Assembly (NCBI GenBank): GCA_017409905.1 | Contig: JAFQRV010000034.1 | Location: 1 to 64,000, forward strand | Direction: 5' to 3' | DNA length: 64,000 nt | Source of the DNA: Bacilli bacterium | GTDB lineage: Bacteria > Bacillota_I > Bacilli_A > ML615J-28 > CAG-313 | Shown: positions 1 through 64,000 of the stretch, in pieces | Layout of the letters: the number at the start of each line of letters is the position of its first letter | Position numbering within the stretch: position 1 is the stretch's first letter | Made by a program: the position numbers and the translations under genes | The notes under the pieces: model-generated | Databases searched by the model: none | What the model was told of the DNA's origin: nothing | Seen by the model: the letters and a program-made list of their open reading frames with translations, nothing else

Positions 1-134
1 CCTGATGCAAAGTCAAATGCTACAGTGCAAGCTTCATCTGCAAACCAACCTTTAAAGTATTTATCACTAGCTGTTGGAACAACACTTGGAGCATCAAATG
101 CAACACCTGGTCTTACAACAACACTTTCAACAGT
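1..134. repeat. exact 134-bp copy of part of the giant lipoprotein gene
   Basis: Positions 1-134 match 5932-6065 base for base and in the same orientation; identity stops at 135 (a) versus 6066 (t). In the source gene this stretch encodes part of an InlB-type repeat with the motif FKGWFADEACTVAFD on the minus strand. Here it is joined in frame to the 3' part of a peptidase gene that has nothing to do with InlB repeats. An exact short copy at the very edge of the sequence suggests a contig end that ran into a shared repeat, but a true recombination scar cannot be excluded. Confidence 0.95.
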
Positions 135-1000
135 ACATACAAAATTTATTATATCTTTTGATAAAACTTCACATTGTGTTTGCCCACAATAAGCATAATC
201 AACTTTAACATTCTCGTTATCACATTTAATATTAAAAACATTTTCGTCAAGTTTTTGCTTTGTAATTATTTCAAGATTGCACCATGTGGGTATAACATTA
301 ACTTTGTTATCACAATTTATTGATACAACATCTTGATTGTTTTCATCATAAATTTTGAAGCAAACAATATTGCATTTATCCTGTTTTTATCAATGTCTAC
401 CCCAGAGTGTCCACCAGTAAAATTAGAAAACCTAATTTTATATTTATGTCCAGTTTTTGTGGTTTTTTTGGTGTTAAAACAAACTTTTATTGTTTTAAAT
501 CCAGCAGAAGATATTTCTATAACATCATTTCTATCACCATCAAATGATAAAAGTTTTGTTGCCTGCAACTTTGAAAAATCTATTTTTGATGCACCAAACA
601 TAGTTGTTTCTTCTTCACTTGTAAATACTGCTTCTATGCCAACAGGTAAATCTTCAAGTAAAAGCGACATAATAACAGCAACACCTATTCTATTATCAGC
701 ACCAAGTGACGTGTTTTTCGCAGATAAAAAATCACCATTAACAGTTTTTGTTAAAGCACTGTTTTCAAAATCAAAATCTTTGTCACTTACACAGACCATA
801 TCAGTATGTGCCTGCAAAATAATTTTTTTATTTGAACTTTTATTTTTATAAATAATTACATTTTTATAATTGTCTAAAAAATATTCAAAATTATTTACTT
901 TTGCAAAATTAACCAAATAATTTACAATTTTTTGTTCATTTCCAGACTGTCTTGGAACTTGCATAATTTGTTCAAAATAATTAATAGTGTTATTTTTCAT
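135..1000 (-). pseudogene. aminoacyl-histidine dipeptidase (PepD-like, M20), frameshifted and cut off
   Basis: The first ~215 residues are a metallopeptidase of the M20 PepD type, which removes N-terminal residues from Xaa-His and other dipeptides in the cytoplasm. Visible motifs are QAHTDMVC (first zinc ligand), GADNRIG and TSEEETTMFGA (catalytic and zinc-binding Glu), then GGHSGVDID of the lid domain. The open frame stops at 317, but the +1 frame continues as YDENNQDVVSINCDNKVNVI and so on to about 135, typical of the family. The shift is best explained by one missing base in the homopolymer tttt at 353-356. The reading then enters the foreign copy at 1-134, so the C-terminal half is absent. 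The start ATG at 1000-998 has no Shine-Dalgarno sequence. Confidence 0.8.
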
Positions 1001-1006
1001 AATTTT

Positions 1007-1012
1007 ATTATA
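1007..1012 (-). promoter_or_regulatory. -10 element of the pepD-like gene (leaderless transcript likely)
   Basis: A consensus TATAAT on the minus strand sits only 6 bases before the ATG at 1000, so transcription should start on or next to the start codon. No AGGAGG-like site fits between them. A -35 is only weakly recognisable. Confidence 0.45.
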
Positions 1013-1085
1013 TCACAAAACATAAAATTTTTGTCATTTATTTTTACATATATTTTTTTTAATATAATGCATAATATTAAAAATA

Positions 1086-1111
1086 TAAACCCCTGAAATT
1101 TTCAGGGATTT
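1086..1111 (-). terminator. intrinsic terminator after the FN3-like exported protein gene
   Basis: The inverted repeat CCCTGAA/TTCAGGG lies just downstream of the stop at 1130. On the minus strand it is followed by a T-rich run after two G bases. Confidence 0.6.
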
Positions 1112-1129
1112 TGAGTATTTTTAAAAATA

Positions 1130-2179
1130 TTAATATTCCATACCTTGTTCATTTATGCTTGTATATAAATCTTGGTTTAATCTTTGTAAAAATTCATTTT
1201 GTTGTCCAGATTGTTGACATTCAAAATATTTTTCAACTTTAAATTTTTCTGGATTTTTTTCAAACATTTCTAACATGAAATCGTCAGGGCCACTGAAACC
1301 AGGATAAGTAAATCTGTAAAAATGGTAACTGTTATCATTTTTTTGTACACAGAACGAATAAAAGTTAGCTCTATAATCAACATCGCCATAATCTTTGTAT
1401 AAAAACATATCTTTTACTTCGCTTAAATCAAGGCCTTCTGTATTGTTTTTGTAAAAGTTTAAAACATCTTCGTTTTCAACTTTGTACCCTGTAATAAATT
1501 GTGATTCAACACCTCTTTTGCCAAAATTATTAAAATTTTCATAAAAACTTTCAAAATCTGTTACTTTTTGCAATCTTTGATCTTCCACATTAAAAAATGT
1601 AAAACATGTTTTATTTCTGTATGTACTTGTCATTTGACCACAAGCTTTTCCATCTTCAAAGTCTAAAAAATTAAATTTTTGAACATCTTTGTATCGTGTG
1701 TATGATTCACTTAAATTTTTATTTATATTATCAACTATTTCAGTATGGTATTCATTAAAATGACTTTCAAAAACGTATTTATGATATGTTTTACCAGATT
1801 TTTCTTTTTCGTTTTGAGCTTGAACAGTAAATTTTATTTCATCTCCAGCAAAAAATCTTTCATCTAAAGAATTAAAATCTATTTTAAAACTGTTGTCTTT
1901 TACAGAAGTTTCATAAAGTATGTAACCATCATGACTTACTATAACATTATAATTTGTAGCACCTTCAACTTTATCCCAAGAAATAGTTTTTGTTTCATTA
2001 TCAAATGCTACGTTTTGTGGTTTTGATAAATCTTGATTAATAACATTTGTAATAGTATCAATTAAACCATCATTATGTATAGCTTCTCTGTTTGTTAAAT
2101 AAAAAGCACCACCAGCAGTTAAAATTCCTAAACTGAGAAAGATTCCAACTTTTTTTAAAAATTTTATTTTCTTTTCCAT
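1130..2179 (-). CDS. exported, membrane-anchored protein with an FN3-like domain, function unknown
   Basis: A 349-residue protein with a basic N-terminus and one hydrophobic segment at residues 11-28 (GIFLSLGILTAGGAFYL). There is no lipobox cysteine, so it is probably either cleaved or held by an uncleaved N-terminal helix. Residues ~53-125 resemble a fibronectin type III domain: KPQNVAFDNETKTISWDKVE followed by GATNYNVIVS is the usual pattern seen in Firmicutes surface proteins. The C-terminal two thirds are not recognised. It has its own promoter, an RBS (GAGGG) and a terminator, so it is a single-gene unit. No enzyme motif was seen. Confidence 0.75.
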   Translation of the reverse strand: MEKKIKFLKKVGIFLSLGILTAGGAFYLTNREAIHNDGLIDTITNVINQDLSKPQNVAFDNETKTISWDKVEGATNYNVIVSHDGYILYETSVKDNSFKIDFNSLDERFFAGDEIKFTVQAQNEKEKSGKTYHKYVFESHFNEYHTEIVDNINKNLSESYTRYKDVQKFNFLDFEDGKACGQMTSTYRNKTCFTFFNVEDQRLQKVTDFESFYENFNNFGKRGVESQFITGYKVENEDVLNFYKNNTEGLDLSEVKDMFLYKDYGDVDYRANFYSFCVQKNDNSYHFYRFTYPGFSGPDDFMLEMFEKNPEKFKVEKYFECQQSGQQNEFLQRLNQDLYTSINEQGMEY

Positions 2180-2211
2180 ATTTTTCCCTCTATATTAATA
2201 TATATATATAA

Positions 2212-2239
2212 ATTATATCATATATTTTTTAAATGTCAA
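2212..2239 (-). promoter_or_regulatory. promoter of the FN3-like protein gene
   Basis: On the minus strand TTGACA (2239-2234) and TATAAT (2217-2212) are separated by 16 bases, an almost ideal housekeeping promoter about 35 bases before the ATG. Confidence 0.75.
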
Positions 2240-2320
2240 TACCAATTTTATTTAATAAAATATATGTCTATATTTTAAGTTAAAACCTGAGCCTTTATAA
2301 ATTTTAATTTTATTATAAAA

Positions 2321-2343
2321 AACTGCTGTTTAATTAAGCAGTT
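2321..2343 (-). terminator. terminator of the tRNA-Thr transcript
   Basis: The stem AACTGCT/AGCAGTT begins directly after the encoded CCA end of the tRNA, followed on the minus strand by a run of T. It ends a transcript that may also include the S1-domain gene upstream. Confidence 0.75.
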
Positions 2344-2419
2344 TGGAGCTGATAGCCGGATTTGAACTGGCGACCTATTGATTACGAATCAATTGCTCTA
2401 CCAACTGAGCCATATCAGC
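2344..2419 (-). tRNA. tRNA-Thr (anticodon CGU)
   Basis: The minus strand folds into a complete cloverleaf. The acceptor stem is GCTGATA/TATCAGC, the D arm GCTC/GAGC, the anticodon stem ATTGA/TCAAT with loop TTCGTAA (anticodon CGT, reading ACG), the variable loop AGGTC, and the T arm has loop TTCAAAT. The T stem contains one A-C mismatch. The discriminator base is T and CCA is encoded. It lies 25 bases downstream of the S1-domain gene with a small GC-poor hairpin (AAAGGTG/CACCTTT, 2424-2444) between them, so it may be processed from a shared transcript. Confidence 0.92.
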
Positions 2420-2444
2420 ATATAAAGGTGCATTTTACACCTTT

Positions 2445-2792
2445 TTAATATTTAAGTTCAAGTTCAAAAGAAACACGTAATTTTTCGTAGTCTATAGCTT
2501 TAATAACTACTTCAACTTTTTCACCCATCTTAACAATTTCATATATGTTTACCCCCATAAGATTGGTTGTGTCTGATATATGAAGCAAACCTTCAGCACC
2601 GTTTTCAAGTTTTAAAACAGCACCAAAATTTAAAAACTTAACAACTTCTGCCTTGTGTTTTTCGCCAACTTTTAAAGTTTCAATCAAAGATTGTTTAGGG
2701 CTTTTTTGAAGTGCTTTGTAATTTAAAGATACTTTTTTAGCTTCTCTGTCAACTTCAGGACGAATAATGTACATAACTTCATATTTCTTCAT
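2445..2792 (-). CDS. small S1-domain RNA-binding protein with a ribosomal protein S6-like N-terminus
   Basis: A 115-residue protein. Residues 1-18 (MKKYEVMYIIRPEVDREA) look like the first strand of ribosomal protein S6. From residue 19 the sequence switches to ribosomal protein S1-type: KVSLNYKALQKSP is the typical end of one S1 repeat, and residues ~38-113 are one full S1 OB-fold domain with KAEVVKFLNFGAVLKL, GLLHIS and KLRVSFEL. The rest of S6 is missing. The reading frame is intact, with a good RBS (GAGGTG) and promoter, so it is probably expressed. It may act as a general RNA-binding protein or translation factor. The likely origin is an in-frame join between the start of rpsF and a fragment of an S1-repeat gene; chance similarity over 18 residues is the alternative. 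Confidence 0.7.
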   Translation of the reverse strand: MKKYEVMYIIRPEVDREAKKVSLNYKALQKSPKQSLIETLKVGEKHKAEVVKFLNFGAVLKLENGAEGLLHISDTTNLMGVNIYEIVKMGEKVEVVIKAIDYEKLRVSFELELKY

Positions 2793-2804
2793 TTAGTACA
2801 CCTC

Positions 2805-2853
2805 ATTATGGTCATTAGGCTTTATTAAAAATAAAGCAAGGATGGAACATAAT
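2805..2853 (-). promoter_or_regulatory. structured 5' leader of the S6/S1 chimera gene
   Basis: Between promoter and RBS the minus-strand RNA can form a perfect 8-bp hairpin (GCTTTATT/AATAAAGC, 2819-2837) inside an outer stem ATTATG/CATAAT (2853-2848 with 2810-2805), which ends directly next to the GAGGTG ribosome site. Genuine rpsF leaders often carry an S6:S18-binding structure, so this could be an inherited leader; the match to that motif was not verified. Confidence 0.4.
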
Positions 2854-2868
2854 ATTTCATACTGCATT

Positions 2869-2897
2869 ATTATACCACAATGGGCTTATTTTATAAA
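2869..2897 (-). promoter_or_regulatory. promoter of the S6/S1 chimera gene
   Basis: TTTATA (-35, 2897-2892) and TATAAT (-10, 2874-2869) on the minus strand have exact 17-base spacing, giving a leader of about 70 nt. Confidence 0.6.
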
Positions 2898-2933
2898 GTA
2901 ATTAGACTTTTAATTATCTAGTATTATAAAGAA

Positions 2934-2956
2934 AAAGGGTGTTTTAAACACCCTTT
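2934..2956 (-). terminator. terminator at the end of the large surface/peptide-uptake operon
   Basis: The perfect inverted repeat AAAGGGTGTTT/AAACACCCTTT lies four bases after the stop of the last lipoprotein gene and ends in a T-rich run on the minus strand. It closes the ~29-kb gene block. Confidence 0.85.
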
Positions 2957-2960
2957 ATTT

Positions 2961-5900
2961 TTATGCTTTTTCAATAGCTAAGTACATTGAAGTAGCTGTA
3001 TTACTTGTATAAATGCTATAACTAACTTGTACATAATATGTAGTTCCAGCAACTAATTCATATTCGAAATAGAAATCATATTTGTATCCACCTAATGCAG
3101 TAACTGAACCATGTCCATCATCATTATAACTAATTTGGCTTGAGAATTCAGGATCACTGTATAAATGACCTCTAGTATCTACGCTACCATTATTACATGT
3201 ATAGAAACGATATGTTCCACTTTCTTCAGCAGTAAACTTAAAGTATACTGTATGGCTGATTGAAGTTGTACCAGTAGTAACATCTAATACTTTATTAGTT
3301 TCATTATATGTAAATGCACCAGCAGGAGATTTACCATCAGCATATTCAACTAATGTTGACACAGTAGCAGTAATAGCTTCTTCAGCTTCAACAACTACAT
3401 AATAAGTAGTACCTGCAGTTAATTGAATAGCAGTTTGTCCTAATGCTTTCTTAGAAGCATCATAGATAGTTACTTTACCAGCACTTGGAGTTACAAAATA
3501 CCATAATGTTTCACTTGGTGTGAATGTATAATAATAACCTGCTGCATTTGCATTTAATTGAACACCATCAGTTAATTCAACTTCAGCAGCTGTTGACCAA
3601 TGTAACCCTTCAGCAACTTTTTCGAATTTAGCTGTAAATGATGTGTTATAAGATGCAGATGTATTTCTTAACTCGATTACGTATTCGCCAGCTTCAACAT
3701 TTTCTAAATAACTTTCAGCTGCAGCACTGCCTGCTAAAGTATAAACAACTTTAGTTAAATCGCTAGCTTTATAAATATTAACAGTTTTACTGTTAGAATC
3801 AGCTAATGTTAAAATAGCTAATTTATAAGTACCAGCTTCAGTAACTGAGAATGAATAATAGTTATTTGCACCATTAGCGAAATCAGCAGTGATTACTTCA
3901 CCTAATTGATATGCAAATGGATTTTCTTTTGCATAACCTTGTGGATATTCAACAACTTTAAATGTCATTGTATTAGTTGCAAGAACTGAGTTAGACCAGT
4001 TTTGATGTAATACGATGTAATAAGTTGAACCTTCTACAACTGCAAAGTCAAATACTGTGTTCTTAGCATAAGAACTCTTATTTAATACTTCATTTGATAA
4101 AGCAGCATCTGTATAAACTTTAACACCACTCCATGCATTAGAACTTAAATGTAAAGCAAATGTTCCAGTAGCTTCAGCAACATATTTGTAAACAACTTCG
4201 TGATCACCATGTTGGAAAGTAGTTGGACCAGTTGTAATTACTTCTCCAAATGCATAATCTAAAGCTTCGCTAGCGTGGTCTTGTTCGAATTGTTTAATAT
4301 TACATGTGAATGTACCCCAAGCTTTATAACTTCCACTTGCTAAGTTATACATAATATAATAAGTTTCACCTTCAACTAATTCGACACGTTCTTCACCACT
4401 TGTAGCACTTAATACAGTGTTACCTTCAGCATCTACGATTGAATAGTTTCTATAAGATGTCCAAGTAGTAGTTCCACCTGTAATTGAGAATGTTGCAAAA
4501 TCAAAATAGAAGTAATCTGATTTTGGAGCAACAAATTTAACATAGAATACTTGGAATTCTTCATTAGTTGTTAAGTTAGCTTGTGAGAATACACCATCAA
4601 CTAATTCAGCAACTAAAGCTTTTTCTTTTGTAGAACCAACAGGTAATTCTTCAAAGTAAGCTGTTAATAAAATATCACCAGTAATACCATTTTCAGGAAC
4701 AAACTCTTCTGCGTTTTCATCTAACCAATATCTGAAGATGTAACCATCTTTAGTTGGATTAGCAGGCATTTCAAGAGCAACACCAGTCCATACTTGCATT
4801 GGAGCAATTTCTGTTCCACCATCACAATCAAATGTGATTGTTGCAGGATATAAGTATTTTGCATATAGAGTAATGCTACCTAAAACTACATCGCTAGCAG
4901 CAACAGCTTTAGTGCATTCAGCATCATAATACCATCCACCAAAGTGTCTTGCATCAGTATCAGCAGGTGCGAATGATGCAAAGTTTTCAATTTCAGTAAT
5001 AACACTATTTAAATCAACAGAAACAGATGCATCTTCAACATTTTCATCTTGATAATCAAATGTAATTGAGGCACTTGGAATTCCATCATTGATTACTAAA
5101 TTACTAATAACAGCTTTATCGCTTCCGTGGTTACCACTACTATCTTTACTGAATGTGAAGACAACAACATCACCAGCTTTTGCTGTATAAGAGAATAATC
5201 CTGTAAAGTCAATACCATTGCTTGTTGCAATAGTCTTAGTACTTAATACTTCAGTACCATTTACTTTAACAGTAAAATAGTCATATTTATATTCACTATT
5301 AACTAACCATGCAAATGAAATAAATGATTCTTTTGCAAACTCAAATGTTAATAGAGATTTTGAACTACTAATTCCACTGTTACTAGATGTGAATGAATCA
5401 CTAGCTAAATCATAAATCCATTCATAATCTTTAGCACCAGTTCCACCATTTGAGAAACTTGTTAATACACCTTCAGGTGCAATTCTATAAATGTCAGCAT
5501 GAAGAGATACAGATTCAGAAACTATAGAACCATCAACAAATGGAGTTTCTAATTCAGCATCAACATACCAACCTTTAACGATTTCAGTAAATCCTTCAGG
5601 GATATTAACTGAATATTCGCTACCTTTATCAATTGTTTCAGTTCCTAAAACAGTTGTACCATTCATATATGTAACAACTACTTGTTCTACCCATTTAGCA
5701 TAAACAGTTATACTTTCACTAATACCATTTGCAGGATTGAATGCAACTGTACAAGCTTCATCAGTATACCAACCATCAAATCTATGGTTTTCTTTTGTAG
5801 GATTAGCAGGTAATGTAATTTCAACATTGATATCAGTTGAAATACTTTCTACTTGAGATCCTTCATTAGAATCAAATGTTAATACAACAGGTTCACGCCA

Positions 5901-7769
5901 TCCAGCATAAACAACTGTATCAGCAGTTACACCTGATGCAAAGTCAAATGCTACAGTGCAAGCTTCATCTGCAAACCAACCTTTAAAGTATTTATCACTA
6001 GCTGTTGGAACAACACTTGGAGCATCAAATGCAACACCTGGTCTTACAACAACACTTTCAACAGTTGTATCACCAGTATTTTCGAATTTAACTTCAACAC
6101 CTTTTGTATATTTAGCATATAGTGTTGTATTTTCGCTAACACCTGTAACCGCAACAAATGGAGTAGTTAATTCAGAATCTACATACCAACCATCAAAGAA
6201 GTATCCATCTTTAACTGGTTCAGCAGGTAATACTACAGATACACCTTTATATACTTCTACTTTTGAGTCTTCACTACCATTGTTTGCAACATATGTAATT
6301 TCAACTTTTTCAAATTTTTCATTAGTTACAAAAATAATATTAGAAATAGTAACAGTATCGCTACCTTTATTTCCACCACTATCTTTATTGTATTGGAAAT
6401 ATACATAATCACCAGCTGCTACATTTAAAGTAATTGTACCACTTTGTTCACCTGAAGCATTATTTAAAATATTCTTATAAGCTTCACCATTTGCTTTAGC
6501 ATAAATATTAAATTTATCCCAACCAGATTCACTTGAAACTGTATAGTTGAATGATACAACACCACTTGCTGTAAAGAAAATATCTAAGTAAGCACCTGAA
6601 GAACCAACACCTTTATTATTAGATACATAAGCACCATTACCTTCTGCGTCTACAAATGTATAACTTTCACGAGGATCTAAATAATAACCTGGAGTCTTAT
6701 CGCTTCCACTAATTTGATATGCATAAACTGTAACTTCTTCAATTGATGAAAGAATAGTACCTTCTGCATCTAAATAAACATTATCACAATAAGAACAAGT
6801 CCAATATTGAATATTACCAGCAGTTGTTAATGTTGGTTCAACAGCCGCATGTTCAATAATGTTATGATCAACTGTAGGAACAACTAATTGTTCTTTTGTT
6901 AATTCTTTATTTCCTTCTGCATCTTCAAAATATTTACCGCATGCACTACATTCATAATGCTTAATACTACCTGTAACAGCACATGTAGGTGCAACAGCTG
7001 CATTTTCTTTTAAAGAATGACCTAATGCAGCAACTTCTTTATATGTAGTATAATCACATCTAGAGCATGTTACATAAGCTTCATGTCCTACTTCTGTACA
7101 AGTAGCATCTTTTGCTTCATGAGCAATTTCATCATGACCTAATGCCGCAACTTCTTTATATGTAGTATAATCACATCTTGAGCATGTTACATAAGCTTCA
7201 TGTCCTACTTCTGTACAAGTAGCATCTTTTGCTTCATGAGCAACTTCATCGTGTCCTAATGCAGGAGTTTCTCTGAATGTAGTATAATCACATCTTGAGC
7301 ATGTTTCATAAGCAATATGACCTTTTTCTGTACAAGTTGCTTCTTTTGCTTCATGTTGAATTCTATCATGACCTAAATAGTCAATAACTATTTGACTATT
7401 TGATAAAACAATAGTACCTTCAGCATCTTCATAAATGGCATGACAATTAGCACAAGCATAATGTTCTTTGTTACCATTTTCTAAACATGTTGCAGCTTTT
7501 TCTTCTACTTTTTCAATTTTATGACCAGTAGCTTCAACAAATAATTCTTCATCTTTTAATAAAACAGTACCAGCTTCATCAATATAATTTCTATGGCATG
7601 TTGTACAACCATAGTAATTTCCATGACCTTTTTCCGTACAAGTAGGAGCCGCTTCTTCATGATATTCCATTGTATGTTCATGAGGTTTAAAAGCAGATTC
7701 ACAAGAAGATACGAAAAAGCCAACGAATAAAGCAAATACAGTAATTAATAATACTCTAATTTTTTTCAT
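2961..7769 (-). CDS. giant repeat-rich surface lipoprotein (Cys-rich repeats, InlB repeats, PPC-like domains)
   Basis: A 1602-residue lipoprotein with signal peptide MKKIRVLLITVF and lipobox VSSC (Cys ~23). Residues ~30-345 hold a series of repeats with paired CxxC and His (TCTEKGH, CSRCDYTT), likely small metal-binding or disulfide-stabilised modules. Two jelly-roll-like domains (residues ~360-480 and ~770-900) contain KDSGGNKGSD / KDSSGNHGSD. Around and between them are about six InlB B-repeats (Listeria-Bacteroides repeat), each ending in FDGWYVD or similar plus LYAKY/VYAKW. The C-terminal third resembles pre-peptidase C-terminal domains (YYSFSVTEAGTYKLAIL). No catalytic motif was seen; adhesion or substrate binding is inferred. 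It is the last gene of the operon, 29 nt after the 1141-residue lipoprotein. Confidence 0.85.
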   Translation of the reverse strand: MKKIRVLLITVFALFVGFFVSSCESAFKPHEHTMEYHEEAAPTCTEKGHGNYYGCTTCHRNYIDEAGTVLLKDEELFVEATGHKIEKVEEKAATCLENGNKEHYACANCHAIYEDAEGTIVLSNSQIVIDYLGHDRIQHEAKEATCTEKGHIAYETCSRCDYTTFRETPALGHDEVAHEAKDATCTEVGHEAYVTCSRCDYTTYKEVAALGHDEIAHEAKDATCTEVGHEAYVTCSRCDYTTYKEVAALGHSLKENAAVAPTCAVTGSIKHYECSACGKYFEDAEGNKELTKEQLVVPTVDHNIIEHAAVEPTLTTAGNIQYWTCSYCDNVYLDAEGTILSSIEEVTVYAYQISGSDKTPGYYLDPRESYTFVDAEGNGAYVSNNKGVGSSGAYLDIFFTASGVVSFNYTVSSESGWDKFNIYAKANGEAYKNILNNASGEQSGTITLNVAAGDYVYFQYNKDSGGNKGSDTVTISNIIFVTNEKFEKVEITYVANNGSEDSKVEVYKGVSVVLPAEPVKDGYFFDGWYVDSELTTPFVAVTGVSENTTLYAKYTKGVEVKFENTGDTTVESVVVRPGVAFDAPSVVPTASDKYFKGWFADEACTVAFDFASGVTADTVVYAGWREPVVLTFDSNEGSQVESISTDINVEITLPANPTKENHRFDGWYTDEACTVAFNPANGISESITVYAKWVEQVVVTYMNGTTVLGTETIDKGSEYSVNIPEGFTEIVKGWYVDAELETPFVDGSIVSESVSLHADIYRIAPEGVLTSFSNGGTGAKDYEWIYDLASDSFTSSNSGISSSKSLLTFEFAKESFISFAWLVNSEYKYDYFTVKVNGTEVLSTKTIATSNGIDFTGLFSYTAKAGDVVVFTFSKDSSGNHGSDKAVISNLVINDGIPSASITFDYQDENVEDASVSVDLNSVITEIENFASFAPADTDARHFGGWYYDAECTKAVAASDVVLGSITLYAKYLYPATITFDCDGGTEIAPMQVWTGVALEMPANPTKDGYIFRYWLDENAEEFVPENGITGDILLTAYFEELPVGSTKEKALVAELVDGVFSQANLTTNEEFQVFYVKFVAPKSDYFYFDFATFSITGGTTTWTSYRNYSIVDAEGNTVLSATSGEERVELVEGETYYIMYNLASGSYKAWGTFTCNIKQFEQDHASEALDYAFGEVITTGPTTFQHGDHEVVYKYVAEATGTFALHLSSNAWSGVKVYTDAALSNEVLNKSSYAKNTVFDFAVVEGSTYYIVLHQNWSNSVLATNTMTFKVVEYPQGYAKENPFAYQLGEVITADFANGANNYYSFSVTEAGTYKLAILTLADSNSKTVNIYKASDLTKVVYTLAGSAAAESYLENVEAGEYVIELRNTSASYNTSFTAKFEKVAEGLHWSTAAEVELTDGVQLNANAAGYYYTFTPSETLWYFVTPSAGKVTIYDASKKALGQTAIQLTAGTTYYVVVEAEEAITATVSTLVEYADGKSPAGAFTYNETNKVLDVTTGTTSISHTVYFKFTAEESGTYRFYTCNNGSVDTRGHLYSDPEFSSQISYNDDGHGSVTALGGYKYDFYFEYELVAGTTYYVQVSYSIYTSNTATSMYLAIEKA
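5932..6065 (-). repeat. source copy of the 134-bp segment found at 1-134
   Basis: This part of the giant lipoprotein gene encodes an InlB B-repeat and is identical to positions 1-134. Here the flanks continue the repeat protein normally, so this is the native location. Confidence 0.95.
7021..7371 (-). repeat. three tandem 117-bp units encoding Cys-rich repeats
   Basis: Units begin at 7021, 7138 and 7255. The first two are nearly identical and the third is more diverged. Each encodes 39 residues of the pattern LGHDE-AHEAKDATCTEVGH followed by EAYVTCSRCDYTTYKEVAA. High DNA identity between the first two implies recent duplication and potential for copy-number change. Confidence 0.9.
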
Positions 7770-7798
7770 TTTTTTCGCCTTTCTTTATAGTTTTTAAA

Positions 7799-10700
7799 CT
7801 AATTTATTTGTAAAGCATAATGCATTACTACATCATTTCCGTTAATATTTACTGTTACTGAGAAATGATAAAAGCCCTTAACAGCAAAACTTACATCACT
7901 TATATTAATCATATTAGTCTTAATGTTATTATCAGTGATGACACCATCTTTAGTAATTATTTCAATTAATTCAAATAGTGCTTTTTTACCTAAAACCGCA
8001 TTAGAATAAGTTGATAATGTATATCCCTTTATATGGATTACTGCTCCATCAATAATATGAGTATTTTCTAATACCATACCATTTATTGATTCATCATTAA
8101 ATTCTTTTGCAGTTAAAGTGTTAAATAATGCGTCAACATATAATGTTGAACTTTGACCATATTTAAATGTTGATTTAGTATTTAAATATGTTATTTCAAT
8201 TTGATTATCTTTTACTTTATATTCAAATTGGTATACTTTATATTGAGCTTTATTGAAGTTGATAATTCCTTTTCCATAACCATCTACAAATATAAACATT
8301 GTATCTGATTCATATCTACCATAATATATATCTTTTTCAATATAAGTAAATGTATTTGTTTCTAAATCTAAATCAAATTGATATGCAAATGGTTGATTAC
8401 CATTTTTACCTTCATTATATAAGTATAAACTATTATTTTCATAATCTATACCACCATTTAATAAACTTCTTGCTTCCATACCAGTAATACTAAATACTAA
8501 AGTAGTACCAATTTGGAAAGTAATATTTTCATATGCGCTAAATGTTAAAGCCGCATTTTGTCCATTAAATGTTCCTGTAAAACTCATATTAGAATATTTA
8601 TATTTAGTTAATTCATCTTCAGTTAAAATTTTTCCTACTTTATTTGAGCTCATTGTAAATTGATATTCAACACCACAATAAGTCATTGATGAACTAATTC
8701 CTGTTTCCATTTGGAAATCCTCATCAAATTCTACAAATCCATGAGTTACTTCATATATTGTATCACTTGATACTTTTTCAAATAAGTCTATCTCTAATGC
8801 ATACCATTTAGAAGAATTATCTTCTTTATCAATCACATTAAATATATCAAATGTATAACCTATACTTACTTGTTCTAAAATATGTGCACTTAATGAATTA
8901 ATTGTAACATGATCTTTAAGTTCCCATTTTGCTTCATTAAAGTAAATTAATGGGCGTTTATCATTAATATATGATAATTTAATTTCATTTTCAGGAATAA
9001 TTACTACTACTCCATTATCATAATACAATTCAAACTCATACGCGCCAACTTTAATATACATAGCGTTATCATCGATACCATAAAGTATAGTCGCAAGTTT
9101 ACCATCAACAGATATTACACCTTCATCAGTAATATATAAATTACCAATAGGTCTAGCGCTTGATCCGCTTGTTTCATATCCTTCTTCATCAGTAGAGTCA
9201 CCTTCTGGAATTGTTGTTAATAATGTTTTATAAGTACCTACCATATCGGGATTTAATACTATTACATTAGCTACTTTTTCAATTCCTTCATAATTGATTT
9301 TTACTTGGTAAACACCATGTTTATGAGTATCTACTTTTCCTTCAATCATGTCTTGAGTAACTTCAATTTCTTCTTCGCCTACTTTTATCTTAAATAAGTC
9401 TTTTGTATATAATGTTTTACCTTCAAAAATAAACACATCTTTTGTTTCAATAACAATTTCAGATTCCATAATTACTTTGTATTCTACATATACAGGGGCT
9501 TTATCGACACCATATACATATACCGCAACCTTAACATTTTGGACACCAACATAGTCATAATCTATTTCATCTGAAACAACATTAGCATAAGTCGCTATAA
9601 CTGAAACTTGAGTAGGAATATTTGTTAGCTTTTGGTTTACACCATTTATTTCTACACTTAAATTACTAAATGCATTAAATGATGTTGTGTTACTTGGTAA
9701 AGTAATTAATGTATTCGCAACTTTTATTTTGTAAACTACATCAACAACTTTATAAGTTATTGTTTTACTAAACACTGTATCTTTAGTATAACCTAAAGAT
9801 GTATCAGTATATGGGATTTCAATTGTTGCTTTATATTCACCAACAGTATTAAAATCTACTTTTTCTGTATTAATATAACTACCTATATTAGTGAATTTAA
9901 TGCCGTTAATTAATACAGTAAAGTCTTTTTCAAATGCATAGGAAACTTTAGATGTTCCTTTGCCAATTTCAATAATTTCGCCTTTAGTATAATTAATTAT
10001 TACACCTTGTTTTACTTCAACAATTGCAGTTTTAGTTATACCGGCATAGTTTATAACTATTTCATTTAAACCAACAGTTGAATAATCTATTGTGCCAGTT
10101 ATCATATCAATTGTAACTGGTATTTTTTTATCTCCTTGTGTTATTTCAAATAGTGTTGTTAAATCAATATGTTCACCATTTGGATAAGTAACAATATTTT
10201 TTGGAGTTATAACTATAGCACTTGTAGGAATTACTTTTATGCTACATGTTCCTACAACTTTTGTTTTACCTTCAGTATAATTTACTTTAATTGTATAAAT
10301 ACCATCTTGACTACTATTTTCAAGACTTGATTTATCAATCATATCTTTTGTAACTTTTTGAGATACGCCATCTGAATAGATTGTAAATAGACTAGTAAAA
10401 TCAAAGTTTTGTAATTCTTTTTCCTCTATTTCAAATAATTTATAAGAATTAATGATTTCAATATTGGAATCAGTTATAACGTTTACGATTAACGTCATAG
10501 TAGATTCGCCTAATGTTACTGTATATTGATATATTCCAACCTCACTTTGTACATTAGATTTTATCATATCATCAGTAATTGTTTGAATTTTACCACCAAC
10601 AACAGCAGTAAATAAAGACTTATAATCAAAATTTTCTGCATCTGATTGTTTAACGGTAATTTCCTTTTCTGAAAGTTTTAATTGGTATGTAACTTCTGTA

Positions 10701-11224
10701 ACATTAACAGTTACAGAAGCTTTCACACCTTGATATGTACAATAAATTTTATACGTTCCTTCACTAGCTCTAAGATTAGATAAATCTAAGTATTCATCTA
10801 ATACTTCGATATCTTTTCCTTCACTAGTTATAGTAAATAATTCTTTATAATTATAAGAGTTCACATAAACATTTTGTACATCAATTGATTCAACGTTTGA
10901 TGATACAGTTGAACCTGTATTAACCTCAACAATGATAGAAGCAAACTTACTTTCAAATGTGCAAGTAACTATATAAGAACCTACGTTTGTAGATATAGCT
11001 GATGTATCTAAATATTTATCTAGAACAGCTACGTTTTTACCATCTTTTGTTATTGTGAATAAGCTCTTAAAATCATAATTCAATACTTCAGTATCACTTA
11101 TACTTACTTTATCTTGTTTAGCTGTTACCTCAATTACTGTCTGAGTAGTACCACCCATTTCACAGCCAACTAGGAAAACAAATGCTATAAGAATAACAAC
11201 AAAGAACTTAAATAATTTCTTCAT
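7799..11224 (-). CDS. large surface lipoprotein with tandem Ig-like domains
   Basis: A 1141-residue lipoprotein: signal peptide MKKLFKFFVVILIAFV and lipobox FLVGC (Cys ~21). Residues ~30-680 are a string of about eight Ig-like repeats. Each has the pattern of a short hydrophobic strand, then F(D/T)(Y/F)xSLFTI, then a GxYxxxVxY strand, for example NFDFTSLFTIYSDG and DGIYTIKVNY. The C-terminal ~460 residues form separate beta-rich domains without recognised motifs, including VDGYGKGIINFNKAQYKVYQ. It lies 19 nt after the 957-residue lipoprotein and 29 nt before the giant one. It is probably a rod-like binding protein on the cell surface; no enzymatic signature was found. Confidence 0.8.
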   Translation of the reverse strand: MKKLFKFFVVILIAFVFLVGCEMGGTTQTVIEVTAKQDKVSISDTEVLNYDFKSLFTITKDGKNVAVLDKYLDTSAISTNVGSYIVTCTFESKFASIIVEVNTGSTVSSNVESIDVQNVYVNSYNYKELFTITSEGKDIEVLDEYLDLSNLRASEGTYKIYCTYQGVKASVTVNVTEVTYQLKLSEKEITVKQSDAENFDYKSLFTAVVGGKIQTITDDMIKSNVQSEVGIYQYTVTLGESTMTLIVNVITDSNIEIINSYKLFEIEEKELQNFDFTSLFTIYSDGVSQKVTKDMIDKSSLENSSQDGIYTIKVNYTEGKTKVVGTCSIKVIPTSAIVITPKNIVTYPNGEHIDLTTLFEITQGDKKIPVTIDMITGTIDYSTVGLNEIVINYAGITKTAIVEVKQGVIINYTKGEIIEIGKGTSKVSYAFEKDFTVLINGIKFTNIGSYINTEKVDFNTVGEYKATIEIPYTDTSLGYTKDTVFSKTITYKVVDVVYKIKVANTLITLPSNTTSFNAFSNLSVEINGVNQKLTNIPTQVSVIATYANVVSDEIDYDYVGVQNVKVAVYVYGVDKAPVYVEYKVIMESEIVIETKDVFIFEGKTLYTKDLFKIKVGEEEIEVTQDMIEGKVDTHKHGVYQVKINYEGIEKVANVIVLNPDMVGTYKTLLTTIPEGDSTDEEGYETSGSSARPIGNLYITDEGVISVDGKLATILYGIDDNAMYIKVGAYEFELYYDNGVVVIIPENEIKLSYINDKRPLIYFNEAKWELKDHVTINSLSAHILEQVSIGYTFDIFNVIDKEDNSSKWYALEIDLFEKVSSDTIYEVTHGFVEFDEDFQMETGISSSMTYCGVEYQFTMSSNKVGKILTEDELTKYKYSNMSFTGTFNGQNAALTFSAYENITFQIGTTLVFSITGMEARSLLNGGIDYENNSLYLYNEGKNGNQPFAYQFDLDLETNTFTYIEKDIYYGRYESDTMFIFVDGYGKGIINFNKAQYKVYQFEYKVKDNQIEITYLNTKSTFKYGQSSTLYVDALFNTLTAKEFNDESINGMVLENTHIIDGAVIHIKGYTLSTYSNAVLGKKALFELIEIITKDGVITDNNIKTNMINISDVSFAVKGFYHFSVTVNINGNDVVMHYALQIN

Positions 11225-11243
11225 TTGTTATCCTCCTAGTTTA

Positions 11244-14117
11244 TTATTTATTTAAAATCCAATCACCTAAGTGATAGAAGTAAATAGATAAATGCTTAGT
11301 TTGATTGTTAGTAATAACAATTTCAATTTGACCTTTTGTTAATACAACATATCTATCGCCATAACCACTTTGACCACCACTAGTATCAGTATTACTTTGA
11401 TCTAATACATAGCCTTCTTCTTGTAATGCAGTAATTAATTCATTCATTAATTCTTCATAATTAGTAATTCTAGAATTTTCATCAAATTCACTACTTTCAA
11501 CATTAATACTTACATATTCTTTATAAATAGTTTCGCCATTTGCATCTGTACCATTTTCACGATAATCGAAGAAAGGACCAAATACCATATCATCAAATAC
11601 TTCTACAAAAATTTGTGGAGATGGTAAATCAACAGCGTGTTCTTTGAAGACATAATTTAAAACAACAGCTGCATTTTCTTCACGTGAAGTTGCTGAAGTA
11701 TGTTCTGGTGAATAATATTTACATGTATATTCTTCCCATGTTGTTCTCCAAACACGTGGAACATAATCATCAAATGTATCTTCAGCTATTTCAGTAGTTC
11801 CAACTTCAGAATATTTTGTTTCAATTACACCATAATATACACCAGTTAGGTTATATGGATATTTAGTAGAAACTAAGTTACCATTTGCATCAACAACAAT
11901 TGTTAATAATGAATCAGTTGAACTTTCAGCATCTTCTGCGTATGAATGCATTGATACTTCCATTGCGATATCTCTTGTAATTGCACCTTCTCTTAATACA
12001 AAGATATAAGTAGTATTGCTTCCTGTACCTTTAGTTCCAGCAAATTCAAATATATTTGCAGAGAATTCAAATTTAGGAAGTAATTCACTAATTGTTCCTT
12101 TAATTTTTCTAGTACCAGTTAATGAACCAGAAGTTTCACCACTTACAGGATCTTTTCTTGTTTGATATTCAAATTCATCATAAGTATTATCATCATTTTG
12201 TTTATATCCATAATATTCAGTATGATATAGTTTATCATCCATTCCGTATGAATATTTGCCTGTATTTGCGATCAATATCGCATTTTCTGTCACTTGACCG
12301 AATTCTCCTACTGTACCTGTTGCAGATTGGTTATTTGCCACTTTATTAGATGAAACAGAACCAATTAAAGTAGTTCTAGGAGCAAACTTAATAGTTGCAC
12401 CTTCTGTAGCACTAGCAGAAATTTCATACTCACCAGAATCACCAGATGGAGCATAAGTAGTAGTATCTACAGCTCTGTAAGTATAGTTAGTTGCATTATG
12501 CATTTTTTGTATTGCTTGTTCTAATAATTCTACATATTCTGGAGCTTCAAATGTTTGAGGATTAGGAACAACAGTATTACCGACATTATGAATAGATAAT
12601 TCTAATTCAGTAACACTCATTGCACTAGCTTCTTCAGCAGTTTCTGAACCATAATATAAAATTTCAGTTCTTGCAATAATCTTTGAAATCTTGCCTTCTT
12701 CAATTACGAATGCAAAATAATGTAAAGTATCTTCTAACATTGGTGTTAAACAATATGATAAATAAGTCATTAAGTATAAATCTTCAATGTTCTTTAAATC
12801 AATGTTATATTCATATCTTAATAATTCAGAATTATAAGTAAACTTCTCAATTGATAAATTACCTAAATGATTCCATAAATGTTGAGCTTCCCAAACAGCT
12901 GGAATACTCATATAGTCTTTAATCATTTTTGAGGCAACTTCATTATTTTTATTAATATATAATTCTTCTAATGCATGACCCGCAACACCAGCAGAATTCT
13001 TTATACCATCTTGTTCACCTTTACGATAATTATTAGCAATAATATTTTCAGTATCATTTTGGTAATTCCATTGACCAAACCATCTACCTGTACTCATCAT
13101 TACTAATGAATCCATTCTAGTAGTTTTACTATTAAATGTATTATTAAAATCTGTATATTTATTAGTAACAACACCACTTATTGTAATATTACTATTAGCT
13201 ACTTCAGCAATTAAATCTGAAGTTAATTCACCAACTTGTCCTGGGATAATAGGAGCTTTAATTATTATTGTCTTTGATTTAAATAAACTTTCATCACCAT
13301 TTGCTGTACAAGTAACAGTAATGTTTGTATCTACCTTAACAGTACCGATTAATTTCAAAACATTATTTTCAATCTTAACTAAGTTTTCGTGAGAAACAGA
13401 CCAAGTATAAGTAGTATCTTCAACACCTGTAACTATAGCACTTAGTAATACTTCTTCTCCTTCTGCAATAGTATCACTTGCTGCACTAATTGTAATACTT
13501 CCTAATGAAGTAGGTGCTTTTACAGTAATTTGTTTTTCATCAAATACAGAATTATCTTCAACTGAGAATGCTTTAATAGTTACTACAGTATCTACTGTAA
13601 CATCTTTTAATACTGATAATACATTGTTATCGATTTTTAAAATAGATGTATCAGAAATATACCATCCATATGCACTATTAGAAAAACCTTTAACTGCTAC
13701 ATTTAATGCAATTGTTTCACCAAATGTAATAGTATTTCTTTGAGTAGTAATTTCTACTGATTTTTCTTCAGCAAATTTAACTGTAAATACTTTTGTTTCT
13801 TTTTTGCTAGCATCAGCATTAGCGAATACAATAACTGTAACTGTACGATCTGCAGTAACATCATCAATTACAGATAATGTGTCATTTTCAATTTTAACTA
13901 AACTTGGATCAGAAATTACATATTGATAAGTTGTATCATCTGAACCAGTTACTTTAACATCTAATTTTATTGTTTCTCCTTTTGTAATGGTTGTGGTTGG
14001 AGCATTAAAAGTGATAGATACTTCTTGAGGATCTTTATCATCACCGCATCCAACAACAGCAAATACAGAGAAAACAAGTAATAATAAATAGAATATTTTA
14101 AATATTGATTTTTTCAT
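11244..14117 (-). CDS. surface lipoprotein with three BIG2 Ig-like domains (paralogue of the next upstream gene)
   Basis: A 957-residue lipoprotein: signal peptide MKKSIFKIFYLLLLVF, lipobox AVVGC (Cys ~24). Residues ~30-285 are three Ig-like group 2 domains (ITKGETIKLDVKVTG, TFGETIALNVAVKG, IAEGEEVLLSAIVTG, each followed by a TYxWxxS strand). The remaining ~650 residues align by eye with the C-terminal part of the 781-residue lipoprotein upstream: LLEQAIQKMHNATNYTY here versus LLKEAIENMQNLESYSM there, and similar final YFYHLGDWIL / FIYVWKI strands. The pair therefore arose by duplication. The function is unknown. Co-transcription with the transporter and protease suggests a role in substrate capture. 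Confidence 0.8.
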   Translation of the reverse strand: MKKSIFKIFYLLLLVFSVFAVVGCGDDKDPQEVSITFNAPTTTITKGETIKLDVKVTGSDDTTYQYVISDPSLVKIENDTLSVIDDVTADRTVTVIVFANADASKKETKVFTVKFAEEKSVEITTQRNTITFGETIALNVAVKGFSNSAYGWYISDTSILKIDNNVLSVLKDVTVDTVVTIKAFSVEDNSVFDEKQITVKAPTSLGSITISAASDTIAEGEEVLLSAIVTGVEDTTYTWSVSHENLVKIENNVLKLIGTVKVDTNITVTCTANGDESLFKSKTIIIKAPIIPGQVGELTSDLIAEVANSNITISGVVTNKYTDFNNTFNSKTTRMDSLVMMSTGRWFGQWNYQNDTENIIANNYRKGEQDGIKNSAGVAGHALEELYINKNNEVASKMIKDYMSIPAVWEAQHLWNHLGNLSIEKFTYNSELLRYEYNIDLKNIEDLYLMTYLSYCLTPMLEDTLHYFAFVIEEGKISKIIARTEILYYGSETAEEASAMSVTELELSIHNVGNTVVPNPQTFEAPEYVELLEQAIQKMHNATNYTYRAVDTTTYAPSGDSGEYEISASATEGATIKFAPRTTLIGSVSSNKVANNQSATGTVGEFGQVTENAILIANTGKYSYGMDDKLYHTEYYGYKQNDDNTYDEFEYQTRKDPVSGETSGSLTGTRKIKGTISELLPKFEFSANIFEFAGTKGTGSNTTYIFVLREGAITRDIAMEVSMHSYAEDAESSTDSLLTIVVDANGNLVSTKYPYNLTGVYYGVIETKYSEVGTTEIAEDTFDDYVPRVWRTTWEEYTCKYYSPEHTSATSREENAAVVLNYVFKEHAVDLPSPQIFVEVFDDMVFGPFFDYRENGTDANGETIYKEYVSINVESSEFDENSRITNYEELMNELITALQEEGYVLDQSNTDTSGGQSGYGDRYVVLTKGQIEIVITNNQTKHLSIYFYHLGDWILNK

Positions 14118-14142
14118 CTTTTATTTCTTCCTTTCTTTGTAA

Positions 14143-16488
14143 TTATATTTTCCAAACATAAATGAATAAATCCAAACTTGAATCAACTGGAGCAACACAT
14201 ATATTTCCCTTACTAAATTCATTAGCATCATTTTTTACAAAGCCCAAAGATATTAAATAATCTTCGACAGCTTTAAGTGAAGAATCAATCGAATAATCGA
14301 CATCTAAAGGAACATCGTAATATAAAGAAATACATTCATGATTTACCTTATTACTATCTCTGTGATAAGAAGTTAATCCAAATCCAAAAGTATCACCAAG
14401 TGGTATACCAAAGAATGGTAATTCACTTAAGAATGTATCTTCTGCTTCTTGTCCTTCTTCAATCTTAAATACTTCTTTAAACATATCGACTGCATTGAAT
14501 GCTTCATCATCTTCTGTATTGCCAGATACACTTGATTTATAAATTTCAAGTTGACTCCATGATGTTGGAACTTCTCTTTTTTCAAAAGATATTGAAACAT
14601 CTTCTGGAATAAATGATTCATTGAACCCATAATATTCAATTTCAATTATGCCATATAAATAACCTAAATAGAAATAGAAACCAGATTCGACAATCATTTT
14701 AGTTTCATTATCTACTACTACATATGGAGTAAAATCTTCAGTTGCAGATATATATCCAACTGTTGCGAATAAACCATATAATTGAATATCATTACCAACA
14801 CCATAATAATATGTTGATGCAACAGCAGACATAATATCATTTACATAATAAGTAGTAGTTCCCTCTTTGTCATCTACATAACGTTCAGTATATATTTCAG
14901 GAGCAAATGCAAATGTAGGCTTTGCTTTACTGAAATCGTCATTATAAGCACGTGATGCCTTAAATCCTAAACTATTCTTGTCTTTATCTTCTTCTTCAAA
15001 ATATGCATTGTATAAATTTTCACTAAACTTATGATATCCATAGGCAGAATTTTTTATTGGTGTATATACTTCTTTTCCATATTTATCATAAGAAATAGTG
15101 TGTGGAACAAAATAACAATCATCACTAGTAATTATTTCGGTGAATCCTTCTTGTGTATAACCACTAGAAATACTAGAACCTGTTACTTGATTGAAAGTCA
15201 TTGAATAACTTTCTAAATTTTGCATATTTTCAATAGCTTCTTTTAATAAAGTATGTTTTTCTTGATCAAAAACAAACTTTGGAATTTTTGTTACTTTTAC
15301 ATTTTCTTCGCCATAATTAATAGCTACTATTAATTCTTGAACAGCTCTATATTGTTCAACAATTGTATAGTCATCTTTACTTATTGCATAAATACCCATG
15401 ATTTCTCCTTCTTCAATAATTAAAGAGAAACCATTAGTTTTAAATTCATAAGGATTAGCAGAAGCAATTAATCTATCATCTAATGATTCGTCACTACCAA
15501 CGTATTTCCAACGCCATATTTCAGTGTCAAATTCAAAATCACTTACCTTTAATCCTTTAAAGTTATTATATAAACCATATTCTTCCCAACTAATTGGATC
15601 ACCTTTATTATCTAATGCAGGTTCATATTCTTCAACATTCATAAAGTTAACACCAACTTGACAAGCAATGTTATTATGATTTTTAAAATATAATCCCATC
15701 TTTGTTAAAGTATCACCGTTTTCATATTCAGCATACCAGTATTCACCATCTAATGCAGTTCTTACAGATGTTGATGTAGTTGAATATAATTTGTTAGATT
15801 CATATGGATATAAATTAACATTAATATATCCTTCAAATGATAAATAATCTTCATTAGCAATTACATCTAACATTTCTTGAGTAAGTTCTGGTTTAGTAAC
15901 TATTGTAATAATTTTACTACCATAATAGTTATTATCTTCATTACTAGCAGCAATTACTTCGATGACTTTATTACCTTCTTCATTTGAAACTTTAGTAGCA
16001 GTTAATATACCTTCTTGATCTATTGTCGCATATTCACTACCACTTTTAATAGACCATGTAACAGTAGTATCTTCAGCTCCTGTTACAGTTGCTTTTAAAG
16101 TGATTGATTTACCACTTCTTATTTCTGAAGAACCACTAATAGCGACCACGATATCCTTATTAGTAGGATCTGGAACAACTATACTTGGTGCAGTATAGAT
16201 TTGTGGAGCACTAGTAGGAGATTTTTCATAACCTTCAGCATAAGCTGTTATGCTATATACCATATCTATTTTCATATTAGGTACAACATAAAATGGAGTA
16301 GTTACTTCAATCTCTTCATCATTTATTAAAACTTTATATGATGTTGCATTAGGAACTGCATCCCAAGTCAATACACCATTTTTGTCTAATACAATATTTG
16401 TAGGAGTAGTAAGAACTTTTTCTTCGCCACAAGCAATTGTGAAAAACAACACGAAGATTAGTAGAAATACTTTAATTAATTTCTTCAT
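14143..16488 (-). CDS. surface lipoprotein with FN3-like and BIG2 domains, paralogue of the downstream gene
   Basis: A 781-residue lipoprotein: signal peptide MKKLIKVFLLIFVLF, lipobox FTIAC (Cys ~20). Residues ~27-95 form an FN3-like domain (LTWDAVPNATSYKVLINDEE) and residues ~108-200 a BIG2-type domain (SGKSITLKATVTGAEDTTVT). The rest matches the family shared with the 957-residue lipoprotein. Its start overlaps the end of the protease gene by 17 nt, so translation is probably coupled. No catalytic residues were recognised. Confidence 0.8.
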   Translation of the reverse strand: MKKLIKVFLLIFVLFFTIACGEEKVLTTPTNIVLDKNGVLTWDAVPNATSYKVLINDEEIEVTTPFYVVPNMKIDMVYSITAYAEGYEKSPTSAPQIYTAPSIVVPDPTNKDIVVAISGSSEIRSGKSITLKATVTGAEDTTVTWSIKSGSEYATIDQEGILTATKVSNEEGNKVIEVIAASNEDNNYYGSKIITIVTKPELTQEMLDVIANEDYLSFEGYINVNLYPYESNKLYSTTSTSVRTALDGEYWYAEYENGDTLTKMGLYFKNHNNIACQVGVNFMNVEEYEPALDNKGDPISWEEYGLYNNFKGLKVSDFEFDTEIWRWKYVGSDESLDDRLIASANPYEFKTNGFSLIIEEGEIMGIYAISKDDYTIVEQYRAVQELIVAINYGEENVKVTKIPKFVFDQEKHTLLKEAIENMQNLESYSMTFNQVTGSSISSGYTQEGFTEIITSDDCYFVPHTISYDKYGKEVYTPIKNSAYGYHKFSENLYNAYFEEEDKDKNSLGFKASRAYNDDFSKAKPTFAFAPEIYTERYVDDKEGTTTYYVNDIMSAVASTYYYGVGNDIQLYGLFATVGYISATEDFTPYVVVDNETKMIVESGFYFYLGYLYGIIEIEYYGFNESFIPEDVSISFEKREVPTSWSQLEIYKSSVSGNTEDDEAFNAVDMFKEVFKIEEGQEAEDTFLSELPFFGIPLGDTFGFGLTSYHRDSNKVNHECISLYYDVPLDVDYSIDSSLKAVEDYLISLGFVKNDANEFSKGNICVAPVDSSLDLFIYVWKI

Positions 16489-19400
16489 CTTTCTTACCTC
16501 CTTTTTTCTTTAATAATATAACTACAAGAACACTTGCACCTGCAGCAACTAACACACCAGCAGATATAGATATTATTAATATCCAAGGAATCTTCTTAGG
16601 TTCAGTTGTATCATCACCTGTATTAGGAATTTCCTCTTCTACTTTATGTGCTTTTTCATAAGCTTTATATAAATCTTCATAGTTATTTAAATCTAATAAT
16701 GCTTTTTCATCTAGAGTTAAATTACTTAATTTTTTATTTATATTTAATAATTCATCTATAATTTCATCACTATATTCACTAGGTAAAGCATTTAATAATT
16801 CATTAACTTCACGTACTGCTTTCTTAGCATTACGTATTTTTATTTCTCTAATTTCATGTTTTGCAGATTCTACTGTTTCTATTAATTGATAATATTCATT
16901 TATATCATATCCAAATAGTGTAGGATCTTGTTTAATAGCTTTATAACATTTTATTGCATTATCTACTAATTCTTCATTAGCAATAACAATGTTTTCTAAA
17001 CCTGCAATCTCTCTTGCATATTCATAGAATTTAATTAAATTTTCTTCTTTAGCAAGATAATTATTATGGCCAGCATCTTCTACACTACCAAAATATATAT
17101 AATATACTAATGAATCATATCCGACTAAATTAGTATTAATTGGTAATACCATTTCAATAGATTCTTTTTTACCAACTAAATCAATAAAGTTAAAATAGCA
17201 TAATTCTAATCCAAATAATTCATATTGATTATGAATAATATCATATCCAGGATCTCCTTCTTCTAGAATGGCTTTATCATTATATGAGTCTTCTAATTTA
17301 GGAGCTGTAAATGATTTAAATTCAACAGTCTTTAATGAGTCATATCCATAGAATGCATAATTACCGATTATTTCTAGTGAATCTGGTAATACAATTTTTG
17401 TAACATTTTTATTTTCATTACCTGCATAGAAATCAATTCTCGCAGTACCTTCTAATACTTCTAATGTAGTAACATTACTTGCTTGTGGAACTGCAGTTAA
17501 TTGTAATTTGCCATTTTCCATATATGTATATAGATTACCTTTTTCAATTAAAGCATAATCATTTATAGAACCATTACTTTGTGTTCCTTCATTTGTAAAA
17601 TAAGCAAAACTTTCTAAGCTTGTACATCCATTGAATGCTGCACTTCCTACTGAACTTAATTTGTTAGAGAAAACAAAATTCACGAGATGTTCATTATATT
17701 GGAAAGCATAATAACCAATCTTTTCAAGATTAGGAGCCTCAATGCTTGATAAAGCAGCACCTTGGAAACCATATTTTTCAACTTCTTTTAAATTAGGAGT
17801 ATTTAAATCTCCTTTAATTTCTGTATCCGCAAATGCACCTTCTTTAACTAATTCAACACTACTTAAATCAACATTTTCCAAAGATGCACAAGAAATAAAT
17901 GAATACATTTCAAATGTTTTAATATTTTCTAAATTAATTTTATTTAGCATTGAACAACCAGCAAATGTATATTCGCCAATTGTATCAATTGTATCTGGTA
18001 ATATAACCTCTTCTAAACTTATACAATATGAGAATACGTAATTACCAATTGATGTTACACTAGATGGAATTTCAATTTCTACAAGTTTTTCACATCCTAA
18101 GAATGCCCCATCACCAATTGTTTTTAGCGTATTTGGCAATAATAACTCTGTGAATATTGCACCACCGCCTGCGTATGTGCTAGTTCTTGAGAACGCCCCT
18201 GCACCAATATTTTCCACAACAGGTACTGTAACATATAATAATTTAACACAATCACTAAAGGCATAATCACCAATATTTTTTACGTTTGTTAAGTGGGCAT
18301 TTAATAATTCTTGACAATTATAAAATGCATATTTTTCAATTGTATCATCTGTTTTAGAAAGGTCAATAGTTTTTAATTGTACACAATTTAAGAAACATTG
18401 TTCACCAATGTGTACTCCACCATTTTCTGGCATATTAACTTTTACAAGACTACGACATTCTTGGAAACAAGCAAAACCAAATTGAGCATTTTCACCAATA
18501 GTTACATTTTCTAAAGCTGCTTGGTAGAATACACCTTCACTATATACTGCGTTATCCGCAATATTAGCTGTTTTAATACCAGATGAAGCGAAAGCATAAC
18601 TGCCAACATTTTTCACAAATTGTAAATTTTCTACTTCTAGTAAATTTTTATCATTGTAAAAACTTCTAGCTTTAATAGTAATATTATTATTAACTGGTAA
18701 TATTACTTTTGTTAATTCTTCACAGTTTGCAAAAGCATAATCCCCAATAACTGTATTTATATTACTAATTGTTACAGTTTTAACATTGCTACCAGCAAAA
18801 GCTGAATTACCAATTTCCGCAATTGTTGAATCAATTACTAGATCGTTATAGTCAATAGCACTGGCTGCTAAAATAATCTTTGTTTGATCTTTATTTAATA
18901 ATAAATTACCTTCACTATTAGTTGAATAGTATGAGTTATTTGTATCAACAACAAACTTTGTTAAATTAGTACCATCAAATAATGTACCAAGTACATCTTC
19001 AAGATAAGTATTTTCTTGGAAATGAACTTCTTCTAATTCACTACATTCGTGGAATGCATAAGCTCCAAGTTTAACTTTAGAATTTGGAAGAGTAATCTTT
19101 TCTAATTTATTAGTTGCATAGAATACTTGTTCACCAATTGTATCTACAGAACCTTTAAATGTAAATTCTGTTAAGCTTGTACATTCACTAAATGCACCAT
19201 TTTTAATTTCAATTAATGAATTATTTAAAACAACTTTTGTTAAACTTGCACATTGTGCAAAACAGAATTCTGGAATTTCAATTGTTTCATATAAATTAGC
19301 TTCTTTAATACCACTATTAACAAACATTGCGTAAGATAGTTTAGTATGTCTACCAAATACAACTGTTTCTAAAGCAGTACAATCTTTAAATACTTCTTTT

Positions 19401-22400
19401 CCAGCATTTCTTAATGCAGTTAAATCAGCATATTCTAAGGAAGTACATCCCGCAAAAGCTCTAGCACCCATTGAATAGATTTTAGTAAATTGATCTTCTT
19501 CAAGTTTTAATTCTACACAATTACCAAATGCTTCTCTACCAATTGCTTGAGTCTTTTTGAAATCAAATGTTTTTAATGATTCATTACCATAGAAAGCAAA
19601 TTCGCGAATAAATTTGATTGATTCGGGAATTGTTACACTTTCTAATGCTTTACAATTATAGAAGGCATATTTTTGAATTTCTTCAACACCATCTGGAATA
19701 ACAACTGAAGTAACAGATGTATTCATTAATGGGATTTTATTAGCATCATAATCTTCTTCAGTAAGAATTACTGAATTATCTGTATCATATAAACAGAAAG
19801 CATAAGCACCAATATATAAAATACCTTCATCATCAGGAATTACAACAGGACCACCTAATCCTTTATATGCAATTAATGTTCTGTTTTCAATAACAAATTC
19901 ACTCTTAATTGTAATATTTAGAGTTGCGATTAAGTTAGAACCTTTAACACGAAGCTCAATAATTGTACTACCTTCTTTAAGGCCTTTAACAATACCATCT
20001 TGATCTACTTCAGCAATACTTGGATTTCTACTTACATATGTTAATTCATAATTATCTGCCGCATACCAAGGATCTAAATCATAACTTAATTGAATACTTT
20101 CACCAGGATACATTGCAACTCCACTAGGTAGGCTTGATAAATATTTTCTATCTCCGGTTGCACCAATTTCACTTGTTTGAGCAGCCCTTGAATAAGCAAA
20201 TAATGTATCAAAATATGAGAATCTTATTTCTTCAATTTTAGTTTTATTAACATCTTCACTAACTGTTTCATCTTTATTAACTCTATTATTTGTAGTTCTT
20301 GATTTAACATTTATAATTACTACTGCTTGTTTGCCATAAAGATTTTCTCTTGCTGTAATTGTTGCTTTACCAGCTTTTATACCTTTCACAATTCCATCTT
20401 TTACTTGAACAACTTCTTCATTTGAAGAAATCCATTCTAAGTATTTTAAGTAATCTTTATCAGCATCAACATTTTCATCTTTTGTTGCTAAATATTTTGT
20501 TAAATCAACTGCTTCATTTTCATACATTGGAAGAATGATTAAATCAGTTCCATCCATTGTACCATCCTTTGTAAATTTAAAATCACCATCAGTACCAGGC
20601 AATTGACAAATATAAATGTCTGAGTTTAAAGCATAGTCATCGATTGCAAAAGCTAATGCATTTGTTACAATTGAATCACTATATATATCTTCTAAATAAT
20701 CAGTTATTTCAAATTTAACTTTTGAAGTTTGTCCTTTTTCACTATAAATAGGAATTGGATTTTTTGTTAAGAAAGTATAACTTGAACTAGATGTAAAAAT
20801 AATTGGTGTAATAGATTGAGCATAATGATTATCATAAATACTTAATGTAATATAATAACGATCTTTCTTTAATGATTTATCATATTCCTTAGAATATTCA
20901 ACTTCATTCAAGATAGGAGCTTCATCATCTAAATAAAAATCAAAACTAAATGTATTTCGAATGTTTGATTTAACACCACCATCTTTATAATCTAATAAAC
21001 CAGTCATCCTAAATTCATATTGTCTATTATTAACAAGTTTTAATTCTGCAGATTTTAAATTTAAGAAATCATAATAAGGTAATGCTTGTCCAGCATAATA
21101 AGATTTTTGTGCATTATAATCTGTATGTTCGTATACTACTTCACCTGTTTGTTTATCAACAATTGTGAATTCCATTGTCTTACAATTTCTTAGTAATCCA
21201 GCATATACTGCTGATAATCCATCAATTGTACCTAAATAATTAGATAATGCAATATGTTCTTTAGAAGCAGGAATTGAATCAAATTTATTAGTGTCAATAT
21301 CATATAGATATGTTCCAAGTGGAATAATATAGTTATAATAATAAGATCCATATGGAGTAGTCGCATAATAATCAGCTTTTAATTTATCTTCTTCATCAAT
21401 CGATAAATCGTGAGCTTCTGATTCTACTTCATAATAAGTTTTATCGAAAATTGGAGCCTGTGTCCAATCACCATAGAAAGCTAAGAATGGGATATTTAAA
21501 TCAATTGCTTTTTCATTTTCAGCTAATGTATTAATATCTTTTAATTCAACAAAACCTTCTACATACATTCCATAAGGGAATGAGTTTTCAATATATTCTT
21601 TATTTTCTTTTGTTAAAGTATAAACTACTTTAATCTTACAAGTTTCATTTGCATTAACAGTTACAACTTTACCATTTAATGTTCCACCACTTATTACTTC
21701 TGCTGTGAAAGCATCTGTTAATAATAGTGATTTTTCCGCAACGTGTTCTTCATCAGATGTAGAAACACTTTCAGTCATACCAATAACACCTAAGTTATAT
21801 TTTAATGCTGTATTAGTTAAGTTAACAACATTAAATTCCATTGTGTAAACACCAGTTTTTTCTGGATCATCTAATAATTCTAATTTAGGTCTATCAATAC
21901 CATCTACTGTTAAATAAGCTTTAGTATTTACCGCATTATATAAACTTGCAAGTCCAGCACCTTGTTTTCTAACAGCATATGGATTACCTTGTTCATTTAA
22001 GATAATTTCTGATGTAGACATTAGTAATTGATTTGCAAGATTAGATATTTCTTTATCTTTTAAATTTTGATCTTTAAATTGTTCTTTTAAATATTGTCTT
22101 ATTAAAACAACAATACCACATAAGTTTGGTGTAGCCATTGATGTACCACTAAGTTCATCATAACCTCCACCAGGGACTGATGATTTAATATTTCCACCAT
22201 GTGCTGTGATTTCTGGTTTAATTCCAAGGGATGGAGTTGGACCCCAACTTGAGAAATCTGACATAAATGGACCAGCTTGATTTTGGTAACTTAATGTAAG
22301 AGTACCACTTTTCTTTTTAGCAAGTTCAGTACCTAATTCTTTTGAAATAGATATTGTTGGGATATGATCACTCTTACCCATTGACATTAAGATATTACCT

Positions 22401-23989
22401 TCAATATTATTGTAAATAATACATGCTACAGCACCAGCTGCTTTAGCATTTTTTGCTTTTTCTTCAAATGTATTATCACCACGTCTAATTAATGCAACTT
22501 TACCAGTTAAGTCTCCTAAAGCTGTAAAGTTAACACCTAAACCAACACCAGGTACTGTTACATATTCTAGTGTTAGTGTTTCACTTTTATCTTTTCCAAG
22601 TGATTTATATAGTTCTTCATAGAAATCATTTGGAAGACCATTCATTGCATTTGATTCTGTAAAGAATACAACTCTTTCATTGCTAGCAATCAAATATTTA
22701 CTCTTTGTTCCACTAATAGATGCAACAGATAAAGCCGCATCATAAGTTGATGGTGAACCAACAGTTCCAGAATCTGGATTTGTTACAAAGTTTGTATCAC
22801 CTTGTGCTCCACCAAATGATGAGCTATAACTATTACTTGCAGCACATAGTAAACTAATACCTGCATTACCAATTGCATCATATACAGCATTTAATTGATC
22901 ATTGTCTTCTTCTCTTGCGAAACCACAAGAAGAACCAAGTGACATATTAATTGCATCAACACCAATTTTAACAGAATCTTCTAATGCTGCTAATATATCT
23001 TCAGTTTTTCCACCTTCATCTAAATCAGGAAAAACTTTCATTAATACTAATTGTGTATCAACCGCAATACCTGTAATTGTATCATCTTTACCACCAATGA
23101 TACCCGCAACGTGTGTTCCGTGTTCAGAATCATATGGGAATACATCATAGTCTTTATCTGCATAGTCATATACAAAAGGAATTTTTTTACTGTAATAAAC
23201 ATCTGTAACTTTTAAAGGTTGACTACCTTTATAAAAGTCTTCAGATGCCGCATTAGTGCTTCCTAATATACTTTCAATGTATTCAAATGTTAACATTTCA
23301 GTATCTATTTCTCTTTGGAATACAGAATGACTACAATCAAATCCAGAGTCAAGGATTGCGACTGCAGTACCTTTTCCAGTAAAATTAACACTATCAGATT
23401 TATATATACCAGTTTCATAAACATCTACTGGATTTTCAATAGCTGAAGCATCAGTTGAAGCTTTTGGAAGATTAAATGTATCAGACAACATTGTTGATTT
23501 AACATTTGTTAATTCACTAATCTTTTTAAAGTTTCCATAAGTTGTACTAACTGCTACAGCATTAATAATTGTATTATATCGATATTTAACTGAATCGATT
23601 AATTTATTTTCTAATAAATTAATAATTAATTTATCTTGTTCATTTTTTATTATTGATGCTTGAACTAATCCATCTTTACTCTTAGCATATTCTGCAACAT
23701 TCTTTACAGAGCTTAAATATTGTTCATTATATATCTCAATTAAAGGCTTTGCATTAAGAGTAACCATTATGACTAATTCATCATCATCTTTGTACCCATT
23801 ATTTTCTAGTAAGTATTCAGCTTTAATTTTAGATAATGTTTGTTCTTGGGTAAGTTTAAAATCGGTTTTCAATATTTGTAAATTTTGTTTATTATCCGTA
23901 TTTTCTATAACTTCTTTTTCACTAGAACAAGCAAAACATGTAACCAAGGCGACTAGAAAAACAATTAAGGTTATTAATTTATTTTTCAT
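16472..23989 (-). CDS. giant cell-surface subtilisin-like protease with PA, Ig-like and BspA leucine-rich repeat domains
   Basis: A 2505-residue exported serine protease. The signal peptide ends in a lipobox (CFAC, Cys21). Residues ~65-170 look like an inhibitor I9-type propeptide. The S8 triad is complete: Asp214 in VAILDSGFD, His290 in HGTHVAGIIGG, Ser617 in LSGTSMATPN, with the oxyanion Asn386. A PA domain is inserted at ~470-570 (GKVALIRRGDNTFEEKA), as in C5a-peptidase-like enzymes, followed by Ig-like regions, BIG2 domains and about 900 residues of BspA/LRR_5 repeats (SIGNYVFSYCISLEEVILP). The C-terminus has a transmembrane helix (~2468-2492) and a Lys-rich tail, so it could be anchored at both ends. 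It lies between the peptide importer and the lipoproteins and is the obvious supplier of peptides to the importer. The RBS is AAGGAG. Confidence 0.93.
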   Translation of the reverse strand: MKNKLITLIVFLVALVTCFACSSEKEVIENTDNKQNLQILKTDFKLTQEQTLSKIKAEYLLENNGYKDDDELVIMVTLNAKPLIEIYNEQYLSSVKNVAEYAKSKDGLVQASIIKNEQDKLIINLLENKLIDSVKYRYNTIINAVAVSTTYGNFKKISELTNVKSTMLSDTFNLPKASTDASAIENPVDVYETGIYKSDSVNFTGKGTAVAILDSGFDCSHSVFQREIDTEMLTFEYIESILGSTNAASEDFYKGSQPLKVTDVYYSKKIPFVYDYADKDYDVFPYDSEHGTHVAGIIGGKDDTITGIAVDTQLVLMKVFPDLDEGGKTEDILAALEDSVKIGVDAINMSLGSSCGFAREEDNDQLNAVYDAIGNAGISLLCAASNSYSSSFGGAQGDTNFVTNPDSGTVGSPSTYDAALSVASISGTKSKYLIASNERVVFFTESNAMNGLPNDFYEELYKSLGKDKSETLTLEYVTVPGVGLGVNFTALGDLTGKVALIRRGDNTFEEKAKNAKAAGAVACIIYNNIEGNILMSMGKSDHIPTISISKELGTELAKKKSGTLTLSYQNQAGPFMSDFSSWGPTPSLGIKPEITAHGGNIKSSVPGGGYDELSGTSMATPNLCGIVVLIRQYLKEQFKDQNLKDKEISNLANQLLMSTSEIILNEQGNPYAVRKQGAGLASLYNAVNTKAYLTVDGIDRPKLELLDDPEKTGVYTMEFNVVNLTNTALKYNLGVIGMTESVSTSDEEHVAEKSLLLTDAFTAEVISGGTLNGKVVTVNANETCKIKVVYTLTKENKEYIENSFPYGMYVEGFVELKDINTLAENEKAIDLNIPFLAFYGDWTQAPIFDKTYYEVESEAHDLSIDEEDKLKADYYATTPYGSYYYNYIIPLGTYLYDIDTNKFDSIPASKEHIALSNYLGTIDGLSAVYAGLLRNCKTMEFTIVDKQTGEVVYEHTDYNAQKSYYAGQALPYYDFLNLKSAELKLVNNRQYEFRMTGLLDYKDGGVKSNIRNTFSFDFYLDDEAPILNEVEYSKEYDKSLKKDRYYITLSIYDNHYAQSITPIIFTSSSSYTFLTKNPIPIYSEKGQTSKVKFEITDYLEDIYSDSIVTNALAFAIDDYALNSDIYICQLPGTDGDFKFTKDGTMDGTDLIILPMYENEAVDLTKYLATKDENVDADKDYLKYLEWISSNEEVVQVKDGIVKGIKAGKATITARENLYGKQAVVIINVKSRTTNNRVNKDETVSEDVNKTKIEEIRFSYFDTLFAYSRAAQTSEIGATGDRKYLSSLPSGVAMYPGESIQLSYDLDPWYAADNYELTYVSRNPSIAEVDQDGIVKGLKEGSTIIELRVKGSNLIATLNITIKSEFVIENRTLIAYKGLGGPVVIPDDEGILYIGAYAFCLYDTDNSVILTEEDYDANKIPLMNTSVTSVVIPDGVEEIQKYAFYNCKALESVTIPESIKFIREFAFYGNESLKTFDFKKTQAIGREAFGNCVELKLEEDQFTKIYSMGARAFAGCTSLEYADLTALRNAGKEVFKDCTALETVVFGRHTKLSYAMFVNSGIKEANLYETIEIPEFCFAQCASLTKVVLNNSLIEIKNGAFSECTSLTEFTFKGSVDTIGEQVFYATNKLEKITLPNSKVKLGAYAFHECSELEEVHFQENTYLEDVLGTLFDGTNLTKFVVDTNNSYYSTNSEGNLLLNKDQTKIILAASAIDYNDLVIDSTIAEIGNSAFAGSNVKTVTISNINTVIGDYAFANCEELTKVILPVNNNITIKARSFYNDKNLLEVENLQFVKNVGSYAFASSGIKTANIADNAVYSEGVFYQAALENVTIGENAQFGFACFQECRSLVKVNMPENGGVHIGEQCFLNCVQLKTIDLSKTDDTIEKYAFYNCQELLNAHLTNVKNIGDYAFSDCVKLLYVTVPVVENIGAGAFSRTSTYAGGGAIFTELLLPNTLKTIGDGAFLGCEKLVEIEIPSSVTSIGNYVFSYCISLEEVILPDTIDTIGEYTFAGCSMLNKINLENIKTFEMYSFISCASLENVDLSSVELVKEGAFADTEIKGDLNTPNLKEVEKYGFQGAALSSIEAPNLEKIGYYAFQYNEHLVNFVFSNKLSSVGSAAFNGCTSLESFAYFTNEGTQSNGSINDYALIEKGNLYTYMENGKLQLTAVPQASNVTTLEVLEGTARIDFYAGNENKNVTKIVLPDSLEIIGNYAFYGYDSLKTVEFKSFTAPKLEDSYNDKAILEEGDPGYDIIHNQYELFGLELCYFNFIDLVGKKESIEMVLPINTNLVGYDSLVYYIYFGSVEDAGHNNYLAKEENLIKFYEYAREIAGLENIVIANEELVDNAIKCYKAIKQDPTLFGYDINEYYQLIETVESAKHEIREIKIRNAKKAVREVNELLNALPSEYSDEIIDELLNINKKLSNLTLDEKALLDLNNYEDLYKAYEKAHKVEEEIPNTGDDTTEPKKIPWILIISISAGVLVAAGASVLVVILLKKKGGKKDEEIN
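18011..18144 (-). repeat. LRR segment shared at DNA level with the second BspA-like gene
   Basis: This stretch aligns without gaps to 45206-45339 in the other BspA-like gene, with long identical runs such as aatacgtaattaccaattga (20 bases). It encodes two LRR_5 repeats around PSSVTSIGNYVFSYC. Confidence 0.8.
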
Positions 23990-24004
23990 TTTTTCTCCTT
24001 TCCA

Positions 24005-24226
24005 TTAGCTGAGCCATATATATATTAATATCATTGCTAGACCAAAACAAAGTATTACTCCAAAAACAATTGGAAGAAATCTTTGAAAGGCTGCTATTAT
24101 CATTGCTCTTCTTTCTTTTCTTGTAAGACCAACTGATGGTCTTTTTTCTCTTCTGTTTGGAAGACCCTCTACGTCCATATTGAAGATAGTATGACCATCA
24201 TCAATATATTTTTCTTTTTTACTCAT
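24005..24226 (-). CDS. small single-pass membrane protein between OppF and the protease, function unknown
   Basis: A 73-residue protein with a hydrophilic, charged N-terminal half (RREKRPSVGLTRKERRAM) and one transmembrane helix at ~50-71 (PIVFGVILCFGLAMILIYIW). The start overlaps the oppF stop by 8 nt and the protease gene begins 15 nt later, so it belongs to the operon. By the positive-inside rule the N-terminus should be cytoplasmic. It could be an accessory subunit of the transporter or of protease assembly. No family was recognised. Confidence 0.7.
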   Translation of the reverse strand: MSKKEKYIDDGHTIFNMDVEGLPNRREKRPSVGLTRKERRAMIIAAFQRFLPIVFGVILCFGLAMILIYIWLS

Positions 24227-25292
24227 TATTTTCTTCTTCTTTTTCTTGTGCTAACATTTCTTCATATTGTCGATCATATTCTTCTAAGTTATTCATAACT
24301 TCTTCATTGAATAAGTGACAATTAACAAAATGATTAGGTTTAACTTCTAAATACTCTGGTTCTTTAAATTTACATACATTCATGCATTCTTTGCATCTTG
24401 TATGGAATTTACAACCAAGTGGAGGATTCGCAGGTGAAGGGATATCTCCACTAAGTATTATTCTATTCATTTTAAAATCAGGATCAGGCACAGGAACAGC
24501 AGAGAAAAGTGCCTTAGTATATGGATGTAATGGATTGTCAAATATTTCATCTGTATCTCCATACTCCATGACATTTCCTAAATACATAACCATAATTTGA
24601 TCTGTAATATATTTAACTACTGATAAATCATGTGAAATAAACATATATGTTAGGTTATTTTTAATTTGTAATTCTTTTAATAAGTTAATAATTTGTGCTT
24701 GTATCGATACGTCTAGTGCAGAAACAGGTTCATCACAAATAACAAGTTCTGGTTTTACCGCAAGTGCTCTTGCGATACAAATTCTTTGTCTTTGTCCACC
24801 ACTAAATTCATGTGGATAACGATCAAAATAAGATTGTTGTAAACCACATTTATCCATTATATCTAATACATATTCTAATACTTCTTCTTTAGGAACAATA
24901 TTATGTACTTTAACTGCTTCAGATATAATATTACCAATAGTCATTCTAGGTGGTAAACTAGAATATGGATCTTGGAATATTAATTGCATCTGTGTACGAT
25001 ATTTTCTCATTTGACTACTAGAGATGTTTGTTATATCGTTACCTTTAAATAATATTTGTCCACCATCATTGTCATAAAGCTTTAAAATAGTTCTACCAAG
25101 TGTAGTTTTACCACAACCAGATTCACCAACAATTCCAATTGTTTTTCCTCTTTCTAAAGTAAAACTAACATTATCTACAGCTCTTAAAAATTTAATTGGT
25201 TTCCCAAAGAATGATCTTTCAATTGGAAAATATTTTTTTAAATTCTTAACTTCTAAAATAATATCTTTTTCGAAAGTAGTTTCATTTGCCAT
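24219..25292 (-). CDS. oppF: oligopeptide ABC transporter ATP-binding protein OppF
   Basis: A 357-residue cytoplasmic ATPase that powers peptide import together with OppD. Walker A is GIVGESGCGKTTLGR, the Q-loop LIFQDPYSSL, the signature EFSGGQRQR, Walker B LVICDEPVSALD and the switch His ISHDLSVV. The C-terminal oligopeptide-transporter extension carries the four-Cys motif seen in OppD/DppD (CKFHTRCKECMNVCKFKEP, then CHLF), typical of a [4Fe-4S]-binding loop. It is preceded by oppD with a 3-nt gap and followed by an overlapping small membrane-protein gene. Confidence 0.93.
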   Translation of the reverse strand: MANETTFEKDIILEVKNLKKYFPIERSFFGKPIKFLRAVDNVSFTLERGKTIGIVGESGCGKTTLGRTILKLYDNDGGQILFKGNDITNISSSQMRKYRTQMQLIFQDPYSSLPPRMTIGNIISEAVKVHNIVPKEEVLEYVLDIMDKCGLQQSYFDRYPHEFSGGQRQRICIARALAVKPELVICDEPVSALDVSIQAQIINLLKELQIKNNLTYMFISHDLSVVKYITDQIMVMYLGNVMEYGDTDEIFDNPLHPYTKALFSAVPVPDPDFKMNRIILSGDIPSPANPPLGCKFHTRCKECMNVCKFKEPEYLEVKPNHFVNCHLFNEEVMNNLEEYDRQYEEMLAQEKEEENNE

Positions 25293-25295
25293 AAA

Positions 25296-26459
25296 CTATT
25301 CCTCACTTTCTTCATATAAGTAACAAGATACATAGTGTGTATCACTTACTTTAATTTCTTTTGGATATTCTCCATTACATTTATTAATACATTTAGTACA
25401 ACGACCTTTGAAATAACAATTATTAGGTAAGTTAATAGGACTTGGAACTTGACCTGGAATTGAATATAAAGGTTCGTTAGAATTAGATGTGATTAATGGT
25501 TTACTCTTTTGTAAGCCAATTGTATATGGATGCATTGGATTATGGAAGATTTCTTTTGCTGTACCTTTTTCAATTACTTTACCAGCATACATTACTACTA
25601 CATAATCAGCCATTTCTGCAATAACTCCTAAATCATGAGTTATTAACATAATTGAGCATCCTTCTTTCTTTTGTAAATCTTTAAGTAATTCTAAGATTTG
25701 AGCTTGAATTGTAACGTCTAAAGCAGTTGTTGGTTCATCCGCAATAATTAATTTTGGATTACCTGCAAGTGCCATCGCAATCATAACTCTTTGTCTCATA
25801 CCACCAGATAATTCATGAGGATAAGAACTATATACTCTTTCAGGCATTGAAATACCAACTTTATTTAACATTTCAATACTGTGTTTCTTAGCTTCTTCTT
25901 TTTGAATTTCGGGATTATGAATAAATGATACTTCATCTAATTGATATCCAATTGTGAAAACTGGATTTAAGCTAGTCATTGGTTCTTGGAAAATCATAGT
26001 AATATCTTTTCCACGAATATTATACATATGTTGAGTAGGCATTTTAGTTATATCATAAGCTAATTTATTGCCTTTTTCATCAAGACTAACCTCATCTGTA
26101 TTAAAACGAATTTGACCATCAATAATTTGTCCTTGAGGAGATTGTACTAATTGCATAATTGATAACGATGTAACTGATTTACCACAACCTGATTCACCAA
26201 CAACACCTACAATACTATTTTTTGGAATATCGAATGATACACCATTTACAGACATAACTGTTCCATTATCAGTAAAGAAACAAGTTTTTAAGTTATCAAT
26301 TTCAATAATGTTATTAGGATTTTTCATTTTTACTGTATATTCAATTGGTTCAACATTTCTTCTTTTTAATGCCTCATAATGTTTCATTTGTTGAATATTG
26401 TATTTAATTATTTGTCTGCTTTCTTTTAAAGAAATATAATTTGTCTTTTTAACTTTCAT
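25296..26459 (-). CDS. oppD: oligopeptide ABC transporter ATP-binding protein OppD
   Basis: About 387 residues. Walker A is VGVVGESGCGKSVTSL, the signature ELSGGMRQR, Walker B LIIADEPTTALD and the switch His ITHDLGVI. The C-terminal Cys cluster CYFKGRCTKCINKC is present. Compared with typical OppD there is an N-terminal extension of about 45 residues rich in Lys and Tyr. I choose the ATG at 26459, which has an AGGTG ribosome site, over the in-frame GTG at 26468. It forms the nucleotide-binding heterodimer with OppF; the gene starts 9 nt after oppC. Confidence 0.93.
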   Translation of the reverse strand: MKVKKTNYISLKESRQIIKYNIQQMKHYEALKRRNVEPIEYTVKMKNPNNIIEIDNLKTCFFTDNGTVMSVNGVSFDIPKNSIVGVVGESGCGKSVTSLSIMQLVQSPQGQIIDGQIRFNTDEVSLDEKGNKLAYDITKMPTQHMYNIRGKDITMIFQEPMTSLNPVFTIGYQLDEVSFIHNPEIQKEEAKKHSIEMLNKVGISMPERVYSSYPHELSGGMRQRVMIAMALAGNPKLIIADEPTTALDVTIQAQILELLKDLQKKEGCSIMLITHDLGVIAEMADYVVVMYAGKVIEKGTAKEIFHNPMHPYTIGLQKSKPLITSNSNEPLYSIPGQVPSPINLPNNCYFKGRCTKCINKCNGEYPKEIKVSDTHYVSCYLYEESEE

Positions 26460-26468
26460 ACTCTTCAC

Positions 26469-27512
26469 CTACTTCTTAGCCTTTGGATCCATGGCATCAC
26501 GTAATCCATCACCAACAAAGTTAAATCCAAGTACAGCAATAACAATCATAAAGCCGGCTGGTAACCACATATTAGCATGATAATTTAGTACTTGTGGATC
26601 ATTCGCTGTAGCTATCATTGTTCCCCATGCAGCTTTAGGTAATTGAACACCTAAACCTAAGTAACTTAATGTAGATTCGTATAAAATAACACTACCTAAA
26701 CCAAGTGTCATTGATACAATTAATTGAGGCATAACATTTGGAATTAAATGTTTAAAGATTTTACGCCAAACTGGAAGTCCCATTACTTCGGTTGCGATAA
26801 TAAATTCTTGTTCTCTTAAAGAAAGAATTTGACCACGAACCATTCTAGCAACTCCACTCCAGCTAAATATTGTAATAATAACCATTAAAATATATATACG
26901 TTGGTCTGCATCAAGATTCCATGAATCAATTAATGCGGAAGCTATTAATAAGATTGGAAGTGTTGGAATACAGTTAAAAATATCAACTATACGCATAATT
27001 AATTGGTCTACCCAACCACCAAAGTAACCAGATATTCCACCTAATGCTACACCAATTAATGTTTCTAAAATGACAACAATAAAACCAATAAGTAATGATA
27101 TTCTTCCACCATACATTAATCTTACAAATACGTCCATACCATTATCATCAGTTCCAAGTAAGTGTTCACTACTAGGATTAGCATATGAATTAATAGTAGC
27201 TGTATGTTCTAAGATTTGTGTAACTTTAACTTCTTTTCCATTTTCATCAATATAAGTATAAGTCGATGTAATTTGTTGAATTACTTCTCTTCTATCAACT
27301 GTTTCTTCTCCCCATTTTTGATAAATCACAGGACCTAAAAATGAGAATAAGAATAATAATACTAACATAATTAAGCCAACTAAAGATAATTTAGATCTAA
27401 AGAATCTTCTTAAAATTAATCTAATTGGACTCATTTCTTTAAATGTTTCTTTTGTTTCAATTGTTGTTTCTTCTACTTCAACAACTTCAGTAGGTATTTT
27501 ATTTTCACTCAT
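26469..27512 (-). CDS. oppC: oligopeptide ABC transporter permease OppC
   Basis: A 347-residue membrane subunit with the N-terminal OppC domain (LILRRFFRSKLSLVGLIML) and the binding-protein-dependent permease core. The cytoplasmic coupling (EAA) loop is ATEVMGLPVWRKIFKHLIPN. The first extracytoplasmic loop is longer than usual, about 40 extra residues around TYTYIDENGKEVKV, placed where the binding protein docks. It is preceded by oppB (9-nt gap) and pairs with OppB to form the channel. Confidence 0.93.
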   Translation of the reverse strand: MSENKIPTEVVEVEETTIETKETFKEMSPIRLILRRFFRSKLSLVGLIMLVLLFLFSFLGPVIYQKWGEETVDRREVIQQITSTYTYIDENGKEVKVTQILEHTATINSYANPSSEHLLGTDDNGMDVFVRLMYGGRISLLIGFIVVILETLIGVALGGISGYFGGWVDQLIMRIVDIFNCIPTLPILLIASALIDSWNLDADQRIYILMVIITIFSWSGVARMVRGQILSLREQEFIIATEVMGLPVWRKIFKHLIPNVMPQLIVSMTLGLGSVILYESTLSYLGLGVQLPKAAWGTMIATANDPQVLNYHANMWLPAGFMIVIAVLGFNFVGDGLRDAMDPKAKK

Positions 27513-27521
27513 CTAAATCAC

Positions 27522-28529
27522 CTACTTTCCAAGTTTGACTCTAGGGTCAACAACTGAATACATAATATCGGAGAATAATGTTCCAATAATTGTTAGGATT
27601 GCTAAGAACATATTATATCCCATTACAAATGGAATATCTCCTTCTCTTAATGCTTGATAAGCTAAACGACCAATACCATCAATACCAAATACTTGTTCAG
27701 TAATCATCATACCACCAAATAATGATGGTAAAATACCTGCAAGTAAAGTAACTAATGGAATCATAGTATTTCTAAAAGCATGTTTATAAATAACTGTTTT
27801 TTCAGATAAGCCTTTAGCTCTAGCTGTTCTAATATAATCAGCATTTAATACTTCTAATGTATTTGTTCTTGTATATCTCATTAATCCACCAATTGATAAG
27901 ATTACTGTTACTAATATAGGTAATATTAAGTGGTGAGCAATATCACCTAATCTTTGCATACTCCCCATAAATGTATCCGGATAATTGGCGGTTGCGGATA
28001 GAAGACCATTAGATGGGAACCATCCTAAATTAACAGAGAATAATTTAATAACGATTGCGGCAAAGAAATATGTAGGAAGTGATATACCAATCATTGTAAA
28101 TACTGTTACCGCATAGTCTCTAACTGAATATTGGTGAGTTGCACTACTAATACCAAGAGGTATTGCGATTAAGAATTGGAGAATAGTTGCAATAACAGCT
28201 ATCGCAAACGATATCCACATATTCTCACCTATTACTTGTGCAACTGGTTTTTCATACTTAAATGATAACCCTAAGTCACCTTTACAAAGGTTACCAATCC
28301 ATTTTAAGTAACCTCCAACAATCCCCTTAAAACTTGTATCCCCTATTCCGTATAATTCTTTGAAATGGTCTATATCTTCTTGATTAATAGTACCACTTTG
28401 TAATTGACTGGCATATTTGTTATCGACGTAATCGGTGGGCATCATTCTAACCATAGTATAAATAATTATTGATACACCTAGCAAGATTACTACAGAAATA
28501 GCCAATCGTTTAACAATATATTTAAACAT
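27522..28529 (-). CDS. oppB: oligopeptide ABC transporter permease OppB
   Basis: A 335-residue permease with the typical OppB N-terminus (MFKYIVKRLAISVVILLG), six predicted membrane segments and the EAA loop RTARAKGLSEKTVIYKHAF followed by RNTMIPLVT. Its ribosome site AAGGAG lies inside an inverted repeat in the oppA-oppB gap, so its translation may be tuned separately from oppA. Confidence 0.94.
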   Translation of the reverse strand: MFKYIVKRLAISVVILLGVSIIIYTMVRMMPTDYVDNKYASQLQSGTINQEDIDHFKELYGIGDTSFKGIVGGYLKWIGNLCKGDLGLSFKYEKPVAQVIGENMWISFAIAVIATILQFLIAIPLGISSATHQYSVRDYAVTVFTMIGISLPTYFFAAIVIKLFSVNLGWFPSNGLLSATANYPDTFMGSMQRLGDIAHHLILPILVTVILSIGGLMRYTRTNTLEVLNADYIRTARAKGLSEKTVIYKHAFRNTMIPLVTLLAGILPSLFGGMMITEQVFGIDGIGRLAYQALREGDIPFVMGYNMFLAILTIIGTLFSDIMYSVVDPRVKLGK

Positions 28530-28536
28530 TTTCTAT

Positions 28537-28581
28537 CTCCTTATGGTAGAAAATAAACCATAAGGAGTATAGTTTATTTTC
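28537..28581 (-). promoter_or_regulatory. interleaved inverted repeats (possible pseudoknot) over the oppB ribosome site
   Basis: On the minus strand two inverted repeats are interleaved in the oppA-oppB gap. GAAAATAAAC (28581-28572) pairs with GTTTATTTTC (28558-28549), and CTCCTTATGG (28567-28558) pairs with CCATAAGGAG (28546-28537). The second stem buries the AAGGAG of oppB. The order (first, second, first, second) permits an H-type pseudoknot or two competing hairpins. Such a structure could protect the oppA message and restrain oppB translation. Confidence 0.65.
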
Positions 28582-28587
28582 TATATT

Positions 28588-31233
28588 TTATTTTTCTGTT
28601 ACTAATGAAACTTTATGGATATCACCAGTCAAACCCTTATATGGTGATAATTCAGCTTCAGGAGTAAATGTTGAAGTATCGATTTTATCAGTGTTATATG
28701 CATATAAGTCGTCTCTTTGATAAGTTGGTAATTCAACAGCTAATTGCATTACGATATCTAATGCTTGTGAATATAATTCAGCACGTCTTGTTTGATCATT
28801 AGTTTCTCTAGCGTCATCAATTAATTCTGATAATTCTTCAATTAGACCTTTTTCATATTCATACATTGTACTATTTGGATTTAAGATTTGTTTGTAACCC
28901 CAGTTTAGAGTTGAAGTTGCATTTGAATCTTTATGATAAACTTGATACATATCAGGGTCAATTGTAGAACCCCAAGCAGCAGCCCAAACTGTTAAAGCAC
29001 CTGATGATAATTTGCTTAAGGCGTTAGCATCAGTTACAACTTTTACATTGAAGCCAACTTTATTTAAAATTTCCATCGCATGATTCATTGCTCTCCAAGC
29101 AGGGTGGTCAGTTTCTTGACCAGCAATAGTAAATGTATAATTTAATTTATCTTTACCTTTATAATAGATTCCATCTGAACCTTCTTCATAACCGCCTAAT
29201 TCAACAATTAAATATCTTAAGAAAGCATGTTGTTCTTCTTCTGTTAATTTTTGACCAGAAGTTTTACCAATAGATTCGATAAAATCTACATAATTTGGAT
29301 TAACCAAATCTAGATTTTCTGGAATAACTCCACCAATATATGGATAATATGGAGTACAGTTTTCTGGATATGCCCAACTTGATTTAGACATTGGACGATA
29401 AATTGCTTCAGCTGTTGTTTGATAATAGTCAACACATTCTTGAGTATTAATTGAATGCATAATAGCTTGTCTTACATAAATACTAGGAACTTTACCAGCA
29501 TTAATACCGATATAACCATAACCAGATGTTTGAATTGATGTATTACCAATACCATTTTCTTTTTTACCGTCCAATTCTGCAATTGTTTCAGGTTTTGCGT
29601 TTGGTTCTACAAAGTCAACTTCACCGTTATATAAAGCATTTAACATTTGTGCAGATGATACAACTTGGAATCTTAATTTCTTAATTTTAGCTTCACCCAT
29701 AATGAAGTATGGATTTCTTTCGAAATAAATTACACCTAAGTCATAGAAATCAGCAGCTGTGATATTTTCAATACCACCAGATGCTTTACTAGCAGCATAT
29801 GCACCAGCACCTACAGGAACACCAATTTTAGCTGGATTTTTAACAACTTCATTCATGAATGTTTGTGAACTATATTCCACACCAAAGTTAGATTCAAAGT
29901 CGAATGCATTAATATGTTCTTCATCAGAATAGTAATACATTGGAGCAACCGCAAATGAGAAGTTCCAAATTGCTTTAGGGTCAATATTATGAATAGCAAT
30001 ACTTAATACTTCATAAGAATCTTGTTTAATAACACCATTTTCATCATATTGTGGAACACCATATTCAACACCATTTACTGTAACTGGATTATCTTTGTTT
30101 GCAAACTTAATACCTGAAATATTTTGATATTCTCTAACTACATCACCTTGATAATAATTTTCCATTGCTTCAAATACAATAAAATTAAATAATTCAGTTG
30201 ATGTCATCCAATAAGTAACTACTTCTGATAATTTTGCAGGCATCATCGCATTGAATACAAAATCAATAGCTTGTTCTTTTGTATAATGTTTTGCTTCTTC
30301 CACACTACCAAATGAATTAGTCAATTCAGCAGCTTTTTTGTCCCATTTAATATAACCTTCATTGTATAAGAATACTTCTACGTCAGTTGTAAATAAACCT
30401 TTATGAACATTACCTTTATCATCAGTAAATACTGTATCTTCATATGAGTTCATTGAGTTACTATAATCTGTTTCTAATTCTTTTCTAAACAATTCGATTG
30501 TTTTATCAAAATCTTTTACAATATATTTATTTGATTCGTAAGCAGAAGTATCTTTAAGTGATTCTAAATAATCAACTAACGCTTCTCTATATGTATTAAC
30601 ATTTGTGTAATCATTTTTTGAATTAATATCCATATCAGCATAAACTAAAGATTGGATTCTACTTGTTGCTTCATTTTCAAAAGCTACTTTAAAGTTTTCT
30701 TGTTCTGTTTCATCTTCGTCTGATGCTTGAGTTCTATATTCTTTTAAACCAACAATATCAGTAGAATAGATTGTACTAGAACCACTATATACAGGATCTA
30801 GATAAACATATAAGTTAAATAATACGTCTTTGATTGTCAAATAAGATCCATTTGAAAAACGTACGTTATTTTTTAATACAAAGTAATATGTAGTAATTTG
30901 ATCAATATCTTTTTCACCAACAGTTACAATTTGTAAATCTTTTGTAACTACTGCTTCATCATCACCATAAACTACTTTACCAAATTCATCATTTCCAAGC
31001 ATTCCAATTTGTGTCATACCTACAACTGATGAGTCAGTAGCTGATGTACTAAAGAATGGATTAAATACTTTATCAACTTCTAGAGTAGAAAATACTAAAG
31101 CATCTGATTCATTATCATAAACATTTTTCTTATTGTTATTTTGAATTACTTTAACCACAATTAAAGTAACCACTGCAACCGCAACAACGGCAATCGCAAT
31201 AAACACAATTTTTTTAATTAACTTCTTATTCAT
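28588..31233 (-). CDS. oppA: peptide-binding protein of the Opp transporter, anchored by a transmembrane helix
   Basis: An 881-residue extracytoplasmic solute-binding protein of family 5 (SBP_bac_5). Signs are VFSTLEVDKVFNPFF near the start, YYFVLKNNVRFSNGSYLTIKDV, NPYFIMGEAKIKKLRFQ, YIGINAGKVPSIYVRQAIMH and the late VWAAAWGSTIDPDMYQVYHK. It is several hundred residues longer than classical OppA, mostly because of insertions in the first half (~170-380). It has no lipobox cysteine; a single helix at residues ~8-28 (IVFIAIAVVAVAVVTLIVV) should tether it instead. It overlaps the upstream lipoprotein gene by 8 nt and precedes oppB. Confidence 0.9.
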   Translation of the reverse strand: MNKKLIKKIVFIAIAVVAVAVVTLIVVKVIQNNNKKNVYDNESDALVFSTLEVDKVFNPFFSTSATDSSVVGMTQIGMLGNDEFGKVVYGDDEAVVTKDLQIVTVGEKDIDQITTYYFVLKNNVRFSNGSYLTIKDVLFNLYVYLDPVYSGSSTIYSTDIVGLKEYRTQASDEDETEQENFKVAFENEATSRIQSLVYADMDINSKNDYTNVNTYREALVDYLESLKDTSAYESNKYIVKDFDKTIELFRKELETDYSNSMNSYEDTVFTDDKGNVHKGLFTTDVEVFLYNEGYIKWDKKAAELTNSFGSVEEAKHYTKEQAIDFVFNAMMPAKLSEVVTYWMTSTELFNFIVFEAMENYYQGDVVREYQNISGIKFANKDNPVTVNGVEYGVPQYDENGVIKQDSYEVLSIAIHNIDPKAIWNFSFAVAPMYYYSDEEHINAFDFESNFGVEYSSQTFMNEVVKNPAKIGVPVGAGAYAASKASGGIENITAADFYDLGVIYFERNPYFIMGEAKIKKLRFQVVSSAQMLNALYNGEVDFVEPNAKPETIAELDGKKENGIGNTSIQTSGYGYIGINAGKVPSIYVRQAIMHSINTQECVDYYQTTAEAIYRPMSKSSWAYPENCTPYYPYIGGVIPENLDLVNPNYVDFIESIGKTSGQKLTEEEQHAFLRYLIVELGGYEEGSDGIYYKGKDKLNYTFTIAGQETDHPAWRAMNHAMEILNKVGFNVKVVTDANALSKLSSGALTVWAAAWGSTIDPDMYQVYHKDSNATSTLNWGYKQILNPNSTMYEYEKGLIEELSELIDDARETNDQTRRAELYSQALDIVMQLAVELPTYQRDDLYAYNTDKIDTSTFTPEAELSPYKGLTGDIHKVSLVTEK

Positions 31234-32359
31234 TGTCTTCTTCTCCTGTATTAATTATAATTTCAATATTATTTAGTTGTGATTCACTATCAATTTCAAC
31301 ACTGATTTGTTCTTTTGTTGTGTAGTAAATTAAATCAGTATCTTTATTGAATGGATCTTTTGGTAACATTGTATAACTATAGTTACCCTTTATTGTGACA
31401 TTTGAAACTTTTGAATTAGTTATTTTATTCGCAAGTGGAACAACAACTATTTTATTAATTCTTGAATTAAATGTATTTACTTCATAAATAACATTTTCAA
31501 ATGTTACATTTTGAATAGTAGCATCTTTGATATTATCAAAAATACCAATATATAAATTTAATAAACTTTCATCTTCACTATCTTTTACTAATCCAGTAAG
31601 TGAAGAATCATATTTAACTTTAAAATTACTAATCTTATGATCATTACCCATAAAGATTTTGTTGTAATCCGCAAAACTAAATGTTTCTCCTTGTAAATCA
31701 ATATCTGCTACTAAATAAATATTTTTATTTAAACTTTTCTTTAACTCTTTCGCAGTTGATACAATTGCATACTCACCTTCTAGATACTTAACAATAACAT
31801 TTACAGCAGTATCAGTTTCCCCTCCAGGATGTTTAAAGTTTTCATCCCAAGGATTTTCATTTTCATCATAATAGCCAAGTGGTGTATAATTCGGTCTTTT
31901 TTCGGCATATTTAGCCCAGTCTTCAAACTTTTCACCTGGTTCTACAGAATAACTATTAATTACTTGTAATTGGTTATTTTCATCATAATAACATACATTA
32001 TAAGTATATTTAATTATCTTTTCCCATTTAGCATATAGTGTAATACCTTTATCAGTAATTGAATCTTTTTCAAAATCCCATTTATTCTGATATGTATTTT
32101 CTGTATACCAACCTTCTAATGTATAACCAGACTTTATAATTTTATCTTTAGATAAAGTTTGTGGATCTTTAATATAACAATTATTCCCATCATACTGATA
32201 ATATTGTTTAATTGGAAGTGTACAGTTTTGAAATGTGCCTCCTTCAAGGTTATAAATAACCTTTACTCCATCAGGTTCATTGTTTTCTTTATTACATCCA
32301 TTTATAAAAAATAGGCCAATAATCATAAAAATAAATATTAGTATTCTTTTTTTAACCAT
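31226..32359 (-). CDS. lipoprotein with an InlB repeat, first gene of the large operon
   Basis: A 377-residue lipoprotein: signal peptide MVKKRILIFIFMIIGLF, lipobox INGC (Cys ~22). Residues ~33-112 are one InlB B-repeat (VKVIYNLEGGTF, YTLEGWYTENTYQNKWDF, ITLYAKW) followed by a second partial unit. The C-terminal ~180 residues (STAKELKKSLNKNIYLVADI, GIFDNIKDATIQNVTFENV) resemble the parallel beta-helix segments of GLUG/pectate-lyase-like surface proteins. It sits directly behind the operon promoter with a strong RBS (AGGAGG) and overlaps oppA by 8 nt, so it is an integral part of this system. The ligand is unknown. Confidence 0.82.
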   Translation of the reverse strand: MVKKRILIFIFMIIGLFFINGCNKENNEPDGVKVIYNLEGGTFQNCTLPIKQYYQYDGNNCYIKDPQTLSKDKIIKSGYTLEGWYTENTYQNKWDFEKDSITDKGITLYAKWEKIIKYTYNVCYYDENNQLQVINSYSVEPGEKFEDWAKYAEKRPNYTPLGYYDENENPWDENFKHPGGETDTAVNVIVKYLEGEYAIVSTAKELKKSLNKNIYLVADIDLQGETFSFADYNKIFMGNDHKISNFKVKYDSSLTGLVKDSEDESLLNLYIGIFDNIKDATIQNVTFENVIYEVNTFNSRINKIVVVPLANKITNSKVSNVTIKGNYSYTMLPKDPFNKDTDLIYYTTKEQISVEIDSESQLNNIEIIINTGEEDNE

Positions 32360-32405
32360 ATTTTTTACCTCCTAATACGATATTTTATCATTTTTTATTT
32401 ATCTT

Positions 32406-32434
32406 ATTATACACCCATTTTACATATATGTAAA
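32406..32434 (-). promoter_or_regulatory. strong promoter of the peptide-uptake/surface-protein operon
   Basis: TTTACA (32434-32429) and TATAAT (32411-32406) on the minus strand are separated by exactly 17 bases, upstream of a ~50-nt leader with AGGAGG before the first ATG. It is the only strong promoter I see for the twelve-gene block. Confidence 0.8.
32419..32434. promoter_or_regulatory. perfect 16-bp palindrome over the operon -35 (operator candidate)
   Basis: TTTACATATATGTAAA is a perfect palindrome covering the -35 hexamer and the first ten bases of the spacer. Binding of a dimeric repressor here would block the promoter. The regulator is not in this window. Confidence 0.55.
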
Positions 32435-32456
32435 GAATTAAAAACTGAATTTTTGC

Positions 32457-32470
32457 TGAAAACGCTTTTT
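32457..32470. promoter_or_regulatory. cre-like CcpA site upstream of the operon promoter
   Basis: TGAAAACGCTTTTT fits 12 of 14 positions of the catabolite-responsive element consensus TGWAANCGNTNWCA. It is centred about 65 bases upstream of the expected transcription start, a position used for CcpA activation. AT-rich DNA gives chance matches, so this is tentative. Confidence 0.3.
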
Positions 32471-32488
32471 TTGAGGAAAAAATAAAAA

Positions 32489-32521
32489 AACTCCGAAAAG
32501 AATTTTAATCTTTTCAAAGTT
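32489..32521 (-). terminator. terminator of the amidase-psuG operon
   Basis: On the minus strand AACTTTGAAAAGA pairs with TCTTTTCGGAGTT (with G-U pairs) and is followed by a seven-T run. It separates this operon from the next promoter. Confidence 0.75.
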
Positions 32522-32525
32522 TTTT

Positions 32526-33179
32526 TTACAAAAATATTGTTCTTTTATAATTAAATTTTATGCTTTTTTTACTATTTTTTAAGTGATAGGAATACTTTAA
32601 AATATCATTATATGACATCTTTACTGATAATACTTTTTTGCCTTTTCTTAATTCACAATATTCTAATTCTTTATTAATTAAACTTTTTATCAGTATTAAA
32701 ACTTCTGTACAAAGAACTTTTGGATCTTTATTTTCAAATCCTGTACGATCAAATAAACTTAAATCATTTAAAGTTTTACCATAATAATATTTATAACTAA
32801 CATGAGTATTAACTATTTTTAGTTCTAAATAAGTTTCTTCATAAATAATAATACCTTGATAATCATTTCCAAAATATATATGATTTCCGACAATGTTAAT
32901 ATTTGTAATTGTTTTTAGTTCTTTAATCAAGCTATCATGTATCTCTTTTTCTAAAAGTTCAAAATAATTGTTTTTTATCTTAAGAAAGTAGTTCATATTT
33001 AACCTATGAACTACTTTTTTTATTATTGTTAAAGTAAGGGGGACAATCAATAATAATACAACAAAAACAATTGATTCATTATTTCGAAAATAGAAATTAT
33101 TATAGAGTTTGAAAAATATTAAAACTAATATAATCCATAAAAGAACAATCCAATAATAATATCTAATTATATGTTTCAT
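32526..33179 (-). CDS. membrane protein of unknown function downstream of psuG
   Basis: A 217-residue protein with two N-terminal transmembrane helices (YYYWIVLLWIILVLIFF at ~7-23 and ESIVFVVLLLIVPLTLTII at ~35-53), then a cytoplasmic domain of ~155 residues rich in Lys, Ile and Tyr. Its ATG overlaps the psuG TGA as ATGA, so it is translationally coupled. No known motif was recognised; the context (cell-wall amidase, nucleoside salvage) does not point to one role. Confidence 0.65.
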   Translation of the reverse strand: MKHIIRYYYWIVLLWIILVLIFFKLYNNFYFRNNESIVFVVLLLIVPLTLTIIKKVVHRLNMNYFLKIKNNYFELLEKEIHDSLIKELKTITNINIVGNHIYFGNDYQGIIIYEETYLELKIVNTHVSYKYYYGKTLNDLSLFDRTGFENKDPKVLCTEVLILIKSLINKELEYCELRKGKKVLSVKMSYNDILKYSYHLKNSKKSIKFNYKRTIFL

Positions 33180-34084
33180 AGTTTTTTTAATTCTTTTGAA
33201 ATTAATGCAGCAAGTTTACAGTTATTATAAACTAAATGTTTATTAGACTCTAAACTTTGACCTTTTGTAATTTCATTTATTTTGCTTAATAAGTATGGTG
33301 TTACTTTCTTTCCAGTTATTTTTAAGTTATTCATTTCAACTAAAGCAGATTGAATGGCATTATCCATTTCAACTTTGTCAAACGAATATTTCTCTTCTAT
33401 AGGGTTTGTGATAAGTATACCATTATTAATTTTCAAGTCCTTTTTAGCCTTAATTACCTTTGCAATTTCTAGTGGAGTATTGATTCTAATAGGAACTTCT
33501 ATGCCACTATTTCTTGTAAAGAAGGCAGGTAAGTCATTAGTATTATAACCAACTACTAAGACACCTTTTGTTTCTAGATATTCTAGTGTTTTAGGTAGGT
33601 CTAAAATTGCTTTTGCACCAGCACAAACAACACAAACATCAGTAATTGCAAGTTCTTCAAGATCAGCAGATATATCCCAAGTTTCTTCTACACCACGGTG
33701 TACACCGCCAATTCCGCCGGTTGCGAAAACATCAATTCCTGCAAGTTTAGCGATTATCATTGTTGCAGCAACGGTTGTAGCACCTGATAATTTATTAGCA
33801 ACAACATATGCCATATCACGTCGTGAAACTTTTAAAATATCTTTGCTTGTTGCCAGATATTCAAGTTGTTCTTCATCCACTCCAACCACTAAATCTCCAT
33901 TAATAATAGCGATAGTAGCAGGAATCGCACCATTATTTCTAACAGTTTCTTCACATTTTTTAGCAACCTCTAAGTTTGTTGGATAAGGCATTCCATGAGA
34001 AATTATTGTTGATTCTAATGCTACAATTGGTAAATTATTATCAATTGCATATTTAACTTCTTTACTATAAATTATGTTATACAT
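33176..34084 (-). CDS. psuG: pseudouridine-5'-phosphate glycosidase
   Basis: About 302 residues. It cleaves pseudouridine 5'-phosphate to uracil and ribose 5-phosphate in the cytoplasm. Family motifs are clear: VALESTIISHGMPYPTNLE, NGAIPATIAIINGDLVVGV, the active-site Lys region KVSRRDMAYVVANKLSGATT, ATGGIGGVHRG (conserved His) and CAGAKAILDLPKTLEYLET. The start is set at the ATG at 34084, which overlaps the amidase stop as TAATG; the longer frame would need TTG at 34102. No PsuK kinase lies in the window, so phosphorylated pseudouridine must come from elsewhere. The stop is TGA. Confidence 0.93.
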   Translation of the reverse strand: MYNIIYSKEVKYAIDNNLPIVALESTIISHGMPYPTNLEVAKKCEETVRNNGAIPATIAIINGDLVVGVDEEQLEYLATSKDILKVSRRDMAYVVANKLSGATTVAATMIIAKLAGIDVFATGGIGGVHRGVEETWDISADLEELAITDVCVVCAGAKAILDLPKTLEYLETKGVLVVGYNTNDLPAFFTRNSGIEVPIRINTPLEIAKVIKAKKDLKINNGILITNPIEEKYSFDKVEMDNAIQSALVEMNNLKITGKKVTPYLLSKINEITKGQSLESNKHLVYNNCKLAALISKELKKL

Positions 34085-36033
34085 TAGGCAATCCATTCCC
34101 AAACATTTAAGTCGACTGTATCTGGTTGTAAAGTAATAGTTACAGTTTTTTCAAAATGATATGTTCCTTTTGTTACTTCTAAAGTAATTGTTACATCAGT
34201 TGGTTTAGTTACTGCTTTTGCATAATATAAACCATTTCCACCTTTAGTAAATAAAGTGTCTAAATTAGAAACAGTCCATTTTACTTCTGCATCTCTTAAG
34301 TGTAAGATTGCATAATATTCTTGTGCAACATAACCTAAAAATTCATTGTATCTATCTGTTCTAAGCATATAGCTTGGACATTCTTTACCTGCTGTATCAT
34401 AATGTCTAATTACATGTTCAAATCCTAAATTATGATTATACATTAGGTTTGCAACTAATTTTGCATCATGTCTCATAGAACCATCATAATTACCATCTCT
34501 ATTAATACACATTTCGATACCGATACTATTAGAGTTTTTAAATGGTAAATGTCTACCATAGTCACCACCAGCATGCCAAGTATATACATAATCACTAAAT
34601 GATTGATAAATTTGTCCTTCATCAACTTGATAATTCCAAGATGCTTCACGATAAGCTCTATTACCGTCAGCTTGATCTTTTTGAATTTTTGCTAATAATT
34701 CAGCATCGTTTCCAACACCAGGCATTCCTGATTCATGTACTACAATCCAAATAATATTATCATCATTTGGCAAGTTATTTCTGAATGTATCATATACAGC
34801 TTGTTTTTCTTCAACAGTTGCATTTGATTCCCAACCATAATAATACTTAAAATGATTATAGAAAGCATCTAAACTAGATGTTCCAGATTTACCATATATT
34901 GTTGTACCTAAATTTTCATCTAATGTTGGATGTTTGCCACCCCATGCTTTTGCAGTTCCATTATAGTTATCTGTATCAATTAAATAACTCTTATTGATTG
35001 TCAATGTACTACCAGTTAATAAGTTCAATACACCACCAGTATTTACTTTAACTTGATGATGTAAGAAGTAATCATTATCAGGTCCATATTGTTGATATAA
35101 GTAACTATGATGTGCAGTAATTTCAGTTGGCATAATATAATTTAAATAATCATTTAAGAAACCTTCTTCAGTATTGCCACCAACATTATTTACTCTAAAT
35201 TCATATGTAGTAGAAAGATCATTATAAGTAATTTTTACTTTTATAACATCGCTTACATATTCAACAGGACGAACAAATTTTCCATCTTTTGTCATTAAAA
35301 TTTTTGTTCCACCAAGCCAAGTAATTTTTGATGGATATTTTTCATGTTCTGTTGGTAAAGTTTCTAGTTTGCCACTCAAATGGGCATCTAATTTTTCTTT
35401 AGTCCAATTTGAAATTATTTCTAAAAAGCCTTTATCTGAATATTTCATAACTTTTACCTTTTTATAATAAACACGTACTTCATTAGTTTCAGTATTTGTT
35501 ATAGTCATTCTTACATAAGTTTCTTGATCATAATCTTTTTGATTAATTAAACCATTATTATCGATTACATCTTGATTTAAAGACTCATATTTTACTTCAA
35601 AAGTAGAATATTTAGAAAATTGGAAGTTTCCATTATTAGTATATGTGTTTTTAACAGCTACTTCATACATATTATAAGCAACTGTAAACTTATCTTTTCT
35701 ATCTACTAACGCAGTAATGTTATAATCAAAAGTTTCTTTATTTCCATTTTTAAAATAATTAGCAGTTAATACTACTTCAGTAGTTTCACTTGGCATAATA
35801 AAATAACCTTCATTAGTTATTACTTCTGGATTACTTGATTCCCAAACAACCTCTACTGTATTATCAGAATTGTTGATTGGTAAAACAATTGAATTATTAA
35901 TTTCTTTAGGTAATTTTATACCATAAAGCCCTTCAATATAATCTTGTTCATTTTTATCTGAATTATCATTATCACATCCAAAAATAAAAAGGCAAAATGC
36001 TAATAATAATATAGTTGTAAAAATCTTTTTCAT
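34084..36033 (-). CDS. lipoprotein N-acetylmuramoyl-L-alanine amidase (Amidase_2)
   Basis: About 649 residues from ATG 36033 (RBS GAGAGGAAA); an in-frame TTG seven codons earlier is not needed. The signal peptide ends with lipobox IFGC (Cys ~20), then come Ig-like domains (ATYHVTEV-type strands, VVWESSNPEVITNEGYF). The catalytic domain is at ~395-580: zinc ligands His in IIWIVVHESG, His in FEHVIRHYD and Cys in TAGKECP, plus the conserved VYTWHAGGDYGR and GIEMCIN. The enzyme cuts the amide bond between MurNAc and the stem peptide on the outer face of the membrane. It is first in an operon with psuG and a membrane protein. Confidence 0.9.
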   Translation of the reverse strand: MKKIFTTILLLAFCLFIFGCDNDNSDKNEQDYIEGLYGIKLPKEINNSIVLPINNSDNTVEVVWESSNPEVITNEGYFIMPSETTEVVLTANYFKNGNKETFDYNITALVDRKDKFTVAYNMYEVAVKNTYTNNGNFQFSKYSTFEVKYESLNQDVIDNNGLINQKDYDQETYVRMTITNTETNEVRVYYKKVKVMKYSDKGFLEIISNWTKEKLDAHLSGKLETLPTEHEKYPSKITWLGGTKILMTKDGKFVRPVEYVSDVIKVKITYNDLSTTYEFRVNNVGGNTEEGFLNDYLNYIMPTEITAHHSYLYQQYGPDNDYFLHHQVKVNTGGVLNLLTGSTLTINKSYLIDTDNYNGTAKAWGGKHPTLDENLGTTIYGKSGTSSLDAFYNHFKYYYGWESNATVEEKQAVYDTFRNNLPNDDNIIWIVVHESGMPGVGNDAELLAKIQKDQADGNRAYREASWNYQVDEGQIYQSFSDYVYTWHAGGDYGRHLPFKNSNSIGIEMCINRDGNYDGSMRHDAKLVANLMYNHNLGFEHVIRHYDTAGKECPSYMLRTDRYNEFLGYVAQEYYAILHLRDAEVKWTVSNLDTLFTKGGNGLYYAKAVTKPTDVTITLEVTKGTYHFEKTVTITLQPDTVDLNVWEWIA

Positions 36034-36057
36034 ATATATTTCCTCTCTTTTCAACTT

Positions 36058-36086
36058 ATTATAACATATTTTTTATTCCTTGTATA
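36058..36086 (-). promoter_or_regulatory. promoter of the amidase-psuG operon
   Basis: TATACA (36086-36081) and TATAAT (36063-36058) have 17-base spacing on the minus strand, about 25 bases before the start codon. Confidence 0.65.
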
Positions 36087-36115
36087 GTGTTTATTTTATT
36101 TTTAATAAAAAATGG

Positions 36116-36143
36116 AAAAAGACCTTGTAGATACAAGGTCTTA
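36116..36143 (-). terminator. terminator of pheST
   Basis: The perfect inverted repeat AAGACCTTGTA/TACAAGGTCTT overlaps the pheT stop codon and continues into a T run on the minus strand. Confidence 0.85.
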
Positions 36144-38537
36144 AGATCTTAATGTAGCTTTAAACTTAGTTTCAGCCATTTCTAAAATTTTATTAACTTT
36201 TTCATTAATAACTTCATCAGTTAAATTGTTATCTGATTCAAAGTAAATTGATATCGCAACACTCTTCTTAGAACCAAGTTGTGCTGATTCATATAAGTCA
36301 AATACTTCCACTTTAGAAATCATATCTTTTGATGTTCTTTGAATAGTTTCAATTAAATCACCAACTGATACAGTCTTTTCCATAACTAAAGCTAAGTCTC
36401 TAACAACTGTTGGTTTTTTCACAATACTTTGGAATTTAGTAATTGTTGATTTTGCATTTAAAATCTTCGTTAATACTATTTCAAATATATATGTATCAAT
36501 TAAACCAAGTTCATGAGTATATGCTGGATGTAAGCTTGATACATAACCAATTACTTCATTTTGGAATTTAATTTCAGCACATCTACCTGGATGTAAATGA
36601 CTATCCGCATTATTCATTTTTTGGAATTTAACAGTTAATCCTAAATGATCAAATAAGTTTTCTAAAATACCTTTTACTAAATAGAAATCAACTTTTTCTT
36701 TTCCACCGCGCCAAGTATTTCCATTAAATGTTCCACTAAATAACCCACTTAAAACAGCTTCTTCTTTAGTTTCTTCATTTTCCATATAATATCTTGAACC
36801 AATTTCAAATAATGCAAGATCTGTAATCTTTCTTGCTGAATTATAACATGCAACATCAATAATAGAAGGAACTAAACCTTTTCTTAAAACTGCATGTTCT
36901 TCACTCATTGGATGCATTAACGCAATTTCAGTAGTATTCTTTTTATGAAGTGTTGTAAATCTTTCGTTGTATTCTTTACTTACTAATGCATAAGTAACTA
37001 CTTCATTTAAACCTAACATACTTAATGTATTTCTAATAAGTTTAGTTCTTTTTTGAGGAACTGTTAATTCACCAACATTTTCCATTCTAGGTAGGCTTGT
37101 AACTAAATTATCGTATCCATGCATTCTTGCAAGTTCTTCAATTAAGTCAGCTTTAATTGTAATATCCATTCTTCTATTTGGAACAATTACATCATAAGAT
37201 CCACATTCTTTTTCAACTAAAGTGAATCCTAAGTTTTCTAAAATTGTTTCAAATTTTTCTTTTTCAATTTCAATACCTAAATATTTTTGAACATCAGTTA
37301 AAGATAATTCAATAGTTTTTGAAGCTATTTCATCAAGTCCTTGATGAACAATACCATTTAATACTTTACCATCAGCATATTTTTCAAGTAAATATGCAGC
37401 ATAATCTAATGCAGTTTGTGTTTGATTTAAATCAACACCTCTTTCAAAACGAACACTTGATTCACTTCTTAAGCCAAGTCTTGATGAAGTTTTACGAACT
37501 GAAAGTGGATTAAAGATTGCGGCTTCTAAAACAATATTTTTTGTTTCATTAGTAACTTCAGTATTAGCACATCCCATTACACCACCAATACAACATACTT
37601 CTTCACCATTAGTGATAACTACATCTGTTGGTTGTAATTTTCTTTCAATATCATCTAAAGTTGTAATTGTTTCATTTTCAAAACCATTTCTAACAACAAT
37701 TTTATTTCCTAGTTTATCTTGATCAAAAGCATGTAATGGTTGACCAAATAATACTAAGATATAGTTAGTAATATCAACTACATTATTAATACATCTAATA
37801 CCAGATGCCATTAATCTACTCTTAATAAAGTCTGGGCTTTCTTTAATAGTTACATCTTTAATTACTCTTGCATTATAAGTTAGACAGTTTGGTGTATCAA
37901 CTACTACTTCTACTTCTTCACTTGCTTTTTTAGCTTCTTCATTTAGTTGGAAGTTTTCTTTATAAAGTGTAGTACCATAATATGCCGCTAAATCTTGTGC
38001 AACACCATACATACTTAATAAATCCATTCTATTAGGTGTAAGACCTAATTCAATAATATCATCAACTAAACCTAAATATTCTAATGCATCAACACCAAGG
38101 GGAGCATCTTCACTTAATACATATATTCCATCTTTATATTCTTCAGGAATATATTTAGATTCTAAATTAACTTCTTGTAGTGAACAAATCATACCATTAG
38201 ATTCAACACCACGAATAACACCTTTTTTAATTGTTCCACCAGGAAGTACAGCACCAGGCAAAGCAAGCATAATCTTTTGACCAGCTTTAACATTTGGAGC
38301 ACCACAAACAACTTGTAAGATTTCACTTCCTGTATCAACTTTTGTAACATGTAAGTGATCAGAATCTGGGTGATCAACACACTCTAATACTTTACCAACA
38401 ATAATATTAGTTCCTTCAGTTAATTTTGATGTAGCATCAATTTCAACAATATGCGCATTAAAATCAGCTAATAATTGTTCATAAGTTACACCAGTTAAAT
38501 CAACTAATTCTTTTAACCATTTATAAGAAACTCGCAT
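36141..38537 (-). CDS. pheT: phenylalanine-tRNA ligase beta subunit
   Basis: A 798-residue protein of normal length. Domain order is the standard one: N-terminal domain, tRNA-binding OB domain (IIVGKVLECVDHPDSDHLHVTKV), B3/B4 editing domain (KASEEVEVVVDTPNCLTYNA, TNYILVLFGQPLHAFD), B5 domain, the catalytic-like core (IADLIEELARMHGYDNL-type) and the ferredoxin-fold anticodon-binding domain at the C-terminus (KPTVVRDLALVMEKTVSV). It forms an alpha2-beta2 enzyme with PheS, whose stop lies 1 nt upstream. Confidence 0.97.
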   Translation of the reverse strand: MRVSYKWLKELVDLTGVTYEQLLADFNAHIVEIDATSKLTEGTNIIVGKVLECVDHPDSDHLHVTKVDTGSEILQVVCGAPNVKAGQKIMLALPGAVLPGGTIKKGVIRGVESNGMICSLQEVNLESKYIPEEYKDGIYVLSEDAPLGVDALEYLGLVDDIIELGLTPNRMDLLSMYGVAQDLAAYYGTTLYKENFQLNEEAKKASEEVEVVVDTPNCLTYNARVIKDVTIKESPDFIKSRLMASGIRCINNVVDITNYILVLFGQPLHAFDQDKLGNKIVVRNGFENETITTLDDIERKLQPTDVVITNGEEVCCIGGVMGCANTEVTNETKNIVLEAAIFNPLSVRKTSSRLGLRSESSVRFERGVDLNQTQTALDYAAYLLEKYADGKVLNGIVHQGLDEIASKTIELSLTDVQKYLGIEIEKEKFETILENLGFTLVEKECGSYDVIVPNRRMDITIKADLIEELARMHGYDNLVTSLPRMENVGELTVPQKRTKLIRNTLSMLGLNEVVTYALVSKEYNERFTTLHKKNTTEIALMHPMSEEHAVLRKGLVPSIIDVACYNSARKITDLALFEIGSRYYMENEETKEEAVLSGLFSGTFNGNTWRGGKEKVDFYLVKGILENLFDHLGLTVKFQKMNNADSHLHPGRCAEIKFQNEVIGYVSSLHPAYTHELGLIDTYIFEIVLTKILNAKSTITKFQSIVKKPTVVRDLALVMEKTVSVGDLIETIQRTSKDMISKVEVFDLYESAQLGSKKSVAISIYFESDNNLTDEVINEKVNKILEMAETKFKATLRS

Positions 38538-38538
38538 A

Positions 38539-39570
38539 TTATTCTCCTTTCTTGAATTGATTTAAGAATCTTACATCATCAATGTAGAAATTTCTAATAT
38601 CATCAATTCCATATCTTAACATTGTTACACGTTCAACACCGATACCGAAGGCAAAACCTCTCATCTTAGTTGAATCATATCCAGCCATTTCTAAAACATT
38701 AGGGTGAACCATACCTGCACCTAGAATTTCAATCCAACCAGATTTTTTACAAATAGGGCAACCTTTTCCACCACATTTAAAACAACTAACGTCTACTTCA
38801 ACACTTGGTTCTGTAAATGGGAAGAATGAAGGACGGAAACGAATCTTTCTGTCACTTCCAAACATTTTTTCCATTACTTTTTGAAGTGTTCCTTTTAAAT
38901 CAGATAAAGTAATATTTTCATCCACTACTAACCCTTCAATTTGCATAAATTGATGGCTATGTGTAGCATCATCATCATCTCTTCTATATACTCTACCCGG
39001 ACAAACAATTTTAATTGGTTTTCCTTTGGCTTCTAAAAGTGTTCGAACTTGTACTGAAGATGTTTGTGTTCTAAGTAAAGTTTCTTCAGTAATATAGAAT
39101 GAATCTTGCATATCACGAGCAGGGTGACCTACAGGTACATTTAACATTTCAAAATTATATTTGTCAATTTCAACTTCCGGACCTTCCGCAACATTATATC
39201 CCATACCAATAAAGATTGTATTTAATTCATCAATTACTTTATTAAGTGGATGAATTGAACCAGTATTCAATACTTTACCAGGCATAGTAACATCAATTGT
39301 TTCACTCATTAGTTTTTCATTAATCGCAATTTGTTCTAATTCTTTTCTTCTTACGACTACTAATTCTTCAATCTTTGTTTTGAATGCATTTACTTTTTGT
39401 CCTAATTCTTTTTTACCTTCTATTGATAAAGTAGCCATTTGTTTCATTATTTCATTTAATGGGCTTTTCTTTCCTAAATAGAATGCTTTCTTTTCATTTA
39501 ATTCATTTTGTGTATTACAAGCTTGGATCTCACTACTAGCATCTTGTAACATTTTTTCTAAATCTGCCAT
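38539..39570 (-). CDS. pheS: phenylalanine-tRNA ligase alpha subunit
   Basis: About 343 residues starting with [11 protein letters not shown] at ATG 39570, which has AGGAGG in front. An open frame extends 56 codons further upstream, but those codons are the T-box leader and its terminator, so the longer start is rejected. The N-terminal coiled-coil tRNA-binding arm is followed by the class II core: motif 2 [20 protein letters not shown], then [10 protein letters not shown], and motif 3 [14 protein letters not shown]. The Cys quartet [17 protein letters not shown] is present. Transcription is controlled by the T-box leader. Confidence 0.97.
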
Positions 39571-39800
39571 TTTTATCCTCCTAAAAATAAAAAAACGTCC
39601 TTTTATACAAAGGACGATTATATCGTGGTACCACCTTATTTCAAAAGAAAAATATATATATTTTTCTTTCCTCATTAGTCTTTTAACGCAAGACATACGT
39701 GCTTTTTTAGAGCCACTATAAGGGTGAACATAAAACAATAATTTATAAAGAACTCACAGTCTAGATTCTTTTTCCCTGGCTAAACTATATATAGTTTTAT
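39571..39800 (-). promoter_or_regulatory. T-box leader (tRNA-Phe) of pheST
   Basis: The minus-strand leader has the T-box sequence AAGGTGGTACCACG at 39637-39624 and, just after it, an intrinsic terminator CGTCCTTT/AAAGGACG plus T run at 39616-39589, the classic antiterminator/terminator switch. Stem I closes with AGCCA/TGGCT and contains TTC followed by A at 39728-39726, the likely Phe specifier codon. A long AT stem (AAAGAAAAATATA and its complement) lies between. Uncharged tRNA-Phe should bind and allow readthrough into pheS. Confidence 0.9.
39589..39616 (-). terminator. T-box regulated terminator before pheS
   Basis: An 8-bp stem CGTCCTTT/AAAGGACG followed by seven T on the minus strand. 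Its 5' arm is also part of the antiterminator region following the T-box sequence. Confidence 0.88.
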
Positions 39801-39837
39801 TCTTCCTTTTTAAACGCTTTATTTTGAATACTAAATT

Positions 39838-39843
39838 ATTATA
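39838..39843 (-). promoter_or_regulatory. -10 element of the pheST leader
   Basis: TATAAT on the minus strand about 40 bases before stem I and inside the gap after the DJ-1 gene. The -35 is poor. Confidence 0.45.
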
Positions 39844-39856
39844 TCAAATTTTATTC

Positions 39857-40429
39857 TTATTTTGTTGTTTTTTGATAATAAACATCATTTAATACTTTGT
39901 TAGATGTTTTTTCATCTAATAAATATTCAATAATCAATTCTGCAAAATCAAAGGTTGCACCCATGGCTTTAGCAGTAATAATATTATTAACTCTTACCGC
40001 AGTCTTATCTACTAAAATTCCTGCAAACTCATCACTTTCACAACCTGGGAAGCATATATATTCAATTCCTTTTAAATATCCATATTTTCCTAAAATCATT
40101 GGAGCAGCACAAATACATGCAACAAGTTTATTTTTATTCATGAAGAATTCAACAATTGATTTTGTAGTATAACTTTCTAAATGTTTATTAAATACGGCTT
40201 TCCCACCTGGGATAATTAAGAATTCATAATCATTTAAATTAATTGTTTTAATATTTTTATCACAAACAACTGTGATATTACCACTACTTATTACATTTAA
40301 TTCTTTTTCCATGCTTACTAAATCTAGTTCGATTTTTGCTCTTCTTAATAAATCAATTGTAATAATTGCTTCTGATTCTTCAAAACCATTCGCAAGGATT
40401 ATTAAACCTTTAGGCATTTCTTTTACCAT
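39857..40429 (-). CDS. DJ-1/PfpI (ThiJ) family protein
   Basis: About 190 residues from MVKEMPKGLIILANG at ATG 40429, which has GGAGAG seven bases upstream; earlier in-frame starts lie deep inside the preceding gene. The fold is a class I glutamine amidotransferase-like domain. The nucleophile elbow is VACICAAPMILG (Cys) and the supporting Glu is in FEESEAI, as in DJ-1, YajL and the so-called ThiJ proteins. Members act as protein or nucleotide deglycases, chaperones or redox sensors, so a specific reaction cannot be assigned. It overlaps the NTPase gene by 20 nt. Confidence 0.9.
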   Translation of the reverse strand: MVKEMPKGLIILANGFEESEAIITIDLLRRAKIELDLVSMEKELNVISSGNITVVCDKNIKTINLNDYEFLIIPGGKAVFNKHLESYTTKSIVEFFMNKNKLVACICAAPMILGKYGYLKGIEYICFPGCESDEFAGILVDKTAVRVNNIITAKAMGATFDFAELIIEYLLDEKTSNKVLNDVYYQKTTK

Positions 40430-40919
40430 GTAAATACTCTCCATATAATAACTTAATAATATGTTCAAAGATATCAACTCTTTTTACCATACCATCAGTA
40501 AAATAACCAATAGCTCCTTCAGTATGTTTAATATCTTTCATACCAAAGTATTTATCCATTGCATCACTTAGTTCTAATCCTTCTTCAAACAATACTTGTT
40601 TAAAGAATGGGGGTAAAACAATTCTTGTTCCACCAGCTTTATAGATATTATTATCTTGATCAATTAAAACTCCAAAATTAGTTAAATATAAATCACCATG
40701 TAATAACTCAACCCCTGCTTCTAAACCAACTCTTAAACCATCAACTGGTAATGCCATAGCACGGTTAATTGCACCTGTCATTGTTTCTTCATCATTTTTT
40801 GGTTGACATGATACTTTTGAATCAACATTCATTGGAATAATTTCATAACCTAGAGGTTCTAAGATATTTCTTACAGCCCCAACTTTTACTTTATTTGTAG
40901 AACCGATATATATTTTCAT
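40410..40919 (-). CDS. probable inosine/xanthosine triphosphatase (YjjX/DUF84 family)
   Basis: A 169-residue cytoplasmic enzyme expected to hydrolyse non-canonical purine NTPs (ITP, XTP) and keep them out of nucleic acids. The N-terminal MKIYIGSTNKVKVGAVRNIL is the typical substrate loop, followed by DEETMTGAINRA and VGLEAGVE with the acidic metal ligands, and KHTEGAIGYFTDG near the end. It overlaps or abuts trmB upstream and the DJ-1 gene downstream, in a housekeeping operon. Confidence 0.85.
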   Translation of the reverse strand: MKIYIGSTNKVKVGAVRNILEPLGYEIIPMNVDSKVSCQPKNDEETMTGAINRAMALPVDGLRVGLEAGVELLHGDLYLTNFGVLIDQDNNIYKAGGTRIVLPPFFKQVLFEEGLELSDAMDKYFGMKDIKHTEGAIGYFTDGMVKRVDIFEHIIKLLYGEYLHGKRNA

Positions 40920-41545
40920 TATTTTTCAACCTTTACATAATATATTGGATTTCCCATTGAAGAGAATTTATCTTCATATTCAGTAGTTATTATATCTTCT
41001 TTATCTTTATGAAGATCTAATGATAATTCACTAAATAGATAATTTTCTTTATTAAATGTCATAATCGAATATTCAAATAAACCTCTATTATCTGTCTTGA
41101 ATTCAATAACAGTCGGTTTTTTTGTCACTTCTTCATAACTTCTTAAAAAAGTAGATGATGTTAATCTTCTTTTTTCGTGTCTTGCTTTTGGCCATGGATC
41201 ACTGAAATTTAGAAAGATTTTGTCAATACTTTCTTTTTCAAATAATTCAAGTAAATTAGTAGCATCTGCACAAACTAATTTTAAATTTGGTAAATCATAT
41301 TCTTCTAATTTAACTAATGCTTGTAAGATAACACTTTCATATTTTTCAAAACCAATATAATTAATATTAGGATTTCTTCTAGCATGTTCAATGATAAAAT
41401 TACCTTTTCCCATCCCAATTTCTAAATATACTGGACGTTTTACATCAAACAATTCATCAATATTTAATTTATCTGTTGGATGTAAAATTAAATTATCATA
41501 CTTTAAAATTCTCTCATGTGCACGGCGTACATTACGTCTTCTCAT
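40919..41545 (-). CDS. trmB: tRNA (guanine-N7-)-methyltransferase
   Basis: A 208-residue Rossmann-fold enzyme that makes m7G46 in the variable loop of tRNAs using S-adenosylmethionine. Motifs are YLEIGMGKGNFIIEHA (SAM binding), FLNFSDPWPKARHEKRRL (catalytic Asp and substrate loop) and FKTDNRGLFEYSI. The length is normal. The stop abuts the YjjX start and its own start lies one base after pepV. Confidence 0.96.
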   Translation of the reverse strand: MRRRNVRRAHERILKYDNLILHPTDKLNIDELFDVKRPVYLEIGMGKGNFIIEHARRNPNINYIGFEKYESVILQALVKLEEYDLPNLKLVCADATNLLELFEKESIDKIFLNFSDPWPKARHEKRRLTSSTFLRSYEEVTKKPTVIEFKTDNRGLFEYSIMTFNKENYLFSELSLDLHKDKEDIITTEYEDKFSSMGNPIYYVKVEK

Positions 41546-41546
41546 A

Positions 41547-42902
41547 TTATTTACCTAATTCATATATAGCATCACAATAAATTGCGATAGCTTCTTCTAA
41601 TTTATCTAAATCGATACATTCATCTGTCATATGGGCAAGACTAGCTTCATTTGGTGATTCCATACCAAACGCAACACCATGTTTTAATACTCTTGCATAT
41701 GTTCCACCACCAATACTTTTTGGTTTATTTTTTGTATCACCACTATATTTAACATAAGAGTTATATAAAGTTTTTACTAAGAAATCTTCACTATCAATAT
41801 AGTGTGGTTCTTTTTGTTCGACAACTTCATAACTAATACCATAGATATTTAAAATATTAGTAAATGGTTCTTTAAAGAAATCAAAATCAAAACCGACTGG
41901 ATATCTAATATCAAAAGTAAACTTTGTTTCATTTTCATTAAAATCCATAATACCAACATTATTAGTAATAATACCCATTACTTTATGAGTAACTTTCATT
42001 CCTAACTTACACATATTATAATCCAGATGAATACAGTTATTAATAAACTTTAATGTTGGATGATTAAAGTATTTATTTAAAAAACATGCTAAATGTGTTC
42101 CAGCATTTATTCCGTTTTCTGGAACCATTGCGTGAGCTGTTACTCCGTTTAGAGTATATATATATTCATCGTTAACAAAATCAACTTCCCCTGTTAAATT
42201 ATTAGTACTTAAGTATTCAGCAAATTCATCACATAAATCAACTTTAGTAATAGCTTTAGCTTTACCAATTACCGCATTAAAAATATTTCCACCAACTAGT
42301 TTAAATTCTCTAGAAGGTAGTCCTTTTAACACGATTCGCATAATTCCTTTTTCACCATTAATTAATGGCCAATCAGCATCTGGAGAAAAACCAACTTCTG
42401 GTAAACTATATCTTTCTTTATAGTGAGCAAGTCCTCTCCAACCTGTTTCTTCATCAGTACCAAGAATTAATTCAACATTCTTTGTTAATTTAATACCTTG
42501 TTCTTTTAAAATCTTCATCGCAATATAACTAGCAACTGTTGGACCTTTATCATCCATTGTTCCTCTACCATACATTTTATTATCAAAAATTTCAGCAGAA
42601 AATGGTGGATATGTCCAACCAGTATCAACTGGTACAACATCTAAATGACCAAGTACCGCAATACTTTCATTACTAGTTCCTTTTAAAGTAACACGTCCTG
42701 CATAACCTTCATCATTTAATACATCAAAACCATCTTGTTTTGCTGTAGATAAAAAGAATTCTAAACAATCATTAATTCCTTTACCAAAAGGGGTCTTTTC
42801 ACTACTAGTTGTAGGATCTAATATACTATTAATTTGAACTAATTTTTTTAATAGTTCAACCGCTTCTTCTTTGTATTGTTTTGCAAGTAACTTAAAATCC
42901 AT
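41547..42902 (-). CDS. pepV: PepV-type M20 dipeptidase
   Basis: A 451-residue cytoplasmic dinuclear zinc dipeptidase with broad dipeptide specificity. Zinc ligands and catalytic residues are visible: AVLGHLDVVP (His, Asp), GRGTMDDKGPTVA (bridging Asp), LILGTDEETGW (catalytic Glu-Glu) and FSPDADWP, with the lid domain in between (~185-380) and a late His in EASLAHMTDE. The length and the YARVLKHGVAFG motif fit PepV, not PepT. It would finish digestion of peptides imported by the Opp system. Confidence 0.93.
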   Translation of the reverse strand: MDFKLLAKQYKEEAVELLKKLVQINSILDPTTSSEKTPFGKGINDCLEFFLSTAKQDGFDVLNDEGYAGRVTLKGTSNESIAVLGHLDVVPVDTGWTYPPFSAEIFDNKMYGRGTMDDKGPTVASYIAMKILKEQGIKLTKNVELILGTDEETGWRGLAHYKERYSLPEVGFSPDADWPLINGEKGIMRIVLKGLPSREFKLVGGNIFNAVIGKAKAITKVDLCDEFAEYLSTNNLTGEVDFVNDEYIYTLNGVTAHAMVPENGINAGTHLACFLNKYFNHPTLKFINNCIHLDYNMCKLGMKVTHKVMGIITNNVGIMDFNENETKFTFDIRYPVGFDFDFFKEPFTNILNIYGISYEVVEQKEPHYIDSEDFLVKTLYNSYVKYSGDTKNKPKSIGGGTYARVLKHGVAFGMESPNEASLAHMTDECIDLDKLEEAIAIYCDAIYELGK

Positions 42903-42903
42903 A

Positions 42904-43275
42904 TTATTTTACCTTTTCTAATGCTTCAGCTAATGCTTCATTTGAACACTTAATGATATTACCAGTTATTTGTGTTCCTACATTCATTGCTTTTAACATT
43001 TCAAAATTAACTAATTTTTTATCTACTACTTTTACAAGTATTCTATTTAATTGTCTTTCAGTATGAACTATATTTTCAAGACCTCCAAATATTTCAATAG
43101 CCTCATTACTAGGCATTTTTTTATTTTTTGATCTTTTATTTCTTTTTACTTGTTTTTTAATTATTTGAATTAACTTTAAAACGCCAACTACTAATAAAGA
43201 TAAAATAAATAATCCCATAATTGATAATACTACAATTACAGCTGGATCTAGTGGTTTACTAAATAATAAAAACAT
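42904..43275 (-). CDS. membrane protein with an EIIB-like domain lacking the catalytic cysteine
   Basis: A 123-residue protein: one N-terminal transmembrane helix (~13-37), a very basic linker (KKQVKRNKRSKNKK), then a ~65-residue domain resembling glucose-type PTS EIIB (AIEIFGGLENIVHTERQLNR, then ILVKVVD, MLKAMNVGTQITGN). In true EIIB the loop after ENI holds the phosphorylated Cys (ACxTRLR); here that position is Gln/Arg, so it cannot carry phosphate the same way. It may be a sensory or structural relative. It has its own strong promoter and is followed 1 nt later by pepV. Confidence 0.7.
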   Translation of the reverse strand: MFLLFSKPLDPAVIVVLSIMGLFILSLLVVGVLKLIQIIKKQVKRNKRSKNKKMPSNEAIEIFGGLENIVHTERQLNRILVKVVDKKLVNFEMLKAMNVGTQITGNIIKCSNEALAEALEKVK

Positions 43276-43304
43276 ATATATGTCCTCCTATATTCTCTTT
43301 TATT

Positions 43305-43333
43305 ATTATAATCAATTTGTTAATATTTGTCAA
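43305..43333 (-). promoter_or_regulatory. promoter of the EIIB-like/pepV/trmB operon
   Basis: A perfect TTGACA (43333-43328), 17-base spacer and TATAAT (43310-43305) on the minus strand. It is back to back with the uppP promoter. Confidence 0.88.
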
Positions 43334-43334
43334 A

Positions 43335-43363
43335 TTGTTTAAGTCAAGAAATATCATTATAAT
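43335..43363 (+). promoter_or_regulatory. promoter of uppP
   Basis: TTGTTT (43335-43340), 17 bases and TATAAT (43358-43363). The -35 starts only one base beyond the -35 of the divergent promoter, so the two may compete. Confidence 0.75.
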
Positions 43364-43386
43364 CAATATAATATATTGGTGATTAA

Positions 43387-44157
43387 ATGAACATTAAAAC
43401 ATTATTAAAATATATATTATTAAGTCTTGTTCAAGGTTTTACAGAACCACTTCCAATTAGTAGTAGTGGTCATATGATTATTACAAGAAATCTTTTAAAT
43501 ATTGATAATCAAGATTTAACTTTAGAAATCTTTTTAAATTTCGCATCTATGCTTGCGATATTCATATATATGTTTACTAAAAGAATTCATTTAAAAGTTA
43601 TTTTAAAAAACCCTAATTTAATTACTAAATTAATTATTGCATCAATTCCATGTATTATTATTGGCATACTATTTAAAGATAAAATTGAACAGATTTCTAT
43701 TAATTCTAAATTTATTGGTATTACTCTACTCATTACAACTATTTTATTATTTTTATCATCACTAAATTTTCCTAAATGTTCAATTGATTCTATTACTAAT
43801 ATTGATTCTTTAAAACTAGGAATTGCACAATCAGTAGCGTTAGTTCCAGGAATTAGTAGAATGGGAACAGTATTAAGTACTGGTATATTTTTAAAATTAA
43901 ATATTAGAACTATTTTAGATTTTTCTTTTTTAATGTATTTAATAGTTAGTATTGGTAGTTTTATTTTAACTATTCCTAATTTATTCTTAATTGATTCTTC
44001 TTTACTTCTTTATTATTTTATTAGTTTTATTGTTACTTTTATTTTTACTTACTTTAGTATTAATTGGTTTTATAATATTATTAATAAAAAAAGTTTAATG
44101 GGCTTTTCAATCTATACTTTAATACTTGGAATTATTTTAATTATTTTAGGCAAATAA
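43387..44157 (+). CDS. uppP: undecaprenyl-diphosphatase UppP (BacA)
   Basis: A 256-residue integral membrane enzyme that dephosphorylates undecaprenyl pyrophosphate to recycle the lipid carrier for peptidoglycan; it usually gives bacitracin tolerance. Motif 1 is LVQGFTEPLPISSSGHMI (canonical QGxTEFLPxSSSGH, here with P for F) and motif 2 is ALVPGISRMGTV (canonical PGxSRSG, here M for S). The two substitutions near conserved residues are unusual but the key Glu, Ser, His and Arg remain. About seven or eight membrane helices are predicted. The start has GGTGA in front. Confidence 0.92.
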   Translation: MNIKTLLKYILLSLVQGFTEPLPISSSGHMIITRNLLNIDNQDLTLEIFLNFASMLAIFIYMFTKRIHLKVILKNPNLITKLIIASIPCIIIGILFKDKIEQISINSKFIGITLLITTILLFLSSLNFPKCSIDSITNIDSLKLGIAQSVALVPGISRMGTVLSTGIFLKLNIRTILDFSFLMYLIVSIGSFILTIPNLFLIDSSLLLYYFISFIVTFIFTYFSINWFYNIINKKSLMGFSIYTLILGIILIILGK

Positions 44158-44180
44158 ACTGTTTACTATTCATTTATTAA

Positions 44181-44189
44181 CATATTCTA
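44181..44189 (+). promoter_or_regulatory. CATANNNTA element before the coat-like gene
   Basis: CATATTCTA matches the -10 consensus of mother-cell sigma factors (SigE/SigK type, CATANNNTA), with an AC dinucleotide 14 bases upstream. The spacing is slightly short and the region is AT-rich, so it is only suggestive. Confidence 0.25.
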
Positions 44190-44211
44190 TAAATGAAAGT
44201 GAGGTGCTATT

Positions 44212-44607
44212 ATGGCTTGTGTAGTTACAACTACTCCAAAAAATAATGGAACAATTCTAGATATTTTAAAGAGAATTGACAGAATGCAAAAAGATGCAGT
44301 TAATCAAGATTTAGCAGGTAACTGTAATACTTGTATTTTCTCACCTGTATATAATACAAAACCGATTTCTGTCTATACATGTAATGGCTTATTAACAGTT
44401 AATACTACAGCAATTGATACTACTACAGCAAACGTCTTTAGAGTAGAAGCCGTTAATGATGAAACTGTTGTTTTACGTTTAATTACGGTTGTTGGTGAAG
44501 AATTAACTTGTACTAATAATACAATTACTATTAAAGTTAGTTGTATTTGTGGTATTCAATGTTTTGACTCTATTACTTGTACATTATGTAATCAAACAGG
44601 AGCATAA
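44212..44607 (+). CDS. CotY/CotZ-like cysteine-rich spore coat protein
   Basis: A 131-residue Cys-rich protein. The order of features matches the CotZ/CotY family: an N-terminal helix with ILKRIDRMQKDAV, a first Cys cluster NCNTCIF, the hallmark NVFRVEAVNDETVVLRLI, and the terminal cluster SCICGIQCFDSITCTLC. In Bacillus these proteins build the spore crust and cross-link by disulfides. The gene has a GAGGTG ribosome site and lies 54 nt after uppP, in a genome region without other sporulation genes. It could be a sporulation protein or a related protein used elsewhere. Confidence 0.75.
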   Translation: MACVVTTTPKNNGTILDILKRIDRMQKDAVNQDLAGNCNTCIFSPVYNTKPISVYTCNGLLTVNTTAIDTTTANVFRVEAVNDETVVLRLITVVGEELTCTNNTITIKVSCICGIQCFDSITCTLCNQTGA

Positions 44608-44612
44608 TAAAA

Positions 44613-44638
44613 AAGAGTAATCCATTTGGATTACTCTT
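44613..44638 (-). terminator. terminator of the BspA-like lipoprotein gene
   Basis: An 11-bp perfect stem AAGAGTAATCC/GGATTACTCTT with loop ATTT, followed on the minus strand by a six-T run. Confidence 0.85.
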
Positions 44639-44650
44639 GGACACTTTCGA

Positions 44651-44677
44651 AATATGAACTAAGGTTCATATTTTTTA
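44651..44677 (+). terminator. terminator of the coat-like gene
   Basis: The stem AATATGAAC/GTTCATATT with loop TAAG is followed on the plus strand by a T run that reaches the stop codon of the convergent gene. It pairs with the neighbouring minus-strand terminator as a convergent block. Confidence 0.8.
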
Positions 44678-46951
44678 TTATTCAGTATAGCCCCAAATAA
44701 AGCGATGATAAGTTTCTTTATCAATAAACCATCCGCTTGGTTTAGACTCTGCTTCACAATAAAAAACTGTTTTTTCAAAAATACGTACACTTAGTTTTTC
44801 AACACTTTTTGGAATTATTAAACAACGTAATTTATCACAACTGTCGAATGCATATTCGCCAATTGATGTTACATTTTTTGGGATATTAATAAGATATAAA
44901 TTTGTACAACCAGAAAATGCTCCAGAGCTTATTTCCTTTAGAGAATCTGGTAGATATACTTTTTCTAAATTAATTGCATTTTCAAATGCATAAGGAGCTA
45001 TCTTCTCAACTGTTTCTGGAGCAACATATACTTTTTCTTTATTATTTATATTATACTTTAATATAACAGTTTTTTTACTATCATATAACACACCATCTTC
45101 GATAATAAAATTTAAATTTCCTTCTTCTATTTTAAATTGAACTTTTAAACGACAAGCGAATGTATATTCACCAATTTCATCAAGTGCTTTTGGTAATGTA
45201 ACTTCTTTTAAACTTAAACAATGATTGAATACGTAATTACCAATTGATGTAACAGTAGATGGAATTTTTATTTCTACAAGTTTTACACATGCCATAAATG
45301 CTTCATCACCAATTATTTTTAATGTGTTTGGCAATAATAGGTTTTCTAAACTTTCACATAAAGCAAAAGCTCCATATTTAATTTCTTCTAAATTCTTCGG
45401 CAATTTTATAGTTGTTAATTTATAACAACCAAGTAGTACATATTCATCAAGAATTTTTATATTATCTGGTATTTCTATTTTTTCTAATCCTCGACAATAC
45501 ATAAAAGCTAATTTTTCGATTTTTTGTAAAGAACTAGGAAGTATAAGTTTTAGGATGTTACTAGAACCTGTAAAAGCCCCCACACCTATTTCTTCAAGTC
45601 CTTCATTAAAATTAACTTCATCTAATAATTTAACATATTCAAAAGCATACTTATTAATTTTTCTTAAACTTTTTGGAAAATTTATTTTTTGAAGATAACG
45701 ATGTTCATAAAAAGCATATGGTCCTATTTCTACAACACCATCTGGAATAATAAACTTTTCTTGGGTATTATTATAGTTATAATGAATTAATTTTTTTCCA
45801 TCATATGTATAAACACTACCATCAATTAATTTAAAATTTGGATTATTTTTATCAATTTTTAATTCCATCTTTATACAATCTCCATCACCAATTGGCATAT
45901 TGATAACTGAGACATTTTTAGCTACATTAACTTCTGTTAAATAATAACAATTATTAAAGATATCCCTATTAATTGTTTCTAGACTACTTGGTAAATTAAT
46001 CTTTTCAAGCTTTGAGAGAGAAAAAGCATATTCTAAAATTTCTTGAATATTATCATGTAAAATTATTTCTGATAAGTGATATTGTGAAAAAGATCTTTTA
46101 CCTAAAACTTCTACATTTTCAGGAACTACAAATGGCTCATTTCCTTTATTATAAGGATAATAAATTAATATCTTAAGATCTTTTGAATAAAGAACTCCAT
46201 CAACACTTTGATAATTTGGATTGTTTTCATCTACAATGATCCATCCTGATACATCATTGATTGAAACCGGGTCAATATATTCTATTGATTCGGGAATTAT
46301 AAGTTTTTTTACTCCCCATCCCATTTCTCTAATTTCTTTTACAGGTAACCCTAAATACTTAGATGGGATTTCTACAATTTCAATTTTATAATCATAGATA
46401 GTATGTCTTTCAATACCTGTTGCGATATAATATGTACCATCATCACTTAAAGTATATTTTATATCATAAGTTTTTCCAATATATTGAGGATATATGGTAG
46501 ATAATCTTCCACAATATACACATATTTTATCTTCATAAACATGTTCATGATCAAATTCGATTTGTTCTTCTTCTAAACAAGCACAAACTCCTTGATAAAA
46601 ATGATGTTCATGATATGATAAATCATCAGGATTACTTATTCCACATTCACAGTAACCATCGATATATTGGTGTTTATGTTTTGATTCATTTGAAATAGTA
46701 TTGCCACATTCACAGTAACCATCGACGTATTGACATCTATGTTCTGAACCTATTACTTCTACTATTTTTCCACAAGAACATATTCCATCAATAAAATTAT
46801 GAACATGAGGATATTTATAGAGAGGTTCTTTTTCTCCACAAGAACATATACCATCTACATATTCATGTTTATGTGAACTTCCTGTTCCTTCACAACCTAC
46901 AAAGAAAAATATTAACATTATAAATGAAATTATACAAATTATTTTTTTCAT
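44678..46951 (-). CDS. BspA-like leucine-rich repeat lipoprotein with Cys-His repeats
   Basis: A 757-residue lipoprotein: signal peptide MKKIICIISFIMLIFF, lipobox FVGC (Cys ~20). Residues ~25-155 hold about six short units of the form HxHxY(V/I)DGxCxCG (HKHEYVDGICSCGEKEP), probably metal-binding or disulfide-bonded. From ~165 onward are BspA-type LRR_5 repeats (YAFENAINLEKVYLPDSLKE), about twenty in number, a family used for adhesion and host protein binding. It lacks the C-terminal membrane helix of the giant protease but shares a nearly identical repeat pair with it. It is a single-gene unit with a convergent terminator. Confidence 0.88.
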   Translation of the reverse strand: MKKIICIISFIMLIFFFVGCEGTGSSHKHEYVDGICSCGEKEPLYKYPHVHNFIDGICSCGKIVEVIGSEHRCQYVDGYCECGNTISNESKHKHQYIDGYCECGISNPDDLSYHEHHFYQGVCACLEEEQIEFDHEHVYEDKICVYCGRLSTIYPQYIGKTYDIKYTLSDDGTYYIATGIERHTIYDYKIEIVEIPSKYLGLPVKEIREMGWGVKKLIIPESIEYIDPVSINDVSGWIIVDENNPNYQSVDGVLYSKDLKILIYYPYNKGNEPFVVPENVEVLGKRSFSQYHLSEIILHDNIQEILEYAFSLSKLEKINLPSSLETINRDIFNNCYYLTEVNVAKNVSVINMPIGDGDCIKMELKIDKNNPNFKLIDGSVYTYDGKKLIHYNYNNTQEKFIIPDGVVEIGPYAFYEHRYLQKINFPKSLRKINKYAFEYVKLLDEVNFNEGLEEIGVGAFTGSSNILKLILPSSLQKIEKLAFMYCRGLEKIEIPDNIKILDEYVLLGCYKLTTIKLPKNLEEIKYGAFALCESLENLLLPNTLKIIGDEAFMACVKLVEIKIPSTVTSIGNYVFNHCLSLKEVTLPKALDEIGEYTFACRLKVQFKIEEGNLNFIIEDGVLYDSKKTVILKYNINNKEKVYVAPETVEKIAPYAFENAINLEKVYLPDSLKEISSGAFSGCTNLYLINIPKNVTSIGEYAFDSCDKLRCLIIPKSVEKLSVRIFEKTVFYCEAESKPSGWFIDKETYHRFIWGYTE
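45206..45339 (-). repeat. LRR segment shared at DNA level with the giant protease gene
   Basis: Ungapped counterpart of 18011-18144, carrying PSTVTSIGNYVFNHC. The similarity is stronger than between neighbouring repeats in the same gene. Confidence 0.8.
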
Positions 46952-46990
46952 AAAGTACCTCTTTCATCAATAGTATATCACTTTTATATA

Positions 46991-47025
46991 AAAACAGGTA
47001 AATTATTATAAATTTACCTGTTTTT
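46991..47025 (-). terminator. terminator of the pot operon
   Basis: The inverted repeat AAAAACAGGTAAATT/AATTTACCTGTTTTT follows the potD stop on the minus strand and ends in a T-rich run. Confidence 0.85.
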
Positions 47026-47037
47026 AATATTTGCCTT

Positions 47038-48528
47038 CTATTTCTTATTTAAACGGCGTTTTCTTGCGAAATATGAGCGTTTTGAGTAAAGAACTAATAA
47101 GATTACTAATATTACAAAAGAAATCAAAGAAACGATTAAAATTAGAGATGCTTTATTAGCTTTTACATTAATCCACATTTGTAATACAGTTTCATTTTGT
47201 TCATCAAAGTCTTGCATTACTCCGCATCTATTAAGTGTATCTAAGTCTGGATATTGAGTAGTAAATTGTCTACCCATATAAGAATCATCAATTGTAACTA
47301 TTACCTTATCATCTGTTAAATATTCTTCACTTAATGTTCCTTTAAAGAAATATGTTAAATCTACTTCTGTATAAGTAGCTTCATCTAAATAAGCAATAGC
47401 TTCATCTAATAATTCTTTATTTTCTATAGTAGGATCTTCATCATATAATGCTTGACATTCTTCAACATATAATTCATTAGATGCAACACCATACCATTCA
47501 TCTATTAAGTTATATATTGCATCACCCGCAATACTTGAAGTATAACCTATTTCTTCCATGTTTTGTGCCGCAATTTCAGGAAGTGATAAGAAATTAATAA
47601 ACTCTTGAGCTAATTCTTTATCAGCACCTTTTGGCATAACCCAACCATCAAACCAAACATTACCACCTTCATTTGGCACTGTATATCTTAATTCAATACC
47701 AGCTTCTTCTGCTAAGTCAATAGAGTATACTGCATCACCACTCCAAGCTAAGTTCATCGCGATCTTACCAGTTACGATATCACCTTTTGCGGAGTCGACT
47801 TCTAAACCATATATATTTGATTTAATTTCTCTTAATTTATTAGATACTTTTTCAATATCTTCATCACTTACTCTATTAATTACATCTTGAATTAAAGTAT
47901 TGTATTCTTTAGAAGAGCTATCTACTTTATTTAATTCATCTTTATGAACCATAATTGATGCAACACAATATGCATCTCTAACAGAGTCTTTTAGTGATGC
48001 CATACCTTTAAATTCTGGTTTTAAAAAATCTTCCCAAGATTCAACTGTATAATCTTCTTCATCAACTTTACTTGCAAGTTCACTTGGATTATATATTAAA
48101 CCAAGTGTACCCCACATATAACATGCAGCATATTCTGTCCAACCATTTTGTTCAAACAAGTCTAATAAATATGGAGAACAATTTTCAAAATAAGTATCTA
48201 AATTATATTGTTCAAAATCAAACTTTTCAACACGATCTTCTCTTATCATCTTTTGAATCATATAGTCACTTGGACAACAAAGATCATAATCTGTTTTACC
48301 AGTTCTAATTGTATTATACATTGATTCATTAGTTTCAAATGTATCATAAATATAATCTATTCTTTCACCATGTTTTTCATAAAAATAATCAACAAAATCA
48401 TCAAGTACATCCTCATCAATATAATCAACACAATTATATATTTTAATTATTCTAACTTCTTCTTCACCACAACTACAAAGAACCGGTAATAATAGTAATA
48501 AACATAATACTAAGAAATATCTTTTCAT
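47038..48528 (-). CDS. potD: spermidine/putrescine-binding protein PotD with an extra C-terminal membrane helix
   Basis: A 496-residue polyamine-binding protein on the outer face of the membrane. The signal peptide ends with lipobox VLCSC (Cys ~19). PotD motifs follow: IKIYNCVDYIDEDVLDDF, DLCCPSDYMIQKMI, YAACYMWGTLGLIYNPSEL, SAKGDIVTGKIAMNLAWSGDA and GGNVWFDGWVMPKGADKE. Unlike classical PotD (~350 residues) it continues ~120 residues and ends in a transmembrane helix (~457-481, LILIVSLISFVILVILLVLY) with a basic tail. It overlaps potC by 4 nt. Confidence 0.93.
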   Translation of the reverse strand: MKRYFLVLCLLLLLPVLCSCGEEEVRIIKIYNCVDYIDEDVLDDFVDYFYEKHGERIDYIYDTFETNESMYNTIRTGKTDYDLCCPSDYMIQKMIREDRVEKFDFEQYNLDTYFENCSPYLLDLFEQNGWTEYAACYMWGTLGLIYNPSELASKVDEEDYTVESWEDFLKPEFKGMASLKDSVRDAYCVASIMVHKDELNKVDSSSKEYNTLIQDVINRVSDEDIEKVSNKLREIKSNIYGLEVDSAKGDIVTGKIAMNLAWSGDAVYSIDLAEEAGIELRYTVPNEGGNVWFDGWVMPKGADKELAQEFINFLSLPEIAAQNMEEIGYTSSIAGDAIYNLIDEWYGVASNELYVEECQALYDEDPTIENKELLDEAIAYLDEATYTEVDLTYFFKGTLSEEYLTDDKVIVTIDDSYMGRQFTTQYPDLDTLNRCGVMQDFDEQNETVLQMWINVKANKASLILIVSLISFVILVILLVLYSKRSYFARKRRLNKK

Positions 48529-49346
48529 ATTCTTTTACCTCTTTTATTATCTTTCTTACCACTTGTAAAATTAATAACTAATAATACAATTAAAGTAACT
48601 ACAACAATAATAGCAGTTAAGGCTCTTAATGTTGGCGGAATAGCTCCTCTTTTACTTGTAACACCATATACATAAGTTGATAATGTTACAAAAGAATTGT
48701 TTCTAGTAAATGCTGTAATAATATAATCATCTAAAGATAAAGTAACAGCTAAAATAAAGCCTGATAAGATACCTGGTAAAATTTGTGGAATAATTATACT
48801 TCTTAATGCTTTAGATGGTTTTGCACCTAAATCTAGTGCTGCTTCATATATATTATTATCCATTTGTTTAAGCTTAGGTAAAATACTTAAAACAACAAAA
48901 GGAATAGTTAAAACAACATGACCAATAAGTAAAGTAAAGAAATTAAATTGAATACCAACAAATACAAATAAAATAGTAAGTGATAAAGCAGTAATTATTT
49001 CTGGATTAAGAATTGGAATTTGTCCACCTAATTCATATAATTTACGCATTCTTTTTTTACTATAAAACATTCCAATAGCCGCAAATGTTCCAAGAATAGT
49101 TGATACAATTGCACTAACAATAGCTATTAATAATGTATTTTTAAAAGCTTGAACTACAACTTCTCCATCTTCACCTGTAAATAACTCTTTATATAAATTT
49201 AAGTTAATTACATCACCATTAAATAATTGTCTAAAATCAATATAATCAAAATCAACAAAACTAAAAATAATTAATAATATTATTGGTGCATACATTAATA
49301 GAAGCATGAAATAGATGAATACTTTTGCAAAAATCTTTTTTACCAT
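48525..49346 (-). CDS. potC: spermidine/putrescine ABC transporter permease PotC
   Basis: A 273-residue membrane subunit with about six helices and the EAA coupling motif YEAALDLGAKPSKALRSIII. The C-terminal SLDDYIITAFTRNNSFVTLSTYVY is typical for PotC. It overlaps potB by 7 nt and potD by 4 nt. Confidence 0.95.
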   Translation of the reverse strand: MVKKIFAKVFIYFMLLLMYAPIILLIIFSFVDFDYIDFRQLFNGDVINLNLYKELFTGEDGEVVVQAFKNTLLIAIVSAIVSTILGTFAAIGMFYSKKRMRKLYELGGQIPILNPEIITALSLTILFVFVGIQFNFFTLLIGHVVLTIPFVVLSILPKLKQMDNNIYEAALDLGAKPSKALRSIIIPQILPGILSGFILAVTLSLDDYIITAFTRNNSFVTLSTYVYGVTSKRGAIPPTLRALTAIIVVVTLIVLLVINFTSGKKDNKRGKRI

Positions 49347-50152
49347 AATCCACCTCTCACATTATCTTCTTTTTCCATATTACGTGTAGCTACCATAAAT
49401 ACTAAAATAATTGTTAATAATATCAATGCTACAAAACTACCTAAGTTCCATAAACCTTGATCAAAATATAACTGAATAATATTACCAATTAAAGAAATTT
49501 GTCTTTCACCCATAACGTCACTTATAACATAACTTGACATTGTTGGCATAAATACCATTGATGCAGCAGACACAATTCCAGGAAAAGTCATTGGAATAAT
49601 AGTTTTTGTAAAAGTTTGTACTTTATTAGCACCTAAATCCATTGATGCTTCGATTAAACTACGATCCATTTTTAACATTGTTGTATATAGTGGAAGAATA
49701 GTAAATGGTAAATAGTTATATACCATACCAATCATTGTAGATATATATGGATGATCCCCTCCACTTAAACCTAATGTAAACAATAAATCTCTAGTTGCAG
49801 CTGTTCTTAATACGAAATTAATCCACATTGGCATTACAAATAATAATACAATTATATAGTTAAACTTATATTCTTTTTTAGCAAGTATAAAAGCAATCGG
49901 ATAACCTATTAGTAAACAAATAATAGTATTTCCAAGTCCTATTGCTAAACTAATCAAAAAAGTATGTAAATTATAACTATTTGAAAAAAATGTAGTTAAA
50001 TTTTCAAAAGAAAATGTTGTTTTATTTGTAACCGGATCAGTTTTCGAAAAAGCATATACAACTATTAACACCATAGGTATTACAACAAATAATACTAAAA
50101 AGATACCATAGGGAATAGCCAAAAACTTTCTTTGAAACTTAATCTTTGACAT
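49340..50152 (-). CDS. potB: spermidine/putrescine ABC transporter permease PotB
   Basis: A 270-residue permease with EAA loop IEASMDLGANKVQTFTKTII and the PotB-type MPMWINFVLRTAATRDLLF and FMPTMSSYVISDVMG. Its start overlaps the potA end by 14 nt, indicating coupled translation. Confidence 0.95.
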   Translation of the reverse strand: MSKIKFQRKFLAIPYGIFLVLFVVIPMVLIVVYAFSKTDPVTNKTTFSFENLTTFFSNSYNLHTFLISLAIGLGNTIICLLIGYPIAFILAKKEYKFNYIIVLLFVMPMWINFVLRTAATRDLLFTLGLSGGDHPYISTMIGMVYNYLPFTILPLYTTMLKMDRSLIEASMDLGANKVQTFTKTIIPMTFPGIVSAASMVFMPTMSSYVISDVMGERQISLIGNIIQLYFDQGLWNLGSFVALILLTIILVFMVATRNMEKEDNVRGGLW

Positions 50153-51656
50153 ATTCTTTAACCTCTGCTTTTAAAGTTAATTTAATCTTTTTAGGATCAA
50201 CTTTAATACTAACTTTATCAAATTCATTCCAAGTATATTCAGTATCAATTACGAAATCTTCATCTTCTTCAGTTCTAACAATAATTTGATAGTGGTCACC
50301 TTTATAAATAATTGAAACAATCTCACCAGCTATTGTACCATCTTCAGAATTATCAATTACTTCAATATCTTTTAAATCAATTTCAGCGATTACATCAGCA
50401 TCTGTTAAATCATAACGAACCCCTAGAGAATCAACTAAATAACCTTCATCATCAATGTGACTTCCTGGAATTAATTGGGTAATATCACATTCAAATGGTT
50501 CTTCAGAAATAACAACATTATTATTTTTATCAATCCATGCATCAACATATCTATTTACAGTAAATTCTTTTTCCATAATATGAATATTAAATGGATCAAT
50601 TGAAATAGAAGCAACCCTGTTAATTTCGAAATTATCCGTAGTTTGAATAACAACTTCATTTCTACCAACCATCATAATATATTCATAGTGAACACCTTTA
50701 AATGTTTTAGAAACAAGTTTACCATCAACCATACCACATCCTGCATCACCCAAAACAATGTCTTCTGGTCTAATAACTACATCAACTTTTTTATTATTCT
50801 CAAACTCATCAACACATACAAAGTTATGATTTAAAAATCTTACTAATTTATCGCCAACCATTGTTGCAGAATATATATTACTTTCACCAATAAAGTCTGC
50901 AACAAAGGCATTTGCTGGTTCATTATAGATATCTTCTGGTGTACCAATTTGTTGTATAACACCATCTTTCATAACCACTATTGTATCACTCATTGCAAGT
51001 GCTTCTTCTTGGTCATGTGTTACATAGATAAATGTAATACCAAGCTTTTTATGCATTGCTTTTAATTCTTCTTGCATTTCTTTACGCATTTTTAAATCTA
51101 ATGCACCAAGTGGTTCATCAAGTAATAATATTTGTGGTTCATTAACAATAGCTCTCGCAATCGCGATTCGTTGTTGTTGACCACCTGATAATGTACTTAC
51201 ATCACGCCATTCAAATTCTTCTAAGTCAACAATCTTTAAAGCTTTTTTAACTTTTTCATCTATTTCTTCATTTGTATATTTACGATATCTTTCTTTTTCA
51301 ACACCTTTTTTATCGACATATGTTTCTTTTATTTTCTTTAGCTTTAAACCGAAAGCAATATTATCATAAACATCCATATGAGTAAACAATGCATAGCGTT
51401 GAAAAACTGTATTAACTGGTCTTTCATATGGTGGAAGTTTAGAAATATCTTCACCATTTAATAAAATAACCCCACTAGTAGGCATTTCAAAACCCGCAAT
51501 CAAACGAAGAGTTGTTGTTTTACCACATCCTGATGGACCTAAAAAAGTTACAAATTCACCTTTACGTACATATAAGTTAAAATTATCTACAGCTAAAGTT
51601 CCATCAAATTCTTTACAAATATTTTTTAATTCAATAATTTTATTTTTCTTAGTCAT
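50139..51656 (-). CDS. potA: spermidine/putrescine ABC transporter ATPase PotA, enlarged
   Basis: A 505-residue ATPase. Walker A is FLGPSGCGKTTTLRLIAGFE, the signature STLSGGQQQRIAIARA, Walker B LLLDEPLGALD and the switch THDQEEALAMSD. Typical PotA has about 360 residues. Here an insert (~110-135, KKIKETYVDKKGVEKERYRK) lies in the helical subdomain, and the regulatory C-terminus is doubled into two TOBE-like units (VDVVIRPEDIVLG ... and GTIAGEIVSIIYKGDHYQII). It is the first transporter gene, 19 nt after the regulator. Confidence 0.94.
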   Translation of the reverse strand: MTKKNKIIELKNICKEFDGTLAVDNFNLYVRKGEFVTFLGPSGCGKTTTLRLIAGFEMPTSGVILLNGEDISKLPPYERPVNTVFQRYALFTHMDVYDNIAFGLKLKKIKETYVDKKGVEKERYRKYTNEEIDEKVKKALKIVDLEEFEWRDVSTLSGGQQQRIAIARAIVNEPQILLLDEPLGALDLKMRKEMQEELKAMHKKLGITFIYVTHDQEEALAMSDTIVVMKDGVIQQIGTPEDIYNEPANAFVADFIGESNIYSATMVGDKLVRFLNHNFVCVDEFENNKKVDVVIRPEDIVLGDAGCGMVDGKLVSKTFKGVHYEYIMMVGRNEVVIQTTDNFEINRVASISIDPFNIHIMEKEFTVNRYVDAWIDKNNNVVISEEPFECDITQLIPGSHIDDEGYLVDSLGVRYDLTDADVIAEIDLKDIEVIDNSEDGTIAGEIVSIIYKGDHYQIIVRTEEDEDFVIDTEYTWNEFDKVSIKVDPKKIKLTLKAEVKEYVKD

Positions 51657-51674
51657 ATTATTTAATATCCTTTA

Positions 51675-52205
51675 CTAAAAATTAGGTGGGCTTGTAACCC
51701 AAATAATTACTGCTTGTTTAGAACCACTATTAATTAAATAATGATTTTTATCAGTAGTAAAATAGAAGGTTTCTCCTTCCTTGCATATATATTGTTTATT
51801 ACCATAAACAACTGTTATTTTACCTTTTAACACATAACCAAACTCTTGTCCTTCATGAGGCATATCAATATCTGTACTAGCACCTACTTCTAAAGTAAAT
51901 AATACAGGTTCCATTTCATTTTTTTGACTATTCGGTACTAACCAAGTAATTGATTCTGTTTCTCTTACTTTTTTAAAATAATCATCTTTTTTATAAATTA
52001 TTTGTTCTTCATCATCATTAAAGAAATCTTTTAAGTTAACACCAAGAGCTGTTAAAATATCTGTTAAAGTATTAATAGATGGACTGGTAAGATCATTTTC
52101 TATTTGAGAAATATATCCTTTTGTTAAATCACATCTATCTGCCAATTCATTTTGTGTAAGACTTAATTTAGTCCTTAGTTCTTTAATTTTACGACCAATA
52201 CTCAC
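51675..52205 (-). CDS. XRE-family regulator with a cupin domain, likely controls the pot operon
   Basis: A 176-residue DNA-binding protein: HTH_3 domain at ~7-60 (LSLTQNELADRCDLTKGYIS) and a small-ligand cupin at ~105-170 (MPHEGQEFGYVLKGKITVVY, KEGETFYF). This arrangement is that of PuuR-type polyamine regulators. The start is GTG at 52205 with AGGAGG upstream. It is the first gene of the pot operon, so autoregulation is likely; a palindrome sits in its leader. Confidence 0.9.
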   Translation of the reverse strand: MSIGRKIKELRTKLSLTQNELADRCDLTKGYISQIENDLTSPSINTLTDILTALGVNLKDFFNDDEEQIIYKKDDYFKKVRETESITWLVPNSQKNEMEPVLFTLEVGASTDIDMPHEGQEFGYVLKGKITVVYGNKQYICKEGETFYFTTDKNHYLINSGSKQAVIIWVTSPPNF

Positions 52206-52226
52206 TATATTACACCTCCTAGTTAA

Positions 52227-52241
52227 TAAACTTAAAGTTTA
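52227..52241. promoter_or_regulatory. operator candidate of the pot operon
   Basis: TAAACTTAAAGTTTA is a palindrome of 7+1+7 bases located just downstream of the -10 and before the ribosome site, where bound regulator would block transcription. Confidence 0.5.
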
Positions 52242-52259
52242 CTTTTACTAAACATAAAT

Positions 52260-52288
52260 ATTATATAATATTTATATATAAAACGCAA
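52260..52288 (-). promoter_or_regulatory. promoter of the pot operon
   Basis: TATAAT (52265-52260) with a weak -35 TTGCGT (52288-52283) at 17-base spacing on the minus strand. Confidence 0.55.
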
Positions 52289-52317
52289 GTAAATATATAT
52301 AGAATTTATAATAAAAA

Positions 52318-52350
52318 ACTCTATATTTAAAATAATAAATATAGAGTTTA
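52318..52350 (-). terminator. terminator after the tandem lipoprotein genes
   Basis: The stem AACTCTATATTT/AAATATAGAGTT lies just beyond the last lipoprotein stop and is followed by a T run on the minus strand. Confidence 0.75.
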
Positions 52351-52411
52351 ATTTTATATCTTATTTAAGGTTTGCTAACATTTCTCTTATTATTTCAGCA
52401 TATTCATCTTT
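52345..52411 (-). repeat. 3'-end repeat, copy A (lipoprotein gene tail)
   Basis: This segment covers the last ~17 codons and stop of the 249-residue lipoprotein gene and matches 53236-53302 with two differences. Confidence 0.9.
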
Positions 52412-53110
52412 AATTTTAAATATAATTCTTGCATAATCAATAACGTCGGAAATATCATAATCAATATTTTCTTGGTAAACATCTTTTATTTGATAATCAA
52501 TAGAAACTAATTCTTCATTGTATTCATAAATTGGCATATTTAAAAAGTATAGCGAGTCATTTTCTTCAATTGTAAAAGAAGCAAAACATAATAAATTGAT
52601 TTTTCCCATTATCTCTCTTTCCAAATAATCAGTAATTTCAAAAAAATTCTCAATTTCTAAATCAATTTGTTTATGTAGTTTATGTTTTATACCCGTATCG
52701 TCGACTTTTTTTAAATAAATACCATTTATACTACATTGACTAAGCTGTGGATACGTAAAATTTGGATGATACCAACTTCCACCCCCCTCAATATACACAA
52801 TTACATCATCAATAGGATAACCATATCCTTTGACGTAAATTTTATACCCTAATGTGGTGTGAGCTGATTCCATTACTCCACAATAAACACTTTTTTCCGA
52901 AAAATCTTTGAATTCATAATATATTGAAAGTATTCTGAACTCTTCATCATATGTTGATTTTTCAATATATTCAATTCCATCATATACTACAATACCATTT
53001 TCATTCACTATTAATTCATTCAAATCCAAGTTATCAGGATTTGAATCAAAACATGATGTCATTAAAAATAAAGAATTAATTAATAAAAAAATATAAAATA
53101 TTTTTTTCAT
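52361..53110 (-). CDS. lipoprotein of unknown function, tandem family member 1
   Basis: A 249-residue lipoprotein: signal peptide MKKIFYIFLLINSLFL, lipobox MTSC (Cys ~20). No known domain was recognised. It belongs with the two genes upstream: all share the order of a short YYEF/VYCG beta region, a FTIEENDSLYFLNMPIYEY-type stretch before the end, and a helical tail (YAEIIREMLANLK here). It has an RBS (GAGGAG). The three copies arose by duplication. Confidence 0.75.
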   Translation of the reverse strand: MKKIFYIFLLINSLFLMTSCFDSNPDNLDLNELIVNENGIVVYDGIEYIEKSTYDEEFRILSIYYEFKDFSEKSVYCGVMESAHTTLGYKIYVKGYGYPIDDVIVYIEGGGSWYHPNFTYPQLSQCSINGIYLKKVDDTGIKHKLHKQIDLEIENFFEITDYLEREIMGKINLLCFASFTIEENDSLYFLNMPIYEYNEELVSIDYQIKDVYQENIDYDISDVIDYARIIFKIKDEYAEIIREMLANLK

Positions 53111-53159
53111 GAAACAATCTCCTCTCTTAAAATTATTGGTTTAAATTTATCAAAATACT

Positions 53160-53235
53160 TAATAGGATTTAACTTTCAAACTTCCAGTTTGTGTATAATA
53201 AACAATTTCATCATATTCTATTTCAATAGTATCTT
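53160..53235. repeat. 76-bp exact fragment of the SGNH lipoprotein gene in an intergenic gap
   Basis: Identical to 56602-56677, which codes for residues ~28-52 of the SGNH-like lipoprotein. Here it lies between two lipoprotein genes in the same orientation, has no start and stops at once (TCC TAT TAA), so it is debris. Confidence 0.95.
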
Positions 53236-53302
53236 AGAGTTTAATTTTATATTTTATTTAAGGTTTGCTAACATTTCTCTTATTATTTCAACATATTCAT
53301 CT
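53236..53302 (-). repeat. 3'-end repeat, copy B (lipoprotein gene tail)
   Basis: Matches 52345-52411 with two differences and starts exactly where the 76-bp fragment ends. It covers the C-terminal codons EIIREMLANLK and the stop of the 307-residue lipoprotein gene plus the start of a terminator. Confidence 0.9.
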
Positions 53303-54177
53303 GAGACTTTACATACGCCATTAAAATCAGGTTCCTGAATATCAAAATCTTTACTACCATCATAAATAACACAATGTTTTGGACCATTTATGAACGTAAT
53401 AATCATATCTTCATATTCATACAAACAGCATGGCATAAAGGCAAGATTATTATTTTCTTCGATGGTAAAATATATTTGGCCTAAATATTTATAATTTTCT
53501 TCCTGAATTATTTCCATTTCTTTATTGAATATGAATCTGTCTAATGTAGTTGGAACAAAAACATCATTAACAGAAATGTTATATACATCTTTTTTGCTAC
53601 AAGTTTTTTTAGAAACATCTTCACTAAAGAAATCAAAATATAGTTTTGTTTCCCATAGTTTCATATATTTCATTTCTTCATAACATTCTACAACAATACC
53701 ATTAATAGTATTATTATTATATTCAGGGAACATTTCATTAAAATCAAAATATCTATAAACAAATAATGATTTAAATTGTTTCGAATATTTTTCTTCAATA
53801 TCTTTTCTTATAAAAACATCAAAATTTGAAGAAAATATAAATATTGTTTTATCATCATTTTTAAATTTATAGGCTGGGAAAAAACATAATTTTCCATCAA
53901 CATATTCAGCCATATATGCATTTAAACTCTCTCTATTACCAACCAAAGTATAATAATTACAAAATGCATAATCAGGAGTTCCATATTGTTCCTTATCCCA
54001 ATGATAACAACAAGAATATTCAACATCGTTATAATACAAGGTTGTAATATTTATATCTCCATCTTCTAACTTATAATTTAGAATTTCACCATTAGGTTTT
54101 TGAACTAGCATAGTACAAGAACTTGCGCTCAATATATAAATAATTAAAAAACATAAAAAATATATTTTCTTAAGCAT
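53254..54177 (-). CDS. lipoprotein of unknown function, tandem family member 2
   Basis: A 307-residue lipoprotein: signal peptide MLKKIYFLCFLIIYIL, lipobox SASSC (Cys ~21). It shares with its upstream neighbour the stretch VNDVFVPTTLDRFIFNKEME, YLGQIYFTIEENNNLAFMPC, and with the downstream neighbour an identical C-terminal EIIREMLANLK. The tail therefore looks exchanged between copies. It overlaps the upstream gene by 8 nt. No function can be assigned. Confidence 0.75.
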   Translation of the reverse strand: MLKKIYFLCFLIIYILSASSCTMLVQKPNGEILNYKLEDGDINITTLYYNDVEYSCCYHWDKEQYGTPDYAFCNYYTLVGNRESLNAYMAEYVDGKLCFFPAYKFKNDDKTIFIFSSNFDVFIRKDIEEKYSKQFKSLFVYRYFDFNEMFPEYNNNTINGIVVECYEEMKYMKLWETKLYFDFFSEDVSKKTCSKKDVYNISVNDVFVPTTLDRFIFNKEMEIIQEENYKYLGQIYFTIEENNNLAFMPCCLYEYEDMIITFINGPKHCVIYDGSKDFDIQEPDFNGVCKVSDEYVEIIREMLANLK

Positions 54178-55012
54178 TTTTGTTCACCTCTTCTAACATT
54201 TCCAAAACCATATCTTTGTAATCAGAGTTGATTTTAAAGAAACATTGGGAACCACTACTATTCAACTGTTCGTATAATGTTGAATTTATTAATTCACATT
54301 CAAAATTTACTAATAGATTATCATTGTTTAAATAGATAGTACATGGTAAGAATGCTAAATGTTCAAAATATTTAACCTTAAAGTGCAACTGACCAACATA
54401 ATGCATCGGCTCAATTTTTAGTTTTTTCCAGTCATATATAATATTAGTCGGAGTAAATACATCACAAATATCTATAATATCACTGTCACATTCTTTTTCA
54501 ACATAATTTACATTTCCAATTTCAACATCTTCTTGATAACAATATAATTCATTAGTCTTATTTTTTTCAAGTTCAGAAACGCCCACACATACCCCAATTA
54601 TATTAGTAAAATCAAGAGGATTAGGATATTTGAAATCTTCAGAAAATAATTCAACAATGTATCCATTATTCACTATAAATAATATATTGGCTTTTTGATC
54701 ATTTTTCATTTTATAAACATCATAAAGCACGGCATTATTCCAACTGAATCCATTATAATCATATACCTTTATATCAAGCATTTCTTTTTCTCCAAATATT
54801 TTAAAATGTTGATAAAATTTATATATATATTCACTTGTCAATCCACAAAAATTCCAATCTGGAATATAATCTTCATACAAATAATATGTTAATCCTTTAT
54901 ATTCCAAATCCATAACTCTATTGTTTTCCGCTACTATAACATCAGTAGCATTACACGAGACTAAAAATGGTATAAAAAACATCAATAAATTAATAAACAT
55001 TATTTTCTTCAT
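54170..55012 (-). CDS. lipoprotein of unknown function, tandem family member 3
   Basis: A 280-residue lipoprotein: signal peptide MKKIMFINLLMFFIPF, lipobox LVSC (Cys ~20). Family features are DICDVFTPTNIIYDWKKLKI, YVGQLHFKVKYFEHLAFLPC and a helical tail KDMVLEMLEEV. It is the first of the three tandem genes and has an RBS (GAGGTGA). Nothing outside this small family was recognised. Confidence 0.75.
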   Translation of the reverse strand: MKKIMFINLLMFFIPFLVSCNATDVIVAENNRVMDLEYKGLTYYLYEDYIPDWNFCGLTSEYIYKFYQHFKIFGEKEMLDIKVYDYNGFSWNNAVLYDVYKMKNDQKANILFIVNNGYIVELFSEDFKYPNPLDFTNIIGVCVGVSELEKNKTNELYCYQEDVEIGNVNYVEKECDSDIIDICDVFTPTNIIYDWKKLKIEPMHYVGQLHFKVKYFEHLAFLPCTIYLNNDNLLVNFECELINSTLYEQLNSSGSQCFFKINSDYKDMVLEMLEEVNKNA

Positions 55013-55199
55013 TTATATCACCTCTTAATATAATTGGAATATATTTTGTATTTAATTTCATTTTCATAATTATAATTTTAGGTTCGATAATTTTTTCTTC
55101 TAATATTTTTTTAATATTATTATAAAATAATATAGGTATAAAGGTATAATTATGTTTGACATAATTTTCAAATTTTTTATTTTCATATTTACCTTTTTT

Positions 55200-55358
55200 T
55201 TAAATATTTTTAATTAAATGTAAACAGTTATTTGAAAATAAATTATATTTTCCCTTCATATAATTGTCAATTGCTTCATTGTAAGTTGTTTTAAAGTTTT
55301 CAAACCTACCATTGATTGTTAGTTTATAAAACCAATTTCCATTATTTTTACCACAATA
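55200..55358 (-). pseudogene. C-terminal remnant of an unknown gene
   Basis: The minus strand has an open frame of ~52 codons that begins right after a stop, has no start codon, and reads NGRFENFKTTYNEAIDNYMK, then GKYNLFSNNCLHLIKNI and a stop. The composition is clearly protein-like. The SNNCLHLI ending faintly recalls the NC box of LRAT/NlpC-type proteins, but that is a guess. It is probably the tail of a deleted gene. Confidence 0.55.
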
Positions 55359-55376
55359 TTATAAGTTTAAAAACAA

Positions 55377-55403
55377 AAAACTCTCTTTTTCTAAGAGAGT
55401 TTT
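55377..55403 (-). terminator. terminator downstream of the SGNH-like lipoprotein gene
   Basis: The stem AAAACTCTCTT/AAGAGAGTTTT with T runs on both strands closes the ligA transcript about 110 bases after the last stop. It could also work in the other direction. Confidence 0.75.
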
Positions 55404-55440
55404 AATTATACTTTTTTGTTCATGCATAAGTTAACTTGAA

Positions 55441-55482
55441 AAACTATCTTAGAGCATGAGATATATCCCACACTAATAGTTT
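55441..55482 (-). other. hairpin-forming element after the SGNH-like gene
   Basis: The minus-strand RNA can pair AAACTAT with ATAGTTT as an outer stem and GTGTGGGA with TCTCATGC (G-U pairs included) as an inner stem with loop TATA. There is no T run, so it is not an ordinary terminator. Confidence 0.35.
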
Positions 55483-55511
55483 ATCATTTTTTAAACTGTA
55501 TTGTCAACATC

Positions 55512-56756
55512 TTATTCTGCAAAACTAATACTATCCGCAATTGTTTGTATTAGTTCTTGTATTTCTAATTCAATTTCTTCATATCTAAATGTATTACTTG
55601 ATGCAGGTCTTTTAGTAAGTGTTGAATAATGCATGCAAGCAGATAAATAAGCACCATATACTGATTGATGATTCATATCATCATATAAGCTTGGTAATGT
55701 ATTATCAAATAATTCATATGCTTTAAATGCTTCACCACTTCTAGTTATTTTAGCATTTACCATTTTACCAACTATGTCATATGCATCCACAATTCTTTGG
55801 GTCATTTCATATTTAGTTAGACCATTCCATCTTTCAACATTATAGGCCCATGTTTGATATAAGATCAATTGAACATCACGATCTTCGACTAATTTAGCAT
55901 AATCTTTTACTGCTGTTTCAAATAAATCATAACCATTAATTGTTCCACTACTATTTTCTTGAAGAATAATATGCGTGAAATCATATTTTTCAATATTAGC
56001 TTTAAACTTTAGTTCATGTTCATATAATTTACTTCCACCAGGAGTATCTTGAATATATGCACAATACGCACCATCACTTGTAATCATATTTTGGATGATT
56101 GCTGGAATGTCATGCTTATAAGTTAAGCTATTACCAACAAATAATATTTCATATGTTTCAACATCAGGATTTATTTGAATATCGAAAACTTGATTAACAC
56201 GGATATTTTTTTGTTCACTATAAACACTTAAAATTGTTTTACCAGTATGTTTAAACATGATTTCCATTGTTTCTTTATTTAAAATAAAGTCAGGATTATC
56301 AATAATTGTATATTGATCATTAACATAATGATTTGGTAAACATTCAATATTTAACTTATATACTTTTCCCATATAGTATGGTTCATTAGTATCAAGTGTA
56401 ACATTAAATCCATTAATTGCTTGAAACTCATCATTTTCTTTTACTTGAATTTTAATTTCTTTTCGGTAACCATACTTATTAGTAATTAATATTTTCACAT
56501 CGCCAATGCCATGTGAGGTCATAAGATATTCAGTTTCATTAATCTTTTCTAAAGATAAAACAACTGAATTTAAGCTTTTTACTGTTACTTCATCATTTTC
56601 ATAATAGGATTTAACTTTCAAACTTCCAGTTTGTGTATAATAAACAATTTCATCATATTCTATTTCAATAGTATCTTTTGGAGTTTGATTTATATCACAA
56701 CCAAAACAAAGAAATGAAAAAACAGTTAATAAAATAATTGTTATAATCTTTTTCAT
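55512..56756 (-). CDS. SGNH-hydrolase-like lipoprotein with N-terminal Ig-like domain
   Basis: A 414-residue lipoprotein: signal peptide MKKIITIILLTVFSFL, lipobox CFGC (Cys ~20). Residues ~30-195 are beta-rich, Ig-like. From ~203 the sequence is SGNH-type: block I ILFVGNSLTYKHDIP (Ser nucleophile), block III HIILQENSSGTI (Asn in place), and the late block V DDMNHQSVYGAYLSACMHY with Asp and His. This resembles the DUF4886 group of gut bacterial esterases. It would act outside the cell on ester groups of a polysaccharide or glycoprotein; the substrate is unknown. It follows ligA by 7 nt, an odd partner for a DNA ligase. Confidence 0.82.
   Translation of the reverse strand: MKKIITIILLTVFSFLCFGCDINQTPKDTIEIEYDEIVYYTQTGSLKVKSYYENDEVTVKSLNSVVLSLEKINETEYLMTSHGIGDVKILITNKYGYRKEIKIQVKENDEFQAINGFNVTLDTNEPYYMGKVYKLNIECLPNHYVNDQYTIIDNPDFILNKETMEIMFKHTGKTILSVYSEQKNIRVNQVFDIQINPDVETYEILFVGNSLTYKHDIPAIIQNMITSDGAYCAYIQDTPGGSKLYEHELKFKANIEKYDFTHIILQENSSGTINGYDLFETAVKDYAKLVEDRDVQLILYQTWAYNVERWNGLTKYEMTQRIVDAYDIVGKMVNAKITRSGEAFKAYELFDNTLPSLYDDMNHQSVYGAYLSACMHYSTLTKRPASSNTFRYEEIELEIQELIQTIADSISFAE
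56602..56677 (-). repeat. source copy of the 76-bp fragment at 53160-53235
   Basis: Lies inside the SGNH-like lipoprotein gene and encodes DTIEIEYDEIVYYTQTGSLK and a few more residues; the flanks continue in frame. Confidence 0.95.
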
Positions 56757-56763
56757 ATTAACC

Positions 56764-58764
<2,001 letters not shown>

Positions 58765-60837
58765 TTATTTTTTTCTAAGTGATGGATGATTTCTTAAAAT
58801 CTTTCTCAATGAATGATCTTTTTCAAATAATACTTGAAGAATCGATGCATTCTCTGATACAACAATACCTTCACCAAAATTAACATGTACTACTTTATCT
58901 CCTGTTTTGATTGGAGTATTATCTTCTGCTTCTTTTTCCATTTCAAGATGTTCTTTCCAATCTTGTGAAGCAATATATTCCGTAATAAAACGTGATTTTT
59001 GGTTTAACACAACACGCCCATATATTAATCTTCTGTTTACACATGTTAAATATACTTTTTCTTTTGCTCTAGTAAACGCAACATAAGCAATTCTTCTTTC
59101 CTCTTCAATATCAGAATCTTCTTTTAATGAAGGGAATAAACCTTCTTCTAATGCGACTACAAATACAACTTTAAATTCTAAACCTTTTACAGAGTGAACA
59201 GTTGATAATACTACACCATTAACATCTTGTTTAGTACCTAGTGTTTCATCTAATATTACATCATCAAAACCAACTAATAGTTTTTCTTTTGAACTTAATT
59301 CTTGTAAATCAGTTCTAGTTTCTAATTGCATCAAAATTGATTTAAATTCATTAATATTATCAATTCTGTGAGATTCTTCATCTTCAGCTTCTTCTTCTTT
59401 TAAGAATTCTAAATATTTTGTTTCTTGTAACATATATTCATAAAATTCAGGCAAAGACATTTGATCAAACTTATCAGCTAATTCTTTTATTAATGTTTTA
59501 AACTTAATTAAAGCCTCAGTTTTACTAGATGGTGTAATCTCATGAAGTCTTTCAATTGCTTCAAATAAAGTAATGTTTTCAGTATTTTTTAATTCTAATA
59601 ATTTTTCAATGGTTTTATCACCAATACCTCTAGAAGGTAAATTAATGATTCTTTTGAAATGAAAGATGTTTTCACTATCTATAATAAATTTTAAATAACT
59701 AATCACATCTTTAATTTCTCTTCTTTTTAAGAAAGCAAATCCACCATAAATTAAATATGGTATACCATTTTCGATTAATGCCATTTCAATATTTCTTGAA
59801 ATTACATTTGTTCGGTATAAGATTGCGATATCTTTATAACTATATCCACGTCTAACTAAGTTCTTAATTTCATCAATGATAAATCGCGGTTCATCTTCAT
59901 AATAATATGCATCATGAATTACAACATCTTGTAACTTACCCTCTTTTTCGCTAAATAACTCTTTCTTTTCTCTTTTTAAATTATGTGAAATTAAGTTATT
60001 AGCTCCCTTAAGAATAGCATTAGTCGAACGATAGTTTTGTGTAAGCTTAAATAATTTTGCATCAAAATCCTTCTGGAATTGATACATGTTAGTAACACAT
60101 GCTCCTCTAAATGAATAAATACTTTGGTCATCATCACCAACGACAAAGATGTTTTGTGTTTTTTGTCCTAATAATTTAATAATATTATATTGAACAATAT
60201 TAGTATCTTGAAATTCATCAACTAATATATATTGATATTTATTTTGGAAATATTCAAGAACATCAGGATATTCAGTTAGTATTTTATTTGTTAATACTAA
60301 TAAATCATCAAAGTCTACTTGATTATTATCTTTTAAACGTTTTTGATAATGATCATATATTTGTTTAGGAACACCATTAATTTCACCAATACCATTTTTA
60401 TATGCAGAAATAATGTTATAAGCAGCTTTTGGTGAAAAATATTTTCTTGATAAGTCTAATTCTTTATATAATTCACTAATTAATTTATTTGCATCTTCAT
60501 CATCAATAATTTCAAAATTCTTTTCATAACCTATTTTTGTTATTGTTTGACGAAGGATTCTAGCACATAAAGAATGAATTGTTGAGATAGTTACATATTT
60601 AGCATCATTTCCACACATACCAACTACTCTATCCCTCATTTCATTAGTTGCTTTTTTTGTGAAAGTGATTGCTAAAATATTTCGTGGGTTAATCCCTTTT
60701 TCTTGGATCATATAAGCGATTCTTGAAGTTAAGGTTTTTGTTTTTCCAGTACCCGCACCCGCAAATACAATTACTGGACCTTCAACTTGCATTACCGCAT
60801 TCTTCTGTTGTTCGTTTAAGTTCTCTAGAATACTCAT
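58765..60837 (-). CDS. pcrA: ATP-dependent DNA helicase PcrA/UvrD
   Basis: A 690-residue superfamily 1A helicase, slightly shorter than typical PcrA (~740). Motifs in order: Q motif LNEQQKNAV, I VFAGAGTGKTKTLTSRIAYM, Ia ITFTKKATNEMRDR, II YILVDEFQDTN, III VVGDDDQSIYSFRGA, IV LTQNYRST, V VVLSTVHSVKGLEFKVVF, VI EERRIAYVAFTRAKEKVYLT. The C-terminus has the small Tudor-like domain VNFGEGIVVSENASILQVLF that contacts RNA polymerase. It unwinds 3' to 5' in repair and rolling-circle replication. Confidence 0.96.
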   Translation of the reverse strand: MSILENLNEQQKNAVMQVEGPVIVFAGAGTGKTKTLTSRIAYMIQEKGINPRNILAITFTKKATNEMRDRVVGMCGNDAKYVTISTIHSLCARILRQTITKIGYEKNFEIIDDEDANKLISELYKELDLSRKYFSPKAAYNIISAYKNGIGEINGVPKQIYDHYQKRLKDNNQVDFDDLLVLTNKILTEYPDVLEYFQNKYQYILVDEFQDTNIVQYNIIKLLGQKTQNIFVVGDDDQSIYSFRGACVTNMYQFQKDFDAKLFKLTQNYRSTNAILKGANNLISHNLKREKKELFSEKEGKLQDVVIHDAYYYEDEPRFIIDEIKNLVRRGYSYKDIAILYRTNVISRNIEMALIENGIPYLIYGGFAFLKRREIKDVISYLKFIIDSENIFHFKRIINLPSRGIGDKTIEKLLELKNTENITLFEAIERLHEITPSSKTEALIKFKTLIKELADKFDQMSLPEFYEYMLQETKYLEFLKEEEAEDEESHRIDNINEFKSILMQLETRTDLQELSSKEKLLVGFDDVILDETLGTKQDVNGVVLSTVHSVKGLEFKVVFVVALEEGLFPSLKEDSDIEEERRIAYVAFTRAKEKVYLTCVNRRLIYGRVVLNQKSRFITEYIASQDWKEHLEMEKEAEDNTPIKTGDKVVHVNFGEGIVVSENASILQVLFEKDHSLRKILRNHPSLRKK

Positions 60838-60839
60838 GA

Positions 60840-62483
60840 CTACTTACCAAATGATGATTTTAAACTAACTGTTTGGTTAAAGACTAATTTTTCTTTACTA
60901 GAATCATAGTCAGTTACATAATAACCACATCTTACAAATTGATAATGGTCTAATGGTTTAGTATCAATTAAACTTCTTTCTACAAAACCATTTAATTTAA
61001 CCCATGAGTTAGGATTCATTCTTTCTTTAAAATTATCACTTGATACTTTAGCATCTAACATAAGCGGTTCAAAGATATTAAATTGTGCAGGAACTGCTGT
61101 TGCTGCATCAACAAAATGAATTGTACCATTTGGTTTTCTTTCGTTAAATCCTGTACCACTCTTAGTAGCTGGATCATATGTACAATGTAATTCTTTAATG
61201 CTGCCGTCTTCATTATAAATTACTTCTTCACATTTAATAAAGTAAGCATGCATTAAACGTACTTCTAAACCAACTGATAATCTCTTCCAATGTTTGTTTG
61301 GTTTTTCTTCAATAAAATCTTCTTGATCAATATAAATATTTCTAGAGAAAGTAAGTGTTCTACTTCCTAATTCTTCATTTTCATTATTATTTAAAGCTGT
61401 TAATTCTTCAACTTTACCTTCTGGATAGTTAGTAATAACAACTTTTAATGGATGTAATACAGCCATTGGTCTTGAGGCTTTTAATTTTAAATCATCTCTT
61501 ACAAAATGTTCTAACATTTCATAATCAACTGTTGAATTAATTTTTGAAAGTCCTGTTGATAAAATAAATTCTTTAATTGAATTAGGTGTAAATCCTCTTC
61601 TTTTTAAACCAACTAATGTAGGCATACGTGGATCATCATAACCTGTTACTAAATTTTCATCAACTAATTGTTTTAAGTAACGTTTACTCATAATCATATT
61701 TGTAATACCTAAACGTCCAAATTCAATTTGACGTGGTTTATGTTCTACTTCACAATTATTAATTACCCAATCATATAGTGGACGATGATCTTCGTATTCT
61801 AAACTACATAAAGAATGTGTAATACCTTCAAATGAATCTTGTAGTGGATGTGCAAAATCATACATTGGATAAATACACCATTTATCACCTGTTTGGTGAT
61901 GATTGATATGGATAATACGATAGATTACTGGATCACGCATATTAATATTAGGTGATGCCATATCAATTTTTGCACGTAAAGTTTTTGAACCATTTGGATA
62001 TTTACCATCACGCATTTCTTCAAATAACTTTAAATTTTCTTCAATTGAACGGTTGCGGTAAGGTGAGTCTTTTCCTGGTGTTTTATCATCACCACGATAC
62101 TCACTAATTTCTTCTTGTGTTAAATCACAAACAAAAGCTAAACCTTTTTTGATTAAAAGAATTGCTTTTTCGTATGTTTTTTCAAAATAACTAGAACCAT
62201 AAACAACAATTCTTGGAGTATATCCTAACCATTCTAAATCTTTTCTAATAGCATCAACATATTCTGCATCTTCTTTTACTGGATTAGTATCGTCAAAACG
62301 AAGATTAGTTTCACCATTAAAATGTTTTGCAAGTTCAAAGTTAGTTACTATTGCTCTTGCATGACCTATATGTAAATAAGCATTAGGTTCTGGTGGAAAT
62401 CTTGTTAAAATATGATCAACAACTCCTGTTTCTAGTTCTTTTTGCATTATTGTTTTTATAAAATTTGATGTTTCGTTCATCAT
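60840..62483 (-). CDS. glnS: glutamine-tRNA ligase
   Basis: About 547 residues. The class I HIGH motif is in [18 protein letters not shown] and the KMSKS-like loop is [10 protein letters not shown]; GlnRS hallmarks include [49 protein letters not shown] and the C-terminal anticodon domains. ATG 62483 has GAGGG eight bases upstream; the GTG five codons earlier is not needed. Most Bacilli charge tRNA-Gln indirectly with GatCAB, so a GlnRS here implies direct glutaminylation and probably past lateral gain. Confidence 0.95.
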
Positions 62484-62500
62484 AATATATTCCCTCACTA

Positions 62501-63148
62501 TTAACTAATTTTCTTTAAATTTTTAGCGTTTGCATATTTTGTATAATATGTAATTAATTTTTGTTCATCTTCTTTTAAATCTTTTTTACTGAAGCATATA
62601 ATCATAACTAATATTTTTTTAGTTTCTTCAGTAACTGATGTTCTTAAAGTATCACTTGTTGGTGAACCAAAGATACCAGACTCATCAACATAAACAATTA
62701 AGTTTTCCGCATTTATATCACTTCGATTAATTGCGTTAACTACTTCGTTTTCTTTACCAATTCGAATTTCGATGTCATTATTAATTTTTTCTAAATCTAC
62801 TACGCAAACACTTCTTAATACTTCAACTGATAATATATTACCTAAATCAATTAAATCACCAAGTGTATATAAACTAGCTTCATTAGTTCGATGTTTAATT
62901 ACTCTACGAACTAATGCTTCTACTGCGCATCTAGTATGACTTGGATCTTTTTTTAATTTTTTATATCCATCTCTTGTTTCTTTAATTTTCCAATTTGATG
63001 TTACTTCATTAATTGAAAATGGTACATCTAAATTTTCTAATAATTGTTGTACAACTTCCGTTTTATTATTCTCTACATCCATTGTATAAGCAATTACAGA
63101 AAACTCTGGTAATAACTGCTGTAATTCTTGATTAATCGTAATTTTCAT
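62501..63148 (-). CDS. B3/B4 tRNA-editing-like domain protein
   Basis: A 215-residue stand-alone version of the B3/B4 domain found in the PheRS beta subunit. Typical pieces are [55 protein letters not shown] and [20 protein letters not shown]. Stand-alone homologues are common in Bacillota and are thought to clear mischarged tRNA or a free substrate; the exact reaction is not known here. It overlaps the coiled-coil gene upstream by 17 nt and precedes glnS by 17 nt, so it probably shares its transcript. Confidence 0.85.
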
Positions 63149-64000
63149 TTAGTAATTCCTCTATCTGCATTATAACATTTTGATAATCAACTAATTGATT
63201 ATTTAATCGCTGTGAATCATCAATAAAACCATTAATTTTATCTTCTAATTTTAGCATCATTTCTTTTAACTGAGGAATCTTTTCTTCGAAATACTGACCT
63301 TCATCAAGTAATTCTTTAATTTTACCATTATCATTTTGACTTAAGAATTCTTCATAATCTTTTTTAATTCCATCATATTTATTAATTAACTGATTTAAAG
63401 TTAATTCTTCTTGATGAATTTGATTATCAATATTTCTTATTTTTTCAACTTCTGGTTCAAATAACATAAATGTTCTGTCTTCTTTTAAACCTTCTAAAAC
63501 CTTTTGTTGTTGTTTGATAGCATTCATTCCATCTTTTAGTTCTTTTCTAAACTGATCATCGAAACGAATAAATTGTTGATGTTTAAATCCCGCAATATTA
63601 TCCTTAATATCTAAAACATGATTATCTAATTCTTTGATTGTTGTTTGAATTATTAAATATGCTTCTTGATATCTTTTTATTTTCACATCAAGATGTTCTT
63701 TTTGTTCTTTAATCACATCTAATCTTTTCTTTTCTTCTTTTAAATCTTTTAAACGTTTATTACGCTGATATTCTAAATTAGTTTTTGTATCTAAACATAA
63801 TAAACGAGATTTAAATTTAATAAATAAAGCATCATACTCTTCTACTTGTTCAGATGCTGGTTTACTAACTAAATAATTTTTACTATAAAGCTCAGTAAAC
63901 TCTTTTAACTGCTTAGTTGAAGTAGTACTATATATATCTTTTATTTCTTTTAAATAATTCTGTTTATGTTCAAGTCGTAATTCTAAATCATGTTTAACAC
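63132..64000 (-). CDS. coiled-coil protein, cut by the window edge
   Basis: The frame is open from the stop at 63132 to the end of the window (at least 289 codons). The GTG at 63716 is internal, because coding continues upstream as EEKKRLDV and NLEYQRNKRLKDLKEEKKR. The whole visible part is a long alpha-helical coiled coil rich in Lys, Glu, Gln and Leu, with no signal peptide or enzyme motif in the visible region. The N-terminus may carry another domain outside the window. It shares the operon with the repair and translation genes. Confidence 0.75.
   Translation of the reverse strand, partial: VKHDLELRLEHKQNYLKEIKDIYSTTSTKQLKEFTELYSKNYLVSKPASEQVEEYDALFIKFKSRLLCLDTKTNLEYQRNKRLKDLKEEKKRLDVIKEQKEHLDVKIKRYQEAYLIIQTTIKELDNHVLDIKDNIAGFKHQQFIRFDDQFRKELKDGMNAIKQQQKVLEGLKEDRTFMLFEPEVEKIRNIDNQIHQEELTLNQLINKYDGIKKDYEEFLSQNDNGKIKELLDEGQYFEEKIPQLKEMMLKLEDKINGFIDDSQRLNNQLVDYQNVIMQIEELLNENYD

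Follow-up and report, generated by a model that had tools for sequence, protein, structure and literature searches.

The analysed window, a stretch of DNA 64,000 nucleotides long, encodes a protease that, judged by its sequence, is a cell-envelope proteinase of the C5a-peptidase/lactocepin type. The whole picture, in which this surface endoprotease is anchored sequentially and feeds an oligopeptide importer, appears fairly probable. Its catalytic chemistry is known. What looks new is the anchoring, an architecture shared by Bacilli/Mollicutes and Clostridia, and the link to an importer. No description of an S8/BspA protease family was found in literature searches of open-access papers.

The gene is a single uninterrupted frame on the minus strand, with an ATG start (Table 1). 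The encoded chain comprises a pro-domain, an S8 domain with a PA insert, Fn3 and Ig-like domains, a BspA solenoid, a helical bundle and a C-terminal transmembrane helix. The initial annotation had placed an S8 protease near the N-terminus and about 900 residues of BspA repeats behind it, and both are borne out. The S8 domain scores 139.4 bits against PF00082 (cut-off 21.8), and its residues Asp214, His290, Asn386 and Ser617 are invariant in every one of 94 aligned rows that has letters there. The repeat block measures 875 residues, with eight LRR_5 stretches (448.9 bits, Pfam cut-off 27.7; E 1.3e-136), and forms a continuous solenoid in the model. The PA insert, the fn3_5 and two Big_2 domains, the pro-domain fold, the helical bundle, the IPNTG motif and the adjacent Opp operon were absent from that annotation. 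In the model of residues 45–1160 (mean pLDDT 81, pTM 0.72), a separate pro-domain fold is followed by a loose linker and then by the catalytic domain. The model of residues 1356–2505 (mean pLDDT 90, pTM 0.68) consists of the long solenoid, the helical bundle and a loose tail that crosses the membrane segment; the prediction of that segment is poor as well.

Table 1. Features of the protease and of the neighbouring genes (residues refer to the protease; "best 80 of 478" denotes the wider relatives examined).
Feature	Residues	Position in window	Strand	Basis
Whole gene, 2505-aa membrane-anchored S8/BspA cell-envelope proteinase		16472..23989	-	ORF; host-family full-length relatives 2474–2502 aa
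Signal peptide, lipobox-like LVTC-18 / CFAC-21	1–21	23927..23989	-	loose lipobox pattern only; Cys conserved 14/14
Pro-domain, I9-like strand/helix order	about 70–168	23486..23782	-	AlphaFold2 model, pLDDT mostly 80–88
Linker pro-domain/catalytic domain, likely place of autocleavage (inferred)	171–183	23441..23479	-	pLDDT <50; variable among relatives
S8 catalytic domain; D214, H290, N386, S617	205–678	21956..23377	-	Pfam PF00082
PA insert	488–556	22322..22528	-	Pfam PF02225
fn3_5 domain (712–835) and further beta domains	712–1160	20510..21856	-	Pfam PF06280; model; Foldseek alignment along C5a peptidase/SpyCEP
Region of two Big_2 Ig-like domains	1161–1355	19925..20509	-	Pfam PF02368, 2 stretches
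BspA/LRR_5 solenoid	1356–2230	17300..19924	-	Pfam PF13306; model pLDDT about 95; 829–907 aa in 42 relatives
Helical bundle	2316–2448	16646..17044	-	model
IPNTG, sortase-like, not conserved	2454–2458	16616..16630	-	window copy only, 1/14 host-family copies
C-terminal transmembrane helix	2467–2493	16511..16591	-	hydropathy; kept in 74/75 wider relatives (best 80 of 478)
OppF, ATPase of adjacent oligopeptide importer		24219..25292	-	Pfam ABC_tran + oligo_HPY
OppD		25296..26468	-	Pfam ABC_tran + oligo_HPY
OppC		26469..27512	-	Pfam BPD_transp_1 + OppC_N
OppB		27522..28529	-	Pfam BPD_transp_1; copy number equals that of the protease in the host family
OppA, substrate-binding protein, N-terminal helix without Cys		28588..31233	-	Pfam SBP_bac_5
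Small lipoprotein accompanying the operon		31226..32359	-	relative in 65/80 wider loci (best 80 of 478)
Lipoprotein gene, downstream, 17-base overlap with the protease gene		14143..16488	-	ORFs; relative in 34/80 wider loci (best 80 of 478)
Companion lipoprotein		11244..14117	-	ORF; relative in 32/80 wider loci (best 80 of 478)
Companion lipoprotein		7799..11224	-	ORF; relative in 28/80 wider loci (best 80 of 478)

The order of an S8 domain with a PA insert followed by fn3_5, which characterizes the C5a-peptidase/lactocepin class, was found by Pfam, profile search and Foldseek. Among PDB structures, the profile search comes nearest to streptococcal envelope proteinases, including C5a peptidase and SpyCEP (E to 3.8e-106), which are also the best fold matches in Foldseek (E to 1.1e-55). 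These two enzymes and lactocepin (PrtP) have in common with the window protease the S8 domain with its PA insert and Fn3-type domains, a pro-domain and a C-terminal surface anchor. In contrast, the LPXTG and sortase wall anchoring typical of the class is replaced in the window protease by a membrane helix, and a lipobox-like N-terminus, Ig domains, the 875-residue solenoid, the helical bundle and the adjacent Opp operon come in addition. The best NCBIfam match, the LPXTG-anchored serine peptidase SGO_0316/SGO_0317 (NF040553), covers residues 109–858 with 232.8 bits for a cut-off of 1400 bits; unlike it, the window protease has no conserved LPXTG, and no sortase was found in its host family.

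The 15 host-family genomes searched contain 14 full-length copies (window, L002–L010, L016–L019), distributed over 10 genomes, four of which have two. These copies form two groups, with 57–65% and 41–42% identity to the window. A scan of species genomes with the single protein as query found no relative, whereas the host-family alignment as query retrieved 478, of which the best 80 were examined; 11 of these 80 loci repeat host-family copies. The best 80 of 478 come mostly from Clostridia and Anaeroplasma/Acholeplasmatales MAGs of the animal gut, and one (L103) belongs to Pumilibacter intestinalis CLA-AA-M10, a named and apparently cultured strain. With few exceptions, the full-length ones among them measure about 2400–2700 aa.

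Two strong hydrophobic segments are present in the protease, one N-terminal and one near the C-end, and no other 19-residue segment reaches a mean hydropathy of 1.5. The transmembrane helix announced for the C-end is indeed there: the protein finishes with a helix at about 2467–2493 and KKKGGKKDEEIN, KKKGGKK coming directly after the helix and IPNTG before it. All 14 host-family copies keep a C-terminal hydrophobic helix, and in each of them the signal peptide ends with a Cys. The helix is found in 74 of the 75 loci with a readable C-end among the best 80 of 478 relatives, L065 having none. The lipobox claimed for the start stands only in part. The loose pattern is passed and the Cys is kept in 14/14, but the window sequence fails both strict lipoprotein patterns used for scoring N-termini, G+LPP and PS00013. 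It is indeed non-canonical, Cys18 having Thr at −1 and Cys21 having Cys at −3. Cys18 corresponds in the alignment to the lone Cys of the second host-family group, and several relatives (e.g., L107, L123) share the C-x-[AS]-C form, which makes Cys21 possible as a lipidation site; the protein is probably lipidated at one of the two. LspA was detected in 12 of the 15 host-family genomes, and was not found in the window's own genome, which is 70.7% complete.

Scoring of 80 non-duplicate N-termini gave 22 that pass G+LPP, 25 more that pass PS00013, 15 (window included) that pass the loose pattern only and 18 that pass none; most of the family (47/80) thus has a strict lipobox. The catalytic-domain tree comprises 81 rows, 13 of 94 having been dropped (11 repeats of host-family loci and 2 truncated). 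The lipobox state changes on it at least five times when ambiguous rows are left out, both with labels assigned by eye and with labels by regex alone (10 ambiguous N-termini omitted), and at least nine times when all 80 rows are labelled by regex. With a helix kept in 74/75 and an N-terminal state that changes on the tree, the helix looks like the constant anchor and the lipid like the exchangeable one. The earlier proposal that the C-terminal helix may be the lasting anchor has thus gained comparative support, short of proof, and no other part of the protein is as good a candidate for the role. At the edges of the family the anchors vary, as seen from the loose lipobox of the window, the helix-less L065, the ordinary signal peptide of a relative in G013 and a distant S8/LRR relative of 3159 aa in G009 (L049:1834-11313). 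The last of these combines a lipobox with the lack of a C-terminal helix, and the 20 kb read around it contain no Opp.

In the pro-domain, strands and helices follow one another much as in I9. Its junction with the catalytic domain differs in length and sequence among aligned relatives, and removal of the propeptide, taken as necessary in the initial annotation, is plausible from the model. The mode of action that we infer would start with Sec export, after which the C-terminal helix and the N-terminus (probably lipidated at Cys18 or Cys21) would both fix the pre-pro-protein at the membrane. Folding would be guided by the pro-domain, and the enzyme would then cut the linker around residues 171–183, the pro-domain staying on the lipid and the mature enzyme on the helix. 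Borne outward by the helical bundle, the leucine-rich solenoid and the Ig/Fn3 domains, the catalytic domain would cut outside proteins to peptides, which OppABCDF would take up.

A more specific version is possible, though doubtful: the anchors would act in turn, the lipidated pro-domain serving as a zymogen safety catch until autocleavage frees the catalytic domain on a helix-fixed solenoid stalk beside Opp. If true, this would define a class of cell-envelope proteinases that do without sortase, are coupled to an importer and are spread among gut Bacillota. Lineages with and without the lipid anchor exist side by side, and thus offer a natural test of the purpose of a lipid on a removable pro-domain.

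Alternatively, the pro-domain may never be removed, or may be cut and yet remain bound, giving an arch tethered by the lipid at one end and by the helix at the other. By regex, 62 of 80 relatives have a lipobox-like N-terminus, and the Cys is present in all host-family copies; a feature kept for so long should matter after export. A comparable case is NalP, another kind of subtilisin-like protease, which belongs to the diderm Neisseria and has an outer-membrane barrel; its kinship with the window protease runs through S8 only, and its working mode is alike in part. NalP is reported to combine an S8 domain and an N-terminal lipid anchor with a separate C-terminal membrane part, and to work while held by its lipid (PMC5472700). 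Against such an arch, the linker at the pro-domain junction is variable and predicted with low confidence, and lineages devoid of a lipobox keep everything else. Moreover, the lactococcal relative PrtP is reported to remove its own propeptide autocatalytically, its mature start being Asp188 (PMC7783315). A permanently double-anchored enzyme is thus unlikely.

The constant genetic partner of the protease is an oligopeptide importer. In the window, the genes for OppF, OppD, OppC, OppB, OppA and the small lipoprotein lie upstream of the protease gene, on the same strand. Opp genes flank 14/14 host-family copies on the readable side, upstream in one group (A) and downstream in the other (B), and are found in 72 of the 80 wider loci (best 80 of 478), upstream in 43 and downstream in 29. 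Of the eight Opp-less loci in this set, seven are truncated on one side or both, and L057 alone has both flanks, each of about 10 kb; all eight genomes concerned contain an Opp of the same type somewhere (10 genomes searched). OppB at 71–89% identity to that of the window was found in 14 copies, in the same 10 genomes and with the same per-genome numbers as the 14 proteases, the window's own copy included. It is missing from the five host-family genomes that have no full-length protease, G009 having a 36% one. Chance adjacency within 10 kb would, by our own estimate, amount to a few percent per locus, given one or two copies per 1.3–2.0 Mb. Linkage shows a partnership rather than a supply of the products to Opp. 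Since the gene travels with peptide importer genes in many related gut bacteria, the protease probably breaks down outside proteins to nourish the cell.

Neither IlvD nor histidinol dehydrogenase was found in the 15 host-family genomes, the latter search having also missed B. subtilis among its 14 controls; this suggests auxotrophy. The nitrogen supply of gut bacteria that have no sortase and few amino-acid pathways is poorly known, and the family provides a concrete candidate, with one giant protease per importer.

Some further features of the operon region may be mentioned. The OppA of the window has no N-terminal Cys, while 57 of 68 OppA N-termini from the wider loci (best 80 of 478; some starts uncertain) have one at positions 13–32; judged by this Cys-less N-terminus, an anchor swap may have occurred in the binding protein of the importer too. 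For three group-A copies, just the final part of OppF is present before the contig breaks off. A circular 45-kb element was considered from these contig ends (G010–G012), and dropped because in each genome another contig holds a second lipoprotein-Opp operon, which ends in OppF in two (L150, L152) and in OppD in the third (L151). The region 2961–7769 encodes a lipoprotein of 1602 aa that contains five List_Bact_rpt repeats and is found near the locus in some close relatives and in 0/80 wider loci (best 80 of 478). A promoter scan gave fewer promoter-like sites than shuffled sequences and was uninformative, and Rfam detected no regulatory RNA near the operon, a tRNA at 2347–2419 being the sole match.

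It seems unlikely that the protein is mainly an adhesin or a processing enzyme, with repeats binding mucus, feed particles or bacteria and proteolysis serving attachment, attack or lipoprotein shedding. The LRR_5 repeats are indeed common to the HupY/LrrG and BspA surface proteins, which are not known to be proteases, and three companion lipoproteins have relatives in 34, 32 and 28 of the 80 loci (best 80 of 478). NalP is also reported to shed surface proteins (PMC5472700). However, the constant partner is a peptide importer, in 72/80 loci (best 80 of 478) and with matched copy number, and the HupY/LrrG adhesin model NF047961, the next NCBIfam match, gives 136.3 bits, far under its curated cut-off of 1250. 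The label "adhesin" given to the repeats in the initial annotation is drawn solely from family resemblance. For a nutritional protease, which we favour, the repeats may equally well hold the substrate, as was first suggested, or form a stalk of constant length; the leucine-rich block spans 829–907 aa in 42/42 rows measured. A second BspA lipoprotein is encoded at 44678–46951, with one stretch 70% identical to residues 1949–2016 of the protease, which suggests repeat exchange between both genes.

Lactic acid bacteria and streptococci anchor their enzymes of the C5a-peptidase/lactocepin type to the wall. A PrtP-like sortase anchoring through IPNTG is very improbable here and was rejected. The order of motif, helix and positive tail is right for a sortase substrate, but the motif is found in 1/14 host-family copies and sortase (PF04203) in 0/15 host-family genomes, of which 10 have a completeness of 90% or more. 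The same search was positive in 3 of 14 named control genomes, and in 2 of the 24 genomes that hold the wider relatives (24 from 80 loci; best 80 of 478). With no sortase found in 15/15 and 22/24 genomes, the enzyme thus appears to be a sortase-free version of the wall-anchored type. A wall-less host was also considered as the cause of the membrane anchors, and found no support: PBP transpeptidase genes are present in 13 of the 15 host-family genomes, so that most members of the family appear to make a wall.
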